Assembly: GCA_017416445.1 (NCBI GenBank) | Contig: JAFQCJ010000027.1 | Span: forward strand, 1-58,425 | Direction of reading: 5' to 3' | Length of the DNA: 58,425 bases | DNA from: Oscillospiraceae bacterium | GTDB taxonomy: Bacteria; Bacillota; Clostridia; Oscillospirales; Oscillospiraceae | Shown: positions 1-58,425 of the stretch, piece by piece | Layout: every line of letters begins with the position of its first letter | Numbering within the stretch: position 1 is the first letter of the stretch | Position numbers and translations under genes: made by a program | Notes under the pieces: generated by a model | Told to the model about the DNA's origin: nothing | Databases searched by the model: none | What the model saw: only the letters and a program-made list of their open reading frames with translations

Positions 1-3000
1 AAACGCTCACCGGTACGGCCGTCGTACAGCCAGGTCTTGCCCTCGGGGTCAAGGCCGGCCAGCTCGAGAGCCTCGGTGATATCTTTATCGGTAGCGCCGT
101 CGAAGATGGGGGTGGCCACCTTCCAGCCCAGCTTCTGGGCAGCGTAGCCCAGATGGACCTCCAGCACCTGACCGATGTTCATACGGGAGGGAACGCCCAG
201 GGGGTTCAGCACGATGTCCAGAGGCGTACCGTCGGGCAGGAAGGGCATATCCTCCTGAGGCAGCACGCGGGAGACAACGCCCTTGTTACCGTGACGACCG
301 GCCATCTTATCGCCCACCTGGATCTTGCGGCGCTGGGCAATGTAGACGCGGACCACCTGATTGATGCCGGGCCCAAGCTCGTCGCCGTTCTCGCGGGAGA
401 ACACCTTGGCATCCACCACGATGCCGCTCTCGCCGTGAGGCACCTTCAGAGAGGTGTCGCGGACCTCCCGGGCCTTCTCACCGAAGATAGCGCGCAGCAG
501 CCGCTCCTCGGCAGTGAGGTCGGTCTCACCCTTGGGGGTAACCTTACCCACCAGGATGTCGCCGGCATGGACCTCGGCACCCACGCGGATAATACCACGC
601 TCGTCCAAATCCTTCAGTGCATCCTCACCCACATTGGAGATATCGCGGGTGATCTCCTCGGGTCCCAGCTTGGTGTCGCGGGCGTCGATCTCGTACTCCT
701 CGATGTGGATGGAGGTATACACATCCTCCTTCACCAGACGCTCGTTCAGCAGCACGGCGTCCTCGTAGTTGTAGCCTTCCCAGGTCATGAAGCCCACGAG
801 AATGTTGCGGCCCAGCGCAATCTCGCCCTGATCGGTGGCGGGACCGTCGGCCAGCACGGTGGGATCTTCGCCGCCGTGGACACGCTCACCCACCTCCACG
901 ATGGGCTTCTGGTTGATGCAGGTGCCGTGGTTGGAGCGGAGGAACTTAATGAGCTTATACTCCTTGGTCTCGCCGCTGTCGTACTTGACGGTGATGCTCT
1001 CGGCATCCATCTTCTCCACCACGCCATCGCCCTCGGCCAGCACAGCCACCTCGGAGTCGAGGCAGATCTTGTGCTCCATACCGGTACCCACGATGGGTGC
1101 CTCGGGCTTCAGCAGAGGCACAGCCTGACGCTGCATGTTGGCGCCCATCAGTGCGCGGTTCGCGTCGTCGTTGGGCAGGAAGGGGATCATGGCAGTAGCG
1201 ATGGAGACCATCATGCGGGGGGAGACATCGATGTAGTCCACATTGGCGCGGTCCACTTCCACGATCTCGTCGCGATGACGGCAGGTGATACGCTTGTTGG
1301 TGAGGCAGCCGTTCTCATCCACGGGCTCGGCAGCCTGACCGACAACATACTGATCCTCCACATCAGCGGTCATGTAGGTGATCTCCTCGGAGACATAACC
1401 GGTGGTGTGATCCACAGCGCGGAAAGGTGCCTCGATAAAGCCGTATTCATTGACACGGGCATAGGTGGACAGATAGGAGATCAGGCCGATGTTGGGACCT
1501 TCGGGGGTCTCGATGGGGCACATACGACCATAGTGGGAGTAGTGCACATCGCGGACTTCCATGTTGGCGCGCTCACGGCTGAGGCCGCCGGGGCCCAGAG
1601 CAGAGAGACGGCGCTTGTGGGTCAGTTCGGCCAGAGGGTTGGTCTGATCCATGAACTGGCTCAGGGGGCTGGAGCCGAAGAACTCCTTGATAGCGGCGGT
1701 GACGGGACGGATATTGATGAGGCTCTGAGGCGTCACCACATCCAGATCCTGAATGGTCATACGCTCGCGGATCACGCGCTCCATACGGCTAAAGCCGATG
1801 CGGAACTGGTTCTGCAGCAGCTCACCCACGCAGCGCAGACGACGGTTACCCAGATGGTCGATGTCATCCTTGGTCACGAGGCCTGCAGCCAGTGCGTTCA
1901 TATAGTTGATGGAGGCGAAGATATCGTCCACGATAATGTGCTTGGGCACCAGGTCATCGGCGTGGAGGCGGCACTGCTCCATGAGCTCGTCGCCCTCATA
2001 CTGACCCAGCAGCTCCTGCAGCACATCGAAGCGGACATGCTCCTTGATGCCGCAGCAGGCCTTGGGATCGAAGTCCACATAGCGGGACATATCGCACATA
2101 CCGTTGGTAAAGATGCGGATGACCTTGCCGCTGTCCAGCGTCACGCTGATCTCCTTGACACCAATGGCATCCATCTCGGAGCACATCTCGGCGGTAAGGA
2201 CGGTGCCATCCTCGTACAGCAGCTCACCGGTGGCGGGGTGGGCCACAGGCAGGGCCAGCTTCTGGCCGCGGGCACGGGTCCAGAAGGTCAGCTTCTTATT
2301 GAACTTATAGCGGCCCACGATGCTCAGATCGTAACGGCGGGGATCGAAGAACAGATTCTGCAGCAGAGTCTGGGCGCTGTCCACCGTGGGGGGCTCGCCG
2401 GGACGGAGCTTGCGGTAGATCTCCAGCAGGGCCTCCTCGTAGCTCTTGCAGCTGTCCTTCTCCAGGGTTGCCACAATGCGCTCATCATCACCGAAGCGCT
2501 CCAGGATCTCCGCATCGGTCTTGAGACCCAGGGCGCGGATGAGGCAGGTGATGGGCAGCTTGCGGTTCTTGTCGATACGGACCCAGAACACCTCGGAGGT
2601 ATCGGTCTCGTACTCCAGCCATGCGCCGCGGTAGGGGATCACCGTAGAGGTCATGAGGGGCAGATCGGTCTTGAGATCGATCTCCTTGCCATAATAGATG
2701 CCGGGAGAGCGGACGATCTGAGAGACCACCACGCGCTCTGCGCCGTTGATAACGAATGTGCCGGAGTGGGTCATCAGGGGGAAATCGCCCATGAAGATCT
2801 CCTGCTCCTTGATCTCACCCGTCTCCTTGTTGTGCAGACGCACACGCACTTTCATGGGAGCGGCATAGGTTGCATCCCGTGCCTTGCACTCCTCCACATC
2901 GTACTTGGGCTGCTCATCCATGGTGTAATCAATGAAGCTCAGCTCCAGATTACCTGCATAGTCGGAGATCACATCCACATCCTTAAAGACTTCCTTCAGA

Positions 3001-3125
3001 CCGGTCTCCAGGAACCAGCGGTAGGAATCCTTCTGGATCTCCAGCAGATTGGGCAGGGACACGACTTCCTCGTGTCGGGCAAAGTTCTTGCGAAGTGTCT
3101 TGCCGTAGTACTTGTCCTTGGCCAT
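1..3125 (-). CDS. rpoB: RNA polymerase beta subunit, C-terminus cut by window edge
   Basis: RpoB is the beta subunit of the core RNA polymerase and forms much of the active-site cleft. The first roughly 1040 codons are present and the frame is still open at base 1. The rifampicin-cluster segment reads [20 protein letters not shown] and is followed by the conserved [20 protein letters not shown] and [12 protein letters not shown] blocks. ATG 3123-3125 is chosen because it starts the typical N-terminus [10 protein letters not shown] and lies behind an AGGCG-type ribosome site. The usual upstream partners rplJ-rplL are absent; a 480-base intergenic region and an unrelated gene sit there instead. 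The cluster carries Pro where E. coli has Gln510. Confidence 0.98.
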
Positions 3126-3314
3126 CTTACTTCATCACGCCTTTCTCTTTCATGCTGTATTTTAAAGTTACTTACAAACAAACGGTGCAGGCAATTTCGA
3201 TACGCACGGGTTTGTTGCAATTTTCATACAAAACCCCTTGTATTTTCCTTGCCTGTGGTATATACTGAGAATGTAAAAGGGGATATGTGCCCATCATCCC
3301 AATATAAGCGCCTC

Positions 3315-3343
3315 AGTTTACCATATTTGTCCGCGCTTGTCAA
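3315..3343 (-). promoter_or_regulatory. rpoB promoter
   Basis: On the minus strand TTGACA (3338-3343) and TAAACT (3315-3320) are separated by exactly 17 bases. The expected start is near 3308, giving an untranslated leader of about 180 bases before rpoB. Confidence 0.75.
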
Positions 3344-3363
3344 GAAAAAATCCGATAAAAACC

Positions 3364-3398
3364 GCGCTCCGACGAGAAATTTTCGTCGGAGCGCTTTT
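3364..3398. terminator. Strong hairpin, bidirectional terminator
   Basis: Perfect 12-bp arms (3364-3375 and 3383-3394) close a 7-base loop. T-rich tracts lie on both sides, so it can terminate either strand. It lies just upstream of the rpoB promoter and would insulate rpoB from upstream transcription. No gene now reads into it from either side. Confidence 0.75.
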
Positions 3399-3419
3399 GT
3401 TTTCGCTGTTTTTTGCTGC

Positions 3420-3499
3420 GGGCGGATATAATCCGCCCCTACAAATTCTATTGAAATCTTCTTCCTATGTTGTAGGGAGACCTGCCCTCAGGCCGCCGC
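3420..3499. repeat. Intergenic palindromic repeat, copy 1
   Basis: The stretch holds a GGGCGGAT/ATCCGCCC palindrome (3420-3438) followed by CCTACAA, then TTGTAGGG and a CCTG-CCCT-CAGG palindrome running into GGCCGCCG (3470-3499). The same modules (CCCTACAA, CCTGCCC-CAGGCCGCCG) recur at 37666-37722. This points to a dispersed non-coding repeat family. Confidence 0.6.
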
Positions 3500-3541
3500 T
3501 GTCTATTTTGTATCTATTCTGTGAATTTTTGCGGAAAAATA

Positions 3542-3569
3542 TTGTGAAAAGCGCAGAATTGTGTACAAT
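3542..3569 (+). promoter_or_regulatory. Promoter of the 3608 gene with a possible operator
   Basis: TTGTGA (3542-3547) and TACAAT (3564-3569) are 16 bases apart. A small palindrome ACTGT-ACT-ACAGT follows at about 3573-3585 over the predicted start point and could be a repressor site. Confidence 0.5.
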
Positions 3570-3607
3570 AAAACTGTACTACAGTTCACGGTAAAGGGGG
3601 ACTTTTC

Positions 3608-4201
3608 ATGAAACCTTTCGTTAAAGGCCTCATTATAGGCGGAATGTTGGTTGCGGTAGTTTTTCTTCTCTTATTAAACTCATCAGTTCCCCTTTTATTC
3701 AATGCAACATTCTCATCATTGCGAAGCAGCAATGTTTCGCAAGACTCCGTCAAGATCACACAGGAATACCTATACGCCCGGTTGCAAGAAATATCACCTG
3801 CACTGGAAAACTATCTTGAAACCAAAGATACAGAACATCTGACATCAGCCCAGCAAAGCCTCGCCAAACTCTCCTCTGTCTGCGTGGCCTACGGCGACCA
3901 CTTTCCCTATCTCCGTGATGACGAAACAGGAATGAACACCATCAACGCCGCGTGGTGCGTCCGTTTCTTTATTTGCGTACATGATCAGATTTCCGAAATG
4001 CTTTCCCGCGAGGTCACACCGGAAGATCGTCAGACACTTACAGCATTGAGCGGCATCTTTTCTCCCTTGGCCGAGGATACTACGGTAACCTTTACCTCAG
4101 TTTTCTTTAACTTCAACACCTCAAGTCTTTTCAATCACCGTGGATTCAACAACCTCATCGTCTATGACAGTGACCAGCGGTTGGTACCCGCAATGTTCTA
4201 A
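3608..4201 (+). CDS. Membrane-anchored or secreted protein of unknown function
   Basis: I do not recognise this 197-residue protein. It opens with a lysine-bearing N-terminus and one hydrophobic segment (about residues 8-28), so it is probably an uncleaved anchor or signal peptide with the rest outside the membrane. The remainder is mixed, with a helical stretch around residues 45-90, and no cysteine-rich, lipobox or catalytic motif was seen. An AAAGGGGG ribosome site precedes the ATG. It is a single-gene unit with its own promoter and a hairpin after the stop. It is more AT-rich than its neighbours, which could mean recent acquisition. Confidence 0.75.
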   Translation: MKPFVKGLIIGGMLVAVVFLLLLNSSVPLLFNATFSSLRSSNVSQDSVKITQEYLYARLQEISPALENYLETKDTEHLTSAQQSLAKLSSVCVAYGDHFPYLRDDETGMNTINAAWCVRFFICVHDQISEMLSREVTPEDRQTLTALSGIFSPLAEDTTVTFTSVFFNFNTSSLFNHRGFNNLIVYDSDQRLVPAMF

Positions 4202-4204
4202 GGA

Positions 4205-4249
4205 TAAAACGCCCCCTCTGCCCGAATGGCGGAGGGGGTGTCCTGTTTT
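4205..4249. terminator. Shared terminator between converging genes
   Basis: Arms 4209-4222 and 4228-4241 form a 14-bp GC-rich stem with two wobble pairs and a 5-base loop. The T tract is better on the minus strand, so it mainly ends the GNAT operon while also serving the plus-strand gene. Confidence 0.65.
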
Positions 4250-4255
4250 GCATCG

Positions 4256-4807
4256 TTACTTGGTAGGGATCGCCAGCATCCAATAATGGTTATCGTTAAA
4301 ATCAAAGGTGGCGATCTCCGCCATCCCCGCCTTGCGGGTATGGGCGGCGTAGCTGCGGGGGTTGATTTGGTTGACGAAGGTCACCATGATGGGGTATTTT
4401 GCGGCGTACTCGTGGAGGGAGGCGCGGAAAATCTCCTCAAAAACCCCCGTGCCCCGATAGGCGCGATCCACGCATACAGGGCCGTACTGATAGGTGTTCT
4501 CCCGCGTCAGCACCACCCCATCCACCGCAGGCATCTGGGGCAGAATGTCGATCATCTTCTGCATAATGGGCACCTGCTGCCAATACTCCCACGAGGCGGC
4601 GAGGGCAAAAGCCGCTACCTTGTCCCCATCCTTCGCCAACATCACGCCCCGTTCGCGGACGATCAAATCGGCGAACTGCTCATCACTGAGTGCGGTGGTC
4701 ACAAAACCGTCCGCCATGTCCTCGGGGGCAATGGTGTCGCGGTGATATTTCGCCATCAGCTGTCGGATGGCGGGCAGGTCACTTAATTCAGCCAGCACAT
4801 ACTTCAT
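4256..4807 (-). CDS. GNAT-family N-acetyltransferase
   Basis: A 183-residue GCN5-related acetyltransferase, which moves an acetyl group from acetyl-CoA to an amine. The fold is suggested by the N-terminal beta-alpha unit (YVLAELSDLPAIRQLM), the central strand YGPVCVDRAYRGTGV resembling the acetyl-CoA loop, and the C-terminal NPRSYAAHTRKAGM segment where GNATs place the catalytic Tyr region. The pyrophosphate loop is degenerate (RAYRGTG rather than Q/RxxGxG/A). The start overlaps the end of the glycosylase gene by 4 bases, so the two are translationally coupled. The substrate cannot be told from sequence. Confidence 0.8.
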   Translation of the reverse strand: MKYVLAELSDLPAIRQLMAKYHRDTIAPEDMADGFVTTALSDEQFADLIVRERGVMLAKDGDKVAAFALAASWEYWQQVPIMQKMIDILPQMPAVDGVVLTRENTYQYGPVCVDRAYRGTGVFEEIFRASLHEYAAKYPIMVTFVNQINPRSYAAHTRKAGMAEIATFDFNDNHYWMLAIPTK

Positions 4808-5448
4808 CTTACTTCCTCCCGCAAATTTGTAAGTTCTTCCTCACTAATCGCCCCGCCGTTGACCGCCCACAGATAGAAGGAGGCCACGCTGCTGTAGGGG
4901 CTGTACCGCTCTCGGCATGCTTCAAACTGTTCCCTTGTCATGGTGGTCCAGCCGTAGAGTTTCATCATGCCGCGGCGGATGCCCAAGTCGCCGTAGCTCA
5001 ACACATCGCTGCGCCGCAGGCAAAACAGGAGCAGCATCTCCGCCGTCCACTCCCCCACGCCGCGGAGTGCAGACAGGGCTTTGACGGCCTCCCCGTCCTC
5101 CATGCCCCGCAGGGCTTCCGCATCGAACTCCCCGCTGCGTACCTTCTGAGCAAAGTCGCGGATATAGTCGGCCTTGCGGTAGGTCATGCCGCAGGCTTTC
5201 ACCGCCTCGGTATCGGCATCGGCGAGGGTGTCGGGGGTCACCTCACCCAGCAACTCCTGCAAACGCCGCCACACGGTCTCTTGGGCGCGCATGGAAATCT
5301 GCTGCCCGATAATATGATGCACCACCGCCGAGAACACATCCTCCTCCACAGTGCGCTCGATAAATCCCACGGCGCGAATCACACCGCCCAGCAGGGGGTC
5401 ACGCTCCGATAAGTAATCCAATTCCTTTTGGGAATAGGGAAAGTTCAT
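4804..5448 (-). CDS. DNA-3-methyladenine glycosylase II (AlkA-like)
   Basis: A base-excision repair enzyme that removes alkylated purines from DNA. The helix-hairpin-helix reads LRGVGEWTA (about residues 128-136), and the catalytic aspartate is probably D154 in YGDLGIRRG. The IIGQQIS motif near residue 46 is typical of HhH-GPD glycosylases. At 214 residues it is a minimal HhH-GPD protein without the AlkA N-terminal beta domain. It overlaps by 4 bases both the gene before it and the gene after it, in a run of small accessory genes. Confidence 0.88.
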   Translation of the reverse strand: MNFPYSQKELDYLSERDPLLGGVIRAVGFIERTVEEDVFSAVVHHIIGQQISMRAQETVWRRLQELLGEVTPDTLADADTEAVKACGMTYRKADYIRDFAQKVRSGEFDAEALRGMEDGEAVKALSALRGVGEWTAEMLLLFCLRRSDVLSYGDLGIRRGMMKLYGWTTMTREQFEACRERYSPYSSVASFYLWAVNGGAISEEELTNLREEVR

Positions 5449-5759
5449 TCCGCGTCCTCCTCCAGCGCCTCCACATAGAAGCTGACGGGGCGAAAGCCGT
5501 CATTACAGGAGAGCATGGCGGATTTTTTATTCTTCATCCACCCGTCATAGAAGTCGCCGCCCCCATGGCTCAGCGCCAGCACAAAGGGAGAAAGGGTGTC
5601 CCATGCGCTGGAGCAAAAGCCCTCGGGTTTTTCCCAGCCGTTGGCGATAAATACCTGCCCCTCCTCCATGTCACAGGCATGGTCGATGGGGTTTTCGTAT
5701 TGTTCGGAAAGGTCATAATAATTCGCCTTCCGCATGACGGTGATACGACATTTTTTCAT
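5445..5759 (-). CDS. TIGR04076 family small protein
   Basis: A 104-residue protein with the hallmarks of the TIGR04076 family: an opening CRITVMRK strand, the EGQVFIANGWEKPEGFCSSAW block and a closing NDGFRPVSFYVEAL block. The biochemical role of the family is not established. An AAGGAGG site precedes the ATG. The stop codon overlaps the next start (ATGA), so it is translated together with the AlkA-like gene. Confidence 0.85.
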   Translation of the reverse strand: MKKCRITVMRKANYYDLSEQYENPIDHACDMEEGQVFIANGWEKPEGFCSSAWDTLSPFVLALSHGGGDFYDGWMKNKKSAMLSCNDGFRPVSFYVEALEEDAE

Positions 5760-5772
5760 TGTCTGCGCCTCC

Positions 5773-6462
5773 TTAAATCAACAGATCAATGGCCCACAGG
5801 GCCGCCAGATGCAGGGGATAATAGAGATAGAACAGCCACTTCATTTTCCACTTACCCCGCTTCCCGTTATAGAGGGCGAGAAGAGGCAGCGTCAGCAGCG
5901 ACCACCACTGGACAGGATAGCTGTTCAGCGACAGCAGCACCAAAAACACCAACCCAAGGCAGAGCTTTTCAAAGTGATTGCGTCCGAAGTAGACGGCAAC
6001 GGGCAGCAGCACGCCATAAAAGCCGTAGTCCACATAGAAGTCCGTCCCCGTATCAAGGCGGGGAATGACGATGGTGGCGCTGAGTACCAGCGCCACGGCA
6101 AGGAACGCGAGGAGCGCTCCTTGGGCCGACCTCTTTTTGCGGAGATAGTCGATGGCGTAAATGAGCAAAATCGACAGGGTGAAGGTCACAAGGATGCACA
6201 TATAGAGGCTTCCCTCAGTGACGAAGAATACCACCTGGCACAACAGCGCCAAGCCGCCCAGTTGCACAAGATACTTCTTCCGATCACAGGTATAGGTGCA
6301 GCCTTCGGCGATCATCCACGCGAAGATAGGCAGAGCAAGCCGCCCCAAAATCAGCGAAAGCTGACTTTCCGGGAAGAACATCTTCGCCACATGATCGCAG
6401 GTCATGGTGACGAGAGCGATGATTTTCAGTTGATTGCCTGTGAAACACCGAAGTTTTTCCAT
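5773..6462 (-). CDS. TraX family multispanning membrane protein
   Basis: A 229-residue integral membrane protein beginning with the TraX signature pattern (GNQLKIIALVTMTCDHVAKMFFP). The RLALPIFAWMIAEG motif follows around residues 41-54. About seven hydrophobic segments are visible. TraX was named for F-pilin N-acetylation, but chromosomal homologues in Firmicutes are acyltransferase-like proteins of unknown substrate. It is preceded by AGGAG and lies 50 bases after pnuC and 13 before the TIGR04076 gene, so it is probably co-transcribed. Confidence 0.85.
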   Translation of the reverse strand: MEKLRCFTGNQLKIIALVTMTCDHVAKMFFPESQLSLILGRLALPIFAWMIAEGCTYTCDRKKYLVQLGGLALLCQVVFFVTEGSLYMCILVTFTLSILLIYAIDYLRKKRSAQGALLAFLAVALVLSATIVIPRLDTGTDFYVDYGFYGVLLPVAVYFGRNHFEKLCLGLVFLVLLSLNSYPVQWWSLLTLPLLALYNGKRGKWKMKWLFYLYYPLHLAALWAIDLLI

Positions 6463-6513
6463 ACCGCGATCTCCTCTCCCCAGTTTTTCCTCAGTATACC
6501 ACAGCTTCTGCCG

Positions 6514-7209
6514 TTACGCAATTCCCTGCCGCTTCCCCATTTTCCGCCAGCTGAGAAAGCCGTAGAGGTCGTTCACCAGGAAGGCGGTAAAGCACACCAC
6601 CACCGAGACATACCGCACCTCGGACAGTGCCGCCATGACCCACAGCACCATCAGTACCACATCGTTGGCGGCGTAGGCCAGGGCGTAGTAGGGACTTCTG
6701 CGGAAGGTGAGGTACACCGCTGCAAAACTGGTGCTCACCGATAAGGTGCTGGGCAGCAGATTGGCGGTATGGAAAAAGCGCAGAATAAAGTAAAACGCCA
6801 CCGTCACCGCCGCCGTCAGCACCCATAGAAACGCCACCTCTTTTTTAGAAATGGCGTTCACCTTCACCTGACTGCGGTTGCCCTCGAAGGGATTCCGCAG
6901 CCAGGAGATCAGGGCCAACACCGCCATGGGCATGGTCATGCCCAGGTAGGTGATCATCTCACCGTAGTAGGCGAAGGTGTAGGAAATAATTCCGTAGAGA
7001 ATGCTGAATATCACCATCAGCACCTGTGAAACGGGGTTTCCTTTTGCAGCGAAAATAAGAGAGGTCACTCCAACGAGGGAGGCGGCCAGTGTTATATAGC
7101 TCTCCCGGTCAAACAGGCAGAAGGACACCAGGATGACCACTGATGAGATCCCCCACAGCAGCCACTCCCCTACGGTAAAATAGCGTCCCCATGCGCGCAG
7201 TTGTTTCAT
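6514..7209 (-). CDS. pnuC: PnuC-like nicotinamide riboside/vitamin transporter
   Basis: A 231-residue membrane protein of the PnuC facilitator family, which imports nicotinamide riboside for NAD salvage; relatives carry thiamine or riboflavin. Seven hydrophobic segments are visible, with family-like motifs AAKGN, ILYGIISYTFAYYGEMITYLG and a closing NDLYGFLSW. The ATG at 7207-7209 is chosen over one 13 codons upstream because AAGGAG lies directly before it and the upstream extension runs into a hairpin. Substrate specificity is inferred from family only. Confidence 0.82.
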   Translation of the reverse strand: MKQLRAWGRYFTVGEWLLWGISSVVILVSFCLFDRESYITLAASLVGVTSLIFAAKGNPVSQVLMVIFSILYGIISYTFAYYGEMITYLGMTMPMAVLALISWLRNPFEGNRSQVKVNAISKKEVAFLWVLTAAVTVAFYFILRFFHTANLLPSTLSVSTSFAAVYLTFRRSPYYALAYAANDVVLMVLWVMAALSEVRYVSVVVCFTAFLVNDLYGFLSWRKMGKRQGIA

Positions 7210-7228
7210 ACTATATTCTCCTTTGAAG

Positions 7229-7289
7229 AAAAAAGCATCCGCATACACATCTTCTAAGACCTAACGATGTGTAAACGAATGCTTTTTTT
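7229..7289 (-). terminator. Terminator or attenuator hairpin 20 bases before pnuC
   Basis: Arms 7229-7251 and 7266-7289 form a long stem (three mismatches in 17 core pairs) with a 14-base loop and T runs on both strands. It ends the molybdoenzyme operon. Because only about 20 bases separate it from the pnuC start and no promoter fits between, pnuC is probably expressed by regulated read-through. Confidence 0.65.
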
Positions 7290-7327
7290 GCATTTGTCTG
7301 GCTACCCGGTGGCAGCGCGGTATGAAC

Positions 7328-7531
7328 TTATTCCTCAGGAAGGGATTTCAGCATATCAATGGTGCGGTAAATCTCCCCGCAGGCAGGGCACTTCCAACGG
7401 GTGTCGCTTTTCTTCGCCTTCTTATGGAGGCGCTCCAGCTCCGTCCCGCCGCACTTGGGGCAGGTGACGGGCTGGGATGTCCACAAGTTTTTAAGGAGCT
7501 TGACCTCCTCGTCACGATTGGCGGTATACAT
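7328..7531 (-). CDS. Small zinc-ribbon protein ending the molybdoenzyme operon
   Basis: A 67-residue protein with two CxxC knuckles (CPKCGG near residue 24 and CPACGE near residue 49), so a single zinc ribbon. Its ATG shares a base with the stop of the AsrB-like gene (TAATG), which argues for translational coupling and fixes this start over a longer frame. I do not know a named family. The coupling suggests an accessory role for the preceding complex, for example assembly or regulation. Confidence 0.75.
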   Translation of the reverse strand: MYTANRDEEVKLLKNLWTSQPVTCPKCGGTELERLHKKAKKSDTRWKCPACGEIYRTIDMLKSLPEE

Positions 7532-8325
7532 TAGTCGAGAAGCTCCTTGGCCTTGGTGTAGTTGAACACGGGGCCCTCCAGGCAGACATAGGTCTCGTTG
7601 ATCTTGCAGTGACCGCACTTACCTACAGCGCAGGACATCTTACGCTCGAAAGACACCCAGATCTTCTCCTCACTTACGCCGTTCTTCACGCACTCCTTGG
7701 CAGTGAAGCCGATCATCGCAGGGGGGCCCACGATCGCCACATTGAAGTCGTCAAACTCCGCGAAGGGCACATCCTTGATGTAGTTGGTGACAAAGCCCTT
7801 GTGGAAGCCCTCGGCCTCCATGTTGTCGAGGCAGTAGATGGTGTGGAACTTCTCCGCCTTGGCAAACGCAGCGAGGTCATCTTCAAAGAGGACGGCATCC
7901 CGATCCTTGAAGCCTACGATGAAGTACACGGACTGGATCTCCTCGGGATGAGCGGCAAAATACTGCAGCATACTGCGGACAGGTGCCATACCCGTACCAC
8001 CTGCCACCACCACAAGATTCTTGCCCTTGAAGTTCTCCACAGGGAAGGCGTTGCCGTAAGGGCCCCGCATAAAGAGGGTATCCCCCTCGTTCATGCCGAA
8101 GAGGCCGTCGGTCAGGCGACCCACCTTACGGATGGTAAATTCCACATAATCCTCGCCGCGGGAACTGACGGAAATGGGTGCTTCACCGATCTTGGGGATA
8201 GACAGCATGAAGAACTGACCGTGATCGGTCTTTCCCTCATAGTGGACACGGAAGGTGTACTCCGCCTTGGTCTCGTGGATGATCTTGATGATCTTGTGAG
8301 GCTGGGGCAGCGTGATGTTGTTCAT
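7531..8325 (-). CDS. AsrB-like FAD/NAD(P)H- and 2Fe-2S-binding reductase subunit
   Basis: A 264-residue flavoprotein of the anaerobic sulfite reductase subunit B type. The FAD-binding domain contains APISVSS, the NAD(P)H domain opens with VVVAGGTGMAPVRSM (about residues 106-120), and the C-terminal cluster site has spaced cysteines in CAVGKCGHC plus a later YVCLEGP. It should take hydride from NAD(P)H and pass electrons to the AsrA-like ferredoxin subunit. No AsrC siroheme subunit follows; the upstream genes encode a molybdoenzyme, so electrons are inferred to flow there. An AAGGAG site lies before the ATG. Confidence 0.85.
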   Translation of the reverse strand: MNNITLPQPHKIIKIIHETKAEYTFRVHYEGKTDHGQFFMLSIPKIGEAPISVSSRGEDYVEFTIRKVGRLTDGLFGMNEGDTLFMRGPYGNAFPVENFKGKNLVVVAGGTGMAPVRSMLQYFAAHPEEIQSVYFIVGFKDRDAVLFEDDLAAFAKAEKFHTIYCLDNMEAEGFHKGFVTNYIKDVPFAEFDDFNVAIVGPPAMIGFTAKECVKNGVSEEKIWVSFERKMSCAVGKCGHCKINETYVCLEGPVFNYTKAKELLD

Positions 8326-8328
8326 GTT

Positions 8329-9339
8329 TTAGCACTCCTTCCCTTCCTTAAGCGTTTCCACCGCCGCGGCCAGCTTGTCGATGGTCTCGGAGAAGTGGAT
8401 ATCCTTGGGGCAGCGCATATCGCAGCGGCCGCAGCCGACACACATATTGCCCTTGCCGAAGCGGGCATTGTAGTCGTAGAGCTTGTGCATGGCCTTGAAG
8501 CGCATACGATCCCCTGCCTTGGCGCGGACATTGTGGCCGCCTGCCACGGTGCTGTAATCATTCAGCATACAGGAGGACCACACGCGGCGGCGCTCGCCGT
8601 CACGGCTGGTCTCGTTGTAGATAATGTCGGTGGTGTCGAAGCAGCTGCAGGTAATGCACACGGTATTGCAGCCGCCGCAGCCGATGCAGTTGTCATCGAA
8701 TTCACGCCACATCTCCAACGCGTGGATGTCCTTCACCATGGCGCGATCCGTGATGGCGGGAACATTGACCTTGCGCTTGTTCTCGGTGACAAAGGCGGGG
8801 GTAAAATCACAAGCTGCCTCACCGCTGAACAGGTTGGCAAAGGTCTCGTCCTTCACCTCGACGAATACGCCGTCATCGTTGACACGCACCGCCACGGCAT
8901 AGTCGTCGGTAGCATTGCTGCCCATAGACACGCAGAAGCAGGTTTCAAAACTCTCGCAGCACTCCATCAGGAAGAACTTCACCTTCTCACGGAGGCGCTG
9001 ATAGAAGTTGTCAGCCTTGCCGCCGTTTTCCATAAAGATGGTGTCGAGGCGGTGGATACCGTTGATATCGCAGGGGCGGAGGAACAGCACCACGGGGCGC
9101 GCATCCACTTCACTCTCCCGCACATCGTTCTCGGAGAAGTACAGCAGCGTCTGGACGATGGGGTAAAAGACCTCTTTGGGGGAGAAGTGGGACTTCTCAT
9201 CAAAGACGATCTCCTCCATGCTCTTCACCTCGCCGTAGCGGATGAACTTGCCCACTTTCTTGGGGGCATAGACGCGGTAGGTCTCGCGCAGGGAGGTCAG
9301 CACCTCATCCATGCGCTGTTTCGTCATTACATAACCCAT
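8329..9339 (-). CDS. AsrA-like 4Fe-4S electron-transfer subunit
   Basis: A 336-residue protein resembling anaerobic sulfite reductase subunit A. Near the C-terminus it carries two ferredoxin-like cysteine sets, CIGCGGCNTVC (about residue 219) and CVGCGRCDMRCP (about residue 299). The N-terminal half has the family motif FLRPCDINGIHRLD. It is the likely wire between the FAD subunit and the molybdoenzyme iron-sulfur subunit. It starts at an ATG behind GGGAGG and lies 3 bases before the AsrB-like gene and 13 after the chaperone gene, in one transcription unit. Confidence 0.85.
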   Translation of the reverse strand: MGYVMTKQRMDEVLTSLRETYRVYAPKKVGKFIRYGEVKSMEEIVFDEKSHFSPKEVFYPIVQTLLYFSENDVRESEVDARPVVLFLRPCDINGIHRLDTIFMENGGKADNFYQRLREKVKFFLMECCESFETCFCVSMGSNATDDYAVAVRVNDDGVFVEVKDETFANLFSGEAACDFTPAFVTENKRKVNVPAITDRAMVKDIHALEMWREFDDNCIGCGGCNTVCITCSCFDTTDIIYNETSRDGERRRVWSSCMLNDYSTVAGGHNVRAKAGDRMRFKAMHKLYDYNARFGKGNMCVGCGRCDMRCPKDIHFSETIDKLAAAVETLKEGKEC

Positions 9340-9352
9340 ATCCGTACCTCCC

Positions 9353-9964
9353 TTACGCGCCCAGCAGCCCCTGCTCCATCTGCAGGAAGCCGCGACTCAG
9401 CTTGGCAAGACCGCGATAGAAATCGGTGGCGGCATATTTGCCCATATCCACCGTGAAGGCGCTGACCCAGTTGAGAAGATGGCTCTTCAGGAAAGCCTTC
9501 TGCTCCGCCTCAGCACCGTCATCGATGAGGAGTGCCATGTACTCACAGAGATAGCCCAGATGGTCCTCGGGGACATGGTAGTTGTCCTTGGAGGGCGTAA
9601 CACCACGGGCCGCGTACAGCGCCACCACATCCATGCGGGAGTCCTGCATCACCAGATGCTTGCGGCTGGTGTAAACCGACTCATAGGGGAAGGCGGCCTT
9701 ACCCTGCGCCACACCGGCAGAGAGGAAGATGCGGGCGTAGTCTACCGCCAGATCGTCCAGCACGGCGGTCATATCACCGTTGGCGTTGGCGGCGAGATAG
9801 GCGGCCATCAGCTCATAGCCCGCCTTGAGATCACCGTTGGCGTTCTCTGTGGGGAAGGCCATTTTCTGCAGCGCGTTCCACAGTGTTTCGTCCACCTCCA
9901 GCAGATACAGTCGGCTGAGGAAGCGGTACATATTGGCGCGGGCGTTGACCAGCTGCTTATCCAT
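9353..9964 (-). CDS. TorD/DmsD-family molybdoenzyme chaperone
   Basis: A 203-residue, mostly helical protein of the TorD family, which binds an apo-molybdoenzyme and helps insert bis-MGD. Family-like features are the FLSRLYLLEVDE opening, DYARIFL, PYESVY and the PEDHLGYLCEYMALL motif. The ATG at 9962-9964 is preferred to a GTG three codons upstream because GGGAGG is correctly spaced. It overlaps the end of the iron-sulfur subunit gene by 8 bases. Since the catalytic subunit shows no Tat signal, the role is probably cofactor loading, not export proofreading. Confidence 0.85.
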   Translation of the reverse strand: MDKQLVNARANMYRFLSRLYLLEVDETLWNALQKMAFPTENANGDLKAGYELMAAYLAANANGDMTAVLDDLAVDYARIFLSAGVAQGKAAFPYESVYTSRKHLVMQDSRMDVVALYAARGVTPSKDNYHVPEDHLGYLCEYMALLIDDGAEAEQKAFLKSHLLNWVSAFTVDMGKYAATDFYRGLAKLSRGFLQMEQGLLGA

Positions 9965-10586
9965 TCTGCGCACCTCCCTTTTTCATCATCTCTTCAAACT
10001 CCTTGGGCAGCATGTCGATCCACTTGGCATTCCGCAGGATGAAGCGGCCTGCGGGCTTATTACCGAAGTCCTTGAGGGAGTAGACATTCTCCTCTCCTGC
10101 TGCAGCGATGGCTTTGGACACCACGCTGTCGGGGTCGTTGATATCGCCGTACATCAGTGCCTTACCCGAGCAGTTGCGGACACAGGCGGGTTCTTCCCCC
10201 TCTGCGCGGCGCTCGGCGCAGACATTGCACTTATCGGAGATACGCATCTCCTGATTGAAGCGGATGGCATCGTAGGGGCAGGCCCGCTTGCAGCTTTGGC
10301 AGCCAATGCAGACATTGCCGTCGATCTTAATGACGCCGTCGGCCTCATCCTTGTAGCAGGCACCTGTGGGGCAGACCTCCACACAGGTGGGGTTTTCACA
10401 CTGCTGGCACATAAGAGGCAGGAAATACAGCTCCAGATCGGGGAACTTGCCCGTGGGGCCCATGGTATAGAGGGTGCTGCGGGATTTGCCCAGGGCGATC
10501 TCATGCTCCGTCTTGCAGGCCACCTGGCAGCCGCCGTGACAGCCGATGCAGCGGTCCAGGTCGGCTACGATCACAAATTGTTTCAT
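9957..10586 (-). CDS. DmsB-like four-cluster ferredoxin subunit
   Basis: A 209-residue iron-sulfur protein with four cysteine quartets. The visible groups are C13/C16/C20/C24, C60/C63/C68/C72, C93/C96/C99/C103 and C120/C123/C135/C139, with C77 as an additional ligand candidate. This is the arrangement of DmsB/PhsB-type subunits that hand electrons to a bis-MGD catalytic subunit. It lies 3 bases downstream of that subunit's gene. No transmembrane anchor subunit gene is nearby, so the complex appears soluble. Confidence 0.9.
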   Translation of the reverse strand: MKQFVIVADLDRCIGCHGGCQVACKTEHEIALGKSRSTLYTMGPTGKFPDLELYFLPLMCQQCENPTCVEVCPTGACYKDEADGVIKIDGNVCIGCQSCKRACPYDAIRFNQEMRISDKCNVCAERRAEGEEPACVRNCSGKALMYGDINDPDSVVSKAIAAAGEENVYSLKDFGNKPAGRFILRNAKWIDMLPKEFEEMMKKGGAQNG

Positions 10587-10589
10587 CTC

Positions 10590-13268
10590 TTATTTCCCCT
10601 CCTTCGAACTGTCCACGGCAGGGCCGTGGCCCACAGGCAGCCAGGACTTGAAGTCCTCGGGCTTGGTCCACACGCCCTCAGGGGGACCGTCAGCCTTGGA
10701 CACGCGGACCTGGAAGCCGCGCAGGGTGTAGGTGCCCACCACATCGTTGAAGGGTGCGGTGGACTTGGTCAGCACATTGACATTCATCTCCGTCCAGCCG
10801 TGGGTCTTGGTATCCAGCGTCTCAGGATTCCAGAAACGCTCCATGTATACGATTCTGGGCGGGATGCCCTCGGTGACCCACGCTTTGGCAGTGATCTTAC
10901 CGCGAAGGGACTCCACAAAGGTCCAGTCGCCGTTGGCAATGCCGTACTCCGCGGCGGTTTCGGGATTGATCCAGATCTCGGGCACAGGATACATCTCGCG
11001 GAGTGCCGCCACATTGCGGAGGGTGGAGTGGTGATAGAAAGGCACGCGGCCGTTGGTCATCACCAGAGGGAACTGCTTTTGCAGTTCGCCGTCACCCAGA
11101 GGACTCTCGATAGGCTCGAGGTAGTAAGCCAGCGGTTCATAGTCCTTGGAGGCGGGAGGCAGTGCCTCGGCGGCAAAGGGCTGACCCGTTCTGCCGAGGG
11201 TGATCATGCTCTCGAGATAGATCTCCAGCTTCTTGGAGGGAGTGGGGAAGCCCTGGGGCTTACCCGTGGTCTCGTCGATATTCTTGTAGACATAGTAGGT
11301 GCGCCACTGGTCCTTGGGCAGGTACTCGAAGGGTGCCTTCTCGGCAAACTCCTTCCAATCCATTCCCACCACCTTGGTAAAGTGGCCGAAGAACTCCGCC
11401 ATGGAGTCCCAATAGGGCAGATCCTCACCCATAAACTCGGCATCGAAGGCCTTCTGGCAGCCCTCGTGACCCAGCTCGGCACAGCGGCGTGCCAGACGGG
11501 ACCAGATGAGGGTCTCGTCCATGGTCTCCCACAGATGGGTCACCTGCTGACGGGCAAAGAGCTTGTTGCAGGTCTCCACGATCATATCCGTCTCCAGCCA
11601 CTCCTCGGTGGGCAGCAGGATATCGGCATAGGCGGAGAAAGAGGTGGGGTACATATACATATGGACGATGAAGTCCAGCTTCTCGATGGCCTCCACCCAC
11701 TTCTTGCTCTCTGCCACCACCCCCAGCTTGTTGCCGGAGCGGTCGATCCACACCCGGGGCTGATAGGGCTCACCGGTCAAAATAGCATCGCGGATGCTGG
11801 AGGGATGTCCTGCCCACCAGATGTGCAGGCCCTTGTGCTCCACGCCGCCCAGACGCTTCTGCAGCTGACCCTCAGGCAGACACTTGGTGGCCACGGGAAC
11901 GGGATAGTTGGGCATCTTCAGCACACCACTGGTGCGGAAGCGCTGCAGCAGACTGCCGGGACGCTCCACATTGCCCATGATGAGGTCGATGGTCGCCGCC
12001 GCCATGGCCGCCTGCACGGAGTTGGGGGTCTGGTCGGTGGCAACACCGAGGGCGAGGCCGCTGGGGGTGTTCTCGCAGAACATCTTCACCGCTTCCTCGA
12101 TCTTCTTAGGATCCAGCCAGCAGATCTCCCCGGCCTTTTCCAGGGTATACTCCTCCACGCTCTCCCACAGCAGCTGATAACCGGTCTTGCAGACCTTGCC
12201 ATCCACCACAAACTCGCCCTCCAGAGCGGGCTCAAGGCTCTCGTCGTAGGGGTAGGCCATGTCCTTGGCAGAATTGGTCTTTTTATCCCACACCATGAAG
12301 GTGTCGGGCACATTGGGATCCTGGCTCACCTCGGCACGGAGCAGCATCTTGGACTCCACATCCACCAGATAAGGCAGGTTGGTCCACTTCATGACGATCT
12401 CCTCGTCATAGAGCTTGTGCTCCAGAATATACCGCGTCCAGCTCAGCAGCAGCGCCACATCCGTACCGGGACGGATGGGCAGCCAGATGTCGGCCTTGGC
12501 TGCATCGGGGGTAAAGCGGGGATCCACGGAGATGGTCTTAACGCCCCGGGCCCGGAGCTCCACCACGGCGTTACCGCCGCTGGCAGGGCAGGAATAGGCA
12601 GGAGAAGTACCCCACAGTGCCAGACACTTGATGGGGGTATCATCGGGGAAGTACAGCTCCAGTGCGTTGGAGTCGGCGATACTGGGATCCACACCGCCAT
12701 ACATCATGGTGTAGGCCAGTACACGGGGCAGATAGCACTGGGCACAGCCGGGCTCAAACCAGTTGGGCGTGCCGAAGACATTACAGAAACGGGCGATGCT
12801 CCAGATCTCGGGGTTACCGCCGCCGCCGGTGGAACAGAATACCGTCTCGGCACCGTACTTCTCCCGGGTATCCATCAGCTTCTCGGCGATGGTGGTCAGT
12901 GCCTCATCCCAGGAGATGCGCTTCCACTTGCCGCCGCCGCGCTCACCTACGCGCTTAAGGGGGAATTTGTTGCGGTTGGGGTGATACAGTGCCTGAATGC
13001 CCGCCAGACCCTTGGCACACATACGGCCCTTGCTCATGGGGTCCTCGTTGTTACCCTCCAGCTTGATGACGCGGCCGTTCTTCACATAGGCCAGCACGCC
13101 GCAGTTGGCGATACAGGCGCGGCAGCAGGTCTTGACCACCTTCACCTCGTCCTCTCCCGCTGCCGTTTTCACCTCGCAGCGGTCAAAGGCGCTCTTCTTG
13201 GGCAGTGCCTCTTCCACCCCTGCCATGGCAATGGCACCGAGATACTGTTGTACGCGTTCTTTATCCAT
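10590..13268 (-). CDS. DMSO-reductase-family molybdopterin oxidoreductase, catalytic subunit
   Basis: An 892-residue bis-MGD enzyme. An N-terminal 4Fe-4S site is formed by C49, C52, C56 and C84. The molybdopterin domain follows (ISWDEAL, FGTPNWFEPGCAQC), and the dinucleotide-binding C-terminal domain begins near MTNGRVPFYHHS. The molybdenum ligand is probably C175 or C178. There is no twin-arginine signal, so the enzyme is cytoplasmic. The start at 13266-13268 is chosen because AGGAGG lies just before it; an in-frame ATG 11 codons upstream lacks such a site. The substrate is unknown: reduction of a small oxyanion, N/S-oxide or aromatic compound is all possible. The neighbours supply cofactor (MoeA, MobBA), chaperone and an NAD(P)H input module. 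Confidence 0.92.
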   Translation of the reverse strand: MDKERVQQYLGAIAMAGVEEALPKKSAFDRCEVKTAAGEDEVKVVKTCCRACIANCGVLAYVKNGRVIKLEGNNEDPMSKGRMCAKGLAGIQALYHPNRNKFPLKRVGERGGGKWKRISWDEALTTIAEKLMDTREKYGAETVFCSTGGGGNPEIWSIARFCNVFGTPNWFEPGCAQCYLPRVLAYTMMYGGVDPSIADSNALELYFPDDTPIKCLALWGTSPAYSCPASGGNAVVELRARGVKTISVDPRFTPDAAKADIWLPIRPGTDVALLLSWTRYILEHKLYDEEIVMKWTNLPYLVDVESKMLLRAEVSQDPNVPDTFMVWDKKTNSAKDMAYPYDESLEPALEGEFVVDGKVCKTGYQLLWESVEEYTLEKAGEICWLDPKKIEEAVKMFCENTPSGLALGVATDQTPNSVQAAMAAATIDLIMGNVERPGSLLQRFRTSGVLKMPNYPVPVATKCLPEGQLQKRLGGVEHKGLHIWWAGHPSSIRDAILTGEPYQPRVWIDRSGNKLGVVAESKKWVEAIEKLDFIVHMYMYPTSFSAYADILLPTEEWLETDMIVETCNKLFARQQVTHLWETMDETLIWSRLARRCAELGHEGCQKAFDAEFMGEDLPYWDSMAEFFGHFTKVVGMDWKEFAEKAPFEYLPKDQWRTYYVYKNIDETTGKPQGFPTPSKKLEIYLESMITLGRTGQPFAAEALPPASKDYEPLAYYLEPIESPLGDGELQKQFPLVMTNGRVPFYHHSTLRNVAALREMYPVPEIWINPETAAEYGIANGDWTFVESLRGKITAKAWVTEGIPPRIVYMERFWNPETLDTKTHGWTEMNVNVLTKSTAPFNDVVGTYTLRGFQVRVSKADGPPEGVWTKPEDFKSWLPVGHGPAVDSSKEGK

Positions 13269-13337
13269 ACGATACCTCCTGTTGAGCCGTTTGCAGCCCA
13301 CTTTCTCTTCGTTGGTATTTTCTTCTCATTGTTTTCC

Positions 13338-14543
13338 TCACAGCAGCCACACCTCCACCGTATCCCCTGTGGAGAGCCCCTGATTGGGTCCCTGAATATC
13401 CACAAGGCAGTTGCAGTGTTTCAGCGCTGAGAGCATCCCCGAGGCATGTCCCTGACGAGGGATCTCCACCGTTCCGTGGCGGTAGCGGGCCCGCACAAAG
13501 CGCCGCCCCTTCGTCCCCTTGGGAAATTCGCCTGCCACCGTGGCGGTGACCTTCTCCATCACCAGCGACCCATCGCCGCTGAGTTTTGCCAGAGCAGGCC
13601 GTACCAGCAGCTCAAAGGTGGCAAAAGCGCCGAAGGGGTTGCCCGACAGGGCAATGACAGGTGTGCCCTCAAAGGTATACGCCAGCACGGGTGAACCGGG
13701 CTTGGCGGCAATACGCCAGAACAGCTGCTCTCCACCCAGACGGGTGACCACCTCGTGCATCACATCCCGCTGCCCCACTGACACACCGCCGGTGGTGATA
13801 ATAAGATCAGCGTTCTGCGCCGCGGTGCGGATACGCTCTGCAGTCTCCTCCACCTCGTCTCCTACATGGGCGCACAGGACGGGCTCAAAGCCCAGTTCTG
13901 CAAGGCGGCTGCGGAGAAGATAGTGGTTGGTGTTATAGATCTTACCGGGACGGCTGGCCATGCCGGGGGCGATAAGCTCATCGCCGGAGGTAATGAGGGC
14001 CACCCGCACCTTGCGCTGTACCTTCACCGCCGCGATGCCGGCACCGGCCAGAAGGCCGATGTCCACCGCGTCCAGCTTTTCCCCTCTGTCCATCAGCCGC
14101 GTTCCGGCGGGATAGTCCTCGCCACAGTCGCAGTAGTTGTCGTGGCTGTGAAGAGCGGTGTAGATCTGTACCCGTTCTTCGCCGTAGTCGGTGTCCTCCT
14201 GACGGATGACACAGTCGGCACCGCGGGGGATCGGCGCGCCGGTCATAATGCGCACCGCCGTTCCCGCCGTAACCGCCTCCTTCGCCACATTGCCCGCCAT
14301 CACACGGTCAACTACCCGAAGGGTGACAGGTTTCTCTCTCGATGCATCCACGGAATCGGCGGCCCGGAGGGCATAGCCATCCAGAGGGGAGCGGTCAAAG
14401 GGCGGCTGGGGCTGGATAGCCACAATATCCTCGGCCAGTATACGGCCCCGGGCGCAGCGCAGCTCCACCTCTTCCCATCCCTCCACGGGACGAAGTGCCG
14501 CCATAAGTTGTGCCCTTGCCTGTTCTACACTGATGGCGTGCAT
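13338..14543 (-). CDS. moeA: Molybdopterin molybdenumtransferase MoeA
   Basis: MoeA inserts molybdate into adenylated molybdopterin. The 401-residue protein shows the MoeA order: a linker domain opening with PPFDRSPLDGYALRAAD, an MPT-binding core with GDELI, TTGGVSVGQRD and ALSGNPFGAFATF, and a small C-terminal beta domain. It starts behind AGGAGAGG and overlaps the end of the MobBA fusion gene by 19 bases. Lying 69 bases before the molybdoenzyme gene, it probably provides cofactor to that enzyme. Confidence 0.95.
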   Translation of the reverse strand: MHAISVEQARAQLMAALRPVEGWEEVELRCARGRILAEDIVAIQPQPPFDRSPLDGYALRAADSVDASREKPVTLRVVDRVMAGNVAKEAVTAGTAVRIMTGAPIPRGADCVIRQEDTDYGEERVQIYTALHSHDNYCDCGEDYPAGTRLMDRGEKLDAVDIGLLAGAGIAAVKVQRKVRVALITSGDELIAPGMASRPGKIYNTNHYLLRSRLAELGFEPVLCAHVGDEVEETAERIRTAAQNADLIITTGGVSVGQRDVMHEVVTRLGGEQLFWRIAAKPGSPVLAYTFEGTPVIALSGNPFGAFATFELLVRPALAKLSGDGSLVMEKVTATVAGEFPKGTKGRRFVRARYRHGTVEIPRQGHASGMLSALKHCNCLVDIQGPNQGLSTGDTVEVWLL

Positions 14544-15595
14544 ATCCCCTCTCCTTCCAGCGCAGCGTAGTCCTGCTGCGTGTTGATATTTCCAAATGTG
14601 CCGTTATCAGCACACACATATTCGTCGTAGCCAACCTGCTCCAGAAGGGCCATCACCCCACCGCGGCCCTCTACCAGAGCAGTGCGGATATCCTTTGCCA
14701 CGGCGCGGTCATAAACCCCCAGCAGGGGTTCTGTTTTCTCCCCGTGGCGCAGAACAGTAACGGGCTTGCCGCCGGTCATACTGCGTTCGATCAGTCCCCG
14801 CAGTACAGCGGCGTCCAGCCGGGGCATGTCCACCGTGACCACAAGACACTTACGGTGCTGCGCCGCTTCCAGCGTGGCCTCAAGTCCACCCAGAGGCCCC
14901 CGCTGACAGAACTTGTCCGTCACCACAGGGACAGAACAGCATTCTCCGCGATAACCCGAGACGAGAATGTCCCGGATCCCCAATTCCCGTCCGAGGGCGA
15001 TCTGATGCTCCAAAAAGGTGGTCCCGCCGTAAAGGAGATCGGCTTTCTCCCGTCCCATGCGGCGGCTGAGACCTCCCGCCAGAACGATCATGGACAGCTG
15101 GGTGCGGATATACTTCTCCCGCAGCACCAGCGCAGCGATGGAGGCAATGTCATCGCGCCCGTAGCAGGGTACGCCTGCCATAGGAGCGTCCGTACCGTCG
15201 GAGGCAAAGGCCACCAGGTTCTGCTGATTACAAATCAGCTGATCTTTTTCTGCCGTCAACATCTGCACCTTGGGGTAGTCGCTGCCCTTACAGCCCTCCA
15301 GCAGGATCATGTCCGCCTCAGGGAACAGCTGGGCAACGGCATCGGCGGAGGTTTTCTCCTCCTTGACTACCATAAACTTCTCCCCGTCATACACCGCCGT
15401 GGCATAGGCCCCTGCAGCGCGGTGACGGCAGGAGTCGGTGCCGGGGACATCGGCAGCAAATGCATGGCCGTCATGCTTGATGGCTGCCACGCGAAAGCCG
15501 TGCATCGTCAGCGCAGCAATAAGGCGTTCCACAAGGGTTGTCTTGCCGGTATTCTTTTCTCCGCAAACAGCAAACACAAAGGGTCTTTTTCCCAC
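14525..15595 (-). CDS. MobB-MobA fusion: molybdopterin-guanine dinucleotide biosynthesis
   Basis: A 356-residue fusion. Residues 1-165 are MobB-like, a GTP-binding P-loop protein with GEKNTGKTT and the LLEGCKGSDYPK motif. Residues 168-356 are MobA-like, the guanylyltransferase that makes MGD, with LAGGLSRRMGREKADL and the GPLGGLEATL motif. Its presence means the cofactor used here is the MGD form, matching the DMSO-reductase-family enzyme downstream. The start is GTG (15593-15595) behind GGGGGTG. It is the first gene of the operon and follows a promoter embedded in nested palindromes. Confidence 0.92.
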   Translation of the reverse strand: MGKRPFVFAVCGEKNTGKTTLVERLIAALTMHGFRVAAIKHDGHAFAADVPGTDSCRHRAAGAYATAVYDGEKFMVVKEEKTSADAVAQLFPEADMILLEGCKGSDYPKVQMLTAEKDQLICNQQNLVAFASDGTDAPMAGVPCYGRDDIASIAALVLREKYIRTQLSMIVLAGGLSRRMGREKADLLYGGTTFLEHQIALGRELGIRDILVSGYRGECCSVPVVTDKFCQRGPLGGLEATLEAAQHRKCLVVTVDMPRLDAAVLRGLIERSMTGGKPVTVLRHGEKTEPLLGVYDRAVAKDIRTALVEGRGGVMALLEQVGYDEYVCADNGTFGNINTQQDYAALEGEGICTPSV

Positions 15596-15619
15596 GCTTC
15601 ACACCCCCTACACAACAAT

Positions 15620-15687
15620 GCGGGACAGATGTCTATACATGGTACAGTGTATCAAAATATACACCGTAATGCAAGGCACTGTCCCGC
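15620..15687 (-). promoter_or_regulatory. Promoter within nested palindromes ahead of mobBA
   Basis: On the minus strand TTGCAT (15669-15674) and TACACT (15646-15651) are 17 bases apart. A 9-bp perfect inverted repeat (15620-15628 with 15679-15687) brackets the promoter. A second, near-perfect palindrome of 10 bp arms covers the spacer and -10 box. Because one outer arm lies upstream of the start point it is not transcribed, which favours a DNA operator over a riboswitch. A molybdate- or substrate-responsive regulator is a plausible ligand for it. Confidence 0.6.
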
Positions 15688-15715
15688 TTCTTCTATCAAC
15701 TTTTTTTAAATAAGG

Positions 15716-16345
15716 CTATTTGCTTTTTGCATAAGTTTCTACAAATTTCGCCACATCATTGAACTCATGAAGCCTTTCTTTCAGCGTCTCATGATCCCAG
15801 TTCCACCACGCAATATCTTCCATGGCCTGACGGGTCGCCTCGTCATAGCGCCAGCCGATATGGCGGGCGGGTACACCTGCTACGATCTCATAGGACGCCA
15901 CATCATGGGTCACCACCGCCCCTGCAGCCACCACCGCACCGTTGCCGATGGTGACACCGCCCATGACGATGGCATTGTGCCCCATCCATACATCATGTCC
16001 TGTCGTAACGGTAAGCTGTTTGCGCCATTGGATCAGCTCCCCGTCATCCTCTCCCAGACCGTAGTGGGCGGCACGGTAGGTAAAATGATGTGCCGCGGCG
16101 CGCTGCCGCATGGGGTGCTGCACCGGATTGATGCGCACACCTGTGGCGATGGAATTGAATTTGCCCAGTGTGCAGTTGTAGATGTCGTTCTCACCGAAGA
16201 GATAGGTGTATGAGCCGATATAGCTGTCCGCGGCGATGCAGTCGTTTCCCAGCTCCACATACTGTCCAAAGCGACAGTTGTTCACCACACAGCTGGGGTG
16301 AATGAGTGGCTCTTCCGCTGTGAGTTGTTTGGTAAAATCCAGCAT
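15716..16345 (-). CDS. Hexapeptide-repeat acyltransferase (TIGR03308/CatB-like)
   Basis: A 209-residue left-handed beta-helix acyltransferase. Hexapeptide repeats are seen in CVVNNCRFGQYVELGN and GVTIGNGAVVAAGAVVTHDV, and the HHFTYRAAHYGLGEDD and GHDVWMGHNAIVMGG blocks are those of the family once linked to phosphonate gene clusters. No phosphonate genes are present here, so the substrate is open; xenobiotic O-acetylation is another option. It starts behind GGAGC and follows rlmD by 14 bases, so the two are likely co-transcribed. Confidence 0.8.
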   Translation of the reverse strand: MLDFTKQLTAEEPLIHPSCVVNNCRFGQYVELGNDCIAADSYIGSYTYLFGENDIYNCTLGKFNSIATGVRINPVQHPMRQRAAAHHFTYRAAHYGLGEDDGELIQWRKQLTVTTGHDVWMGHNAIVMGGVTIGNGAVVAAGAVVTHDVASYEIVAGVPARHIGWRYDEATRQAMEDIAWWNWDHETLKERLHEFNDVAKFVETYAKSK

Positions 16346-16359
16346 AATCTGCTCCTTTT

Positions 16360-17718
16360 TCAGTTCTCCCGCACCAAAAGACAGACGCTCTCGATATTGG
16401 CCGTGCGGGGGAAGAGGTCGACTGCGCAGGCGCGGACGGCACGGTAGCCCAGAGCGGCAAATCGCTTCACATCCCGACCCAGAGTAGCCGGGTCACAGGA
16501 GACATAGACGATGCGCCGCGGGTTCATCTCCGCCGCTGCTTCAATGACCTCCGGGGCAAGACCCTTGCGGGGGGGATCGACACAGATCACATCGGGGCGC
16601 AGTCCACGGCGCGCCAGCTCCGCTGCCGCCACCTTGGCATCGCCCTGGATGAACTCCACATTTTCCACGCCGTTATTCTTCGCGTTTTCCCACGCGTCCC
16701 GGACGGCCTCAGGGACGATTTCGGCGCCCATGGCAGACTTGGCATGGCGGGCCATACAAAGGGTAATGGTTCCTGCGCCGCAATAGAGATCCAGCACCGT
16801 CTCCTCCCCTGTCAGGGCGGCGTATTCCACCGCCTTGTTGTACAGTACCTCCGCCTGCCGGCGGTTCACCTGATAGAAAGAGGGCACCGACAGACGGAAA
16901 GTAAGGCCGCAGAGGGTATCCCGCAGGGTATCCTCTCCCCAGAGCGTACGGTATGTATCCCCCAGAATGGTGTTGCCCTCCCTGCGGTTTTCTCCCCAGA
17001 CGATACCCACTGTACAGGGAACAGCCTCGCGGAGCATGGCCACCAGCTCCTCCTCATAGGGGGCACCTGCCCCGTTACCCAGCACGCAGATGAGGCTCTC
17101 TCCCGCAGCGTTGGTACGGACATAGAGGTGGCGCAGGAGGCCGCGGCGAGTGGTTTCATCATAGCATTTGACATGATAGCGACGGATGTACTCCCGCAGT
17201 GCCGCCGCGGCATTATCGGCCTCACGGCACTGGATGAGACAGCTCTCCACCGGGATGACCTCGTGGCTGCGGGCACGGTAGAAACCCACGGTGCCCTCTT
17301 TTCCCACAGGGTACTGGCTCTTGTTGCGATAGCGCTCCGTGTCCGCGGCCCCCAGGATCGCCTCCACCGTTACCTCACTGCCGCCGAGACGGCGCAGGGC
17401 ATCCTGTACCCGTCCACACTTGGCAGAGAGCTCTTCTTCATAGTCCATGTGGCGGAAGTCGCAGCCGCCGCAGCGGCCGTAGTAGGGGCAGTCGGGTTCC
17501 TGACGATGTGCCGAGGGAGTGTGGATGGCCGCCACCTTGCCGAAGGCGGCGTTCTTCAGCACCTTCAGAATATGGATGTCGCACTCCTCCCCCGCTACGG
17601 CGCGGTGGACGAACACCACCTGTCCATCCACGCGGGCAATGCCCAACCCCTCAGAGGAATACCCCTCAATGACGGCGCGGACGGTTTGATTTTTCTGCAG
17701 GGACACTCGCTGTTCCAT
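16360..17718 (-). CDS. rlmD: 23S rRNA (uracil-C5)-methyltransferase, RlmD/RlmCD type
   Basis: A 452-residue SAM-dependent enzyme that makes 5-methyluridine in 23S rRNA. The order is an N-terminal TRAM domain (about residues 10-65), an iron-sulfur site with C77, C83 and C86 in CPYYGRCGGC, a SAM-binding motif LDLYCGAGTITLCMA, then DPPRKGL and the catalytic YVSCDPATLGRD. The start follows AGGAG. Firmicutes often encode one such enzyme acting at both U747 and U1939, so the exact position is inferred. Confidence 0.92.
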   Translation of the reverse strand: MEQRVSLQKNQTVRAVIEGYSSEGLGIARVDGQVVFVHRAVAGEECDIHILKVLKNAAFGKVAAIHTPSAHRQEPDCPYYGRCGGCDFRHMDYEEELSAKCGRVQDALRRLGGSEVTVEAILGAADTERYRNKSQYPVGKEGTVGFYRARSHEVIPVESCLIQCREADNAAAALREYIRRYHVKCYDETTRRGLLRHLYVRTNAAGESLICVLGNGAGAPYEEELVAMLREAVPCTVGIVWGENRREGNTILGDTYRTLWGEDTLRDTLCGLTFRLSVPSFYQVNRRQAEVLYNKAVEYAALTGEETVLDLYCGAGTITLCMARHAKSAMGAEIVPEAVRDAWENAKNNGVENVEFIQGDAKVAAAELARRGLRPDVICVDPPRKGLAPEVIEAAAEMNPRRIVYVSCDPATLGRDVKRFAALGYRAVRACAVDLFPRTANIESVCLLVREN

Positions 17719-17747
17719 AGTGATTTTCTCCTGTAAGCTACAAGGAA

Positions 17748-17770
17748 GAGGCGGCGCGGCGCGCCGCCTC
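17748..17770. terminator. GC-rich hairpin between the beta-CASP gene and rlmD
   Basis: Perfect 10-bp arms (17748-17757, 17761-17770) of pure GC-rich sequence close a 3-base loop. No T run follows in either direction, so it may act as a partial terminator or an mRNA-stability hairpin. Confidence 0.45.
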
Positions 17771-17796
17771 TCTCTGCAAAATGTTACGCAGCTTTT

Positions 17797-19401
17797 TTAA
17801 AAATTGAACTTGTCTGTCAGCTGACGGATGGCCTCGGCAAAAGCGTGGAGGCTCTTGTTGTCCCGCTGACGGCTGCGGCGCACCAGTGCCGCCAGATTGT
17901 CCAGTGCCTGCTGGAGCTTCTGGAAGGCATCGGAGGTCTTCTTCTGCAAGTCGAAGGACACCTTCTTTTTCTCCGGCATATAGCCCACGGCGGTCCGGGC
18001 ACAGGTGATGAGGTCGTACTCCTCGGTGTAGAGAGGGGCGTGGGCCTCAAAGCCCATGGACTGCACCGTCTCGGCAAAGAGCGGTGCTACATCGCTGTCG
18101 CCGTGGACGACAAACACATGCTGGGGCTTGGGTGCCTTGAATCTGCCGATCCAGTCTATCAGATGCTCCCGGTCAGCGTGGGAGGAAAGGCCCTGGAAAT
18201 TGATGATCTTGGCCCGTACGGCGATCTCCTCGCCGAACATCTTCACCTTCTCCGCGCCATCCAGCAGATGGCGGCCCAGGGTACCGGGGGACTGGAAGCC
18301 CACAAACACCACGGCGCTGTTTTCCTTCCACAAATTGTGCTTGAGATGGTGGCGGATACGGCCGGCATCACACATACCGGAGGCGGAGATGATGACCTTG
18401 GGCACATTGTCCATGTTCAGCAGCTTGGACTCCTCCACTGTCTCAGTCATGTTCATGCCGGGGAAGGAGAACATATGCTCCCCCTCCGAGACCAGTTCGA
18501 TGGCCTCTTCGTCCAGATAGCCCGTCAGGTCGCCGCAGAAGATGGTCGTGGCACTGCGGGCCAGAGGCGAATCCACATACACAGGGAAATCCTGCACAGA
18601 CTTAACCAGTTTCTGATCCTTGATCTCACGGATGAAGTACAAAAGCTCCTGCGTACGGCCTACGGCGAAGGCGGGGATCACCACATTGCCGCCCTTACCC
18701 AGTGTCTCGTCGATGATGGCCGCCAGCTCGTCGGTATAGCTCCACACCTCGGTGTGGTCGCGGTTGCCGTAGGTGGACTCCATCACCACATAGTCTGCGC
18801 CCTCGAAGAACTGGGGGTTGCGGAGAATGGGCTGATCCACATTGCCGATGTCGCCGGAGAAGACAATGGAACGGCGTTCACCGTTTTCCGTCATGTCCAG
18901 ACGGATGGAGGCGCTGCCCAGCAGATGTCCGGCGTCAATGAAGGTGGCCGTCACGCCCTCGCAGATGTCCACTTCCTCGCCATACTCACAGGTTGTGAGA
19001 AATTCGGGGACACGCATGGCCTCGGCCATGGTGTAGATCGGCTCGACCTCAGGGCGTCCGGCACGCTTGTTCTTCTTATTCTGATACTCGGCGTCGCTCT
19101 CCTGAATATGGGCGGAGTCGGCCAGCATGATACGCAGAAGATCGGCGGTCAGACGGGTGGTGATGATACGGCCGGTGAACCCGTTTTTGATCAGCATAGG
19201 TACACGGCCGGAGTGGTCGATGTGGGCATGGGTAATGAGCACCACATCAACAGCAGCAGGGTTGAAGGGCAGAACGGCGTTGTCGATCTCGTCCCGGCCC
19301 TGCTGCAGACCGCAGTCAATAAGGATCTTTTTTCCGTTGACCTCCAGACAGTGACAGCTGCCGGTGACACACTGTGCTGCGCCAAAGAAACTCAGCTTCA
19401 T
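17797..19401 (-). CDS. MBL-fold RNA metallohydrolase with beta-CASP domain
   Basis: A 534-residue protein of the metallo-beta-lactamase/beta-CASP group, whose members cut or trim RNA. The metal motif is H58-A-H60-I-D62-H63, followed by DAGHLLGSAS and GDIG. The beta-CASP part contains VESTYGNR, ISASGMCDAGRIRHHL and SSHADREHL, ending with VVHGDSD. About 70 extra residues at the C-terminus look helical. It resembles the archaeal/bacterial CPSF-like subgroup and not RNase J, because the GLQQGRDEID opening is CPSF-like. It is expressed divergently from secA. Confidence 0.88.
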   Translation of the reverse strand: MKLSFFGAAQCVTGSCHCLEVNGKKILIDCGLQQGRDEIDNAVLPFNPAAVDVVLITHAHIDHSGRVPMLIKNGFTGRIITTRLTADLLRIMLADSAHIQESDAEYQNKKNKRAGRPEVEPIYTMAEAMRVPEFLTTCEYGEEVDICEGVTATFIDAGHLLGSASIRLDMTENGERRSIVFSGDIGNVDQPILRNPQFFEGADYVVMESTYGNRDHTEVWSYTDELAAIIDETLGKGGNVVIPAFAVGRTQELLYFIREIKDQKLVKSVQDFPVYVDSPLARSATTIFCGDLTGYLDEEAIELVSEGEHMFSFPGMNMTETVEESKLLNMDNVPKVIISASGMCDAGRIRHHLKHNLWKENSAVVFVGFQSPGTLGRHLLDGAEKVKMFGEEIAVRAKIINFQGLSSHADREHLIDWIGRFKAPKPQHVFVVHGDSDVAPLFAETVQSMGFEAHAPLYTEEYDLITCARTAVGYMPEKKKVSFDLQKKTSDAFQKLQQALDNLAALVRRSRQRDNKSLHAFAEAIRQLTDKFNF

Positions 19402-19435
19402 AAAACATCCGTCTCCTTCATCAAAATTTTGCTTT

Positions 19436-19464
19436 ATTATATCATTTTTTCACCTGCTGCGCAA
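19436..19464 (-). promoter_or_regulatory. Promoter of the beta-CASP hydrolase gene
   Basis: TTGCGC (19459-19464) and a perfect TATAAT (19436-19441) are 17 bases apart on the minus strand. The AAGGAG ribosome site follows about 20 bases downstream. Confidence 0.75.
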
Positions 19465-19502
19465 GAGAAAACCCATCTTCCCTCTGTTCACAGAAAATTT
19501 CT

Positions 19503-19531
19503 TTGCATATACGGGAATAGTATGGTATACT
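19503..19531 (+). promoter_or_regulatory. secA promoter
   Basis: TTGCAT (19503-19508) and TATACT (19526-19531) are 17 bases apart on the plus strand. The expected leader is about 50 bases, ending in GAAAGGATC before the secA ATG. No SecM-like arrest gene is present. Confidence 0.75.
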
Positions 19532-19586
19532 GCTATGCGTATCATTATGCGTACATATTCTTTTTCACGAGAAAGGATCCAAATAT

Positions 19587-22337
19587 ATGGGACTGGTTAA
19601 CAAACTGTTCGGTTCATACTCCGAGCGTGAGCTGAAATCCATCTGGCCCGTCGTGCGCCGTATTGAGGCCATGGAGGAGGAGTACCGCGCTCTGACGGAT
19701 GCGCAGCTGCAGCATAAGACGGTGGAGTTCCGGGAGCGTCTTGCCAACGGTGAGACGCTGGACGACATTCTGCCCGAGGCTTTTGCCACTGTCCGTGAGG
19801 CAGCAGACCGCGTGCTGGGCATGCGTCCCTATCCCGTGCAGCTGGTGGGCGGCATTGTCCTCCATCAGGGCCGTATCGCCGAGATGAAGACCGGTGAAGG
19901 TAAGACGCTGGTGGCCACTCTGCCCGCCTACCTCAATGCACTCAGCGGCAAGGGCGTCCATATCGTCACTGTTAACGACTATCTGGCCAAGCGCGACAGC
20001 GAGTGGATGGGCAAGGTACATCGCTTCCTCGGTCTGAAGGTGGGTCTCATTATCCACGATATGTCCAAAGCCGAGCGGCAGGCCGCCTATCAGGCCGATG
20101 TGACCTACGGCACCAACAACGAGATGGGCTTTGACTATCTCCGTGACAATATGGCCATCTACTCCAATGAGCTGGTGCAGCGCAAGCACAACTTCGCCAT
20201 CGTGGACGAGGTGGACTCCATTCTCATCGACGAAGCCCGCACCCCCCTCATTATCTCCGGTCAGGGCGATAAGTCCACCCAGATGTACGACATGACCGAG
20301 ATCTTCGTCCGTAAACTGAAGCGTTTTGTCATCGTGGAGACCGACTCCAAGGCGGAGGAGGATCCCGAGATCGACGCCGACTACATCGTGGACGAAAAAG
20401 GTAAGACCGTCTCCCTCACCGCCCGCGGCATCCGCAAGGCCGAGGAGTTCTTCCATCTGGAAAACCTGGGCGATCCGGAGAACAGCACCATCTCTCACCA
20501 CATCAATCAGGCCATCCGCGCCCATGGCGTCATGAAGCGGGATGTGGACTATGTGGTGAAGGACGGCGAGATCGTCATCGTTGATGAGTTCACCGGCCGA
20601 TTGATGTTTGGCCGTCGCTACAGTGAGGGACTCCACCAGGCCATTGAGGCCAAGGAGCGGGTGAAAGTCCAGCGCGAGAGCAAGACGCTGGCCACCATCA
20701 CTTTCCAGAACTACTTCCGCCTCTATGAGAAGCTCTCCGGTATGACCGGTACGGCCATGACCGAGGCCGAGGAGTTCGGCACCATCTACAATCTGGACAT
20801 CGTGGAGATCCCCACCAACCGTCCCATCGCCCGTATCGACAACAATGACAGCATCTATAAAACGGAGATGGGCAAGTACAAGGCCGTCATCCGCCAGATC
20901 AAGGAGTGCCATGCCAAGGGTCAGCCCGTGCTGGTAGGTACCGTGTCCATTGAAAAGAACGAGCTGCTGGGCAAGCTGCTGACCCGTGAGGGCATCCGCC
21001 ACAATCTCCTTAACGCCAAGAACCACGAAAAGGAGGCCGAGATCGTAGCACAGGCCGGTAAGTTCGGTGCCGTCACCGTGGCCACCAACATGGCCGGCCG
21101 TGGTACCGACATCATGCTGGGCGGTAACGCCGAGTATCTGGCTAAGAATGACCTGCGGAAGATGGGCATGTCCGATGAACTCATTGCCGAAGCCACCGGC
21201 TATGCCGAGACCGATAACGCCGAGATTCTGGAGGCACGCCGCCTCTTTGCCGAGAAGCTGGCAAAATATAAGGATGCCATCGCCGATGAGGCGGAGAAGG
21301 TGCGGGCTGCCGGTGGATTGTTCATCATCGGCACCGAGCGCCACGACTCCCGCCGTATCGACAACCAGCTCCGCGGCCGTGCCGGCCGTCAGGGTGATCC
21401 CGGCGAGACCCGTTTCTACATCTCCACCGAAGATGACCTGATGCGCCTCTTCGGCGGTGAGCGTATCACCAACATGATGGATAAGCTGAAGGTGGCCGAG
21501 GATGAGCCCGTGGAGAACAAGATGCTGACTCGCTCCATTGAGCAGGCACAGACTTCCGTGGAGTCCCGGAACTTCCAGTCCCGTAAGTCGGTGCTGGAGT
21601 ACGACGATGTGATGAACAAGCAGCGCGAGATCATCTACACTCAGCGCAAGCAGGTGCTGGACGGTCTGGATGTGAAGGAGACGATCCTGAACATGCTCTC
21701 CACCTCCATCACCAATCAGGTCTCCTCTATCTTCCTCGGTGACAGCCATATCGACGAAAACCGCTGCCGTGAGCTGATGAAGAATGTGGAGGGTATCTAC
21801 TTCCCCAAGTACGCCGTGAAGTTCGACCCCGCCGAGATCCCCTCCCTCACCGCTGAGGATTTCATTGATCGCTTCACTGAGGCCTCCATCGCCTACTATA
21901 ACCAGAAGGAAGAGGAGATCACCCCCCAGCTTATGCGCGAAGTGGAGCGGGTGGTGCTGCTGCGTGTGGTGGATGAGTACTGGATGGAGCACATTGATGC
22001 CATGCAGGAGCTGCGCCAGGGTATCCGCCTCCGCGCCTATGCCAACACCGATCCCGTGGCCGCTTACAAGAAGGAGAGCCTCGACATGTTCGACGAGATG
22101 ATCTCCGCCATCCGGGATGACACGGTGCGCCGCCTCTACAGCGTCCGCGTCAAGAGCGGCGACGAGGTCAAGCGTGAGCGTGTAGCCAGCGGCATCACCG
22201 AGGGCGGCGGCAGCGGCGACGGTTCCGTCCGCCGCAAGACCCCCACCAAGGTGGTCAAGATCGGCCGCAACGACCTGTGCCCCTGCGGCAGCGGTCAGAA
22301 GTGGAAGAAGTGCACCTGCAAGGAGTATCATTCCTAA
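19587..22337 (+). CDS. secA: Preprotein translocase ATPase SecA
   Basis: SecA drives unfolded preproteins through SecYEG using ATP. The 916-residue protein has Walker [10 protein letters not shown] (residues 100-108), a [13 protein letters not shown] Walker B region, the [13 protein letters not shown] motif, [13 protein letters not shown] and [11 protein letters not shown] in motor domain 2, and a C-terminal SEC-C zinc site ending [14 protein letters not shown]. The zinc tail ends in KEYHS, a small variation on the usual xKYKxCHG. It is of standard length and is followed by a strong terminator, beyond which pgeF begins. Confidence 0.98.
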
Positions 22338-22348
22338 TGAAACACAGG

Positions 22349-22379
22349 ATAAGGCGACCCGGGGTCGCCTTATCTTTTC
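22349..22379 (+). terminator. secA terminator
   Basis: Perfect 12-bp arms (22349-22360, 22364-22375) with a CGG loop are followed by TTTT. pgeF starts 23 bases later with no room for a full promoter, so part of the transcription presumably reads through. Confidence 0.8.
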
Positions 22380-22402
22380 CCCATTTTCCTGTGGAGGTAC
22401 CT

Positions 22403-23209
22403 ATGTTCACACAACATACCCACAACTCCATCACCTATCTCCGCTCCGATATCCTCGGCGGTGTCCGCCATGGTTTCTCCACCCGTCCCGGCGGCGTTTC
22501 GCCGCAGCCGTGGGACAGTCTCAATCTGGGTGTAGGCCGCGGCGACGATATGGACAATGTCCGGGAGAACTATCGCCGTTTCTGCGCTGTACTGGGTCTG
22601 GATGACCGCCGCGCCGTTCTCTCCAGACAGGTCCATGAAGATGTGGTGCGCTGTGTGACGGCACAGGACGAGGGCAAGGGACTCTACCGTGAGCGGGACT
22701 ACGCCTCCGTAGATGGTCTCGTCACTGATGTGGCAGGTCTGCCCCTGGTGGTATTTTCCGCCGACTGCAATGTGATTTTGCTTCACGACCCCGTCCGCGG
22801 CGCTGTGGGTGCCTGCCACGCAGGCTGGCGCGGTACGGCACTGGGCATTGCCCGTAAAACAGTGGAGGAGATGGTGCGGCTCTACGGCTGTGATCCCACG
22901 CACATCCGGGCTGCCGTCGGCCCCGCCATCGGCCAGTGCTGTTTTGAGACAGACAGCGATGTTCCCGAAGCACTGCACAGGGCACTGGGCGCAGAAGCAG
23001 CGCCCTATATCGTGTGGAACGGAAAAAAGTTCCACATCGACCTCAAGGCCGTCAATGCTCTGTGGCTCCGCAAGGCGGGGGTGGAAACCATCGACATCTG
23101 CCATCACTGCACTGCATGCCGCAGTGACCTCTACTGGTCTCACCGCAGAATGGGCAATGAGCGCGGCGCGCAGATCGCTATGATTGCTGCAGGGGAGGTG
23201 GCGGAATGA
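22403..23209 (+). CDS. pgeF: Peptidoglycan editing factor / purine nucleoside phosphorylase (YfiH/LACC1 family)
   Basis: A 268-residue copper/zinc-site enzyme of the YfiH family. Members act as purine nucleoside phosphorylase/adenosine deaminase, and E. coli PgeF edits misincorporated serine in peptidoglycan precursors. Metal ligands are visible as H in SRQVHED, C in FSADCNVI and H in CHAGWRGTALG. The ATG at 22403 is selected because GGAGG lies 6 bases before it; a longer frame runs through the secA terminator. It overlaps the next gene by 4 bases. Confidence 0.88.
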   Translation: MFTQHTHNSITYLRSDILGGVRHGFSTRPGGVSPQPWDSLNLGVGRGDDMDNVRENYRRFCAVLGLDDRRAVLSRQVHEDVVRCVTAQDEGKGLYRERDYASVDGLVTDVAGLPLVVFSADCNVILLHDPVRGAVGACHAGWRGTALGIARKTVEEMVRLYGCDPTHIRAAVGPAIGQCCFETDSDVPEALHRALGAEAAPYIVWNGKKFHIDLKAVNALWLRKAGVETIDICHHCTACRSDLYWSHRRMGNERGAQIAMIAAGEVAE

Positions 23210-24750
23210 GACGAATATTGCTGCTTCTTCTATGCCTGTCGCTGCTGCTGAGCGGCTGCGGAAAGCTGGAGGATAGCACCCCCTATGACACGCTGGATGA
23301 ACTTCGGGAATACTACGGCACCGAAGAAGTGGAGGAAGAGATCCCCCTCACCACTTTCACCCTTCCCTATTGCAGTGGCGAGACATGGGATCCCCTCACC
23401 TGCCCCGACGGCGTGCAGCGCACCGCCGCATCGCTGATTTATGAGACATTATACCGTTTGGATGAGACCTTCACTCCGCAGCCCCTGCTGGTGGAACGGG
23501 CGGATTACGATGCCGAGAAGTTCGTCTATACCCTCCATCTGCGCAGCGGCGTCCTTTTCAGTGACGGCAGCGCCATGACCGCCGAGGATGTGGCCGCCTC
23601 CCTTCTGCGGGCAACGCAGTCCCAGCGCTATGGACCTCGTCTGTGGCAGGTTCGTACCGTTCTGGTCAGGGGAAATACCGTGGAGGTAACGCTCTCAGAG
23701 GATAGCCGCGGCTTTCCCGCCCTGCTGGATATCCCTGTGATAAAAGCAGGCACAGAAACGCAGACCATCCCGGTGGGTACAGGCCCCTATCTCCCCAATA
23801 CAGACATGACAGCCCTCTGCCCCAATACCTGTTGGTGGCAGAAAAAATCTCTTCCCTTTGACACCATCGCCCTGTTGCGCTACAAAAGTGAGGAGGCCGC
23901 AGCCTACGCCTTCGCCTCCCACGATGTGCATCTCTTTGTCTATGACCTCCTCAGCGACATCAGCCTCGCCTCCGCCTCCAACGACAACGCCACGGTGGCA
24001 GAGACGGCGGTGATGCACTATCTGGGGTTCAATCTGTCCAAGCACTATCTGACGGATCCCGCTCTGCGCCGCGCCGTCTCCGCCGCCATCGACCGGGAGG
24101 AGATTGTCAGTGCCGCCCTTTCGGGGCACGCCGTGGCTACCCAGTTCCCTGTCCACCCCAGCTCCCCCCTCTACCCCCGTACATTGGAGATCAATCCCTC
24201 TCCCTCGGCGGTGTATGAGGCACTGGCCCAGCATGAACTCAGTGATGGAGAGTGGAAGTATCAGCTGCGGCTGCTGGTAAACGATGACAGCAGCTTCAAG
24301 GTAGCCGCCGCACAGCGCATCGCCGAAACGCTGAATCGCTATGATTTCGAGGTGACAGTACTGGCTCTGCCGTGGGAGGACTTTCTCTATGTGCTGGAGC
24401 AGGGCAACTATGACCTCTATTACGGCCAGTGCAAGCTCAGCGCCGACTGGGATGCCACCCCCCTGCTGGGAGAGGGCTGCACGCTGAACTACGGCGGCTA
24501 TGCCAGTGAGGTGACCAACACCCTTCTGGCGGCATACCGCAGCGCCCAGCCCGATACACGGGCCGCAGCCATGGAGGCGCTGTGCCGCCACCTGCAGGAG
24601 GAGTCCCCCATCGTCCCCCTCTACTTTGAACGGGTGGATGTGCTTCTCAGCCGTGGTGCTGTGGACACCATCACCCCCACCGCTACGGAACCTTTCTATG
24701 GTCTGGAGCACTGGAAGGTAAACTGGGGTGACGCACCTGCATCTGAATAA
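23206..24750 (+). CDS. Family 5 solute-binding lipoprotein (peptide/nickel type)
   Basis: A 514-residue extracellular binding protein. A short hydrophobic signal ends in the lipobox LLSGC (Cys 17), so it is lipid-anchored outside the membrane. The SBP_bac_5 fold is indicated by SLIYETLYRLDE, YTLHLRSGVLFSDGSAMTAEDV and PVGTGPYL. These proteins normally feed ABC importers of oligopeptides or nickel, but no permease or ATPase genes are adjacent. Its ATG overlaps the pgeF stop. A second binding protein of this family is at 30817-32475. Confidence 0.88.
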   Translation: MRRILLLLLCLSLLLSGCGKLEDSTPYDTLDELREYYGTEEVEEEIPLTTFTLPYCSGETWDPLTCPDGVQRTAASLIYETLYRLDETFTPQPLLVERADYDAEKFVYTLHLRSGVLFSDGSAMTAEDVAASLLRATQSQRYGPRLWQVRTVLVRGNTVEVTLSEDSRGFPALLDIPVIKAGTETQTIPVGTGPYLPNTDMTALCPNTCWWQKKSLPFDTIALLRYKSEEAAAYAFASHDVHLFVYDLLSDISLASASNDNATVAETAVMHYLGFNLSKHYLTDPALRRAVSAAIDREEIVSAALSGHAVATQFPVHPSSPLYPRTLEINPSPSAVYEALAQHELSDGEWKYQLRLLVNDDSSFKVAAAQRIAETLNRYDFEVTVLALPWEDFLYVLEQGNYDLYYGQCKLSADWDATPLLGEGCTLNYGGYASEVTNTLLAAYRSAQPDTRAAAMEALCRHLQEESPIVPLYFERVDVLLSRGAVDTITPTATEPFYGLEHWKVNWGDAPASE

Positions 24751-24751
24751 C

Positions 24752-24789
24752 AAAAAACCGTGTATCTCAGACTGAGATACACGGTTTTT
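24752..24789. terminator. Bidirectional terminator between converging genes
   Basis: Perfect 13-bp arms (24758-24770, 24772-24784) are flanked by A6 and T5, serving both the binding-protein gene and the P-type ATPase gene. Confidence 0.85.
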
Positions 24790-24806
24790 GTTGCGTTTTG
24801 TTATGC

Positions 24807-27452
24807 TTACTTCTCCGCAGCGCGACGCTGGAAGAACTTGACAATCTCCACGATGGGGATCATCAGCAGTGCCAGCACGATGGAGATGCCGTACTCCATC
24901 AGAGAGATACTGGTAAAGCCGAAAGCATTGGCCAGGAAGGGAACCTCGCACACCAGTGTGGTAGCTACCAGGGAGCCCAGGGCAGCCCAGACCATCACCT
25001 TATTCTTGGTGCGCAGTTTGAAGATACTGCCGCGCTGAGAGCGCATATTGAGACTGTGTGCGATCTCAGCCATAGACATGGTGATAAAGGCCATGGTAGT
25101 ACCGTCGGGGCTGATGCCACCCATGGGGATCTCCCACATACCGGACTCGATGAAGTGACCGATGAAATAGGCAGCAATGGTCAGGATGGAGACAACCAGA
25201 CCCTGATATGCCACATCAATGCCCATGCCACCGGCGAAGATTCCGGCCTTGGCATCACGGGGACGGCGACGCATGATGGAGGGCTCGGCCTCTTCCATGC
25301 CCAGTGCCAGTGCGGGGAAGCAGTCAGTCACCAGATTGATCCACAGCAGGTGGACGGGACGGAGAATGGTAAAGCCCATCAGCGTGGCCACAAAGATGGA
25401 GATGACCTCACTCATATTGGAGGACAGCAGGAACTGGATGGCCTTGCGGATATTATCGTAGATACGGCGGCCTTCCTCCACGGCGCCCACGATAGTGGCA
25501 AAGTTGTCGTCGGCCAGCACCATATCCGCCACATTCTTGGTAACATCGGTACCGGTAATACCCATGCCCACGCCGATATCGGCGGACTTGATGGAAGGGG
25601 CGTCGTTAACACCGTCACCGGTCATGGCGGTGACATAGCCGGCGTTGCGCCAGGCGTTGACGATGCGGGTCTTATGCTCGGGCTGAACGCGGGCATACAC
25701 GGAGATGCTGCGGAAAGCCTCCTCAAAGGCGGCATCGTCCATCTCGTTGAGTTCGGAGCCGGTGACGGCGCGCATACCGTCCTCCAGGATCCCCAGCTCC
25801 TTGGCGATGGCCACAGCGGTGTCCACATGGTCGCCGGTGATCATGATGGGACGGATACCGGCACCGCGGCACTCCACGATGGCATCCTTCACCTCGGGAC
25901 GGACAGGATCGATCATACCGGCCAGGCCCAGGAAGCACAGCTCCTGCTCCAGATCGGCGGGCTCGTAGGAGGTGGGCTCGACATCCCAGATCCGCTCGGC
26001 GGCAGCCAGCACGCGGAGAGCGCGATCGGCCATGGCCTTGTTGGCGGCCAGGATCTCAGCCTTGGCCTCCTCAGTCATAGGCAGCACCTGGCCGTCCTTG
26101 AGGTAGCTGACGCAGCGGCCCAGCACCACATCGGGACCACCCTTGGTATACTGTACAAACTTACCGTCCACGGCATGAACAGTGGACATCATCTTACGGC
26201 CGGAGTCAAAGGGGGCCTCACCCACGCGGGGCGTCTCACCCTGCATCACAGGCTTCTTCAGACCCAGCTTATTGGCCCACACCACCAGCGCGGCCTCAGT
26301 GGGCTCACCGGTGGAAGTGCCGTCGTCGTTGAGTACGGCATCGCAGCACAGGGCCATGGCACGGGCGATGTGGCCCTCTTCGGCACCGTAGGAATCCACC
26401 ACGGTCATCTTGTTCTGGGTCAGTGTACCGGTCTTATCCGAGCAGATGATCTGGGCGCAGCCCAGAGTCTCCACAGCGGTAAGGCGGCGGATAATGGCGC
26501 TGCGGCGGGACATATTGGTCACACCGATGGACAGTACCACGGTGACCACGGCGGCAAGGCCCTCGGGGATGGCTGCCACAGCCAGAGACACGGCCACCAT
26601 GAAGGAGTCCAGTGCCACATCCAGAGAGAAGGAACCGGCACGCCACAGCTGCACGGCAAAGATCAGCACGCAGATGGCCAGCACCAGCTTGGTAAGGATA
26701 CCGCTGAGCTGGGTCAGCTTGCGCTGCAGGGGGGTCTGACCCTCGGCGGCGTTGGCAAGAGCATCGGCGATCTTACCCATCTCGGTATCCATGCCGGTGC
26801 CGGTGATGACGGCCTTACCGCGGCCATATACCACGGTGGAACCCATATACACCATGTTCTTGCGGTCACCCAGAGAGACATCCTTCTGATCTTCCTTCAG
26901 ATTGATGATGTCGATAAACTTGGTTACGGGGACGCTCTCACCGGTGAGGGCGGCCTCCTCGATCTTCATGCTGGCACTCTCCAGCAGACGACCGTCGGCG
27001 GGCACGGCATCGCCGGCCTCCAGCACCACGATATCGCCCACCACCAGATCCTCACTGCGGACAGAGACGACCTTGCCATCCCGCAGGACCTTACTGGTGG
27101 CAGCGGCCATCTGTTGCAGGGCTTCAATGGCTTTTTCCGCCTTGTTCTCCTGATACACGCCCAGCACAGCGTTGACAACGACCACGAAGAGGATGATGAT
27201 CACATCGGCAAAGCTCTCGTTCTCCACGATGGCCAGCACAGCGCTGATGGCGGCGGCGGCCAGCAGAATGATGATCATAGGATCGGACAGCTGCTTGAGG
27301 AACTGCTTGAAGATGGAGTCCTTCTTTCCCTCGGCCAGCTTGTTCTTGCCGTTTTTGGCAAGGCGTGCTTCGGCCTCAGCCGTGGTCAGACCCTCGGCAG
27401 AGGAAGCAACCTCAGCAAATACGGCGCTTGTTTCTTCCAGATAATGCTTCAT
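24807..27452 (-). CDS. P-type cation-transporting ATPase (Ca/Mn export type)
   Basis: An 881-residue P2A-like pump. Motifs in order: N-terminal cation-ATPase domain (GLTTAEAEARLAKNGKN), TGES-type actuator motif (ALTGESVPV), PEGLAA in TM4, phosphorylation site CSDKTGTLTQNK, KGGPDVVL, and MTGDGVNDAPSIKSADIG before the last membrane helices. TM4 IPEGL and TM6 NLVTDCFPALALG fit calcium or manganese transport. The manganese-type riboswitch in the leader makes Mn2+ (or Mn2+/Ca2+) export the best guess. It starts behind GGAAGGAG. Confidence 0.92.
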   Translation of the reverse strand: MKHYLEETSAVFAEVASSAEGLTTAEAEARLAKNGKNKLAEGKKDSIFKQFLKQLSDPMIIILLAAAAISAVLAIVENESFADVIIILFVVVVNAVLGVYQENKAEKAIEALQQMAAATSKVLRDGKVVSVRSEDLVVGDIVVLEAGDAVPADGRLLESASMKIEEAALTGESVPVTKFIDIINLKEDQKDVSLGDRKNMVYMGSTVVYGRGKAVITGTGMDTEMGKIADALANAAEGQTPLQRKLTQLSGILTKLVLAICVLIFAVQLWRAGSFSLDVALDSFMVAVSLAVAAIPEGLAAVVTVVLSIGVTNMSRRSAIIRRLTAVETLGCAQIICSDKTGTLTQNKMTVVDSYGAEEGHIARAMALCCDAVLNDDGTSTGEPTEAALVVWANKLGLKKPVMQGETPRVGEAPFDSGRKMMSTVHAVDGKFVQYTKGGPDVVLGRCVSYLKDGQVLPMTEEAKAEILAANKAMADRALRVLAAAERIWDVEPTSYEPADLEQELCFLGLAGMIDPVRPEVKDAIVECRGAGIRPIMITGDHVDTAVAIAKELGILEDGMRAVTGSELNEMDDAAFEEAFRSISVYARVQPEHKTRIVNAWRNAGYVTAMTGDGVNDAPSIKSADIGVGMGITGTDVTKNVADMVLADDNFATIVGAVEEGRRIYDNIRKAIQFLLSSNMSEVISIFVATLMGFTILRPVHLLWINLVTDCFPALALGMEEAEPSIMRRRPRDAKAGIFAGGMGIDVAYQGLVVSILTIAAYFIGHFIESGMWEIPMGGISPDGTTMAFITMSMAEIAHSLNMRSQRGSIFKLRTKNKVMVWAALGSLVATTLVCEVPFLANAFGFTSISLMEYGISIVLALLMIPIVEIVKFFQRRAAEK

Positions 27453-27483
27453 ACGGTGTCTCCTTCCAGAGTAAAATTACGCG

Positions 27484-27529
27484 AAAAAAAGAGGCCCACG
27501 TACAGTAACAAGTGCTGCACATGAGTCTC
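27484..27529 (-). terminator. Riboswitch expression-platform terminator
   Basis: Arms 27491-27505 and 27515-27529 pair at 14 of 15 positions around a 9-base loop, and T7 follows on the minus strand (27484-27490). The 5' arm contains the 3' end of the riboswitch aptamer (GAGACTC), so aptamer and terminator are mutually exclusive. Confidence 0.75.
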
Positions 27530-27620
27530 GTTGTTACGGTCAAGCCAGACGGCTCACAAGCCGCCAAGATGTTGACTTGACCCGCAGGGCATCAGCCCCA
27601 CGCAACTACTCCCCCATGAA
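27521..27620 (-). ncRNA. yybP-ykoY manganese riboswitch aptamer
   Basis: Read on the minus strand, the leader has the conserved GGGGGAGTAG (27606-27615), then GTCAACATCTTGGC, a GGCGGCTT/GAGCCGTC stem and the closing ACAACGAGACTC. These are the characteristic parts of the yybP-ykoY motif, a Mn2+ sensor. It lies between a promoter and the P-type ATPase gene, a placement known for this class. Ligand binding would stabilise the aptamer and prevent the overlapping terminator, turning the pump on. Confidence 0.85.
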
Positions 27621-27660
27621 TTGGGAATCTTGAAATTGGGAATCTTGATTTCAATGATTA

Positions 27661-27690
27661 AGTATATCATAGAATTCGACCTGTATGCAA
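27661..27690 (-). promoter_or_regulatory. Promoter of the riboswitch-ATPase transcript
   Basis: TTGCAT (27685-27690) and TATACT (27661-27666) are 18 bases apart on the minus strand, placing the start about 35 bases before the riboswitch. Confidence 0.7.
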
Positions 27691-27731
27691 GAGTAAATTT
27701 TGTAAAATAATCGTGAATTCAATGAAATACA

Positions 27732-27766
27732 GCAAAAAAAGAGACCCTCGCGGGTCTCTTTTTTGC
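27732..27766 (-). terminator. nfnAB terminator
   Basis: GAGACCC/GGGTCTC arms (27741-27747, 27752-27758) with a TCGC loop are flanked by A7 and T6. It sits directly after the nfnB stop, so it ends that operon. Confidence 0.85.
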
Positions 27767-27774
27767 AGATGTAC

Positions 27775-29169
27775 TTACTTGCTCAGTGCCTCATCAATGG
27801 CCTTGGCAGCCTGCTTACCGGCACCCATGGCCAGAATGACGGTAGCAGCACCGGTGACGGCATCGCCGCCGGCGTACACGCCGGGACGGGAAGTAAGGCC
27901 GTCCTCATTGACGATGATACCGCCCTTCTTATTGACCTCCAGGCCCTTGGTGGTGGACTTGATGAGGGGGTTGGGGCTGGTACCCAGGGACATGATGACA
28001 GCGTCCACAGGGAGATCAAACTCACTGCCCACCTTTTCGATGGGACGACGGCGACCGGAGGCATCGGGCTCACCCAGCTCCATCTCAATGCAGGTCATAG
28101 AGGCCACTGCACCGTTCTCATCGCCGTTGATGGCAATGGGGTTGTTGAGGGTCTTGAAGATGATACCCTCTTCAATGGCGTGCTCCACCTCTTCATGACG
28201 GGCAGGCAGCTCCTCCATACCGCGGCGGTAAACCACCCAGACCTCAGCACCGAGACGCTTGGAGCAGCGTGCGGCGTCCATGGCCACATTGCCGCCGCCT
28301 ACGACGGCGACCTTCTTGCCCTTGAGATCCATAATGGGGGTGTCGCTGTCCTCGCGATAGGCCTTCATCAGGTTGATACGGGTGAGGAACTCATTGGCAG
28401 AGAAAACGCCCTTGAGGTTCTCGCCGGGGATATTCATAAACATGGGCAGACCGGCACCGGAGCCCACGAACACGGCCTCGAAGCCCTCTTCTTCCATCAG
28501 CTCATCAATGGTGATGGTGCGGCCCACCACGGTGTTGGTGACCACCTTGACACCGAAGTACTCAAGGCGCTTGACCTCTTTCTGGACGATGGCCTTAGGC
28601 AGACGGAACTCGGGGATACCGTAGACCAGCACGCCGCCGGCGAGGTGGAGTGCCTCGTAAACGGTGACATCATAGCCCTTGCGTGCCAGATCGCCGGCGC
28701 AGGTGAGGCCGGCAGGGCCGGAACCCACAACCGCCACCTTGTGGCCGTTGGACTCGGGCTTAGCGGGAGCGCCGCCCTGATGACCGTGGGCATTATGATA
28801 GTCGGCCACGAAACGCTCCAGGCGGCCGATACCTACGCTCTCGCCCTTGATACCACGGATGCACTGACCCTCGCACTGGTTCTCCTGAGGGCAGACACGG
28901 CCGCAGATGGCGGGCAGACTGTTGGTGGAGGTGATGATCTGGAAAGCGCCGTCGAAATCACCCTCAGCCACACGGGTAATAAACTCGGGAATACGGACAT
29001 TCACAGGGCAGCCGGAGACGCACTTGGGATTCTTGCAGTTGAGGCAGCGCTTTGCCTCGTCGATAGCCATTTCCTCAGTATAGCCCAGAGCCACCTCGTC
29101 GAAATTCTTATTGCGGACATTGGGGTCCTGTGCGGGCATGGGATTCTTATCCAAACGCATATTTGCCAT
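27775..29169 (-). CDS. nfnB: NfnB: large subunit of electron-bifurcating NADH-dependent ferredoxin:NADP+ oxidoreductase
   Basis: A 464-residue flavoprotein homologous to the small subunit of glutamate synthase. An N-terminal cysteine region (CLNCKNPKCVSGCP and CPQENQCEGQC) binds two 4Fe-4S clusters. A FAD site GSGPAGLTCAGDLA and an NADP site GGGNVAMDAAR follow. With NfnA one base upstream it forms the NfnAB complex, which couples NADH and reduced ferredoxin oxidation to NADP+ reduction. The ATG at 29167-29169 follows AGGAGG. A stand-alone glutamate synthase beta subunit is the alternative, but the NfnA partner and the absence of GltB argue against it. Confidence 0.9.
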   Translation of the reverse strand: MANMRLDKNPMPAQDPNVRNKNFDEVALGYTEEMAIDEAKRCLNCKNPKCVSGCPVNVRIPEFITRVAEGDFDGAFQIITSTNSLPAICGRVCPQENQCEGQCIRGIKGESVGIGRLERFVADYHNAHGHQGGAPAKPESNGHKVAVVGSGPAGLTCAGDLARKGYDVTVYEALHLAGGVLVYGIPEFRLPKAIVQKEVKRLEYFGVKVVTNTVVGRTITIDELMEEEGFEAVFVGSGAGLPMFMNIPGENLKGVFSANEFLTRINLMKAYREDSDTPIMDLKGKKVAVVGGGNVAMDAARCSKRLGAEVWVVYRRGMEELPARHEEVEHAIEEGIIFKTLNNPIAINGDENGAVASMTCIEMELGEPDASGRRRPIEKVGSEFDLPVDAVIMSLGTSPNPLIKSTTKGLEVNKKGGIIVNEDGLTSRPGVYAGGDAVTGAATVILAMGAGKQAAKAIDEALSK

Positions 29170-29170
29170 C

Positions 29171-30013
29171 TTACTTAACCTCCTGACGGAACAGATTGCA
29201 GACTTCTTCGTGCTTATGCTTTTCAAACTCTGCGTACATCTGGTTACGCTTCACAGCCAGATCCCAGTCTACCTTGTGGCCGTCGAAGTCAGGGCCGTCA
29301 ACGCAGGCAAACTTGGTCTCTCCGCCCACAGTCAGGCGGCAGCCGCCGCACATACCGGTACCGTCGATCATAATGGGAGACATGGACACGGTGGTGGGGA
29401 TACCGTAGGGCTCGGTGGTCTTGGAGACGAACTTCATCATAACCATGGGGCCAATGGCAAAGATCTCGTCATACTGATGACCGGCATCCAGCAGCTCCTT
29501 CAGCGCCTCGGTAACGAGGCCCTTCTGTCCATAGCTGCCGTCGTCGGTGCAGACCTTCAGCACGGAGGAGACAGCCTTGAACTTCTCTTCCAGGATGACC
29601 ACATCCTTATTCTTGAAGCCGACGACAGCGTGTACCTCAGCACCGCAGTCGTGGAACTTCTTCAGTACGGGATAGGCAATGGCACAGCCCACGCCGCCGC
29701 CGACAACGCAGACCTTCTTCTTGCCCTCGGTATGGGTGGGGACACCCAGGGGGCCGACGAAGTCCTGCAGGAAGTCGCCCTGCTGCTTGTGGCTGAGCTT
29801 CTCGGTGGTGGCACCGATGGTCTGCACGATGATGGTCACCGTGCCCTTCTCGCGGTCATAGTCGTGGATGGTGATGGGGATACGCTCGCCGTTCTCATCC
29901 ACACGCAGGATGATGAACTGACCGGGCTGCGCCTTCTTCGCCACCATGGGGGCCTCGATCTCATAGAGGATCACGGTGGGTTTCAGAGCTTCTTTTGTCA
30001 CAATGCGATACAT
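29171..30013 (-). CDS. nfnA: NfnA: small subunit of electron-bifurcating NADH-dependent ferredoxin:NADP+ oxidoreductase
   Basis: A 280-residue ferredoxin-NADP reductase-like flavoprotein, also known as the sulfide dehydrogenase alpha type. It has the FAD-binding barrel (PGQFIILRVDENGERIPITI), the NAD-binding motif VVGGGVGCAIAYP and a C-terminal 2Fe-2S site in GMCGGCRLTVGG with a later ACVDGPDF. It binds NAD(H) in the NfnAB complex, balancing NADH, NADPH and ferredoxin in anaerobes. It begins behind GAGGGAG and is the first gene of a two-gene operon with its own promoter. Confidence 0.9.
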   Translation of the reverse strand: MYRIVTKEALKPTVILYEIEAPMVAKKAQPGQFIILRVDENGERIPITIHDYDREKGTVTIIVQTIGATTEKLSHKQQGDFLQDFVGPLGVPTHTEGKKKVCVVGGGVGCAIAYPVLKKFHDCGAEVHAVVGFKNKDVVILEEKFKAVSSVLKVCTDDGSYGQKGLVTEALKELLDAGHQYDEIFAIGPMVMMKFVSKTTEPYGIPTTVSMSPIMIDGTGMCGGCRLTVGGETKFACVDGPDFDGHKVDWDLAVKRNQMYAEFEKHKHEEVCNLFRQEVK

Positions 30014-30082
30014 ACTTACTCCCTCGTTTCCTTATTTTTGCGTTCCGCGCCACAATGGCGGCGGCAGTATTCCATATTGTTT

Positions 30083-30111
30083 ATATTATCACAATCTCTT
30101 TACAGCGTCAA
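30083..30111 (-). promoter_or_regulatory. nfnAB promoter
   Basis: TTGACG (30106-30111) and TAATAT (30083-30088) are 17 bases apart on the minus strand, about 70 bases before the nfnA start. Confidence 0.7.
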
Positions 30112-30146
30112 TGGTTCTTTTGTGCGAAACCTATATTTCACGCCTT

Positions 30147-30803
30147 TTAAATGCGGTGCTGAATGGTGACGATACGACCGTTGACGGCCACCAGTTCCTC
30201 ATCACGCATTTTCTTCAGTTCCCGCATCATGGCGCTGCGGTCAGTGGAGATATAGTCGGCCAGTGCGCTCAGGGAAAAGGGCAGTTCGAAGCTGTCCTCA
30301 CCGCGCTTGGCCGCCTGCAGAGTAAAATAGCGCAGCAGCTTTTCCCGGATGCTGCGGCGGGAGAGTACCTCCACGCGCTCGGACAGCGCCGAGGCTTTGT
30401 CGGTGACGAGACGGAACATGTTCTCCACCACACGGGTGTGGTGGGCACAGGCCTTCTCGCAGCGCTTGAGGAGCGCAGCAGCCGGCACGAAACTAACGCA
30501 GCAGGGACGGGTGCAGACCACAGTGATGCTGTCGTCATTGGCGCGCTCAAACATCAGCAATTCACCAAAAACGCTGCCCACCTCCAGGTGTTCCAAAATG
30601 GTGCGGCCACCCCGTTCGTCAATGCGTTCTACCTCGGCGGTACCTGCAGTGACCACGCCTACCATGTTGCGCCCGTCACCGAAATCATAGATCGTGTCAT
30701 CCACCTCATAGCACTGGCTGAACACGCCGAAGCACTGCTCCATCAAGCTGCACTCCTCGGCGGAGACACCAAAGAGCAGCGGGGTATTTACAGTTGTCAT
30801 CAT
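30147..30803 (-). CDS. Crp/Fnr-family transcriptional regulator
   Basis: A 218-residue regulator with an N-terminal cyclic-nucleotide-type effector domain (about residues 10-125, including VFGELLMFE) and a C-terminal winged helix (LSALADYISTDRSAMMRELKKM). The cysteines (C18, C24, C31, C97, C101, C102, C114, C118) do not form the FNR cluster pattern, so a small-molecule ligand is as likely as redox sensing. It follows the solute-binding lipoprotein gene by 13 bases and starts behind AAGGAGG. Its targets are unknown; nfnAB immediately downstream is a candidate. Confidence 0.88.
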   Translation of the reverse strand: MMTTVNTPLLFGVSAEECSLMEQCFGVFSQCYEVDDTIYDFGDGRNMVGVVTAGTAEVERIDERGGRTILEHLEVGSVFGELLMFERANDDSITVVCTRPCCVSFVPAAALLKRCEKACAHHTRVVENMFRLVTDKASALSERVEVLSRRSIREKLLRYFTLQAAKRGEDSFELPFSLSALADYISTDRSAMMRELKKMRDEELVAVNGRIVTIQHRI

Positions 30804-30816
30804 GATTCTTTCCTCC

Positions 30817-32475
30817 TTACTCCTGCGGCAGTTCCGTCACGGAGGAGAACTGATACACACCCATATCGTACTGCACCAGACCCGTCAGCGTGGGGCGGAA
30901 GAGATAGCGATAGGTATCGTTGCACAAGGGGATCACATAGCCGCTCTCCACCAGCAGACTCTCGGCATCGGCGAGATAGGCGTCCCGCGCCTCTACGCTG
31001 TCGGAGGCAGCGGCGGCACGGAGCAGAATATCGTAGGCATTGGAATAATGCTGTCCGTAGTTATCAAAGCTGGTGCTGATATAGTTCTCCAAATAGCCAC
31101 GGGCCGTGTTGGTAACATCGGACACAGACATAAGGGCAAGGGAGAAAGCGCCTCTCTCCAGTGCTTTTTGCATCTCTCCGCTCTGCACTGCCACCACCTC
31201 TACGGTAAGGCCCAGCACCTCCTGCCACTGCTGCTTTAACACCTGCGCAATACGGCCGGCAGTAGCATTGCCCTCATAGATAAGGGTCACGACACCGAGA
31301 TGTTCCATCGCGTAGGCACCGCCGCGGTAAAAAGAGGCGATCAGTTCCCGGGCCTGGGCGCGGTTCTTCTCCACACTCTCAGCATCGCAGGGTGTTACCG
31401 GGCCATTTACCTGACGGAACAGATTGCCGCTGAGGGTGGTGACCCCCTCAGGTATGAGACCCTCGGCGCCGACAAACTGATATCCCGCCGCCGCGGCCAC
31501 GGCATTGCGGTCCAAAGCCAGGCTCATGGCCTGCCGCACACTTTCACTGAGAGAGGACATCTGATTCACCGCCAGCACCATCACCTCGGGGTGATGGGCC
31601 ACAACGCTGCCCTCCAGATCGCCGCACTTGAGAATGAAGTCAGACTCCTCTTTCTCATAGCTGCTGAAAGCGCGCTCCTCGCTGCCGGCAAAGAAGAAGT
31701 CAATCTCCTTAGGTCCAATGCGAAGGCGGTCATAGTATCCCTCACGCTCCACCACCGTCAGGTGTCCGGCGTTGAAATTCCGCACAGCATAGGCGCCGTT
31801 GGTGATCAGCGTGGCTTTCTTCATCGTCCAGTCGGGCACCGGTTCGGGAGGTACCGTTTCTTCTTCCACGGTCTCCTCTTCCTCCACAGTCTGCCACACA
31901 GGCACCATATCTCTTCGAAGGGGCATCGTGGCGGAGTCTGTGCAGACCACCGAGAGGAAATAGGCACAGTGCTCTGCCAGGGTCACCGTAAAGGTATGAC
32001 TGTCGGGAGCGGCAACAGCCAGTGCCGTCACATCCCCGGCAATGGCCTCCTCATAACCGGCCACCATCTTCAGGATCTCGCGGTTGGGAGAGGCCACCTG
32101 AGGGGCCACCAGCCGCTGCCATGCGTGAACAAAGTCATCCGCCGTCACCTCCCGGCCGTCAGACCAGAGCAGGTCCTTGCGCAGGGTGAAGGTGTAGGTC
32201 TCGGTACCATCGTCATTCGCCGTTACCTCATAGCCGGAGGCCTGTCCGTTGACAAGACCGGCAGCCGTAACTTTCATCAGATTTTCAAACAGGTGCACCA
32301 CGATGGTGCGCTCCTCCCCGGTGGTGGCATAGGCCGGGTCGAGAGTCGCGGGTTCCTCCACAAAAGCAGCACGGATCTCCAGTCCCTTCTCCTCCACCGG
32401 TTCTCTGCCGCAGCCGGCACACAACAGCATCACCGCCGAGAGCAGCAGTGCCGCTAATCGTTTTACTTGCTTCAT
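30817..32475 (-). CDS. Family 5 solute-binding lipoprotein (oligopeptide type) with acidic insert
   Basis: A 552-residue lipid-anchored binding protein with signal peptide and lipobox LLCAGC (Cys 22). OppA-like blocks include ATLDPAYATTGEER, YTFTLRKDLLWSDGREVTADDFVHAW and ITNGAYAVRNF. An unusual Glu-rich run, EEEETVEEETVPPEPVPD, interrupts domain I around residue 205. The start at 32473-32475 follows AAAGGAG. No transporter membrane or ATPase genes are adjacent. It lies between a DEAD helicase gene and a Crp-family regulator, probably in one transcript. Confidence 0.87.
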   Translation of the reverse strand: MKQVKRLAALLLSAVMLLCAGCGREPVEEKGLEIRAAFVEEPATLDPAYATTGEERTIVVHLFENLMKVTAAGLVNGQASGYEVTANDDGTETYTFTLRKDLLWSDGREVTADDFVHAWQRLVAPQVASPNREILKMVAGYEEAIAGDVTALAVAAPDSHTFTVTLAEHCAYFLSVVCTDSATMPLRRDMVPVWQTVEEEETVEEETVPPEPVPDWTMKKATLITNGAYAVRNFNAGHLTVVEREGYYDRLRIGPKEIDFFFAGSEERAFSSYEKEESDFILKCGDLEGSVVAHHPEVMVLAVNQMSSLSESVRQAMSLALDRNAVAAAAGYQFVGAEGLIPEGVTTLSGNLFRQVNGPVTPCDAESVEKNRAQARELIASFYRGGAYAMEHLGVVTLIYEGNATAGRIAQVLKQQWQEVLGLTVEVVAVQSGEMQKALERGAFSLALMSVSDVTNTARGYLENYISTSFDNYGQHYSNAYDILLRAAAASDSVEARDAYLADAESLLVESGYVIPLCNDTYRYLFRPTLTGLVQYDMGVYQFSSVTELPQE

Positions 32476-32500
32476 ATACCTCTCCTTTGTCCTGCCTCGT

Positions 32501-33655
32501 TCACTGTGCCGTGACAGTACCGTCCTCGGCCAGTACAGCACTCACTACCTGAGCCCCTGCGTTGCGGATGATATCATCAAGGCGCATACGGCTGGGGAAA
32601 TCGCTGATGAGCGTATAGGCCACGCCGTGGCGCTTGGCACGACCTGTACGGCCGATGCGGTGGATGTAGTACTCGTTCTCGTCGGGCACTTCAAAGTTGA
32701 ACACCGCGTCCACATCGTCCACATCGATACCTCTCGCCGCCACATCGGTGGCGACGAACACACGGAGTTTCCCGTCGCGGAATTGCTGCATCACCGCTTC
32801 CCGCTTTTTCTGGGGGATGTCGCCGTGAATACACTGGGCATCCACGCCGCGCATCTGCAGGAATTTTGTAAGGCGTTCTGTGCTGCCCTTCGTATTGCAA
32901 AAGCACATGACGCGGTCGTAGTTTTCCTTATTCAATATCTTCACGATGGCATCCACCTTCCCATCGGAGGGCACCTCGAGACGATACTGCAGAATGTCGG
33001 GCTTATTCTCCTCCGTGGGACGGACGGTGATCTCCTCGGGGTCACGCTGATAGACCCAGGAGATATCCATCACCTCCCGGGAGATGGTGGCGGAGAACAT
33101 ACCCAAATTCTTACGGTTGGGGATCTTGTCCAAGATACGGGTCACATCGTGGATAAAGCCCATGTCCAGCATACGGTCGGCCTCGTCCAGCACCACCGTT
33201 TTCACATCCTTCACCACCACGGTGCGGCGTTTCATATGATCGCTGAGACGGCCGGGGGTTGCCACCACGATCTGGGGACGGCGCTTCAAAGCCTCGATCT
33301 GGCGATTGATGGGCTGACCGCCGTAGAGGCAGACAATACGCACGCCTTCGTGGCACACCGCTACCTCCCGCATCTCCTCGGTAATCTGGATAGCCAGCTC
33401 ACGGGTGGGGGCGAGAATAACAGCCTGCACCTTCTCGCTGTCACGGTCAAGGGCCTCGATAATGGGGATGCCGAAAGCCATGGTCTTGCCCGTGCCGGTA
33501 GGGGCCTTGGCAATGACATCTCTGCCCTCCAGCATGGGAGGGATACAGCCGGCCTGTACCGGCGTGGAGATGGTATATCCTTTATTACGGACGGCCCGCA
33601 TGGTAGCCTCGGACAGTCCAAAGCTCTCAAAGGGCACACCCTGTGTGATTTCCAT
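32501..33655 (-). CDS. DEAD-box ATP-dependent RNA helicase
   Basis: A 384-residue minimal DEAD-box helicase. It shows the Q motif (FESFGLSE with TPVQAGCIP), motif I APTGTGKT, Ia PTRELAIQ, II DEAD, III SAT, then VATDVAARGID and HRIGRTGRAKR. It ends soon after motif VI and lacks the long basic tail or DbpA RNA-binding domain of CshA/DbpA proteins, so its RNA target cannot be named. It probably remodels rRNA or mRNA and is the first gene of the operon. Confidence 0.93.
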   Translation of the reverse strand: MEITQGVPFESFGLSEATMRAVRNKGYTISTPVQAGCIPPMLEGRDVIAKAPTGTGKTMAFGIPIIEALDRDSEKVQAVILAPTRELAIQITEEMREVAVCHEGVRIVCLYGGQPINRQIEALKRRPQIVVATPGRLSDHMKRRTVVVKDVKTVVLDEADRMLDMGFIHDVTRILDKIPNRKNLGMFSATISREVMDISWVYQRDPEEITVRPTEENKPDILQYRLEVPSDGKVDAIVKILNKENYDRVMCFCNTKGSTERLTKFLQMRGVDAQCIHGDIPQKKREAVMQQFRDGKLRVFVATDVAARGIDVDDVDAVFNFEVPDENEYYIHRIGRTGRAKRHGVAYTLISDFPSRMRLDDIIRNAGAQVVSAVLAEDGTVTAQ

Positions 33656-33697
33656 ATGGTTGTTCCTCTTGTTTTCTATAAATTTTCAGTTGTAGTC

Positions 33698-33726
33698 AGT
33701 ATAGCATAGCCGCATATAAAAAGCAA
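33698..33726 (-). promoter_or_regulatory. Promoter of the helicase operon
   Basis: TTGCTT (33721-33726) and TATACT (33698-33703) are 17 bases apart on the minus strand, divergent from the BlaI-type promoter. Confidence 0.7.
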
Positions 33727-33774
33727 GGAGAGGTGTTGCGGATGTCACGCCCCTTCCTTTCCATCACTTCCCTG

Positions 33775-33820
33775 TTGACAATGTAAACAGCCCGTGCTAT
33801 CATGTGTTTACAATGTAAAC
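33775..33820 (+). promoter_or_regulatory. blaI-type promoter with two operators
   Basis: TTGACA (33775-33780) and TATCAT (33798-33803) are 17 bases apart. The motif ACAATGTAAAC occurs twice: overlapping the -35 box (33778-33788) and just past the -10 box in the perfect palindrome GTTTACAATGTAAAC (33806-33820). These TACA/TGTA dyads match BlaI/MecI-type operators, so the repressor gene that follows should be autoregulated. Confidence 0.8.
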
Positions 33821-33837
33821 TAACAGGAGGTGCGGAT

Positions 33838-34215
33838 ATGGAACACAGTTTTACCCCTACCGAGTGGAAGCTGATGGAATGTCTGTGGGAAAAGGGCAGC
33901 GTTACAGGCCGCGAGGCGGTGGACTATCTCCACGCCCACGCAGCGTGGAGCCGCAGTACCACCCTCACCATGCTGCGGCGCATGACGGAAAAGGGTGTTA
34001 TCGCCTGCGTTGACCATGACGATGGCGTAAAGACCTACGCTCCCCTTGTGTCCCGTCAGCAGGCGGTACAGCGGGAGACCCACGATTTTCTCTCCCGCGT
34101 CTACCACGGCAGCGTCAGCCAGATGGTCAGCGCCGTGACGGAAAAGCAGAGCCTTACACAACAGGAGATTGACGAGCTGTACGCCATTTTGCGCCGCGCC
34201 GAGGAGCGGCAGTAA
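33838..34215 (+). CDS. BlaI/MecI/CopY-family repressor
   Basis: A 125-residue winged-helix repressor. It shows FTPTEWKLMECLWEKG, then RSTTLTMLRRMTEKGVI, the BlaI recognition-helix region, and a helical C-terminal dimerisation part. BlaI-family proteins are inactivated by a partner membrane protease, and exactly such a gene follows 12 bases downstream. It starts behind AGGAGG with two BlaI-type operators just upstream. Since the partner lacks a penicillin-binding domain, the signal is probably not a beta-lactam. Confidence 0.92.
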   Translation: MEHSFTPTEWKLMECLWEKGSVTGREAVDYLHAHAAWSRSTTLTMLRRMTEKGVIACVDHDDGVKTYAPLVSRQQAVQRETHDFLSRVYHGSVSQMVSAVTEKQSLTQQEIDELYAILRRAEERQ

Positions 34216-34227
34216 GGAGGGGTGGCT

Positions 34228-36957
34228 ATGATGCTGAACTGGATCATTTCCTCCTCCCTGTTGATCGTGGCCGTCATCGTCCTGCGCTTTGCCCTGCGGG
34301 GTAAGGTCTCCCCCGCCATTGGCTACGCCCTGTGGCTGGTGGTGCTGGTGCGCCTGCTTGTCCCGGGCTCGGTGATGTATATTCCCTTCTCTGCCGCAAC
34401 GGTGGTGGAGAACACGCAGCTTTCCCAGGATTTGGAGCGGTTGGAATATGTAGACGCCGTGGAGCACGCCGATGATGGCAGCGTACTGGGCATCATGCAC
34501 GATGCCGTGTTCAACACTGAGATCGGCGGTTGGAAGGACAGTCACACTATCGTGGACTACAGTGCCGACGAGGAGGAGTTCTCCCGCTGGCAGCGCTCCA
34601 GCAATGTGAAGAACCTCGGCAAAAACATCCTCCGTCCCGCGTGGATCGCAGGCATCGTCCTTGTGGCGGTGTGGTTTGCCGGCGTCAACATGGTGTTCAC
34701 CCGCCGTCTGCGCCGCTCGCGGCAGCGGTTGGAAGTGGATTGTCCCCGCCCTGTCTACATTTCCGATGTGGTGGAGACCCCCTGCCTCCACGGTCTTGTC
34801 GCCCCCGCCATCTATGTGACCCCCGCCGTGGCGGCGGACGAAGTTGCCCTGCGCCATGTGCTGAGCCACGAGTTGAGCCACTATCGCCACGGCGACCATA
34901 TTTGGGGCATCTTCCGCGCTGCGGCGCTGGCGCTCCACTGGTATAATCCACTCGTATGGTGGGCGGCAGCATTGTCCCGCCGGGATGCCGAACTGTCCTG
35001 CGACGAGGCCGCCATCGCCCTCTTGGGTGAGGGGCAGCGCACCGACTATGGGCGCACCCTGATCGGCCTCAGCTGTCGCGGGGGCGGGCGTGACCTGCTG
35101 CTGAACGCCACCACCATGACGGGCAGCAAGCGGGGCTTGCGTGAGCGTATCGTGCTGATCGCCGAAAAGCCGCAAACCAAGGCTGCCGCCGTATTTTTCG
35201 CCGCCGTTATCCTGATCTTCGCCGCCGTGTTCACCTTTGCCGGCAGCGTACCCGGCAGCAGCTATATCCGCGCCGGCAGCGCTACACCTTCCAACGAGGA
35301 CTTCCGCCTCCGCTATGATAAGACCATCACCACCGTCCGCCTTGTCTGCGATGTGTATCAGGACGGCGAACTGCTGCAGGTGGAGGATCGCGTGTTCTCC
35401 TCCTCGGCGGTAGAGCATATTCACATCGAGCCCCGTCTTAAAGGGTTGGACTCCCGCGATTACGATATTGTCGTAACGATAGAGGGCAGCATGAGCAGGC
35501 AGGAGATCGTCTTTGATGTCACCACCGGTTATAGCTATGCGCTGTACGGCTGGTCGACCCCCAATATGCCCCAGCCTGTAAAACTGGCCGTGGATGACAG
35601 CGTGATGCTGATGATCTTCCGCGCAGGAGAGCACATGAGCATTCCCGCCGGAGACGAGCTGACAGCGAATATGCTGCGCTACTATCCTGAGCGCACCGCT
35701 GCCATCCGACTGGAGTTCTACGGCGACGAAAAATCTGCCCGCGAGCAAGGCAGCGGCCTCGCCTACGAAAATCCTCTTCTGATCGCTGCCGACAATCTCC
35801 ACCGCTTTGGAGATATCATCTATATGACCTGCGAAAACAGTTGGAAAACCATGAAGGACAGCGCCGAACTCTACACCCGCTACCGCTTCGGAAATCTGGA
35901 ACAGGCCACCCTCAGCGTGAAATATTACCAAAAGGGTCAGCTGATGGAGGAGGCGCAGCTCCCCTATGATCTGCGGCTGAGCCGCTATGGCTGCTTCCTT
36001 TCCCCCACGGAAAACGGTTGGCAGGCCGGCGTAAGTGTTTGTGACTACGCACTTGGCCGCGAAACTGATTATTTCGACATCACCGTCCCCGTCAGCGGTA
36101 CGCCCCAGGTGCAAAACCGCTCCGGCAGTGATATTGGTGAGATATGGGATGTGGGTGGAGACTTCCTAAAGGTAGGGCAGACCTACTGTCTCGCCACCGC
36201 CGTGTGGGGTGACAGCGTGGCTCACTGGGGCTTGGAATATGAAGAGCACCCCGAGCGGATCGCTGAGGCGGAACATTTGGTGCTCTTTGAGCTGACGGTG
36301 GAGGAACACGGCGGCGACCGCTACGGCGAGTATATGAGCGGTGTGCGCCCCCTCTATATCCATCTGCCTCCCGAGCTGACCTCGTGGGAACTGCCCAATG
36401 AACACGGCGAAGGCGTTATCACAGGGGCTGTCGTACCTGTCGGCAATCAGGGCTATGCGCTGACCAAGGACGAGTATTTGGAGATGACGGAGAATGGTAC
36501 CGATGCCACCACCATCCTCTCCAACCGCCGCTACTGGGCCATGGAATACGCCGACTATATCCCCGATTGGGTGCACAGTAGTGAAAGTGTCACAGGAACA
36601 GGCGACCTTACGGGGGCGATCCCCCAGTGGACGCTCCATGTGGCCGCACCAGAGGCCTCCACCCCCGAGGGTTTCGTCAGTTCCTTTGCCAACGAGGAAA
36701 TTATCTGCACCTCCGGCGCACTGACCCTCCAAAACCACAACGACTTCCCTGTGTGGGGTACGGTTTGGATCGGCGAGGAGGATCGGGCAAACTTTGGCAA
36801 GACGGCGGGCGGCTTTGCGCTGAACCCCGGTGAGTGGGTGACCATCCACAACATCTCCCCCAACCTCATCCACAGCGTCTCCCTCGGCGCTATGGTGGAG
36901 GAGGACACAGCAATACGGCTGACCGTCCTTGACCACGATGCCTGCCACGATGAATGA
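34228..36957 (+). CDS. BlaR1-like M56 membrane metalloprotease with unfamiliar C-terminal sensor
   Basis: A 909-residue membrane protein. Two N-terminal helices (about residues 4-50) and a third near 135-157 precede the M56 peptidase domain with zinc motif H214-E-L-S-H218 and the downstream ELSCDEAAIALLG. A fourth helix lies at about 310-332. The remaining 570 residues should be outside the cell and do not resemble the BlaR1/MecR1 penicillin-binding domain, since no SxxK-STQK or KTG set was seen. On signal binding the protease would trigger loss of the BlaI repressor. The first part of the sensor (about residues 338-510) is similar to the separate protein encoded next. The ATG at 34228 is spaced 7 bases from AAGGAGG. 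Confidence 0.88.
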   Translation: MMLNWIISSSLLIVAVIVLRFALRGKVSPAIGYALWLVVLVRLLVPGSVMYIPFSAATVVENTQLSQDLERLEYVDAVEHADDGSVLGIMHDAVFNTEIGGWKDSHTIVDYSADEEEFSRWQRSSNVKNLGKNILRPAWIAGIVLVAVWFAGVNMVFTRRLRRSRQRLEVDCPRPVYISDVVETPCLHGLVAPAIYVTPAVAADEVALRHVLSHELSHYRHGDHIWGIFRAAALALHWYNPLVWWAAALSRRDAELSCDEAAIALLGEGQRTDYGRTLIGLSCRGGGRDLLLNATTMTGSKRGLRERIVLIAEKPQTKAAAVFFAAVILIFAAVFTFAGSVPGSSYIRAGSATPSNEDFRLRYDKTITTVRLVCDVYQDGELLQVEDRVFSSSAVEHIHIEPRLKGLDSRDYDIVVTIEGSMSRQEIVFDVTTGYSYALYGWSTPNMPQPVKLAVDDSVMLMIFRAGEHMSIPAGDELTANMLRYYPERTAAIRLEFYGDEKSAREQGSGLAYENPLLIAADNLHRFGDIIYMTCENSWKTMKDSAELYTRYRFGNLEQATLSVKYYQKGQLMEEAQLPYDLRLSRYGCFLSPTENGWQAGVSVCDYALGRETDYFDITVPVSGTPQVQNRSGSDIGEIWDVGGDFLKVGQTYCLATAVWGDSVAHWGLEYEEHPERIAEAEHLVLFELTVEEHGGDRYGEYMSGVRPLYIHLPPELTSWELPNEHGEGVITGAVVPVGNQGYALTKDEYLEMTENGTDATTILSNRRYWAMEYADYIPDWVHSSESVTGTGDLTGAIPQWTLHVAAPEASTPEGFVSSFANEEIICTSGALTLQNHNDFPVWGTVWIGEEDRANFGKTAGGFALNPGEWVTIHNISPNLIHSVSLGAMVEEDTAIRLTVLDHDACHDE

Positions 36958-36973
36958 GGAAAGAAGCGTGCCT

Positions 36974-37600
36974 ATGAAAGGAAAACCTAAGCCCCTTCTC
37001 GTCATTGCCCTCATCCTTGCCGCCATCGTCCTCTACCTCGCCGTGTTTTTCATCGTCAGAGGTGTACCGGAGGGGAGCTATGTCCGCACCTCGGGCATGG
37101 GCGCACCTACATGGCACTTCCAGTTGGAAGAGGACATCACCGATATGTATGTCCGCCACAGCTACTATAAGGACGGGGAGTTTATCACCTACGGCGAGGG
37201 CCGCTATGACACTGACCGTCTCCTCTCCTACAGTCTCGACATCGGTTGGGAGGATGTATCTCTAAGGCATTTCCGTATGGAGGAAACAGCGAAATTTACC
37301 CCCAGTCTCCGCCACTTTGCGTGGACATATAGTTTCGGTACAAAGGAGAAGCAGCAGACAACGATGGTTCTGCATAACCAGTTCCCCGATATTGAGGCGG
37401 AGTATCACTTCTCCGCCCTCCGTTCATCCTCTCCCATCCCTGTGAAAAAAGGCGTGCCCATCACGCTGATGAACATCGCCTTTGGCGACTGCGTTCCCTT
37501 TGAGTTGGACAGAGATCTGGCGCTGAATCCCGCCCACCTCGCCGACCTTTTGGAGGACGATGTGGGCAACCGCATTGTAATCGAGGCCTATTTTGAATAA
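36974..37600 (+). CDS. Membrane-anchored paralogue of the M56 protein's sensor domain
   Basis: A 208-residue protein with one N-terminal hydrophobic anchor (about residues 7-30) and an extracellular part. It aligns with residues 338-510 of the preceding protease: VPEGSYVR with VPGSSYIR, YYKDGEFI with VYQDGELL, and the ending NRIVIEAYFE with AAIRLEFYGD. No known family was recognised. Because it shares the operon and the fold, it may compete for or present the same ligand, or bind the sensor. An in-frame ATG at 36950 overlapping the previous stop is an alternative start; 36974 has GAGGAAAG upstream. Confidence 0.8.
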   Translation: MKGKPKPLLVIALILAAIVLYLAVFFIVRGVPEGSYVRTSGMGAPTWHFQLEEDITDMYVRHSYYKDGEFITYGEGRYDTDRLLSYSLDIGWEDVSLRHFRMEETAKFTPSLRHFAWTYSFGTKEKQQTTMVLHNQFPDIEAEYHFSALRSSSPIPVKKGVPITLMNIAFGDCVPFELDRDLALNPAHLADLLEDDVGNRIVIEAYFE

Positions 37601-37605
37601 CACGC

Positions 37606-37634
37606 AAAAAATCCCGCCATCGGCGGGATTTTTG
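37606..37634 (+). terminator. Terminator of the BlaI/M56 operon
   Basis: ATCCCGCC/GGCGGGAT arms (37611-37618, 37622-37629) with a 3-base loop are flanked by A6 and a T run. Confidence 0.85.
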
Positions 37635-37665
37635 TTGTTTTGCAAGTGCTTTCTTGTTATTTCGT

Positions 37666-37722
37666 CGGGCGGCCTGCCCACAGGCCGCCGCGGGTCGATG
37701 TGGGCATCGACCCCTACAACAA
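37666..37722. repeat. Intergenic palindromic repeat, copy 2
   Basis: Two adjoining palindromes are seen: CGGCCTG-CCCA-CAGGCCG (37670-37687) and GGGTCGATG-TGGG-CATCGACCC (37692-37713), followed by CTACAA. It shares GCCTGCCC-CAGGCCGCCGC and CCCTACAA modules with copy 1 near 3420. No coding capacity is apparent. Confidence 0.65.
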
Positions 37723-37742
37723 AACAAGGTGGCTTTTGCGCT

Positions 37743-38990
37743 TTATTCCTTCGGCATGGTCTGGGTTGCCGCACCGCCGCCGAGGCCAAAATCATCGGCA
37801 ACAGAGGCGGTGTCACGCTTCAGCATCGTCTCCATGACGCGGATATCGCTGTCGATGTCCATGGCGGTCTCCCGGTACAGCTCATCCAGCTGATGCTCAA
37901 AGCCCGCGATGATGTTGTCCATGGTCTGCTCAATGCGCTCCTTGGCTTGGTTGAGATTCTCACCGCTGACACCCGCCTCCTCAAAGTCGGCATAGCTGTC
38001 CAGCAGCTTTTGGGTGGTGGGGAGATAGTATTTTAAGAAGGTATTGGCCTTGTCGGCAGACTTGGGATTGTCCTCAATAAACTTGAAGATGCGCCCCGTC
38101 ACCTGCTCAAGGCGGTCGATTTTGGCGCTCAGCTCTGCATCATCAATGCGGTCATTGGCGCGGCGAATGGCACTGAGGCGGAAATCGTGGTCAAAGCCAC
38201 CGGTAGGCGCGGCGGCAACCTTTGTCTCTGCCGCTGCCTTGGCGCGGACATTGCGGCTGTCATAGTACTCATGTGCCGCAGCAGCGGAGAGGAACAGCAT
38301 ATCCTGCCCGTTGTCCACATAGGCCTGCGGACCCCACATGCCCTTTTCCACCATCATCTCAATGTCACGCTCTGCTTTGCCGAGGCGCACATCGGCGGCA
38401 CAGGCAAGGTCAGCGAGGGGGATGGCCTTACGACCACCCGCGCAGGCCACATACTTGGCAAAGCGGCGGGCACGGCGCTTCATCATACCGCCGCCCAGTA
38501 TCAGTGCAATACCGCCTGCGGCAAGACCGGTGGGGAAGAACAGTTCGGAGATAAACGACCACAAATCAAGGTGGAATTTCATGTAGTCGCCCACAGTGGC
38601 ACTGAGCCCCAAAAGTCCCAGTGCCAACACGGCGATACCGATCACGGTCATAATGCGGCTGCCGCGGCGCCCGTACTGGGGCGTGGCGGTGACTTTCTTC
38701 TTTTTCGGTGCAGCCTTTGCCTGCGCCGTCTTGGGGGCAGCGGCCTGTGCCGTAGTCTGTGCCTTGGGGGCGGCCTGCTGCCCTGTGGTGGAGGTGTAGG
38801 CTCCACTGGCCTTGCCGTAGTTTTGTGTGGTCTTTTTCTTCTTGGGGTCATCCATCAGCTTGGAAATCAGGAAGAACAAGCCCACAGGCCACGCCACAAT
38901 AAACATAAAGCCGATGAAAAGCCAAGAACCGATGTCGCTGTCGTTCTTCTTCGGCTCAAAACCGCCCTTGTTGTCGTACTGATAGCTCAT
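37743..38990 (-). CDS. XpaC-like family membrane protein
   Basis: A 415-residue protein. Hydrophobic helices lie near residues 24-44 and in two more segments around 125-180, separated by an Ala/Lys-rich linker (KAQTTAQAAAPKTAQAKAAPKKKK). The C-terminal 180 residues are helical and match the family named for 5-bromo-4-chloroindolyl phosphate hydrolysis (XpaC), with IEDNPKSADKANTFLKYYLP and LDELYRETAMDIDSDIRVME. The true role is unknown; XpaC relatives often neighbour TelA toxic-anion genes, which are not present here. It overlaps the DUF896 gene by 4 bases. Confidence 0.8.
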   Translation of the reverse strand: MSYQYDNKGGFEPKKNDSDIGSWLFIGFMFIVAWPVGLFFLISKLMDDPKKKKTTQNYGKASGAYTSTTGQQAAPKAQTTAQAAAPKTAQAKAAPKKKKVTATPQYGRRGSRIMTVIGIAVLALGLLGLSATVGDYMKFHLDLWSFISELFFPTGLAAGGIALILGGGMMKRRARRFAKYVACAGGRKAIPLADLACAADVRLGKAERDIEMMVEKGMWGPQAYVDNGQDMLFLSAAAAHEYYDSRNVRAKAAAETKVAAAPTGGFDHDFRLSAIRRANDRIDDAELSAKIDRLEQVTGRIFKFIEDNPKSADKANTFLKYYLPTTQKLLDSYADFEEAGVSGENLNQAKERIEQTMDNIIAGFEHQLDELYRETAMDIDSDIRVMETMLKRDTASVADDFGLGGGAATQTMPKE

Positions 38991-39202
38991 GACTTGATGC
39001 CGCCCTTCCCCTTCAGCTTACGCTTGTTGCCGAACTCGTCCACCACATAGGTGTTGTCAAGGGTATCACGGAGATTTCCCACCACGGAGTCGATATACTC
39101 GCGGCGCAGAATATCCCGCTCACGAATTTCCTCTTCCGTCAGACCTTCGGTCTTTGCCTTGCGGGCCAGTTCGTTGATTCTATCCAGTTTTTTCTGATTC
39201 AT
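38987..39202 (-). CDS. DUF896 (UPF0291) small protein
   Basis: A 71-residue protein with the DUF896 pattern: INELARKAKTEGLTEEEIRE, LRREYIDSVVGNLRDTLDN and a DEFGNKRKL tail. The B. subtilis member YnzC is a small helical hairpin protein of unclear function. Its start and stop codons each overlap the neighbouring genes by 4 bases, so ABC exporter, DUF896 and XpaC-like protein are translated as a coupled unit. Confidence 0.9.
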   Translation of the reverse strand: MNQKKLDRINELARKAKTEGLTEEEIRERDILRREYIDSVVGNLRDTLDNTYVVDEFGNKRKLKGKGGIKS

Positions 39203-40938
39203 AGTCTTTCTCCCAAGTTCTGCGTGTTGTAAAGAGCGGCGTAGATACCACGGCGCTCCATCAGTTCTTCGTGGCTGCCCTCCTCGGCAATGAGGCCGTC
39301 CTCCACCACCAGAATGCGGCTGGCACTGCGGATGGTGCTGAGGCGATGGGCGATAATGAGTGTGGTGCGTCCCACTGCCAAAGTGTCCAGCGCGTGCTGG
39401 ATCTTGGACTCGGTAACGCTGTCGAGAGCAGAGGTGGCCTCGTCCAAAATAAGGATGGGGGGATTCTTTAAGAAAATACGGGCGATAGCCACACGCTGCT
39501 TCTGACCACCCGAGAGGAGCGTACCACGCTCACCCACATAGGTATCAAAGCCATGGGGCATGTCCATAATGTCGGCGTAGATCTCCGCCTTTTTCGCCGC
39601 CTTTTCCACTTCTTCATCCGTGGCATCGGGGCGACCGTAGCGGATATTCTCCCGCACCGTGTCGGCAAAGAGGAACACATCCTGCTGCACAATGCCGATG
39701 GAGCGGCGGAGGGATTCCAGCTTGACACCGCGCACATCCAAGCCATCTACGGTGATGGCCCCCGCCTGTACATCGTAAAAGCGCGGAATCAGCTGGCAGA
39801 GGGTGGATTTACCACCACCCGAAGAGCCCACGATGGCCACCGTCTCCCCTGCCGCTACACGGATATCCACGCCCCGAAGGACATCGCTGCTGCCATCGTA
39901 GGTAAAGTGGACATCCTCCACACCGATCTCACCCTGCACCTCCGCTAACAACGCCGCATCGGGGGCATCGGTAACGGTGGGCTCGGTGTCCATCAGTTCA
40001 CAGAACCGCTGCAGACCCGCCGCACCACTGGAGAAGAGCTCGGCAAAGTTGGCCAGCTTCCGTACAGGGGCAATAAAGGTGGTGATATAGAGGGTAAAGG
40101 TCACCATGTCCACCAAATCCATGGTACCCTGCATAATGAAGAGTCCGCCGCCTGCAATGACCGCCACATTCAAAATGGTGACAAACAGCTCCATGGTGGC
40201 GGTAAAGCGGCCCATCTCCCGATGGAATCCACGCTTGGCGGTCTTGAACTGCTCGTTGGCCCCATCAAAGCGCGCCTGCTGAATGTGCTCATTGGCAAAG
40301 GCCTTGGTGGTGCGGATGCCGCTGAGGCCCGACTCGATCTCAGCATTGATGGTACCGGTGCGCTGTTTGGCGATGTGGGAGGCCCGGGACATACCATTGC
40401 GCCGCAGAACCAACAGCAACACAAACAGGGGGATGATCACCAGTACAATCAGGGCCATACGCCACTCGATGGAGAACATCACCGCCATGGCACCAACGAT
40501 GGTCACAAAGGAGATCAGCAGATCCTCAGGGCCGTGGTGGGCCAGCTCCGTCACCTCGAAAAGATCGGTGGTGAGGCGGCTCATCAGCTGGCCCGTGCGG
40601 TTTTGATCGTAGAAATCAAAACCCAGCGTCTGCATATGGTGATAGAGGTCCCGGCGAATATCCGCCTCCACGCGGATACCAAAGGTATGACCCCAAAAGC
40701 TGACAACATAATAGAGTGCCGCACGAAGGACGAAGGCCAGCGTCATAATCCCCATGACAAGGAAGAACACACGGTATTCCTGTTGGGGCAGCCATCGGTT
40801 CATGGCCTCCCGGGAGACGATGGGAAAAAGGATATCCACCACCGCGATGAGCACCGCGCAGATCATGTCCAGTGTAAAGAGCTTCCAATGAGGGCGGAAA
40901 TAGGATACAAAGCGCCGCAGTGCACTTTTTTTCTTCAC
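39199..40938 (-). CDS. ABC transporter, fused permease and ATPase
   Basis: A half-transporter of about 579 residues: six transmembrane helices in the first 310 residues and a C-terminal ATPase. ATPase motifs are GSSGGGKSTLCQ (Walker A), LLSGGQKQRVAIAR (signature), ILILDEATSALD (Walker B) and the AHRLSTI switch. It fits type IV lipid or drug exporters that work as homodimers. The GTG at 40936-40938 is preferred because AGAGGTGA lies 7-8 bases before it; an in-frame GTG three codons upstream has no spaced site. The substrate is unknown. Confidence 0.92.
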   Translation of the reverse strand: MKKKSALRRFVSYFRPHWKLFTLDMICAVLIAVVDILFPIVSREAMNRWLPQQEYRVFFLVMGIMTLAFVLRAALYYVVSFWGHTFGIRVEADIRRDLYHHMQTLGFDFYDQNRTGQLMSRLTTDLFEVTELAHHGPEDLLISFVTIVGAMAVMFSIEWRMALIVLVIIPLFVLLLVLRRNGMSRASHIAKQRTGTINAEIESGLSGIRTTKAFANEHIQQARFDGANEQFKTAKRGFHREMGRFTATMELFVTILNVAVIAGGGLFIMQGTMDLVDMVTFTLYITTFIAPVRKLANFAELFSSGAAGLQRFCELMDTEPTVTDAPDAALLAEVQGEIGVEDVHFTYDGSSDVLRGVDIRVAAGETVAIVGSSGGGKSTLCQLIPRFYDVQAGAITVDGLDVRGVKLESLRRSIGIVQQDVFLFADTVRENIRYGRPDATDEEVEKAAKKAEIYADIMDMPHGFDTYVGERGTLLSGGQKQRVAIARIFLKNPPILILDEATSALDSVTESKIQHALDTLAVGRTTLIIAHRLSTIRSASRILVVEDGLIAEEGSHEELMERRGIYAALYNTQNLGERL

Positions 40939-40973
40939 TCGTCTCACCTCTTCCGGCTAGTTTCTGACAAAAT

Positions 40974-41002
40974 AGTATAGCACACTCCCCTCCTCTTTAC
41001 AA
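40974..41002 (-). promoter_or_regulatory. Promoter of the ABC-DUF896-XpaC operon
   Basis: TTGTAA (40997-41002) and TATACT (40974-40979) are 17 bases apart on the minus strand. Confidence 0.7.
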
Positions 41003-41014
41003 GCAAGGAGACAG

Positions 41015-41049
41015 AAAAAACGCAGCGGTATCATTCCATACCGCTGCGT
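41015..41049 (-). terminator. Terminator of the Ig-like repeat protein gene
   Basis: Perfect 12-bp arms (41020-41031, 41038-41049) with a 6-base loop are followed by T6 on the minus strand. It lies just past the stop of the Ig-like protein gene and ahead of the next promoter. Confidence 0.85.
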
Positions 41050-41066
41050 TGGGTTGACTATGCAGT

Positions 41067-41951
41067 TTACTTCACACGCACCACGATCTCCACCTTTACA
41101 TCGCCCAGCTTGGCGGTAATGGTGGTCTCACCGGAGGTGATACCCTTGATGGTGCCATCGGAAGAGACGGTGGCGATGGAGCTGTTGGCCACAGACCAGT
41201 TGGGCTTGACATCGGTGCCCTGTACCTCAAGGCCGAAGCTCTCGCCTCTGGAGAGGCTCACATCAAACTTGCCGTCCTCGATCTTGGAGAGACTGGTACC
41301 GTACAGAGGAACAGTGATGTTGACCTTGCTCAGATCAACCTTACTGTTGACGGGAGGCGTGGGATCGTCCACCACGGGATCGCTCTCCACATGCTCCTTC
41401 ACCGTCACGGCGCACACAGCACTCTCGTCGCCGCAGGTGACGGTCACCACAGCACTGCCCACGGCCACAGCGGTAACCTTGCCCTCCTCGCTGACGGTAA
41501 GTACTGCAGGATCGCTGTTCTGCCAGACATATTCCTGACCCTCAGCACCGCCGCTGACAGTAAGCTGTTCACTGCCGCCGGGGGCAAGCATCAGCACTGC
41601 CTTGTTCAGCGTCAGCTTCTTCACGGGAGTGGGGTCCTTCTCGCCGTCCTGAGACTGCTGATCGTCGGTGCCGGGTGTAGGCGTTACCTGCTCAGAGCCG
41701 GGACGGCCATCAAACCAACTCTTCACCGTGTCGCCGAAGAAGGCCCAGACAGCCACGGCAATAATGAGGACGATCACCAGCACCAGCAGCGGCCCGACAA
41801 TACTGGGGGCCTTATGCTTCTGCTCCATGCGGCGGTGATTGCGTTTTTTTACCTTACCGTTATAGTACTCCTCATCCTCTGCGCAGAAAGGACAGGATTT
41901 ATAGCTATCGGAGAACATCTCTCCGCATTTTCTGCATTTCAACAAACTCAT
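41067..41951 (-). CDS. Zinc-ribbon membrane protein with two bacterial Ig-like domains
   Basis: A 294-residue protein. The N-terminus is a cytoplasmic zinc ribbon (CRKCGEMF with CPFC, residues 6-23), then one transmembrane helix near residues 53-75. A Pro/Thr/Asp-rich linker follows, then two group-2 Ig-like (Big_2) domains, each ending with a pattern such as TVSEEGKVTAVAVGSAVVTV or TVSSDGTIKGITSGETTITA. The topology implies an outside surface domain tied to an inside zinc ribbon. Its function is unknown. The start follows GGAGGAG. Confidence 0.85.
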   Translation of the reverse strand: MSLLKCRKCGEMFSDSYKSCPFCAEDEEYYNGKVKKRNHRRMEQKHKAPSIVGPLLVLVIVLIIAVAVWAFFGDTVKSWFDGRPGSEQVTPTPGTDDQQSQDGEKDPTPVKKLTLNKAVLMLAPGGSEQLTVSGGAEGQEYVWQNSDPAVLTVSEEGKVTAVAVGSAVVTVTCGDESAVCAVTVKEHVESDPVVDDPTPPVNSKVDLSKVNITVPLYGTSLSKIEDGKFDVSLSRGESFGLEVQGTDVKPNWSVANSSIATVSSDGTIKGITSGETTITAKLGDVKVEIVVRVK

Positions 41952-41993
41952 GAATTCTCCTCCAATGGACATACGATGGCATAATACCTTTAC

Positions 41994-42022
41994 ATAATAC
42001 CCAAAATCAAGGTGTCCGTCAA
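41994..42022 (-). promoter_or_regulatory. Promoter of the Ig-like repeat protein gene
   Basis: TTGACG (42017-42022) and TATTAT (41994-41999) are 17 bases apart on the minus strand. Confidence 0.7.
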
Positions 42023-42063
42023 CTGAAAATTCTTGGAATTCCCCGCTTTTTTTACATCCTTTC

Positions 42064-42092
42064 TTGCTTTTCCTCCGTGTTCTTTTTATAAT
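42064..42092 (+). promoter_or_regulatory. udk promoter
   Basis: TTGCTT (42064-42069) and TATAAT (42087-42092) are 17 bases apart on the plus strand, followed by AGGAGG before the udk start. Confidence 0.7.
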
Positions 42093-42124
42093 ACAGGGGA
42101 AAACTATACAGGAGGACATCCTCT

Positions 42125-42745
42125 ATGAATACCATCTTCATCGGCATCGCAGGCGGCACAGGCTCGGGCAAGACCACCTTGACGGAGCATTTGGCCCAGC
42201 GTTTCGGCGGCGACATCGCCGTGGTGCACCACGACAACTACTATAAGCGACAGAACCGCCCCTTTGAGGAACGGTGCCTCCAAAACTACGACCACCCCGA
42301 TGCCTTTGAAACGGAGCGGATGGTGGAGGACTTGAAGCATCTCAAAGAGGGGCAAACCATCCATTGCCCCGTGTACGACTACACCATCCATAACCGCACC
42401 GACGACACCGTCGCCGTTGCCCCCGCCCCTGTGGTGCTGGTGGAGGGCATCCTCATTTTTCAGGATAAGGCATTGCGCGACCTCCTCGACATTAAAATCT
42501 TCGTAGAGACCGATGCCGATGTCCGCATCCTGCGCCGCGCCCAGCGGGATGTGGAGGAGCGGGGTCGCTCCCTCACCTCTGTGATCAATCAATATTTGGC
42601 AACGGTCAAGCCCATGCATGAGCAATTTGTAGAGCCCTCCCGCAAGTTCGCCGACATTGTGGTGCTGGAGGGCGGTCATAATCTGGTGGCGCTGGACATG
42701 ATCATGCAGCGCATTGCCAACCATATTTCGGAGAATCGTCTATGA
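42125..42745 (+). CDS. udk: Uridine kinase
   Basis: A 206-residue kinase that phosphorylates uridine or cytidine in pyrimidine salvage. Walker A is GGTGSGKTTL at residues 10-19. Further motifs are HHDNYYKRQ, NYDHPDAFE, CPVYDYTIHNRT and VEGILIF, all typical of Udk. The length is standard. It starts behind AGGAGG, and its stop overlaps the next gene's start by 4 bases. Phosphoribulokinase is a more distant family relative and less likely. Confidence 0.93.
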   Translation: MNTIFIGIAGGTGSGKTTLTEHLAQRFGGDIAVVHHDNYYKRQNRPFEERCLQNYDHPDAFETERMVEDLKHLKEGQTIHCPVYDYTIHNRTDDTVAVAPAPVVLVEGILIFQDKALRDLLDIKIFVETDADVRILRRAQRDVEERGRSLTSVINQYLATVKPMHEQFVEPSRKFADIVVLEGGHNLVALDMIMQRIANHISENRL

Positions 42746-43488
42746 TCTTACCCATCCTCGGCGCACTGTGCCTCTTGGGCGCAGTGTACTTCCTCCTCCC
42801 CCTCGCCATGGGCGTGTGCCACATCGGTATGTTCTGGCCTGCGGCGCTGCTGGTGCTGCTATCCACCATATGCTTTTTCCCCCGCCTGTGGGGAAAGCTG
42901 CCCCGCAGGGTGAAGGCAGCAGGCATTACCCTACTCTCCCTCGCTCTGTCCGTGGTAGCAGTGGTGTTGGTCTTTATGGCGGTGGCTGCCGCCGACCGTC
43001 CCACCGCGGAGGAAGCTGCCCCCGAGACAGTCATCCTGCTCGGCTGCCGCGTCTATGAGGGTAAGCCCAGCACCATGCTGCAAAACCGTATCGACGCCGC
43101 CTACGACTATTTGACCGCCCACCCCGAGGCGGTGGTCATCACCACAGGCGGTCTCGACAGTAAGGCGGAGACCATCACACAGGGTGGCTGCGCCGCGGAA
43201 ACACTCATCACTATGGGCATCGACCCCGCGCGGGTCTATGCCGAGGAAAAATCCTTTGACACGCGGGAGAATCTCCTCTTCGCCGCCGAAATTATTGAGG
43301 AAAACAACCTCGACACCCATGTGGTCATTGCCAGCGATAATTTCCACCAGCTGCGAGGACAAATTTACGCCCGTGAGGCGGGCCTCGATCCCCGCGCCGC
43401 AGGCTGCGGAAGCCCCATCCTTTTAGGGGCAGGCTACGCCTGCCGCGAAGTCCTCGGCATCCTCGCCGCGGTGGTGGGCTTGGAGTAA
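42742..43488 (+). CDS. YdcF/SanA-family membrane protein (DUF218)
   Basis: A 248-residue protein with about three N-terminal membrane segments (residues 1-85) and a DUF218 domain. The domain shows ILLGCRVYEGKPSTMLQNRIDAA, VITTGGLDSKAETITQG and EEKSFDTRENLLFAAEII with IASDNFHQLR. Relatives have been linked to envelope barrier function and vancomycin tolerance, but the reaction is unproven. It is translationally coupled to udk. Confidence 0.88.
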   Translation: MILPILGALCLLGAVYFLLPLAMGVCHIGMFWPAALLVLLSTICFFPRLWGKLPRRVKAAGITLLSLALSVVAVVLVFMAVAAADRPTAEEAAPETVILLGCRVYEGKPSTMLQNRIDAAYDYLTAHPEAVVITTGGLDSKAETITQGGCAAETLITMGIDPARVYAEEKSFDTRENLLFAAEIIEENNLDTHVVIASDNFHQLRGQIYAREAGLDPRAAGCGSPILLGAGYACREVLGILAAVVGLE

Positions 43489-43493
43489 GCATG

Positions 43494-43522
43494 AAAAAAG
43501 ACCGCCTGCAGGCGGTCTTTTT
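43494..43522. terminator. Bidirectional terminator between ydcF-like and mtnA genes
   Basis: The 18-base perfect palindrome at 43500-43517 is flanked by A6 and T5, so it ends converging transcripts from both sides. Confidence 0.85.
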
Positions 43523-43532
43523 ATATTTGCTC

Positions 43533-44600
43533 TCACACCACCATCTCGTAGGGGCCGATCTCGCTGACAGCGAGGTACTTGTCAAGCTCCAAGGGGGAAT
43601 ATACCCCCAAGTCGGTGACGATGCCCGTAATGAGCTGGGGCGGCGTAATGTCAAAGGCGGGATAGTAGCCCTTCACGCCGTCGGCAGCGGTTTTAACGCC
43701 CATGGCCTCCAAAGTTTCGGCGGGGTTACGAAGCTCAATGTGGACGCAGTCCACCGTGGGATGCCCCTGATCGGGGACACCGCTGACATACACAGGCACT
43801 CCCAAATAATTGGCGGCGATGGAGATCTGGAAGGTGCCCACTTTATTGACCACATGACCGTCGCAGCAGATGGCATCGGCGGCGCAGGTAAAGAGGTCGA
43901 TCCCCTCCCGCTGCATGACATAAGCGGGCATGTTGTCGGTAATGACCGTCACATCAAAGCCCATGTCGTGGCAGACAGTGGCGGTGAGGCGCGCCCCCTG
44001 GAAGAAAGGACGGGTTTCGGGGCAAAACATACGCACCTTCTTCCCCTGCTCGCGGCACTCCCGGAGCATCATACCCAAGATGGTCTCGGAGAAGCACTGG
44101 GTCATCACCGCGCCGCCATCGGGGATAAGGGCCGCCAAGTGCTTGCCCATCTGCCCCACGCGGGAGTAGCGGCGGTTATTGGTGCGGACGGTAAAGTCGC
44201 GGATATAGGTAGCCACATCACGCTCACCGTTGGCAATGGCCTCCCGGGCAGCCTCCAGGCAGCCGCCGGTAATGCGCGCCATTCGGCCCACGGTGGTGGG
44301 GCGGGCATGGGCGATCACATCGGCGGCGTGCTCTAAGTACGCCAGCTGCTCGGCAGCATTCTTGTCGCGGCACTGCCAGGCCGCCAGTGCCATAGCCATG
44401 GCGGCGGCGGTGAAGGGGCCCGTGGACTGGGTCACCATGTCCCGCAGAGCCTGCACCACCTCTTCGTAGGTGCGGCAGGTGACGAACTCCACTTTGCGGG
44501 GATATACGCGGCGGTCGAGAATACGGACTTCGCCGCTGTCGTACCAGGCCACATTTTCATATTGCAGCATAAATGCCAAACCATGATCTGCTCGCTCCAT
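43533..44600 (-). CDS. mtnA: MtnA-like S-methyl-5-thioribose-1-phosphate isomerase
   Basis: A 355-residue protein of the MtnA/eIF2B-like isomerase family, which opens methylthioribose-1-phosphate to methylthioribulose-1-phosphate. The catalytic Cys is probably in VMTQCFSET and the Asp in AADAICCDGHVVNKVGT. Both positions are preserved, but the usual RGAPAIG and HCNAG surroundings are altered (STGPFTAA, TQCFSE), so it is a divergent member. A ribose-1,5-bisphosphate isomerase is an alternative. It is the third gene after a nucleoside phosphorylase and an MTA deaminase, which favours the methylthioribose role. It starts behind AAAGGAG. Confidence 0.8.
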   Translation of the reverse strand: MERADHGLAFMLQYENVAWYDSGEVRILDRRVYPRKVEFVTCRTYEEVVQALRDMVTQSTGPFTAAAMAMALAAWQCRDKNAAEQLAYLEHAADVIAHARPTTVGRMARITGGCLEAAREAIANGERDVATYIRDFTVRTNNRRYSRVGQMGKHLAALIPDGGAVMTQCFSETILGMMLRECREQGKKVRMFCPETRPFFQGARLTATVCHDMGFDVTVITDNMPAYVMQREGIDLFTCAADAICCDGHVVNKVGTFQISIAANYLGVPVYVSGVPDQGHPTVDCVHIELRNPAETLEAMGVKTAADGVKGYYPAFDITPPQLITGIVTDLGVYSPLELDKYLAVSEIGPYEMVV

Positions 44601-44616
44601 ACACGCTCTCCTTTTC

Positions 44617-45903
44617 TCAGCCCATGAGCCGCTTGGCGGCGGCATTGGCCTCGTAGATGATTTTCTCTTTGTCCAGTGTCAGATACTCCCCGTTTTCATA
44701 GAGGATACGGCCATCCACCATGGTCATTACCACATCACTGCCCTGCATACTGTAGGCCACCAAGCCCGCAGTATCCACACAGGGGGTCAGATGGGGTCTG
44801 TCCAGTGCAACGGCAACGATGTCGGCCTTGCGCCCCACCGCCAGTTCGCCTGTGTCATCGCGTCCCTGTGCCAAGGCGCCGTTCCGGGTGGCCATTGTAA
44901 TGGTGTCGGTGGCACGCAACAGTGCCGCATCCCCGTGATAGCCGTTGTGGATAATAGAGGCCAAATGCAGCTCCTTGGCCATGTTGAGGGTGTTGTTACT
45001 GGCGGCACCATCGGTTCCCAGCGCCACAGTGATGCCCTGGTCCAGCATCTGCGGGATAGGGGCAAAGCCGCTGCCCAGCTTCATGTTGCTGCTGGGATTG
45101 TGGACAACCGCCACACCCTTTTCTTTCATCAATCTACGGTCACTCTCGCTGACCCATACGCAGTGGGCCGCCTGACAGGGTACATCGAATACTCCTGCGC
45201 GGTTCATCCACTCCGCAGGGGTGAGACCATGGCGCGCAAGACACTCCTCGTGCTCGGTCTTCGTCTCAGAAAGATGGATATGCATTCTGCCGCCTGCATT
45301 TTTGCACCACGCTGCCGTGCCTGCGGCAACATCGGCGTTGCAGGTATACTCGGCGTGGAGGCAGCCGTCGATGCGGAGGCGGCCGTTTGCCGTGGCGTGA
45401 CAGGTTTTCCAGAGTTCTTCCAGCTTTCGCGCACTGCTGTTTTTCTCGTAGGTGTCGGCAGGGTCAAAGGCCTGCACGGGATAGTTGAGATTGGCCTTGA
45501 TGCCGCTCTCCACTACCAGCTCCGCCATCTCCGCAGGGTGGAAATACATATCGGAGAAGGAGGTGGTGCCACAGGCAAGCATCTCCAGTAAAGCCAGGGC
45601 CGCCCCTGCCCGGATATCCGCAGCGGTCATTTTGCCCTCCAGGGGGAAAATGGCCTCAAAGAGCCAGCGCTGAAGGGGCAGGTCGGTACCTACACCGCGG
45701 AGCAGTGTCATCGCCGTATGGGTATGGGCATTGACAAAGCCAGGGAGCAGCAGGCGCTGGGTACAATCCTTCTCGGTATGAAACACCCCCTCGGGTCGGA
45801 CCGTTCCCACATAGGTGATGGTATCGTCCTCCACCGCCAGGAACCCCTTTTCCACCACTCCATCGGGGGTGTAAATGTCGGCGTTTTTAAACAGCAGTTT
45901 CAT
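44617..45903 (-). CDS. mtaD: 5-methylthioadenosine/S-adenosylhomocysteine deaminase
   Basis: A 428-residue amidohydrolase that deaminates methylthioadenosine to methylthioinosine, or SAH to SIH. Metal-site motifs are NAHTHTAMTLLRG, HLSETKTEHEE, QAAHCVWV and ALGTDGAASNNTLNM. The GVGTDLPLQRWL block is characteristic of the MtaD subgroup within the ATZ/TRZ family. It starts at 45901-45903 behind GGAGAAG, lies one base from the phosphorylase gene and 16 bases before mtnA. The gene order supports MTA as substrate. Confidence 0.9.
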   Translation of the reverse strand: MKLLFKNADIYTPDGVVEKGFLAVEDDTITYVGTVRPEGVFHTEKDCTQRLLLPGFVNAHTHTAMTLLRGVGTDLPLQRWLFEAIFPLEGKMTAADIRAGAALALLEMLACGTTSFSDMYFHPAEMAELVVESGIKANLNYPVQAFDPADTYEKNSSARKLEELWKTCHATANGRLRIDGCLHAEYTCNADVAAGTAAWCKNAGGRMHIHLSETKTEHEECLARHGLTPAEWMNRAGVFDVPCQAAHCVWVSESDRRLMKEKGVAVVHNPSSNMKLGSGFAPIPQMLDQGITVALGTDGAASNNTLNMAKELHLASIIHNGYHGDAALLRATDTITMATRNGALAQGRDDTGELAVGRKADIVAVALDRPHLTPCVDTAGLVAYSMQGSDVVMTMVDGRILYENGEYLTLDKEKIIYEANAAAKRLMG

Positions 45904-45904
45904 C

Positions 45905-46726
45905 TTACATCTTCTCCAATACATCCATCAGGTAGGCGCTGAAGTCCTCCCCCACCTTACGACCCACCTCGTTGACCTCCTCGTCGGTGAGGGGGGCATC
46001 CAGCATCCCCGCCGCCAGATTGGTGATAACGGAGAAGCCCAGGCAGGGCAGACCGCAGTGTGCCGCTGTCAGTGCCTCGGTGACGGTGGACATACCTACT
46101 GCATCGCCACCCAGAATGCGGATAGCGCGAATCTCGGCAGGAGTCTCGAACTGGGGGCCCTGCATGAAGAAGTAGCAGCCCTCGTGGAAGGTGAGGGGGC
46201 TGTTCACGGCACATTTCAGTGCCAATTCCCGCAATGCAGGCGTGTACATCTTCTGTACATCGAAAAACCGCGGGCCAAACTCGGGAATATTTTTTCCACG
46301 GAGGGGAGAGAAACCGCAGAACATCATCTGGTCATTGATAACCATAATATCACCGGGCTTGAAGTTCTCGTTGACGCCGCCGGCAGCATTGGTAAGAATA
46401 ACGGCGCGGCAGCCCAGGAGTTTGAAAAGCCGTACAGGGGCGGTCAGCTGATCGAAATCATAGCCCTCGTAGGAGTGGAAGCGGCCCGACATACACGCCA
46501 CTTTCTTTCCTGCGACAGTGCCGCAGATAAGTTCGCCGGCGTGCGTGGCCACAGTGGAGCGGAGGAAATTGGGGATATCCTCATAGGGGATCGCAACGGG
46601 GTTTTCCACATATCGGACGAAAGGCCCCAGTGCAGAGCCCAGTACGATACCGATCTCAGGGGTAAAGCCGATCTTCTCAAGAACGAAATCGGCACTTTTG
46701 GCAAAAAATTCATAGGTGTATTCCAC
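45905..46726 (-). CDS. Purine nucleoside phosphorylase (likely methylthioinosine-active)
   Basis: A 273-residue trimeric-type phosphorylase. Motifs are VLGSALGPF, MSGRFHSYEGY, ILTNAAGGVNENFKPGDIMVI, FMQGPQFETPAEIRAI and VGMSTVTEALTA. The base-binding strand reads GFSVITNLAAGM with Asn, the residue associated with 6-oxopurines (inosine, guanosine). The Asp typical of MTA phosphorylase is missing. That suits a pathway in which MTA is deaminated first. The start is GTG behind AGGAGG. It is the first gene of the three-gene operon with a strong promoter. Confidence 0.9.
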   Translation of the reverse strand: MEYTYEFFAKSADFVLEKIGFTPEIGIVLGSALGPFVRYVENPVAIPYEDIPNFLRSTVATHAGELICGTVAGKKVACMSGRFHSYEGYDFDQLTAPVRLFKLLGCRAVILTNAAGGVNENFKPGDIMVINDQMMFCGFSPLRGKNIPEFGPRFFDVQKMYTPALRELALKCAVNSPLTFHEGCYFFMQGPQFETPAEIRAIRILGGDAVGMSTVTEALTAAHCGLPCLGFSVITNLAAGMLDAPLTDEEVNEVGRKVGEDFSAYLMDVLEKM

Positions 46727-46754
46727 GGTTGTCCCTCCTCATTTGATTAGTGTG

Positions 46755-46783
46755 ATTGTACCACGGACAAACACGGCTGTCAA
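46755..46783 (-). promoter_or_regulatory. Promoter of the MTA salvage operon
   Basis: A consensus TTGACA (46778-46783) and TACAAT (46755-46760) are 17 bases apart on the minus strand. Confidence 0.8.
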
Positions 46784-46822
46784 TTTTCGGTGAATTCCCC
46801 CGAAATTCCTAATAGAAAGCTC

Positions 46823-46850
46823 TTGCAATTTAGAAATTTCGTGTTACAAT
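46823..46850 (+). promoter_or_regulatory. Ferredoxin promoter
   Basis: TTGCAA (46823-46828) and TACAAT (46845-46850) are 16 bases apart on the plus strand. Confidence 0.7.
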
Positions 46851-46882
46851 GAGGGTGTTAAATCTTTATGGAGGTGCTCATT

Positions 46883-47056
46883 ATGGCATACGCTATCAAT
46901 TCCGCTTGTGTCAGCTGCGGCGCTTGCGCCGATGCTTGCCCCGTTGGTGCGATCTCTCAGGGTGATTCCCAGTATGTGATCGATGCCGGCGCTTGCCTGG
47001 ACTGCGGTTCTTGCGCAGACACCTGCCCCAACGGCGCTATCAACCCCGCTGAGTAA
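46883..47056 (+). CDS. 2[4Fe-4S] ferredoxin
   Basis: A 57-residue clostridial-type ferredoxin with two cysteine sets, CVSCGACADACP and CLDCGSCADTCP, each binding one 4Fe-4S cluster. It is a low-potential electron carrier for anaerobic metabolism and a natural partner for NfnAB encoded elsewhere in the window. The ATG at 46883 is preceded by GGAGGTG. It has its own promoter and terminator, and its codons are strongly biased as expected for an abundant protein. Confidence 0.95.
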   Translation: MAYAINSACVSCGACADACPVGAISQGDSQYVIDAGACLDCGSCADTCPNGAINPAE

Positions 47057-47065
47057 TCTACTTAG

Positions 47066-47102
47066 AAAAAGACGCCGGACCTTGTGTCCGGCTTCTTTTT
47101 TT
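47066..47102 (+). terminator. Ferredoxin terminator
   Basis: GCCGGAC/GTCCGGC arms (47074-47080, 47086-47092) with a 5-base loop are flanked by A5 and T7. Confidence 0.85.
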
Positions 47103-47118
47103 ACCTAAGGAGCTGCTT

Positions 47119-47844
47119 ATGGAACGCTGTGAACACCTTTGGCCCCACGGCCCCCGTTTCTACTGGGATGAGGGTTGTTTCCCTCCCTCTACCGACTCGT
47201 TTCTCCTGGCCGCCTTTCCCCGCCTGCGCCGCGGTATGCGGGTATGCGATTTAGGTGCCGGTGCAGGGCTTTTGGGCGTATTGCTCCTGAGCCGCGAACC
47301 CTCTCTGGCAGTGACAGGAATAGAAAAAGACCAGCACGCCTGCGGCTACCTCCGTCGCAATGCCGAAGAAAACGCACTGCCCATGACAGCAGTGGAAAGT
47401 GATATGCGTTTCTCACTGGAATCTCTGCCGCGACAGAGTTTTGATCTCGTCATCACCAATCCCCCGTATTTTGCACCCAACAGCGGTGCAGTGGCAGAGG
47501 GCAGACGGGGCGGGGCACGCACCGAGTCCACCGCCACACTGGGGGATATTCTCGATGCTGCCGATGCACTTTTACGCTACGGCGGGGAACTGGCTATGGT
47601 CTATCGCACTGAGCGTCTCGGCGAATTGATGCAGGAGGCATCGAACCGCCGTCTTACACCCAAACGGCTGCGCCTTGTCCACGCCCGATTTGATGCCGCC
47701 CCCTCCATGGCGCTGGTGTTGTATAAAAAAGGAGGACACCACGGCCTCACCGTGGAGCCGCCCCTCCTCCTCACGCTGCCTGACGGCAGGGAGAGCAATG
47801 AGGTGAAAGCGGCTTATTTCAGAGAAAAGGAAGAAACACAATGA
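47119..47844 (+). CDS. trmN6: tRNA1(Val) (adenine-37-N6)-methyltransferase family protein
   Basis: A 241-residue SAM-dependent methyltransferase with the SAM motif CDLGAGAGLLGVLLL and catalytic NPPYF (about residues 114-118), as in N6-adenine methyltransferases. It is equivalent to B. subtilis YabB, which sits before rsmI and abrB in the same order. The target adenosine is inferred from the family. It starts behind AAGGAG and its stop overlaps rsmI by 4 bases. Confidence 0.85.
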   Translation: MERCEHLWPHGPRFYWDEGCFPPSTDSFLLAAFPRLRRGMRVCDLGAGAGLLGVLLLSREPSLAVTGIEKDQHACGYLRRNAEENALPMTAVESDMRFSLESLPRQSFDLVITNPPYFAPNSGAVAEGRRGGARTESTATLGDILDAADALLRYGGELAMVYRTERLGELMQEASNRRLTPKRLRLVHARFDAAPSMALVLYKKGGHHGLTVEPPLLLTLPDGRESNEVKAAYFREKEETQ

Positions 47845-48665
47845 GCGGAACACTCTATTTGGTGGCCACCCCCATCGGCAATCTGGGAGATTTCTCTCCC
47901 CGCGCCGTAGAGACGCTGTCCTCTGTGGATTTTATTGCCGCCGAGGATAAGCGGGTGTCCTTAAAGCTCTTGAATCATTTTGAAATCAAAAAGCCCATGG
48001 TCAGCTATCATGAGCACAATCGCGCCGCCGCAGGAGCGGAGATCCTGCAACGACTTCTGGGCGGCCAGAGCTGTGCCCTCGTCACCGATGCGGGCACTCC
48101 CGCCATCTCCGATCCCGGAGAGGATCTGGTGCGTCTCTGCGCGGAAAACGGTGTCCCTGTCTATGCCATCCCCGGCTGCTGTGCGGCAGTGAACGCTTTA
48201 GCGGTGTCGGGTCTGCCCACAGGGCGCTTCACCTTTGAGGGTTTCCTCCCTGCCGGTAAGTCTGAGCGGCTGCAGGCGTTGGGAGAACTCAGCGGTGAGG
48301 AGCGCACCATGATTTTCCACGAGGCACCCCACCGCCTCCGCGCCACCCTCTCGGATATGGCGCAGGTTCTGGGAGATCGCCCCATTGCATTGTGCCGGGA
48401 GATCACCAAGCTTCACGAGGAGACATTGCGCACCACGATTCTGGGCGCAGTGACATACTACGCAGCCAATGAGCCCCGGGGTGAATATGTCCTGGTGGTA
48501 GGCGGCAGAGCAGCGGAGAAAACCTCCCTGACGCTGGAAGAGGGCGTAGCTCTCGTGCTGCAGAGAAAAGAGGGTGGCATGAAATTAAAAGACGCCGTCC
48601 GCTCCGTAGCCGACGATACCGGCCTGCCCCGCAACGCCCTGTATGATGCGGCACTGAAACAATAA
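47841..48665 (+). CDS. rsmI: 16S rRNA (cytidine-1402-2'-O)-methyltransferase
   Basis: A 274-residue tetrapyrrole-methylase-fold enzyme that 2'-O-methylates C1402 of 16S rRNA. It carries LVATPIGNLGDFSPRA at the start, AAEDKR, SYHEHN, LVTDAGTPAISDPGEDLV and FEGFLPAGKSER, all RsmI signatures. The C-terminal helical part ends KLKDAVRSVADDTGLPRNALYD. Translation is coupled to trmN6 and a terminator follows. Confidence 0.96.
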   Translation: MSGTLYLVATPIGNLGDFSPRAVETLSSVDFIAAEDKRVSLKLLNHFEIKKPMVSYHEHNRAAAGAEILQRLLGGQSCALVTDAGTPAISDPGEDLVRLCAENGVPVYAIPGCCAAVNALAVSGLPTGRFTFEGFLPAGKSERLQALGELSGEERTMIFHEAPHRLRATLSDMAQVLGDRPIALCREITKLHEETLRTTILGAVTYYAANEPRGEYVLVVGGRAAEKTSLTLEEGVALVLQRKEGGMKLKDAVRSVADDTGLPRNALYDAALKQ

Positions 48666-48684
48666 CAATACCCTAACAGATAGG

Positions 48685-48717
48685 AAAGATCCCCGTCCTC
48701 ACCTGACGGGGATCTTT
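48685..48717. terminator. Bidirectional terminator between rsmI and abrB
   Basis: Perfect 13-bp arms (48685-48697, 48705-48717) with a 7-base loop lie between two converging genes. The T runs are short. Confidence 0.75.
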
Positions 48718-48724
48718 CACTGTT

Positions 48725-48967
48725 TCATACACTTTTGATTTCCTTCAGACACTTCGGGCAGATGTTCTTTCCGCGGAACACCACAATATCCTTGGCACTG
48801 TCACAGAAAATGCAGCAGGGGCGGTATTTTCTCAGCACAATGGCGGTGCCGTCCACATAGATCTCCAACGCATCCCGCTCGGCAATGTCCAAAGTACGGC
48901 GCAACTCAATGGGCAGCACAATGCGACCCAGTTCGTCCACCTTCCTTACAATACCGGTAGATTTCAC
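48725..48967 (-). CDS. AbrB-family transition-state regulator with C-terminal Cys pairs
   Basis: An 80-residue DNA-binding protein opening VKSTGIVRKVDELGRIVLPIELRRTL, the swapped-hairpin AbrB fold. Its tail has CCIFC and CPKC, which may bind metal. AbrB-type proteins repress stationary-phase and sporulation genes. The GTG at 48965-48967 is chosen because GAGGAG lies before it and the promoter start point falls after a longer in-frame ATG. It lies beside rsmI as in Bacillus, and divergently from spmA. Confidence 0.9.
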   Translation of the reverse strand: MKSTGIVRKVDELGRIVLPIELRRTLDIAERDALEIYVDGTAIVLRKYRPCCIFCDSAKDIVVFRGKNICPKCLKEIKSV

Positions 48968-49010
48968 AGATGTTCTTCTCCTCTGTTCTCTTTTGCGATT
49001 GTCTGTCATT

Positions 49011-49039
49011 ATTATGCCATCTTTTTCTTGACTTGTCAA
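49011..49039 (-). promoter_or_regulatory. abrB promoter
   Basis: TTGACA (49034-49039) and CATAAT (49011-49016) are 17 bases apart on the minus strand, placing the start near 49004. Confidence 0.75.
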
Positions 49040-49117
49040 TCGAACTGCAATATTTTGTCTAAAATTTCCCAAATTTCGACGCAGTTTCTGTGCATATAGT
49101 GCAAAGAGGTGAAGGAA

Positions 49118-49693
49118 ATGACGATGGCTTTTGTCACTGTAGTTTTATTTCTTATTTCGTTTATCTTCGGTATTTCTAGCGGCACAATGAGCAAAGTCTC
49201 CTCTGCGGCTATGAGTGGCGCACAATCAGCGTTGGAACTGTGTTTTTCCATGGGGGGAGCGCTGTGTCTGTGGAGCGGCGTGATGACGGTTCTGGAGCGC
49301 AGCACTCTGGGGCTCCATCTGGGGCGGGGGCTGCGGTGTCTGCTCCGCCGACTCTTTCCCGAGGCGGGACAGAACGATACCATACTTACCGCTCTCAGTG
49401 GTAATGTCTCGGCCAATCTTCTGGGGCTGGGCAACGCCGCCACCCCCATGGGGGTTCGCGCTGCCACTGCCATGGCAGCAGGCTGCGGCGGTGTGGCCAG
49501 TAATGAGCTGTGCCGCCTTGTAGTGCTGAATACCGCCTCGGTGCAGTTGCTGCCCACCACCGTGGCTGCGCTCCGCAGCGCCGCCGGATGCGCCACGCCG
49601 CTGGATATCCTCCCCGCCGTGTGGCTCTCCTCTCTCTTCTCGGTAACGGCGGGACTGGCAGCGGCATGGCTGCTGGAGAAGTGGGTGAAATAA
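49118..49693 (+). CDS. spmA: Spore maturation protein A
   Basis: A 191-residue membrane protein of the nucleoside-recognition (Gate) domain family. Typical SpmA segments are GISSGTMSKVSSAAMSGAQSALE, LSGNVSANLLGLGNAATPMG and TASVQLLPTTVAALRSAAG. In Bacillus, SpmA with SpmB is needed for spore core dehydration and heat resistance. The ATG at 49118 lies behind AGGTG. It directly abuts spmB and indicates an endospore-forming host. Confidence 0.93.
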   Translation: MTMAFVTVVLFLISFIFGISSGTMSKVSSAAMSGAQSALELCFSMGGALCLWSGVMTVLERSTLGLHLGRGLRCLLRRLFPEAGQNDTILTALSGNVSANLLGLGNAATPMGVRAATAMAAGCGGVASNELCRLVVLNTASVQLLPTTVAALRSAAGCATPLDILPAVWLSSLFSVTAGLAAAWLLEKWVK

Positions 49694-50209
49694 ATGGATC
49701 TCTCCTCTTTCATCATTCCCCTCCTCCTCTCCTTTATCTCCCTGTGGGCACTGCGAGAGAAAATCAATGTCTACGACGCTCTGGCCGACGGTGCTGCCGA
49801 GGGGCTGAGGGTGCTGCTGCGTATCTTTCCCCATCTGCTGGTGCTGCTGACGGCAGTGTCCATGTTCCGCGCCAGCGGTGCACTGGACGAACTTACCCGG
49901 TGGCTGCGGCCTGCACTGGAGTGGCTGGGGATTCCTCCGGAGACAGCGCCACTGGTGTTGCTGCGCCCCTTCAGCGGCAGCGGCGGTCTGGCCATCGGCA
50001 GTGACCTCATTGCCACCTATGGCCCCGACAGTACCATCGGGCGCACCGCAGCGGTGATGCTGGGATGTACCGAGACCACCTTCTACACCATCGCCGTCTA
50101 CTTCGGCGCAGCAGGCATCCGCAAACTGCGCCATACACTGGCTGCCGCACTCATGGCCGATATCGCCGGTTTTCTTGCTGCGGCATGGTGCGTGAAATGG
50201 CTGTTTTAA
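49694..50209 (+). CDS. spmB: Spore maturation protein B
   Basis: A 171-residue membrane protein, the usual partner of SpmA. It contains YDALADGAAEGLRVLLRIFP, PLVLLRPFSGSGGLAIGSDL and MLGCTETTFYTIAVYFGA, the family signatures. Its ATG begins right after the spmA stop codon. Together the pair supports spore core dehydration in the forespore. A terminator follows. Confidence 0.94.
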   Translation: MDLSSFIIPLLLSFISLWALREKINVYDALADGAAEGLRVLLRIFPHLLVLLTAVSMFRASGALDELTRWLRPALEWLGIPPETAPLVLLRPFSGSGGLAIGSDLIATYGPDSTIGRTAAVMLGCTETTFYTIAVYFGAAGIRKLRHTLAAALMADIAGFLAAAWCVKWLF

Positions 50210-50211
50210 GC

Positions 50212-50239
50212 AAAAAAGACACCCTTTCGGGTGTCTTTT
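50212..50239. terminator. Bidirectional terminator between spmB and the PLP enzyme gene
   Basis: GACACCC/GGGTGTC arms (50218-50224, 50229-50235) with a TTTC loop are flanked by A6 and T4. Confidence 0.85.
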
Positions 50240-50242
50240 CCC

Positions 50243-51268
50243 TTATTTGATAATGCGCACACCGTCCAGAAGCTCCTTTTCAAACTCCTCACGGTGATGC
50301 CTGGTGTAGAGGCCCGGGAAGCCGCCGGTGTGGAGGAAGATGACCTTTTCCCCCCTGGTGATCTTTCCCTCGGCAATCATGTCGAGGAGACCCGCAAAAG
50401 CCTTGCCTGTATAGCAGGGGTCGAGAAAAATGGCTTCGCTGCGGGCCATACGGTAGATAGCCTGCCGTACCTCCGCAGAGGGATTGTTGTAGGCTCCGCG
50501 GGTATACCCCGTCTCAATATGGAAGTCCTGGCGGACGGCATCAAAGGTAAGGGGGTAGTCCGTCTTCATCTCGCCGAAATACTCCATCAGGCGTTTTTCC
50601 TTCCCCTCGCCGAAGGGGGAGATGGCAATACCGGTAAGGCGCAGGGGTGAGTTCTCGTTCTTCAGACCGCAGAACAGGCCCATGTAGGTGCCGATAGAAC
50701 CCACAGCGCTGACTACACGTGCATCACCCAGTTCCAGCGCGGCGGCCTGCTTCGTCACCTCCACAGCGCAGTCGTAATAGCCCAATGCGCCAAGAGCATT
50801 ACTGCCACCCATGGGAATGGGATACACCTTCTCGCCCTTTGCCTCGTACTCCGCCACCAGTTGAGGGACGAGGCGGTCAAACTGTTCCCCCTCATCGGTG
50901 CCGTCATCGGCCTTGAGAATAAGGTCGCAGCCCATAATACGGTCCAGGAGGATGTTGGCACTGACTTCGCCGGGGTAGTCATCAATGGCGGCAATGGCGC
51001 ACTTAAGGCCGTACTTCGCCGCCACGGCGGCAGTGAGACGGCCGTGGTTGGTCTGTGCGCCTCCCACCGTCAGAAGCATGGTAGCTCCCTTGTCAAGGGC
51101 ATCGGCGGCCAGGTATTCCAGCTTCCGCAACTTGTTGCCGCCGGCCCCCAGCGCCGTCAGATCATCGCGCTTACAGTAGAGTTCAATGCCCAGCTCCCGG
51201 GACAGGGTAGGCAGATACTGCAGAGGAGTGGGCTCCACAAGGGAAAGTTTTTTTACATCAAATGCCAT
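50243..51268 (-). CDS. D-cysteine desulfhydrase / ACC-deaminase family PLP enzyme
   Basis: A 341-residue fold-type II PLP enzyme. The lysine that binds PLP is in GAGGNKLRKLEYL, and the phosphate-binding region follows in VGGAQTNHGRLTAA. The VFLHTGG-like ending (KVIFLHTGGFPGLY) is typical of D-cysteine desulfhydrase, which yields pyruvate, ammonia and sulfide. ACC deaminase activity cannot be excluded. It is the last gene of the dapF-lysA operon, 14 bases past lysA, suggesting a D- or meso-amino acid role. It starts behind AAAGGAG. Confidence 0.87.
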   Translation of the reverse strand: MAFDVKKLSLVEPTPLQYLPTLSRELGIELYCKRDDLTALGAGGNKLRKLEYLAADALDKGATMLLTVGGAQTNHGRLTAAVAAKYGLKCAIAAIDDYPGEVSANILLDRIMGCDLILKADDGTDEGEQFDRLVPQLVAEYEAKGEKVYPIPMGGSNALGALGYYDCAVEVTKQAAALELGDARVVSAVGSIGTYMGLFCGLKNENSPLRLTGIAISPFGEGKEKRLMEYFGEMKTDYPLTFDAVRQDFHIETGYTRGAYNNPSAEVRQAIYRMARSEAIFLDPCYTGKAFAGLLDMIAEGKITRGEKVIFLHTGGFPGLYTRHHREEFEKELLDGVRIIK

Positions 51269-51282
51269 GGTGCTTGCTCCTT

Positions 51283-52578
51283 TCACATATCGTTGCGGCA
51301 CAGGTCCTCAAAGCTTTCGCGGCGCACCGCCACATAGCTCTCGCCATGATGAAGCATGACGATGGGCGGGCGGGGCAGGCGGTTATAGTTGGAGGCCATA
51401 GAGTAGTTATACGCACCCGTGGTACATACCGCCAGGGTATCCCCCCGCTCCACCGAGGCACTCATCATCACATCGGGCTGCAGGATATCACCGCTTTCGC
51501 AGCAGCGGCCCACCACATCGGCGGCGAAGTCCTGCACCTCATCCATTTTGTTGGCCAAATAGCAGGTGTAGGCGGATTTGTAGAGAGCGTAGCGGGGATT
51601 GTCCACCATGCCGCCATCTACGGAGACATAGTTTTTATATCCCGTGATGCGCTTGACTGCACCTACGGTGTAAAGGGTCATGCCGGCTGCGGCCACAATG
51701 CTGCGGCCCGGCTCCATGTGGATCTCCGGCATTGCGATGCCGAGGCGGGTGCAGGTTTTCTTCACTGCAGCAGCCACCTCCGCCACCTTTTCCTCCACAT
51801 CCAGGTGGGGATCGGCCTCGGTATAGGCCACGCCGTAACCGCCGCCGAGGTCCAGTTGCGCGGTCTTAAAACCGTGGGTGTGTTCCAGATGGGCGATGAA
51901 CTCCAGCATAATAACAGCGGCCCGCTGGAAGATATCCTCTCCAAATACCTGAGAGCCCACATGGCAGTGGAAACCCGCCAGGTCCACATGGGGGAGTTCC
52001 AGGGCGAACAGTACCAGTTCCTCCGCCTGTCCCGTCTCGATGGCCACGCCGAACTTGGAGTCCACTTTACCGGTAGCCACCGCCTCATAGGTGTGGGGGT
52101 CGATGCCGGGACTGAGGCGCAGCAGTACCTGCTGGCGGGTACCGCGGCGGGCACACTCGGCCTCAATGGCCAGCAGCTCCTCCCGGTTATCTGCCACAAA
52201 GCAGCCCACACCGCAATCCATGGCGTAGGCGATATCCCCATCGGTTTTGTTGCTCCCATGGAAATAGGCGTTGGAAAGGTCATAACCTGCGCTGTAGGCG
52301 GTGTAGATCTCGCCGGGAGATACCACGTCAATGCCCATGTCCTCCTCCGTCATGATCTGATACATACGGCGGAAAGCGTTGGCCTTGCTGGCATAGAGGG
52401 GCTTGGCCCCGGGACCGAAATGCTTTTGGAAGGCGGCCTTGTACACACGGCACTGGCGGCGGATGTAGTCCTCATCCAGCAGGTAGAGGGGCGTGCCGTA
52501 CTGCTTGGCCAGCGTCACCGTATTCTGTCCTGCAAAGTGCAGCTGTCCGTTTACAATAGAAAGATTGTCGCAAATCAT
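51283..52578 (-). CDS. lysA: Diaminopimelate decarboxylase
   Basis: A 431-residue fold-type III PLP enzyme making lysine from meso-diaminopimelate. The PLP lysine lies in LYASKANAF, and other signatures are GSNKTDGDIAYAM, FHCHVGSQV, LDLGGGYGVAY, EPGRSIVAAAGM and the C-terminal CESGDIL dimer-site motif. It overlaps the upstream dapF gene by 4 bases, so the last two steps of lysine synthesis are expressed together. Confidence 0.96.
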   Translation of the reverse strand: MICDNLSIVNGQLHFAGQNTVTLAKQYGTPLYLLDEDYIRRQCRVYKAAFQKHFGPGAKPLYASKANAFRRMYQIMTEEDMGIDVVSPGEIYTAYSAGYDLSNAYFHGSNKTDGDIAYAMDCGVGCFVADNREELLAIEAECARRGTRQQVLLRLSPGIDPHTYEAVATGKVDSKFGVAIETGQAEELVLFALELPHVDLAGFHCHVGSQVFGEDIFQRAAVIMLEFIAHLEHTHGFKTAQLDLGGGYGVAYTEADPHLDVEEKVAEVAAAVKKTCTRLGIAMPEIHMEPGRSIVAAAGMTLYTVGAVKRITGYKNYVSVDGGMVDNPRYALYKSAYTCYLANKMDEVQDFAADVVGRCCESGDILQPDVMMSASVERGDTLAVCTTGAYNYSMASNYNRLPRPPIVMLHHGESYVAVRRESFEDLCRNDM

Positions 52579-53417
52579 ACCAATCTCAGCTCCTCATCAG
52601 TGATTTCGCCCTTACAGACGATATTGGTCGGGCCCGTTAGGTACAGGTCAGTAATTCCTTCGCCGTCGCGCACCACATCAATGTCCAATCGGCCACCGGC
52701 CATCTCCACGGCCACGGCCTTGCCGCTGACCGCCCCTTTCAGTGTCAGCACCGTAACTACCGAGCCCGTACCTGTGCCGCAGGCGTAGGTGAAATCCTCC
52801 ACCCCTCGCTCATAGGTACGCTCATAGAGGCGGTCATTCCCCTCGATCTCATAGAAGTTCACATTGGCTCCCTTGGGAAAGGCCTCATGATACCGCAGCG
52901 CACGCCCCAGAGCAAAGAGCTTGGCCGTATCATAGTCCCGCAGCCCCGTGATGGGTACCACTGCGTGAGGGATGCCGGGATCGCCAAGTTCCACATAGGA
53001 TACAGAATAGGTCTTTCCCCCCACGGTGAACGGAAGATCGAAACGCATATTACACGGATCGTTGAGCCGTACCCGGTAGCGCCGCGTGTCCAGGCGTTCC
53101 CCTGTCACCAGGCCCGCCGTGGTCTCCACTCGCTGCACTTCTCCCGCCAGTCCCGTCTCGTAACCATAGCGACAGATGCACCGTGCGCCGTTGCCGCACA
53201 TCTCTCCCATGGAGCCGTCGGAGTTATAAAACGCCATGCGGTAGTCGCCACCCATAGTGGGGCGCTCCACCACCATCAGACCATCGGCACCCACCGACAG
53301 ATGACGATGACACAGGGTCAGCGCAATTTTTCCGTAATAGGCGGGGTCGATGCTGCCGTCAAAGTTGTTGAGCACCACAAAATCGTTGCCTGCACCGTTC
53401 ATTTTCCAAAACTTCAT
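52575..53417 (-). CDS. dapF: Diaminopimelate epimerase
   Basis: A 280-residue cofactor-free epimerase converting LL- to meso-diaminopimelate for peptidoglycan and lysine. The two catalytic cysteines are in MGEMCGNGARC (about residue 73) and FTYACGTGTGS (about residue 217). The N-terminus MKFWKMNGAGNDFVVLNN is standard. It is the first gene of the dapF-lysA-PLP enzyme operon. Confidence 0.96.
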   Translation of the reverse strand: MKFWKMNGAGNDFVVLNNFDGSIDPAYYGKIALTLCHRHLSVGADGLMVVERPTMGGDYRMAFYNSDGSMGEMCGNGARCICRYGYETGLAGEVQRVETTAGLVTGERLDTRRYRVRLNDPCNMRFDLPFTVGGKTYSVSYVELGDPGIPHAVVPITGLRDYDTAKLFALGRALRYHEAFPKGANVNFYEIEGNDRLYERTYERGVEDFTYACGTGTGSVVTVLTLKGAVSGKAVAVEMAGGRLDIDVVRDGEGITDLYLTGPTNIVCKGEITDEELRLV

Positions 53418-53449
53418 AGAGAGGCTCCTTTCCCTGGAAGGTTTCCTTT

Positions 53450-53478
53450 ATTTTACCCCAAAGGTATAACACGGGCAA
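53450..53478 (-). promoter_or_regulatory. dapF operon promoter
   Basis: TTGCCC (53473-53478) and TAAAAT (53450-53455) are 17 bases apart on the minus strand. Confidence 0.65.
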
Positions 53479-53536
53479 GCATTTTCACCCGGAATTGCAT
53501 CCTTTGTATGAAAAAACTTTTCTTTCTCTATTCTTC

Positions 53537-53565
53537 TTTACCCGCTGCCCCGTATTTGGTACAAT
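53537..53565 (+). promoter_or_regulatory. Promoter of the enoate reductase gene
   Basis: TTTACC (53537-53542) and TACAAT (53560-53565) are 17 bases apart on the plus strand. A second possible box, TTGGTA with TATACA, lies too close to the ribosome site to be likely. Confidence 0.5.
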
Positions 53566-53598
53566 TGGTGCATCAATTATACAAAGGAGGCTACTGCG

Positions 53599-55614
53599 AT
53601 GCATCCCAAGTTCCCCCATGTATTTGAGCCCATTACCATCCGCGGCAAGGTGTATAAAAACCGTCTCATTGCCGCTCCTACCATGTTCGCCCACTCTATC
53701 TTCACCATTCCTCCCATGAAGGAGAATGTCTACCGCATGGTGGAGAATCGCGCCAAGGGCGGTTTCGCCGCTGTGTCCACCGGTGAGCATCCTGTCAACG
53801 CCGAGGAGGGTACTGCCCTCTTCTACGAGCACCACATGGACTTCACCAAGACCGAAGGTCCCGACTTCGAGGCGATGAAAGAGTACGCCGACCGCATTAA
53901 GAAGCACGGCGCCATCTGCTACTTCGAGTTCTGCCATGAGGGTGCCCGCGCCGAGCACAATCCCCCTTACTCCCCCTGGGGTCCCGACGGGTATGTCCGT
54001 GACGACGGTGTGGAGGTCAAGGCACTGGATCTGCCCATGATGGAGAAGATCTGCAACGACTTCTATAATATCTCCGCCTACGCCAAGGCCTGCGGTTTTG
54101 ACGGCATTCTCGTCCACGGCGGGCACGGTTTTATCATGCAGCAGTTTGTCTCCCCCTGGACCAACCACCGCACCGACGAGTTCGGCGGCTCCATGGAGAA
54201 TCGGGCCCGCTTCCCCAAGATGCTCATTGACGCCTGCCGCCGCGGTATCGGAGAGGACGGCATCATCGAGCTGCGTTTCTCCGCCGAGGACGGCGTGGAG
54301 GGCGGTATGACCATCGATGACACGGTGGAGTTCTGCCGTGAAATCGACGGCCTCGTGGACATCATCCATGTCTCCAACGGTCTAAAATGGGCCGGCAACC
54401 AGACCAAGACCTTCTCCTCTTTCCTGGAGCCCCACGGCATCAATGTAGAGTATGCCGCCAAGATCAAGGCCGCAGTCAAAGTCTCCAAGGTTGCCGTGGT
54501 AGGCGGTTTCAACAGCCCCGAGCACTGCGAGGAAGTGCTGGCCGCCGGTAAGGCCGACTTCATTGAGCTGGCTCGTCAGGGCTTCGCCGATCCCGAATTC
54601 CCCAACAAGGCACTCAACGGTCAGGAGGACTCCATCCGCCGCTGCGTCCGCTGCTTTGGCTGCTATCCCGGCTTCTGCGAGCATCCCACCGACATCCCCC
54701 TGTTTGAAAAGCTGGGCCCTGAAGAGGCCATGAAGATCTATACCCCCTTCGCCATGGGCAAGTGCGCCATCAACCCCAACTCCGGCTTCGGCTGGTATCC
54801 CGAAACCATGCCCGATCCCCAGGCCAGCCGCAAGGTGCTGATCGTAGGCGGCGGCGTGGGCGGTCTGCAGACTGCCATCACCTGCGCCCAGCGTGGTCAT
54901 AAGGCGGTGCTGGTGGAGAAGCGTGACCGTCTCGGCGGTACTATGAACTTCACCGATGTGGACGAGGACAAGGTGGACATCCGCAACTTCAAAAACCTCC
55001 TCATCCGTGAGGCTACGGAGTGCGGTACGGATATCCGTCTCAACACCACCATGACTAAGGAGCTTCTCGATGAGGTGAAGCCCGATGTGGTGATCCTCGC
55101 CGTAGGCGGCAAGCTTGTTCCCGCTCCCATCGAGGGTGTGGAATATGCCCGCGATGTCATGGCTGCCTATTATGATCTGGACAGCGTTGGCAAGAAGGTG
55201 GTTCTGGTGGGCAGTGGCCTCACCGCCTGTGAGGTGGCCCTGCACCTTGCCAATAACGGCCGCGATGTGACGGTGCTGTGCCGACGCGACATGATGGCCT
55301 ACGAGACCTTCGGCTATTACCGTAATGCCCTGTTGGAGGCTATGGACGCCCGGGGCATCCATCAGATGCTGAAAACCAGGACTCTCTCCATTGCTGCCGA
55401 TGGCGTGACGGTAGAAAAGGACGACAAGAAATTCGTTGTCCCCGCCGATACGGTCCTCTACTCCACGGGGATCCGTCCCAACGCAGAATTGGTGGAGGAA
55501 CTGAAGGCACTGGCAGGGGATATCCCTGTCAAGGTTATCGGTGACGCCCTCGCCAGCGGCAAGATGGGTGACGCTGTCCGCGGCGGCTACATGGCTGCTA
55601 TGGAGATCGTGTAA
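53599..55614 (+). CDS. NADH:flavin oxidoreductase / 2-enoate reductase (old yellow enzyme type with Fe-S)
   Basis: A 671-residue protein like 2-enoate reductase, FldZ and BaiCD/BaiH. It has an FMN TIM barrel (residues 1-345, with HGGHGFIMQQFVSPWTNHRTDEFGG), a cysteine region, and FAD/NAD domains (VGGGVGGLQTAI near 415, VGSGLTACEVALHL near 536). Such enzymes reduce activated C=C bonds with NAD(P)H. The cysteine region is odd: C349, C352, C355 and C360, with the GKCAINP cysteine at 389 instead of about 13 residues after the third ligand. It is a single gene behind AAGGAGG; the substrate may be a cinnamate, enone or bile-acid-like molecule. Confidence 0.9.
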   Translation: MHPKFPHVFEPITIRGKVYKNRLIAAPTMFAHSIFTIPPMKENVYRMVENRAKGGFAAVSTGEHPVNAEEGTALFYEHHMDFTKTEGPDFEAMKEYADRIKKHGAICYFEFCHEGARAEHNPPYSPWGPDGYVRDDGVEVKALDLPMMEKICNDFYNISAYAKACGFDGILVHGGHGFIMQQFVSPWTNHRTDEFGGSMENRARFPKMLIDACRRGIGEDGIIELRFSAEDGVEGGMTIDDTVEFCREIDGLVDIIHVSNGLKWAGNQTKTFSSFLEPHGINVEYAAKIKAAVKVSKVAVVGGFNSPEHCEEVLAAGKADFIELARQGFADPEFPNKALNGQEDSIRRCVRCFGCYPGFCEHPTDIPLFEKLGPEEAMKIYTPFAMGKCAINPNSGFGWYPETMPDPQASRKVLIVGGGVGGLQTAITCAQRGHKAVLVEKRDRLGGTMNFTDVDEDKVDIRNFKNLLIREATECGTDIRLNTTMTKELLDEVKPDVVILAVGGKLVPAPIEGVEYARDVMAAYYDLDSVGKKVVLVGSGLTACEVALHLANNGRDVTVLCRRDMMAYETFGYYRNALLEAMDARGIHQMLKTRTLSIAADGVTVEKDDKKFVVPADTVLYSTGIRPNAELVEELKALAGDIPVKVIGDALASGKMGDAVRGGYMAAMEIV

Positions 55615-55634
55615 AACACCTTCCCCTTACATAA

Positions 55635-55671
55635 CGAACGCCCCGAGGCAGCTGCTTCGGGGCGTTTTCTT
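55635..55671. terminator. Terminator after the enoate reductase gene
   Basis: Arms 55637-55649 and 55654-55666 give a 13-bp stem with one wobble pair and an AGCT loop. TTTTCTT follows on the plus strand. Confidence 0.85.
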
Positions 55672-56263
55672 ATTCCGCTACTGTCTCTACCGGCCATTGC
55701 CGTCCCGTGTGGTCGATGGTGTACTCCCCATCCAGCAGCAATTCCGAAACAGGCACAACCGTGTATCCCTCGTGAATGAGATACTCCAGAATCCGGGGCA
55801 GCGCCTCGGGGGTATGCAGGGCGGCATTGTGGAACAGTACGATGCTACCGTTCTGCACCCGCGAGGTAACACGCTCACAGATGGTGGCGGCATCGTAGTC
55901 TTTCCAGTCGAGGCTGTCCACATCCCACTGGATAGGCTCCATGCCCATGGAGCGAATGGCGGCGATGACATGGTCATCGTACTCCCCGTAGGGACAGCGG
56001 ATCAGCGTGGGCGTCACTCCCGTAATGGCAGCGATCTTCTCATTGCAGGCCGTCACATCGGCGATGATCTCCTCAGCCGAGAGGCTGTTATAGTGGGCAT
56101 GGTCATTGGAGTGGTTCATGATCTCCATCCCCGCATCGTGAAGCTGCGCCACCGACTCGGGATAACGCTCTACCCAATCCCCCACCACGAAAAAGGTGGT
56201 CTTTACATTATACCGCCCCAAAATGTCGATAAGCTGCTCCGTATCCTCGTTGCCCCACGGTAA
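55670..56263 (-). pseudogene. Polysaccharide deacetylase, 5' end lost
   Basis: The frame encodes the C-terminal three quarters of a NodB-fold deacetylase: WGNEDTEQLIDILGRYNVKTTFFVVGDW, then HSNDHAHYNSLS (metal histidines), RCPYGEYDD and VLFHNAALHT. Homology continues upstream of the first ATG (56219-56221) to about 56260, then meets a stop codon at 56276-56278. The signal/anchor and the first catalytic motif (TFDD type) are missing. The break coincides with the start of a foreign-looking segment, so an insertion or deletion removed the promoter and 5' part. Confidence 0.8.
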
Positions 56264-56335
56264 TGCTAAAGTGCGTTAAGGTGCGCATTATATTTCTTGT
56301 CGAAAAACTCCCCTGTTTTTAAAAGTTTTTACTTC

Positions 56336-56380
56336 TATATCGAAAAAACTATTTACACGCAGGAAGTTTTTCGATATAAT
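56336..56380 (+). promoter_or_regulatory. Promoter between inverted TCGAAAAA(A)CT repeats
   Basis: TTTACA (56352-56357) and TATAAT (56375-56380) are 17 bases apart. The promoter lies within an inverted repeat, TATATCGAAAAAACT (56336-56350) against AGTTTTTCGATATA (56365-56378), and a third copy TCGAAAAACT lies at 56300-56309. This looks like an operator. Confidence 0.75.
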
Positions 56381-56403
56381 CAAGTCATCGGAGGTGATTC
56401 TCT

Positions 56404-57603
56404 ATGATTTTACGACCTGATTATATTAATGAACTTTGTAAATTCATCGATGTGCCGCTGGTGAAAATTCTCGCCGGTGTGCGCCGCTGCGGTAAATCTA
56501 CCATTCTGGAAATGATGATGGCAGAATTGGAACAGCGCGGCATCGCAAAGGAAAACATTATCTTTCGCAAGTATAGCGAAATGGATATTGATGAGAATTT
56601 CACCGCCAAGGACATGTACCGTGAGCTGACCGAGGCCATCGAAGGGAAAGGCCGCTGCTATCTGTTTCTGGATGAGCTGCAGGAGGTCAAGGGCTGGGAG
56701 AAAGTGGTGAACAGCCTGCTGGAAGGTGCCAATGTGGACATCTATGTCACCGGCTCCAACTCCAAGCTGATGTCCAGCGAGATCTCTACCTATCTCAGCG
56801 GACGCTATGTGCTGATCCCCGTCTATACCCTGTCCTTCAAGGAGTATCTCACATTCAAAGGGAAGGCAGAAATAGAGGCACGCACCGTCTTTGACGAATA
56901 CTTGCAGTATGGTGGCTTCCCCATTATCGGCATCAGCAATTTTGACACCCGCTCTGCCTATCAGGTGGCAGAAGGCATCTACGCCGCCGTTATCACCCGC
57001 GACATCTCCAAGCGCCACAAGATCCGCAATAAGGAGCTCTTTGATCGCGTGGTGAAATATATCGTAGAGAATGTGGGCAAGACCTTCTCTGCCAATTCTA
57101 TCGTGAAGTTTCTCAAAAATGAGCAGCGGACGCTGTCTGTCGAAACGGTATACAACTACCTCAAGTGGCTCTCCGAAGCATTCATTATCTATCCCTGTCG
57201 CCGCTACGATATTCAGGGCAAGTCGGTGCTGAAAACGCAGGAGAAGTACTATCTCTCCGACATCTCCATTAAGTATAGCAAGATGGGTTTTGATCGCAAG
57301 ATGATCTCTGCCATGCTGGAGAACATCGTATTTTTGGAGATGAAGCGCCGGGGCTATGAGGTCTATATCGGCAAGAACGACACCAAGGAGATCGACTTCA
57401 TCGGCATTCGCAGGGAGGAAAAAGTCTATATCCAAGTCTGCGTGGAGCTGCCTGTCGAGTCCACCCGTGAGACCGACAATCTGATGGACATCAAGGATCA
57501 CTATCATAAGTATGTGGTCTGCAAAGACGCCCTCGCCGTCGGCAACGACAACGGCATCGAAATCGTCCACATCGCCGACTTCCTGCTGAAGGATGAATGG
57601 TAA
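56404..57603 (+). CDS. AAA-family ATPase with DUF4143 domain
   Basis: A 399-residue protein with an N-terminal P-loop domain, Walker A VRRCGKSTILEM (about residues 22-33) and Walker B LFLDELQEV (about 91-99), plus the sensor-like VYVTGSNS. The C-terminal DUF4143 part includes YLQYGGFP and a nuclease-like stretch with EIDFIGI. Such proteins are frequent singletons in gut bacteria and mobile islands, and no activity is established. It stands alone behind GGAGGTG with a palindromic promoter and lies next to a broken gene, consistent with arrival by transfer. Confidence 0.9.
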   Translation: MILRPDYINELCKFIDVPLVKILAGVRRCGKSTILEMMMAELEQRGIAKENIIFRKYSEMDIDENFTAKDMYRELTEAIEGKGRCYLFLDELQEVKGWEKVVNSLLEGANVDIYVTGSNSKLMSSEISTYLSGRYVLIPVYTLSFKEYLTFKGKAEIEARTVFDEYLQYGGFPIIGISNFDTRSAYQVAEGIYAAVITRDISKRHKIRNKELFDRVVKYIVENVGKTFSANSIVKFLKNEQRTLSVETVYNYLKWLSEAFIIYPCRRYDIQGKSVLKTQEKYYLSDISIKYSKMGFDRKMISAMLENIVFLEMKRRGYEVYIGKNDTKEIDFIGIRREEKVYIQVCVELPVESTRETDNLMDIKDHYHKYVVCKDALAVGNDNGIEIVHIADFLLKDEW

Positions 57604-57652
57604 CATTAACTTTCATCGCACACAGTACCGTATTCAACGCCTTACAACAAGC

Positions 57653-57680
57653 AACACCCGCCTGCATTCAGGCGGGTGTT
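57653..57680 (+). terminator. Hairpin after the ATPase gene
   Basis: Perfect 12-bp arms (57653-57664, 57669-57680) with a CATT loop are seen, but the T tract is weak. A second hairpin (57705-57726) follows 24 bases on. Confidence 0.65.
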
Positions 57681-57733
57681 GTTCGTTATAGCTAGTATCT
57701 CCACAAGGGAACCCTTGGGTTCCCTTTGCTTCT

Positions 57734-57840
57734 TCACTCTTGTTTTGTTGTATCCCGTTCCATCGCCTCATTGATGGCTCGGGTGATGAACCCATTTCGG
57801 GACTCTCCCTGTCGGGCGGCGTGCGCATCGATCTTTCGAC
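57734..57840 (-). pseudogene. Remnant of a ribbon-helix-helix (HicB/antitoxin-like) gene
   Basis: On the minus strand one frame encodes KIDAHAARQGESRNGFI followed by TRAINEAMERD and a TGA stop (57734-57736). This is the typical C-terminal ribbon-helix-helix end of plasmid- or element-borne antitoxin-like proteins. The preceding TVSKD segment of the same family is present but in another frame, and no start codon or ribosome site fits. So only a short, frame-damaged tail survives. Confidence 0.6.
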
Positions 57841-57873
57841 ACCGTGTAGGGTAGACCCTGCACGGTGTTTTTT
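57840..57873 (+). terminator. Isolated terminator in the mobile region
   Basis: A 12-13-bp stem (57840-57852 with 57855-57867, one wobble pair) is followed by T6. No intact plus-strand gene precedes it closely, so it may be a leftover of a lost gene. Confidence 0.65.
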
Positions 57874-57965
57874 AGTCAGTTTTCAAAAGGAGGGCAGCAG
57901 CTTTTCAGGTATGTTTGCCGACACACCTTCATAACTATGATTAGGTCGTTTATGGAGGTTTTGTT

Positions 57966-58130
57966 ATGAACACGAATACCATCAACCCCGCAACCTTCTC
58001 TGTTGGACACGCTCCCGCTACCAAAGCATCTCACGGCTATCGTGTTGATCGCCGTTACATCGGGGAGCGCACCGCCAGTGAAGTGGTAAGTGCACTGATG
58101 AAGGTGCACGATCGTAAGGGGGCAGCGTAA
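57966..58130 (+). CDS. Small mobile-element protein of unknown function
   Basis: A 54-residue protein with a TATGGAGG ribosome site. The C-terminal half (VDRRYIGERTASEVVSALMKVHDRK) looks like one amphipathic helix with basic residues. Its stop codon overlaps the start of the serine recombinase gene by one base (TAATG), so both belong to one element operon. No family was recognised; a recombination directionality or regulatory role is possible. Confidence 0.65.
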   Translation: MNTNTINPATFSVGHAPATKASHGYRVDRRYIGERTASEVVSALMKVHDRKGAA

Positions 58131-58288
58131 TGGCTGCCCCCCTGCAATACAAAGTCGGTTGTTACTCGCGCCTGTCCCGTGAAGACGGGGACAAGCCCGA
58201 AAGCGACAGCATTATCAATCAGCAGCGTTTTATGGAGGATTTCTGCGCCGGTCGCGGCGACCTTGCTATCGTAAAGCACTATTCTGAT
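58130..58288 (+). pseudogene. Large serine recombinase, truncated after about 53 codons
   Basis: The opening KVGCYSRLSREDGDKPESDS and SIINQQRFMEDFC is the catalytic N-terminus of resolvase/invertase-type recombinases, including the active-site serine in YSRLS. Family resemblance ends at HYSD, where DGYSG-type residues would follow. The frame then runs through an unrelated hairpin and stops at 58397-58399. The recombinase is interrupted by another insertion or deletion and cannot be active as it stands. Confidence 0.8.
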
Positions 58289-58299
58289 GCCACTGATAT

Positions 58300-58410
58300 A
58301 ATAGGACTAAAGCAAAACCCGACAAACGGGCGTCGCTTTAGTCCTATTTTTTCATTTATCGGGCATTTTCGATACAAAACAAGAAAATGCTACTTCTAAA
58401 GCAAAGGAGG
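58300..58410 (+). promoter_or_regulatory. Attenuator-like leader with competing hairpins
   Basis: A 14-bp stem (58300-58313 with 58335-58348), containing a small CCCG/CGGG hairpin, is followed by a T run: an intrinsic terminator. A second hairpin follows (GCATTTTC 58363-58370 with GAAAATGC 58383-58390). GCTTTAG (58335-58341) can pair either with CTAAAGC at 58307-58313 or with an identical CTAAAGC at 58396-58402, next to the AAAGGAGG ribosome site. Such switchable leaders are common ahead of inducible antibiotic-resistance genes on mobile elements; that role here is inference. Confidence 0.6.
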
Positions 58411-58420
58411 AAAACTGAAT

Positions 58421-58425
58421 ATGGC
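58421..58425 (+). CDS. Start of a gene cut by the window edge
   Basis: An ATG sits 10 bases after a strong AAAGGAGG site at 58403-58410. Only the first codon and two bases are inside the window, so the product is unknown. Confidence 0.45.

Follow-up and report, generated by a model that had tools for sequence, protein, structure and literature searches.

The window analyzed here, a 58,425-nucleotide stretch of DNA from an Oscillospiraceae bacterium (contig JAFQCJ010000027.1), contains a closely packed run of minus-strand genes (positions 7328-15595) with the order mobBA-moeA-CAT-FeS-torD-asrA-asrB-Zn ribbon (Table 1), in which CAT denotes the catalytic subunit of a molybdoenzyme and the intergenic distances range from -19 to +36 bases. 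The gene run is as described in an earlier note on this DNA, with AsrA and AsrB both scoring above their NCBIfam cut-offs. AsrB comprises an NAD-binding and a DHODB-type Fe-S domain and features a GGTGMAP as well as a four-cysteine motif. The true start of CAT is most likely M12, encoded by the ATG at position 13268, and the first start of its closest relative, at locus L004, lies at the same place. For the zinc-ribbon gene, the span 7328-7531 is the most likely one, because the probable ATG start overlaps the asrB stop codon (TAATG). Since a match to its product adjoins the operon only at L004 and L007 (open reading frames of at least 60 aa, E 1e-6), we regard this protein as accessory. A flavoenzyme encoded 40 kb from the operon is 62% identical to the product of the gene immediately following the operon in Parasporobacterium paucivorans and represents a possible pathway partner.

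Table 1. Features of the window, with positions and supporting matches.
Feature	Position	Strand	Basis
MobB-MobA fusion (molybdopterin guanine dinucleotide synthesis)	14525..15595	-	Pfam PF03205 and PF12804; TIGR00176 above cut-off
MoeA (molybdenum insertion)	13338..14543	-	Pfam MoeA_N, MoCF_biosynth, MoeA_C
CAT, predicted bis-MGD molybdoenzyme catalytic subunit	10590..13301	-	Pfam PF04879, PF00384, PF01568
Four-cluster [4Fe-4S] electron-transfer subunit, NrfC/PsrB/DmsB type	9957..10586	-	Fer4_11 and others; 2vpw_B, 130 bits; 17 Cys
TorD/DmsD-type chaperone	9353..9973	-	PF02613, 100.6 bits; TorD model, 81.8 bits (below cut-off 132)
AsrA-type Fe-S subunit, molybdoenzyme-linked clade	8329..9339	-	TIGR02910, 415 bits (cut-off 323)
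AsrB-type FAD/NAD(P)H and [2Fe-2S] subunit	7531..8325	-	TIGR02911, 342 bits (cut-off 289)
Small zinc-ribbon protein, 67 aa	7328..7531	-	Start overlaps asrB stop
BaiCD/enoate-reductase-type flavoenzyme	53599..55614	+	BaiCD model, 354 bits (below cut-off 825)

All three Pfam domains of CAT (Fe4S4, molybdopterin and dinucleotide-binding) exceed their cut-offs, placing the protein in the MopB/bis-MGD superfamily, and the CAT gene provides the single PF00384 match at E 0.001 in the window genome, which is 66% complete. Cys60, Cys63, Cys67, Cys95 and Cys189 are invariant among 77 aligned sequences, in an alignment that leaves out four of the 80 loci encoding CAT relatives (L047, L074, L077 and L083), whose open frame is shorter than 840 aa. 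Cys189, the predicted molybdenum ligand, aligns with the cysteine residue that we take to serve as ligand in PsrA and acetylene hydratase. When PDB chains are ranked by score rather than placed in a tree, the solved proteins nearest to CAT are acetylene hydratase (262 bits) and then PsrA (230 bits) in the profile search, with the same leader in the single-sequence search. The top NCBIfam model, PhsA, reaches 280 bits, far under its cut-off of 694, so that CAT falls outside the PhsA equivalog. The earlier assignment to the DMSO reductase family thus stands, whereas the term "DmsA-like" proves too narrow, given that acetylene hydratase and PsrA/PhsA rank nearest among the solved proteins.

It is extremely improbable that CAT is merely a differently named pyrogallol-phloroglucinol transhydroxylase or acetylene hydratase. 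Its hosts include genera of gallate degraders, and acetylene hydratase is its top solved match. However, the transhydroxylase scores just 39 bits with the CAT profile and is absent from the 54 matches of P0001 alone, and the position of the catalytic aspartate of acetylene hydratase, presumably Asp13 beside the Fe-S motif, is occupied by a nearly invariant isoleucine (Ile64) in the 77 aligned CAT sequences. Moreover, acetylene hydratase is a monomer and is not known to have electron-transfer partners. The identification of CAT as pyrogallol transhydroxylase, an idea arising from the host list, was rejected because E. oxidoreducens and P. paucivorans possess separate genes for this enzyme and CAT belongs to another subfamily. 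One separate copy from E. oxidoreducens matches the solved enzyme with 1628 bits, and the other copies from these two hosts are 53-83% identical to that copy or the solved enzyme.

Among the 80 loci encoding CAT relatives, whose module labels were settled by tblastn (including L054, L059 and L073), 56 have asrA-asrB adjoining CAT, so that this neighborhood is not due to chance. No asrC gene was detected in the examined flanks of any of the 80 loci. TorD and AsrA are combined in one fused protein at 25 of the 56 AsrAB loci, and two further loci encode TorD fused to half an AsrA. CAT is present in four of the 343 genomes sampled from the class, each time with asrA no more than about 1.5 kb away. 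There is no strict requirement for AsrAB, since four loci have neither module beside CAT and three only AsrA remnants. DmsC and NapH matches are absent from all 56 AsrAB loci. Fifteen of these loci show weak matches to NapG (35-43 bits), which we take as general ferredoxin similarity. NapG/NapH was revealed by tblastn at L071 and L075. In the window itself, no DmsC/NrfD-type anchor was identified among the annotated genes beside the operon, and the best AsrC match in the window genome reached 30.5 bits, compared with a cut-off of 324. As claimed before, neither AsrC nor a membrane anchor is thus encoded beside the operon.

The AsrA proteins of these loci form a separate clade. In a tree of non-identical peptides with matches of at least 150 bits and 250 residues, a single branch (SH-aLRT 99) separates 57 CAT-linked from 37 asrC-linked rows; among the unlabelled rows, L121, a duplicate of the window, falls on the CAT-linked side and L108 and L119 on the asrC-linked side. 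The cluster-binding cysteines are retained in both groups, save for one position in one row. The sole solved relative of AsrA at E 0.001 is the beta subunit of sulfhydrogenase 1 (9nez_B). In principle, AsrAB could still serve sulfite reduction together with an AsrC encoded elsewhere, with the molybdoenzyme being fed otherwise, for example by ferredoxin. AsrA and AsrB do exceed the sulfite reductase equivalog cut-offs, an AsrC gene could lie in the missing part of the 66% complete window genome, and the genomes G236 and G331 contain asrC-linked copies of asrA in addition to the CAT-linked one. Yet every asrC in these two genomes has its own asrA alongside, and this finding, together with the lack of asrC beside all 80 CAT loci, the 25 TorD-AsrA fusions and the distinct AsrA clade, makes such a division of labor highly improbable.

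As previously claimed, no Tat signal was found in the window CAT. Its GTG-extended form includes the sequence NRRYRM, which we do not read as a Tat signal because it is followed by charged residues instead of a hydrophobic stretch. Ten other loci encode CAT relatives with both a Tat motif and a hydrophobic stretch; none of them has an AsrA or AsrB match, and nine have DmsC and/or NapG/NapH, with DmsC present at seven. In the CAT tree, whose root is inferred from very distant paralogs as an outgroup, all 67 rows that lack a Tat signal group together in a single clade (support 96), with the ten Tat rows outside. The earliest soluble branch retains a Tat-like N-terminus, with KK replacing RR and Tat-profile scores of 26-32 bits. 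Of the soluble N-termini overall, 24 of 53 score above the 99th percentile of shuffled sequences and 29 do not, in a test that set aside two of the ten Tat rows and 14 of the 67 others by a motif or length rule. The single soluble clade and the KK remnant in its earliest branch suggest one switch from an exported, quinol-linked to a cytosolic, NAD(P)H-linked enzyme.

Five comparative results lend good support to the proposal that AsrAB now serves a cytosolic molybdoenzyme as its NAD(P)H dehydrogenase, namely the adjacency of asrA-asrB to CAT in 56 of 80 loci with asrC in none of the examined flanks, the TorD-AsrA fusions in 25 of 56, the mutual exclusion of AsrAB and the DmsC/NapH module or Tat signals, the distinct AsrA clade, and the proximity of asrA in all four CAT-bearing genomes among the 343. 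Gene order, fusion, module exclusion, AsrA clade and the Tat remnant of the early branch, as they emerge from sequence comparison, point to a soluble NAD(P)H-dependent molybdoenzyme that was probably derived from an exported, quinol-linked enzyme by a module swap. We infer a physical complex in which electrons would pass from NAD(P)H to the FAD and [2Fe-2S] center of AsrB, on to the [4Fe-4S] clusters of AsrA, and from there via the four-cluster ferredoxin subunit into CAT, with its [4Fe-4S] cluster and Cys189-ligated bis-MGD molybdenum center. TorD would act as the chaperone of the molybdoenzyme, and MobBA and MoeA would supply its cofactor. The ancestor was probably exported by the Tat pathway and equipped with a quinol-linked DmsC/NapGH module, which would have been exchanged for AsrAB in a single move to the cytosol that involved the loss of the twin arginines. 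The redox module AsrAB would thus have exchanged its siroheme partner enzyme for a molybdoenzyme, with the decayed Tat signal as an apparent record of this event. By itself, a hit to the AsrA/AsrB equivalog models in their present form is no evidence for sulfite reduction.

Like the AsrABC sulfite reductase, the window type has AsrA and AsrB with cluster-binding cysteines and NAD(P)H/FAD motifs, but it features a molybdoenzyme and a four-cluster ferredoxin in place of the siroheme subunit AsrC, and its AsrA forms a separate, frequently TorD-fused clade. The sulfhydrogenase/hydrogenase HydBG (ShyBC) proteins similarly represent a beta/gamma NAD(P)H module on another catalytic core, in their case a NiFe hydrogenase rather than a molybdoenzyme, although the AsrA/AsrB models score far higher on the window proteins. 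With DmsABC, PsrABC and PhsABC, the window type shares the catalytic subunit, the four-cluster ferredoxin and the TorD-type chaperone, but not the anchor and the Tat signal. NAD-dependent formate dehydrogenases and NADH-linked assimilatory nitrate reductases use other diaphorase subunits and belong to other clades. They, too, are soluble NAD(P)H-coupled MopB enzymes (named in part in PMC10100899), so that the general principle is already known. A literature search of limited depth did not contradict the view that the architecture is apparently undescribed; in the available portions, PMC10949509 concerns AsrABC and Nar, not the CAT-AsrAB operon, and PMC10470551 gives general background.

The substrate, left open by the earlier note, can be narrowed to a polyphenol hypothesis: we tentatively propose that CAT may reductively dehydroxylate a polyhydroxylated aromatic compound of the catechol or pyrogallol type. 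Transhydroxylase-like genes are found in 33 of 78 CAT genomes versus 1 of 343 genomes of the class, although only distant matches (37-45% identity) exist in four of the 33. In the Fisher test, the four CAT-bearing genomes of the class were omitted from the background. Such a gene lies in the same gene run as CAT at L061 and L076, and about 11 kb upstream of the operon in P. paucivorans. No transhydroxylase match was obtained in 45 of the 78 genomes, including those of the window's CAT cluster (window, L004-L007 and L060), the three lactobacilli and Clostridium lacusfryxellense. A UbiD decarboxylase is encoded at L028/L072, and the upstream region of the Sporomusa locus L048 contains aromatic-acid-symporter-like, methyltransferase-like and enoate-reductase-type genes, all under the model cut-offs. 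This neighbor argument is selective, because the scanned neighbors were chosen and only phenolic-looking ones were used. Other neighbors are unrelated or housekeeping genes, encoding DNA ligase, MetA, fructose bisphosphatase, a tRNA synthetase, a P-type ATPase, ABC transporters and peptidases. To our knowledge, E. ramulus leaves 3,4-dihydroxyphenylacetate untouched, which counts against a dehydroxylase function, as does the cysteine ligand of CAT, which is also compatible with sulfur-oxyanion reductases.

It is rather unlikely that this soluble NAD(P)H module instead serves the reduction of an S- or N-oxide or an oxyanion (thiosulfate, polysulfide, DMSO, TMAO or selenate), making the enzyme a cytosolic electron sink that resembles PhsA/PsrA without the membrane. 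PhsA is the best-scoring NCBIfam model, and the PsrA/PhsA-type structure 2vpw, with the same position of the cysteine ligand, ranks second among the solved relatives, but the PhsA score remains far under the cut-off, acetylene hydratase outscores 2vpw, and phenolic-looking genes occur in several neighborhoods and among the co-occurring genes. Another idea is that CAT makes or removes 1,2,3,5-tetrahydroxybenzene, which pyrogallol-phloroglucinol transhydroxylase uses as cosubstrate, and thereby primes the gallate pathway. The co-occurrence and the two shared gene runs described above would fit this role, which is nevertheless improbable in view of the 45 genomes without a transhydroxylase match, the window's cluster among them; in addition, a water-based hydroxylation with NAD(P)+ appears thermodynamically unlikely, which leaves the reductive direction as the only plausible one. 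The transhydroxylase itself acts in the likely pathway but is redox-neutral and is not known to have an NAD(P)H module. Unlike CAT, it belongs to a different subfamily with a serine ligand (PMC10100899).

Reductive dehydroxylation of a polyphenol is in line with the known catechol dehydroxylases, whose nearest characterized neighbor is acetylene hydratase, according to PMC7028382; by the score ranking of PDB chains, CAT is likewise closer to acetylene hydratase than to other bis-MGD families, as is characteristic of the Cdh clade. Dadh, Cadh and Hcdh of Eggerthella (PMC7028382) are bis-MGD enzymes that resemble the Tat-type CAT relatives in having a Tat signal, a ferredoxin subunit and a DmsC-type anchor (the latter at 7 of the 10 loci), whereas the window type is cytosolic and AsrAB-linked, with a putative substrate. 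Dodh and Cldh of Gordonibacter are molybdoenzymes predicted to be soluble and paired with a small 4Fe-4S protein, but the sections of PMC7028382 on these enzymes name no NAD(P)H module for them. They are smaller and lack the Fe-S motif of the catalytic subunit (PMC11574389), which is present in CAT. According to the same review, most known catechol dehydroxylases come from Eggerthella and Gordonibacter (PMC11574389).

Gut and soil bacteria thus appear to have moved a molybdenum enzyme formerly located at the outer face of the membrane inside the cell and joined it to the NAD(P)H-oxidizing part of sulfite reductase, and this enzyme may reduce plant phenolic compounds. It is conceivable that it represents a large, unrecognized family of aromatic dehydroxylases, driven by NAD(P)H in the cytosol of Firmicutes from gut, rumen and soil, which would have arisen when an exported respiratory catechol or pyrogallol reductase switched, a single time, to the cytosol. 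If so, fermenters would use plant polyphenols to dispose of electrons from NAD(P)H, and AsrAB, the TorD fusion proteins and pyrogallol transhydroxylase would be joined in one pathway. If the substrate assignment is true, polyphenol dehydroxylation in Firmicutes would gain both a gene marker and an electron donor. The components of the proposed family are recognized by models built for DMSO reductases and for subunits of sulfite reductase. Acyl-CoA dehydrogenase/ETF genes neighbor the loci of E. ramulus and L082; they were kept out of the argument because they may belong to central metabolism.

The pairing of a bis-MGD (molybdopterin) catalytic subunit (CAT) with the NAD(P)H module AsrA-AsrB is real, conserved and evolutionarily coherent. 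Within the operon of the window, the intergenic gaps range from -19 to +36 bases, and AsrA and AsrB score 415 bits (cut-off 323, NCBIfam TIGR02910) and 342 bits (cut-off 289, TIGR02911), respectively, with the NAD-binding, FAD-type and four-Cys motifs kept in AsrB. The four-cluster ferredoxin subunit (FeS) contains 17 cysteines. CAT stays below the cut-off of all 25 NCBIfam models shown, the top one being PhsA with 280 bits against 694 required, and inspection of its N-terminus revealed no Tat signal. The source genome comprises 1.14 Mb in 75 contigs and is 66% complete.

Coordinates of the window operon, its neighbours and comparable gene arrangements in other loci
Locus	Position	Strand	Feature
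Window	7328-15595	minus	MobB-MobA, MoeA, CAT, FeS, TorD-type chaperone, AsrA, AsrB, small zinc ribbon (transcription order)
Window	7531-9339		proteins named by TIGR02910/TIGR02911
Window	6514-7248		gene for the nicotinamide riboside transporter PnuC, shortly downstream of operon
Window	15716-16345		hexapeptide acyltransferase, just upstream of operon
Window	153-3431		long open frame, 1092 aa, no Pfam match at E 1e-8
Window	19614-22331		long open frame, 905 aa, no Pfam match at E 1e-8
Window	53599-55614		BaiCD/enoate-reductase-type flavoenzyme
L010	5404-6792		TorD-AsrA frame with shortened AsrA part
L056	13937-16473		asrAB replaced, after CAT-FeS-TorD, by a thiamine-pyrophosphate 2-oxoacid oxidoreductase-like gene; open frames overlap
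L131	6814-12233		asrABC, then directly distant molybdoenzyme gene and small ferredoxin-like gene
L149	2537-7849		same arrangement as L131
L061	12247-17142		second asrB-like gene, then transhydroxylase-like gene (N-terminally extended open frame) and Fe-S subunit
L076	15691-20669		same arrangement as L061

Relatives of CAT were obtained from one CAT scan of genome contigs, and module states were scored over the best 80 of 126 loci (L004-L083), with flanks of at most 10 kb, often shorter; seven of the 80 end at a contig edge. CAT is followed by asrA and asrB in 56 of the 80, supporting the claim of an earlier note that AsrAB has been re-used as an NAD(P)H dehydrogenase for a cytosolic molybdoenzyme. 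The absence of AsrC, the siroheme subunit of sulfite reductase, and of a membrane anchor, likewise claimed for the window, extends to relatives with the same module: AsrC was found near CAT in none of the 80 loci within these flanks, and DmsC and NapH matches are absent from all 56 loci with AsrAB. Weak NapG matches (35-43 bits) in 15 of the 56 are taken as general ferredoxin similarity. CAT carries a Tat signal in ten of the 80 loci, seven of which have a DmsC-type match and nine NapG and NapH matches; the Tat locus L064 has only a weak NapG match of 36 bits. Automatic screening for RR picked out 11 N-termini, namely those of the ten Tat loci and of the AsrAB locus L068, in which charged residues come after the RR. 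AsrA remnants alone are present in three of the 80 loci (L010, L012, L042) and neither module in four (L008, L046, L047, L056).

TorD and AsrA form a single open reading frame in 27 loci (25 of the 56 AsrAB loci, L010 and L012), and this fusion of the enzyme's chaperone to AsrA speaks strongly for AsrA as a part of the molybdoenzyme. In L010 and L012, which lack an AsrB match, the AsrA part is reduced to approximately its first half and may represent a shortened partner or decay. The 2-oxoacid oxidoreductase-like protein of L056 is a possible third electron donor. L131 and L149 represent a different asr-molybdoenzyme neighbourhood, with a molybdoenzyme that aligns with CAT in part, at 26-27% identity.

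Quick IQ-TREE searches (LG+G4, SH-aLRT support only) also bear out the assignment of AsrA to the molybdoenzyme, placing 57 CAT-linked and 37 asrC-linked AsrA rows on opposite sides of one branch (SH-aLRT 99). Among 343 genomes sampled from the class, 34 contain a total of 43 AsrA matches, of which, by coordinates, 37 lie beside AsrC and four beside CAT; the remaining two are that of G266, located on a separate contig from the AsrC of the same genome, and that of G131, which adjoins neither gene. Both of these group with the asrC-linked rows, and a duplicate of the window's AsrA, the third row outside the two classes, groups with the CAT-linked ones. Four of the 343 genomes, counting the window's, encode CAT, each time with asrA adjoining; two of the four are identical to the records L039 and L045 and thus not independent of the 80 loci. 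Both AsrA groups keep the cluster cysteines, the sole exception being a single position in one asrC-linked row. Across the 54 loci common to both data sets, CAT distances are correlated with AsrA distances (Mantel r 0.72, a value reached in 0 of 999 permutations), as vertical descent alone would also produce. The equivalog models TIGR02910 and TIGR02911 name the molybdoenzyme-linked proteins sulfite reductase subunits, a label that will lead annotation astray.

Judged by record titles, the hosts of the best 80 of 126 loci are mainly gut, rumen and environmental Firmicutes, including Eubacterium ramulus, E. oxidoreducens, Parasporobacterium paucivorans, Sporomusa and lactobacilli, with a few Acidobacteriota, Proteobacteria and Sulfurospirillum. 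Identity to the window CAT is 58-93% for the 76 loci in the alignment. CAT was detected in one of 31 other genomes of the window's own genus (E 1e-60), so that its distribution there is patchy. In the CAT tree, whose root on very distant paralogs is weak, the 67 rows that lack a Tat signal group together in a single clade (SH-aLRT 96), with the ten Tat rows outside. A profile built from eight of the ten Tat N-termini and scored on 53 of the 67 soluble rows gave 26-32 bits for L040, L045 and L051. These three make up the earliest branch within the soluble clade and show KKDFL at the site of RR.FL in the Tat rows, followed by a similar stretch. Overall, 24 of the 53 N-termini score above the 99th and 29 above the 95th percentile of shuffled sequences, and no Tat-like signal is detectable in the other 24 by this comparison. 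We read the Tat-like N-termini as an export signal decaying after the enzyme became cytosolic.

By sequence and profile, acetylene hydratase is the nearest solved chain to CAT (262 bits with the profile), ahead of the PsrA/PhsA-type 2vpw (230 bits) and transhydroxylase (39 bits). The Mo/W ligand cysteine of PsrA and of acetylene hydratase corresponds in the alignment to Cys189 of CAT, a residue conserved in all 77 aligned sequences, and Ile64 of CAT occupies the position of Asp13 of the hydratase. Maini Rekdal et al. (PMC7028382) report acetylene hydratase as a neighbour of catechol dehydroxylases too; the comparison of CAT with these enzymes runs through acetylene hydratase.

The substrate of the CAT enzyme, possibly a phenolic compound, is inferred in part from accompanying genes. 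A gene scoring 1628 bits against the solved pyrogallol transhydroxylase served as query, and matches at E 1e-100 or better were found in 33 of 78 CAT genomes (29 at ~49% identity or more, four at only 37-45%) versus one of the 343 class genomes (Fisher p 4e-26 against the 339 without CAT, relatedness ignored). Positive genomes occur in 13 of 29 CAT clusters (80% identity); 45 of the 78 lack a match at E 1e-100, including those of the window's CAT cluster of six sequences. In both L061 and L076, CAT-asrAB is followed on the same strand by a second asrB-like gene and then by the transhydroxylase genes, and the transhydroxylase may be coupled to NAD(P)H in its own right. A distant transhydroxylase (33%) follows in Sporomusa L054; in P. 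paucivorans, one lies ~11 kb upstream, on a stretch that also contains molybdenum-cofactor genes and a UbiX gene, and the operon is followed by a BaiCD/enoate-reductase-type gene to which the flavoenzyme of the window is 62% identical. UbiD decarboxylase genes lie upstream in L028 and L072, and Sporomusa silvacetica L048 has, upstream, genes resembling an aromatic-acid symporter (79.8 bits), a methyltransferase (74.5 bits) and an enoate reductase (467 bits), all below the model cut-offs. Two observations count against a phenolic substrate: the 45 CAT genomes that lack a transhydroxylase match, and the many CAT-locus neighbours that are unrelated genes.

Other clades also contain soluble MopB enzymes linked to NAD(P)H, which follow the same general principle as the one proposed here. 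Some of them are named in PMC10100899. Among the papers listed by searches of the open-licence PubMed Central literature, none describes AsrAB with a molybdoenzyme of the window's kind, and it is the CAT-AsrAB pairing, rather than such enzymes as a whole, that is apparently undescribed. With 245 bits, the acyltransferase next to the operon passes the cut-off of TIGR03308, a phosphonate-associated family. The PnuC gene on the operon's other side, present in L004 too, may be relevant to NAD supply or lie there by chance.
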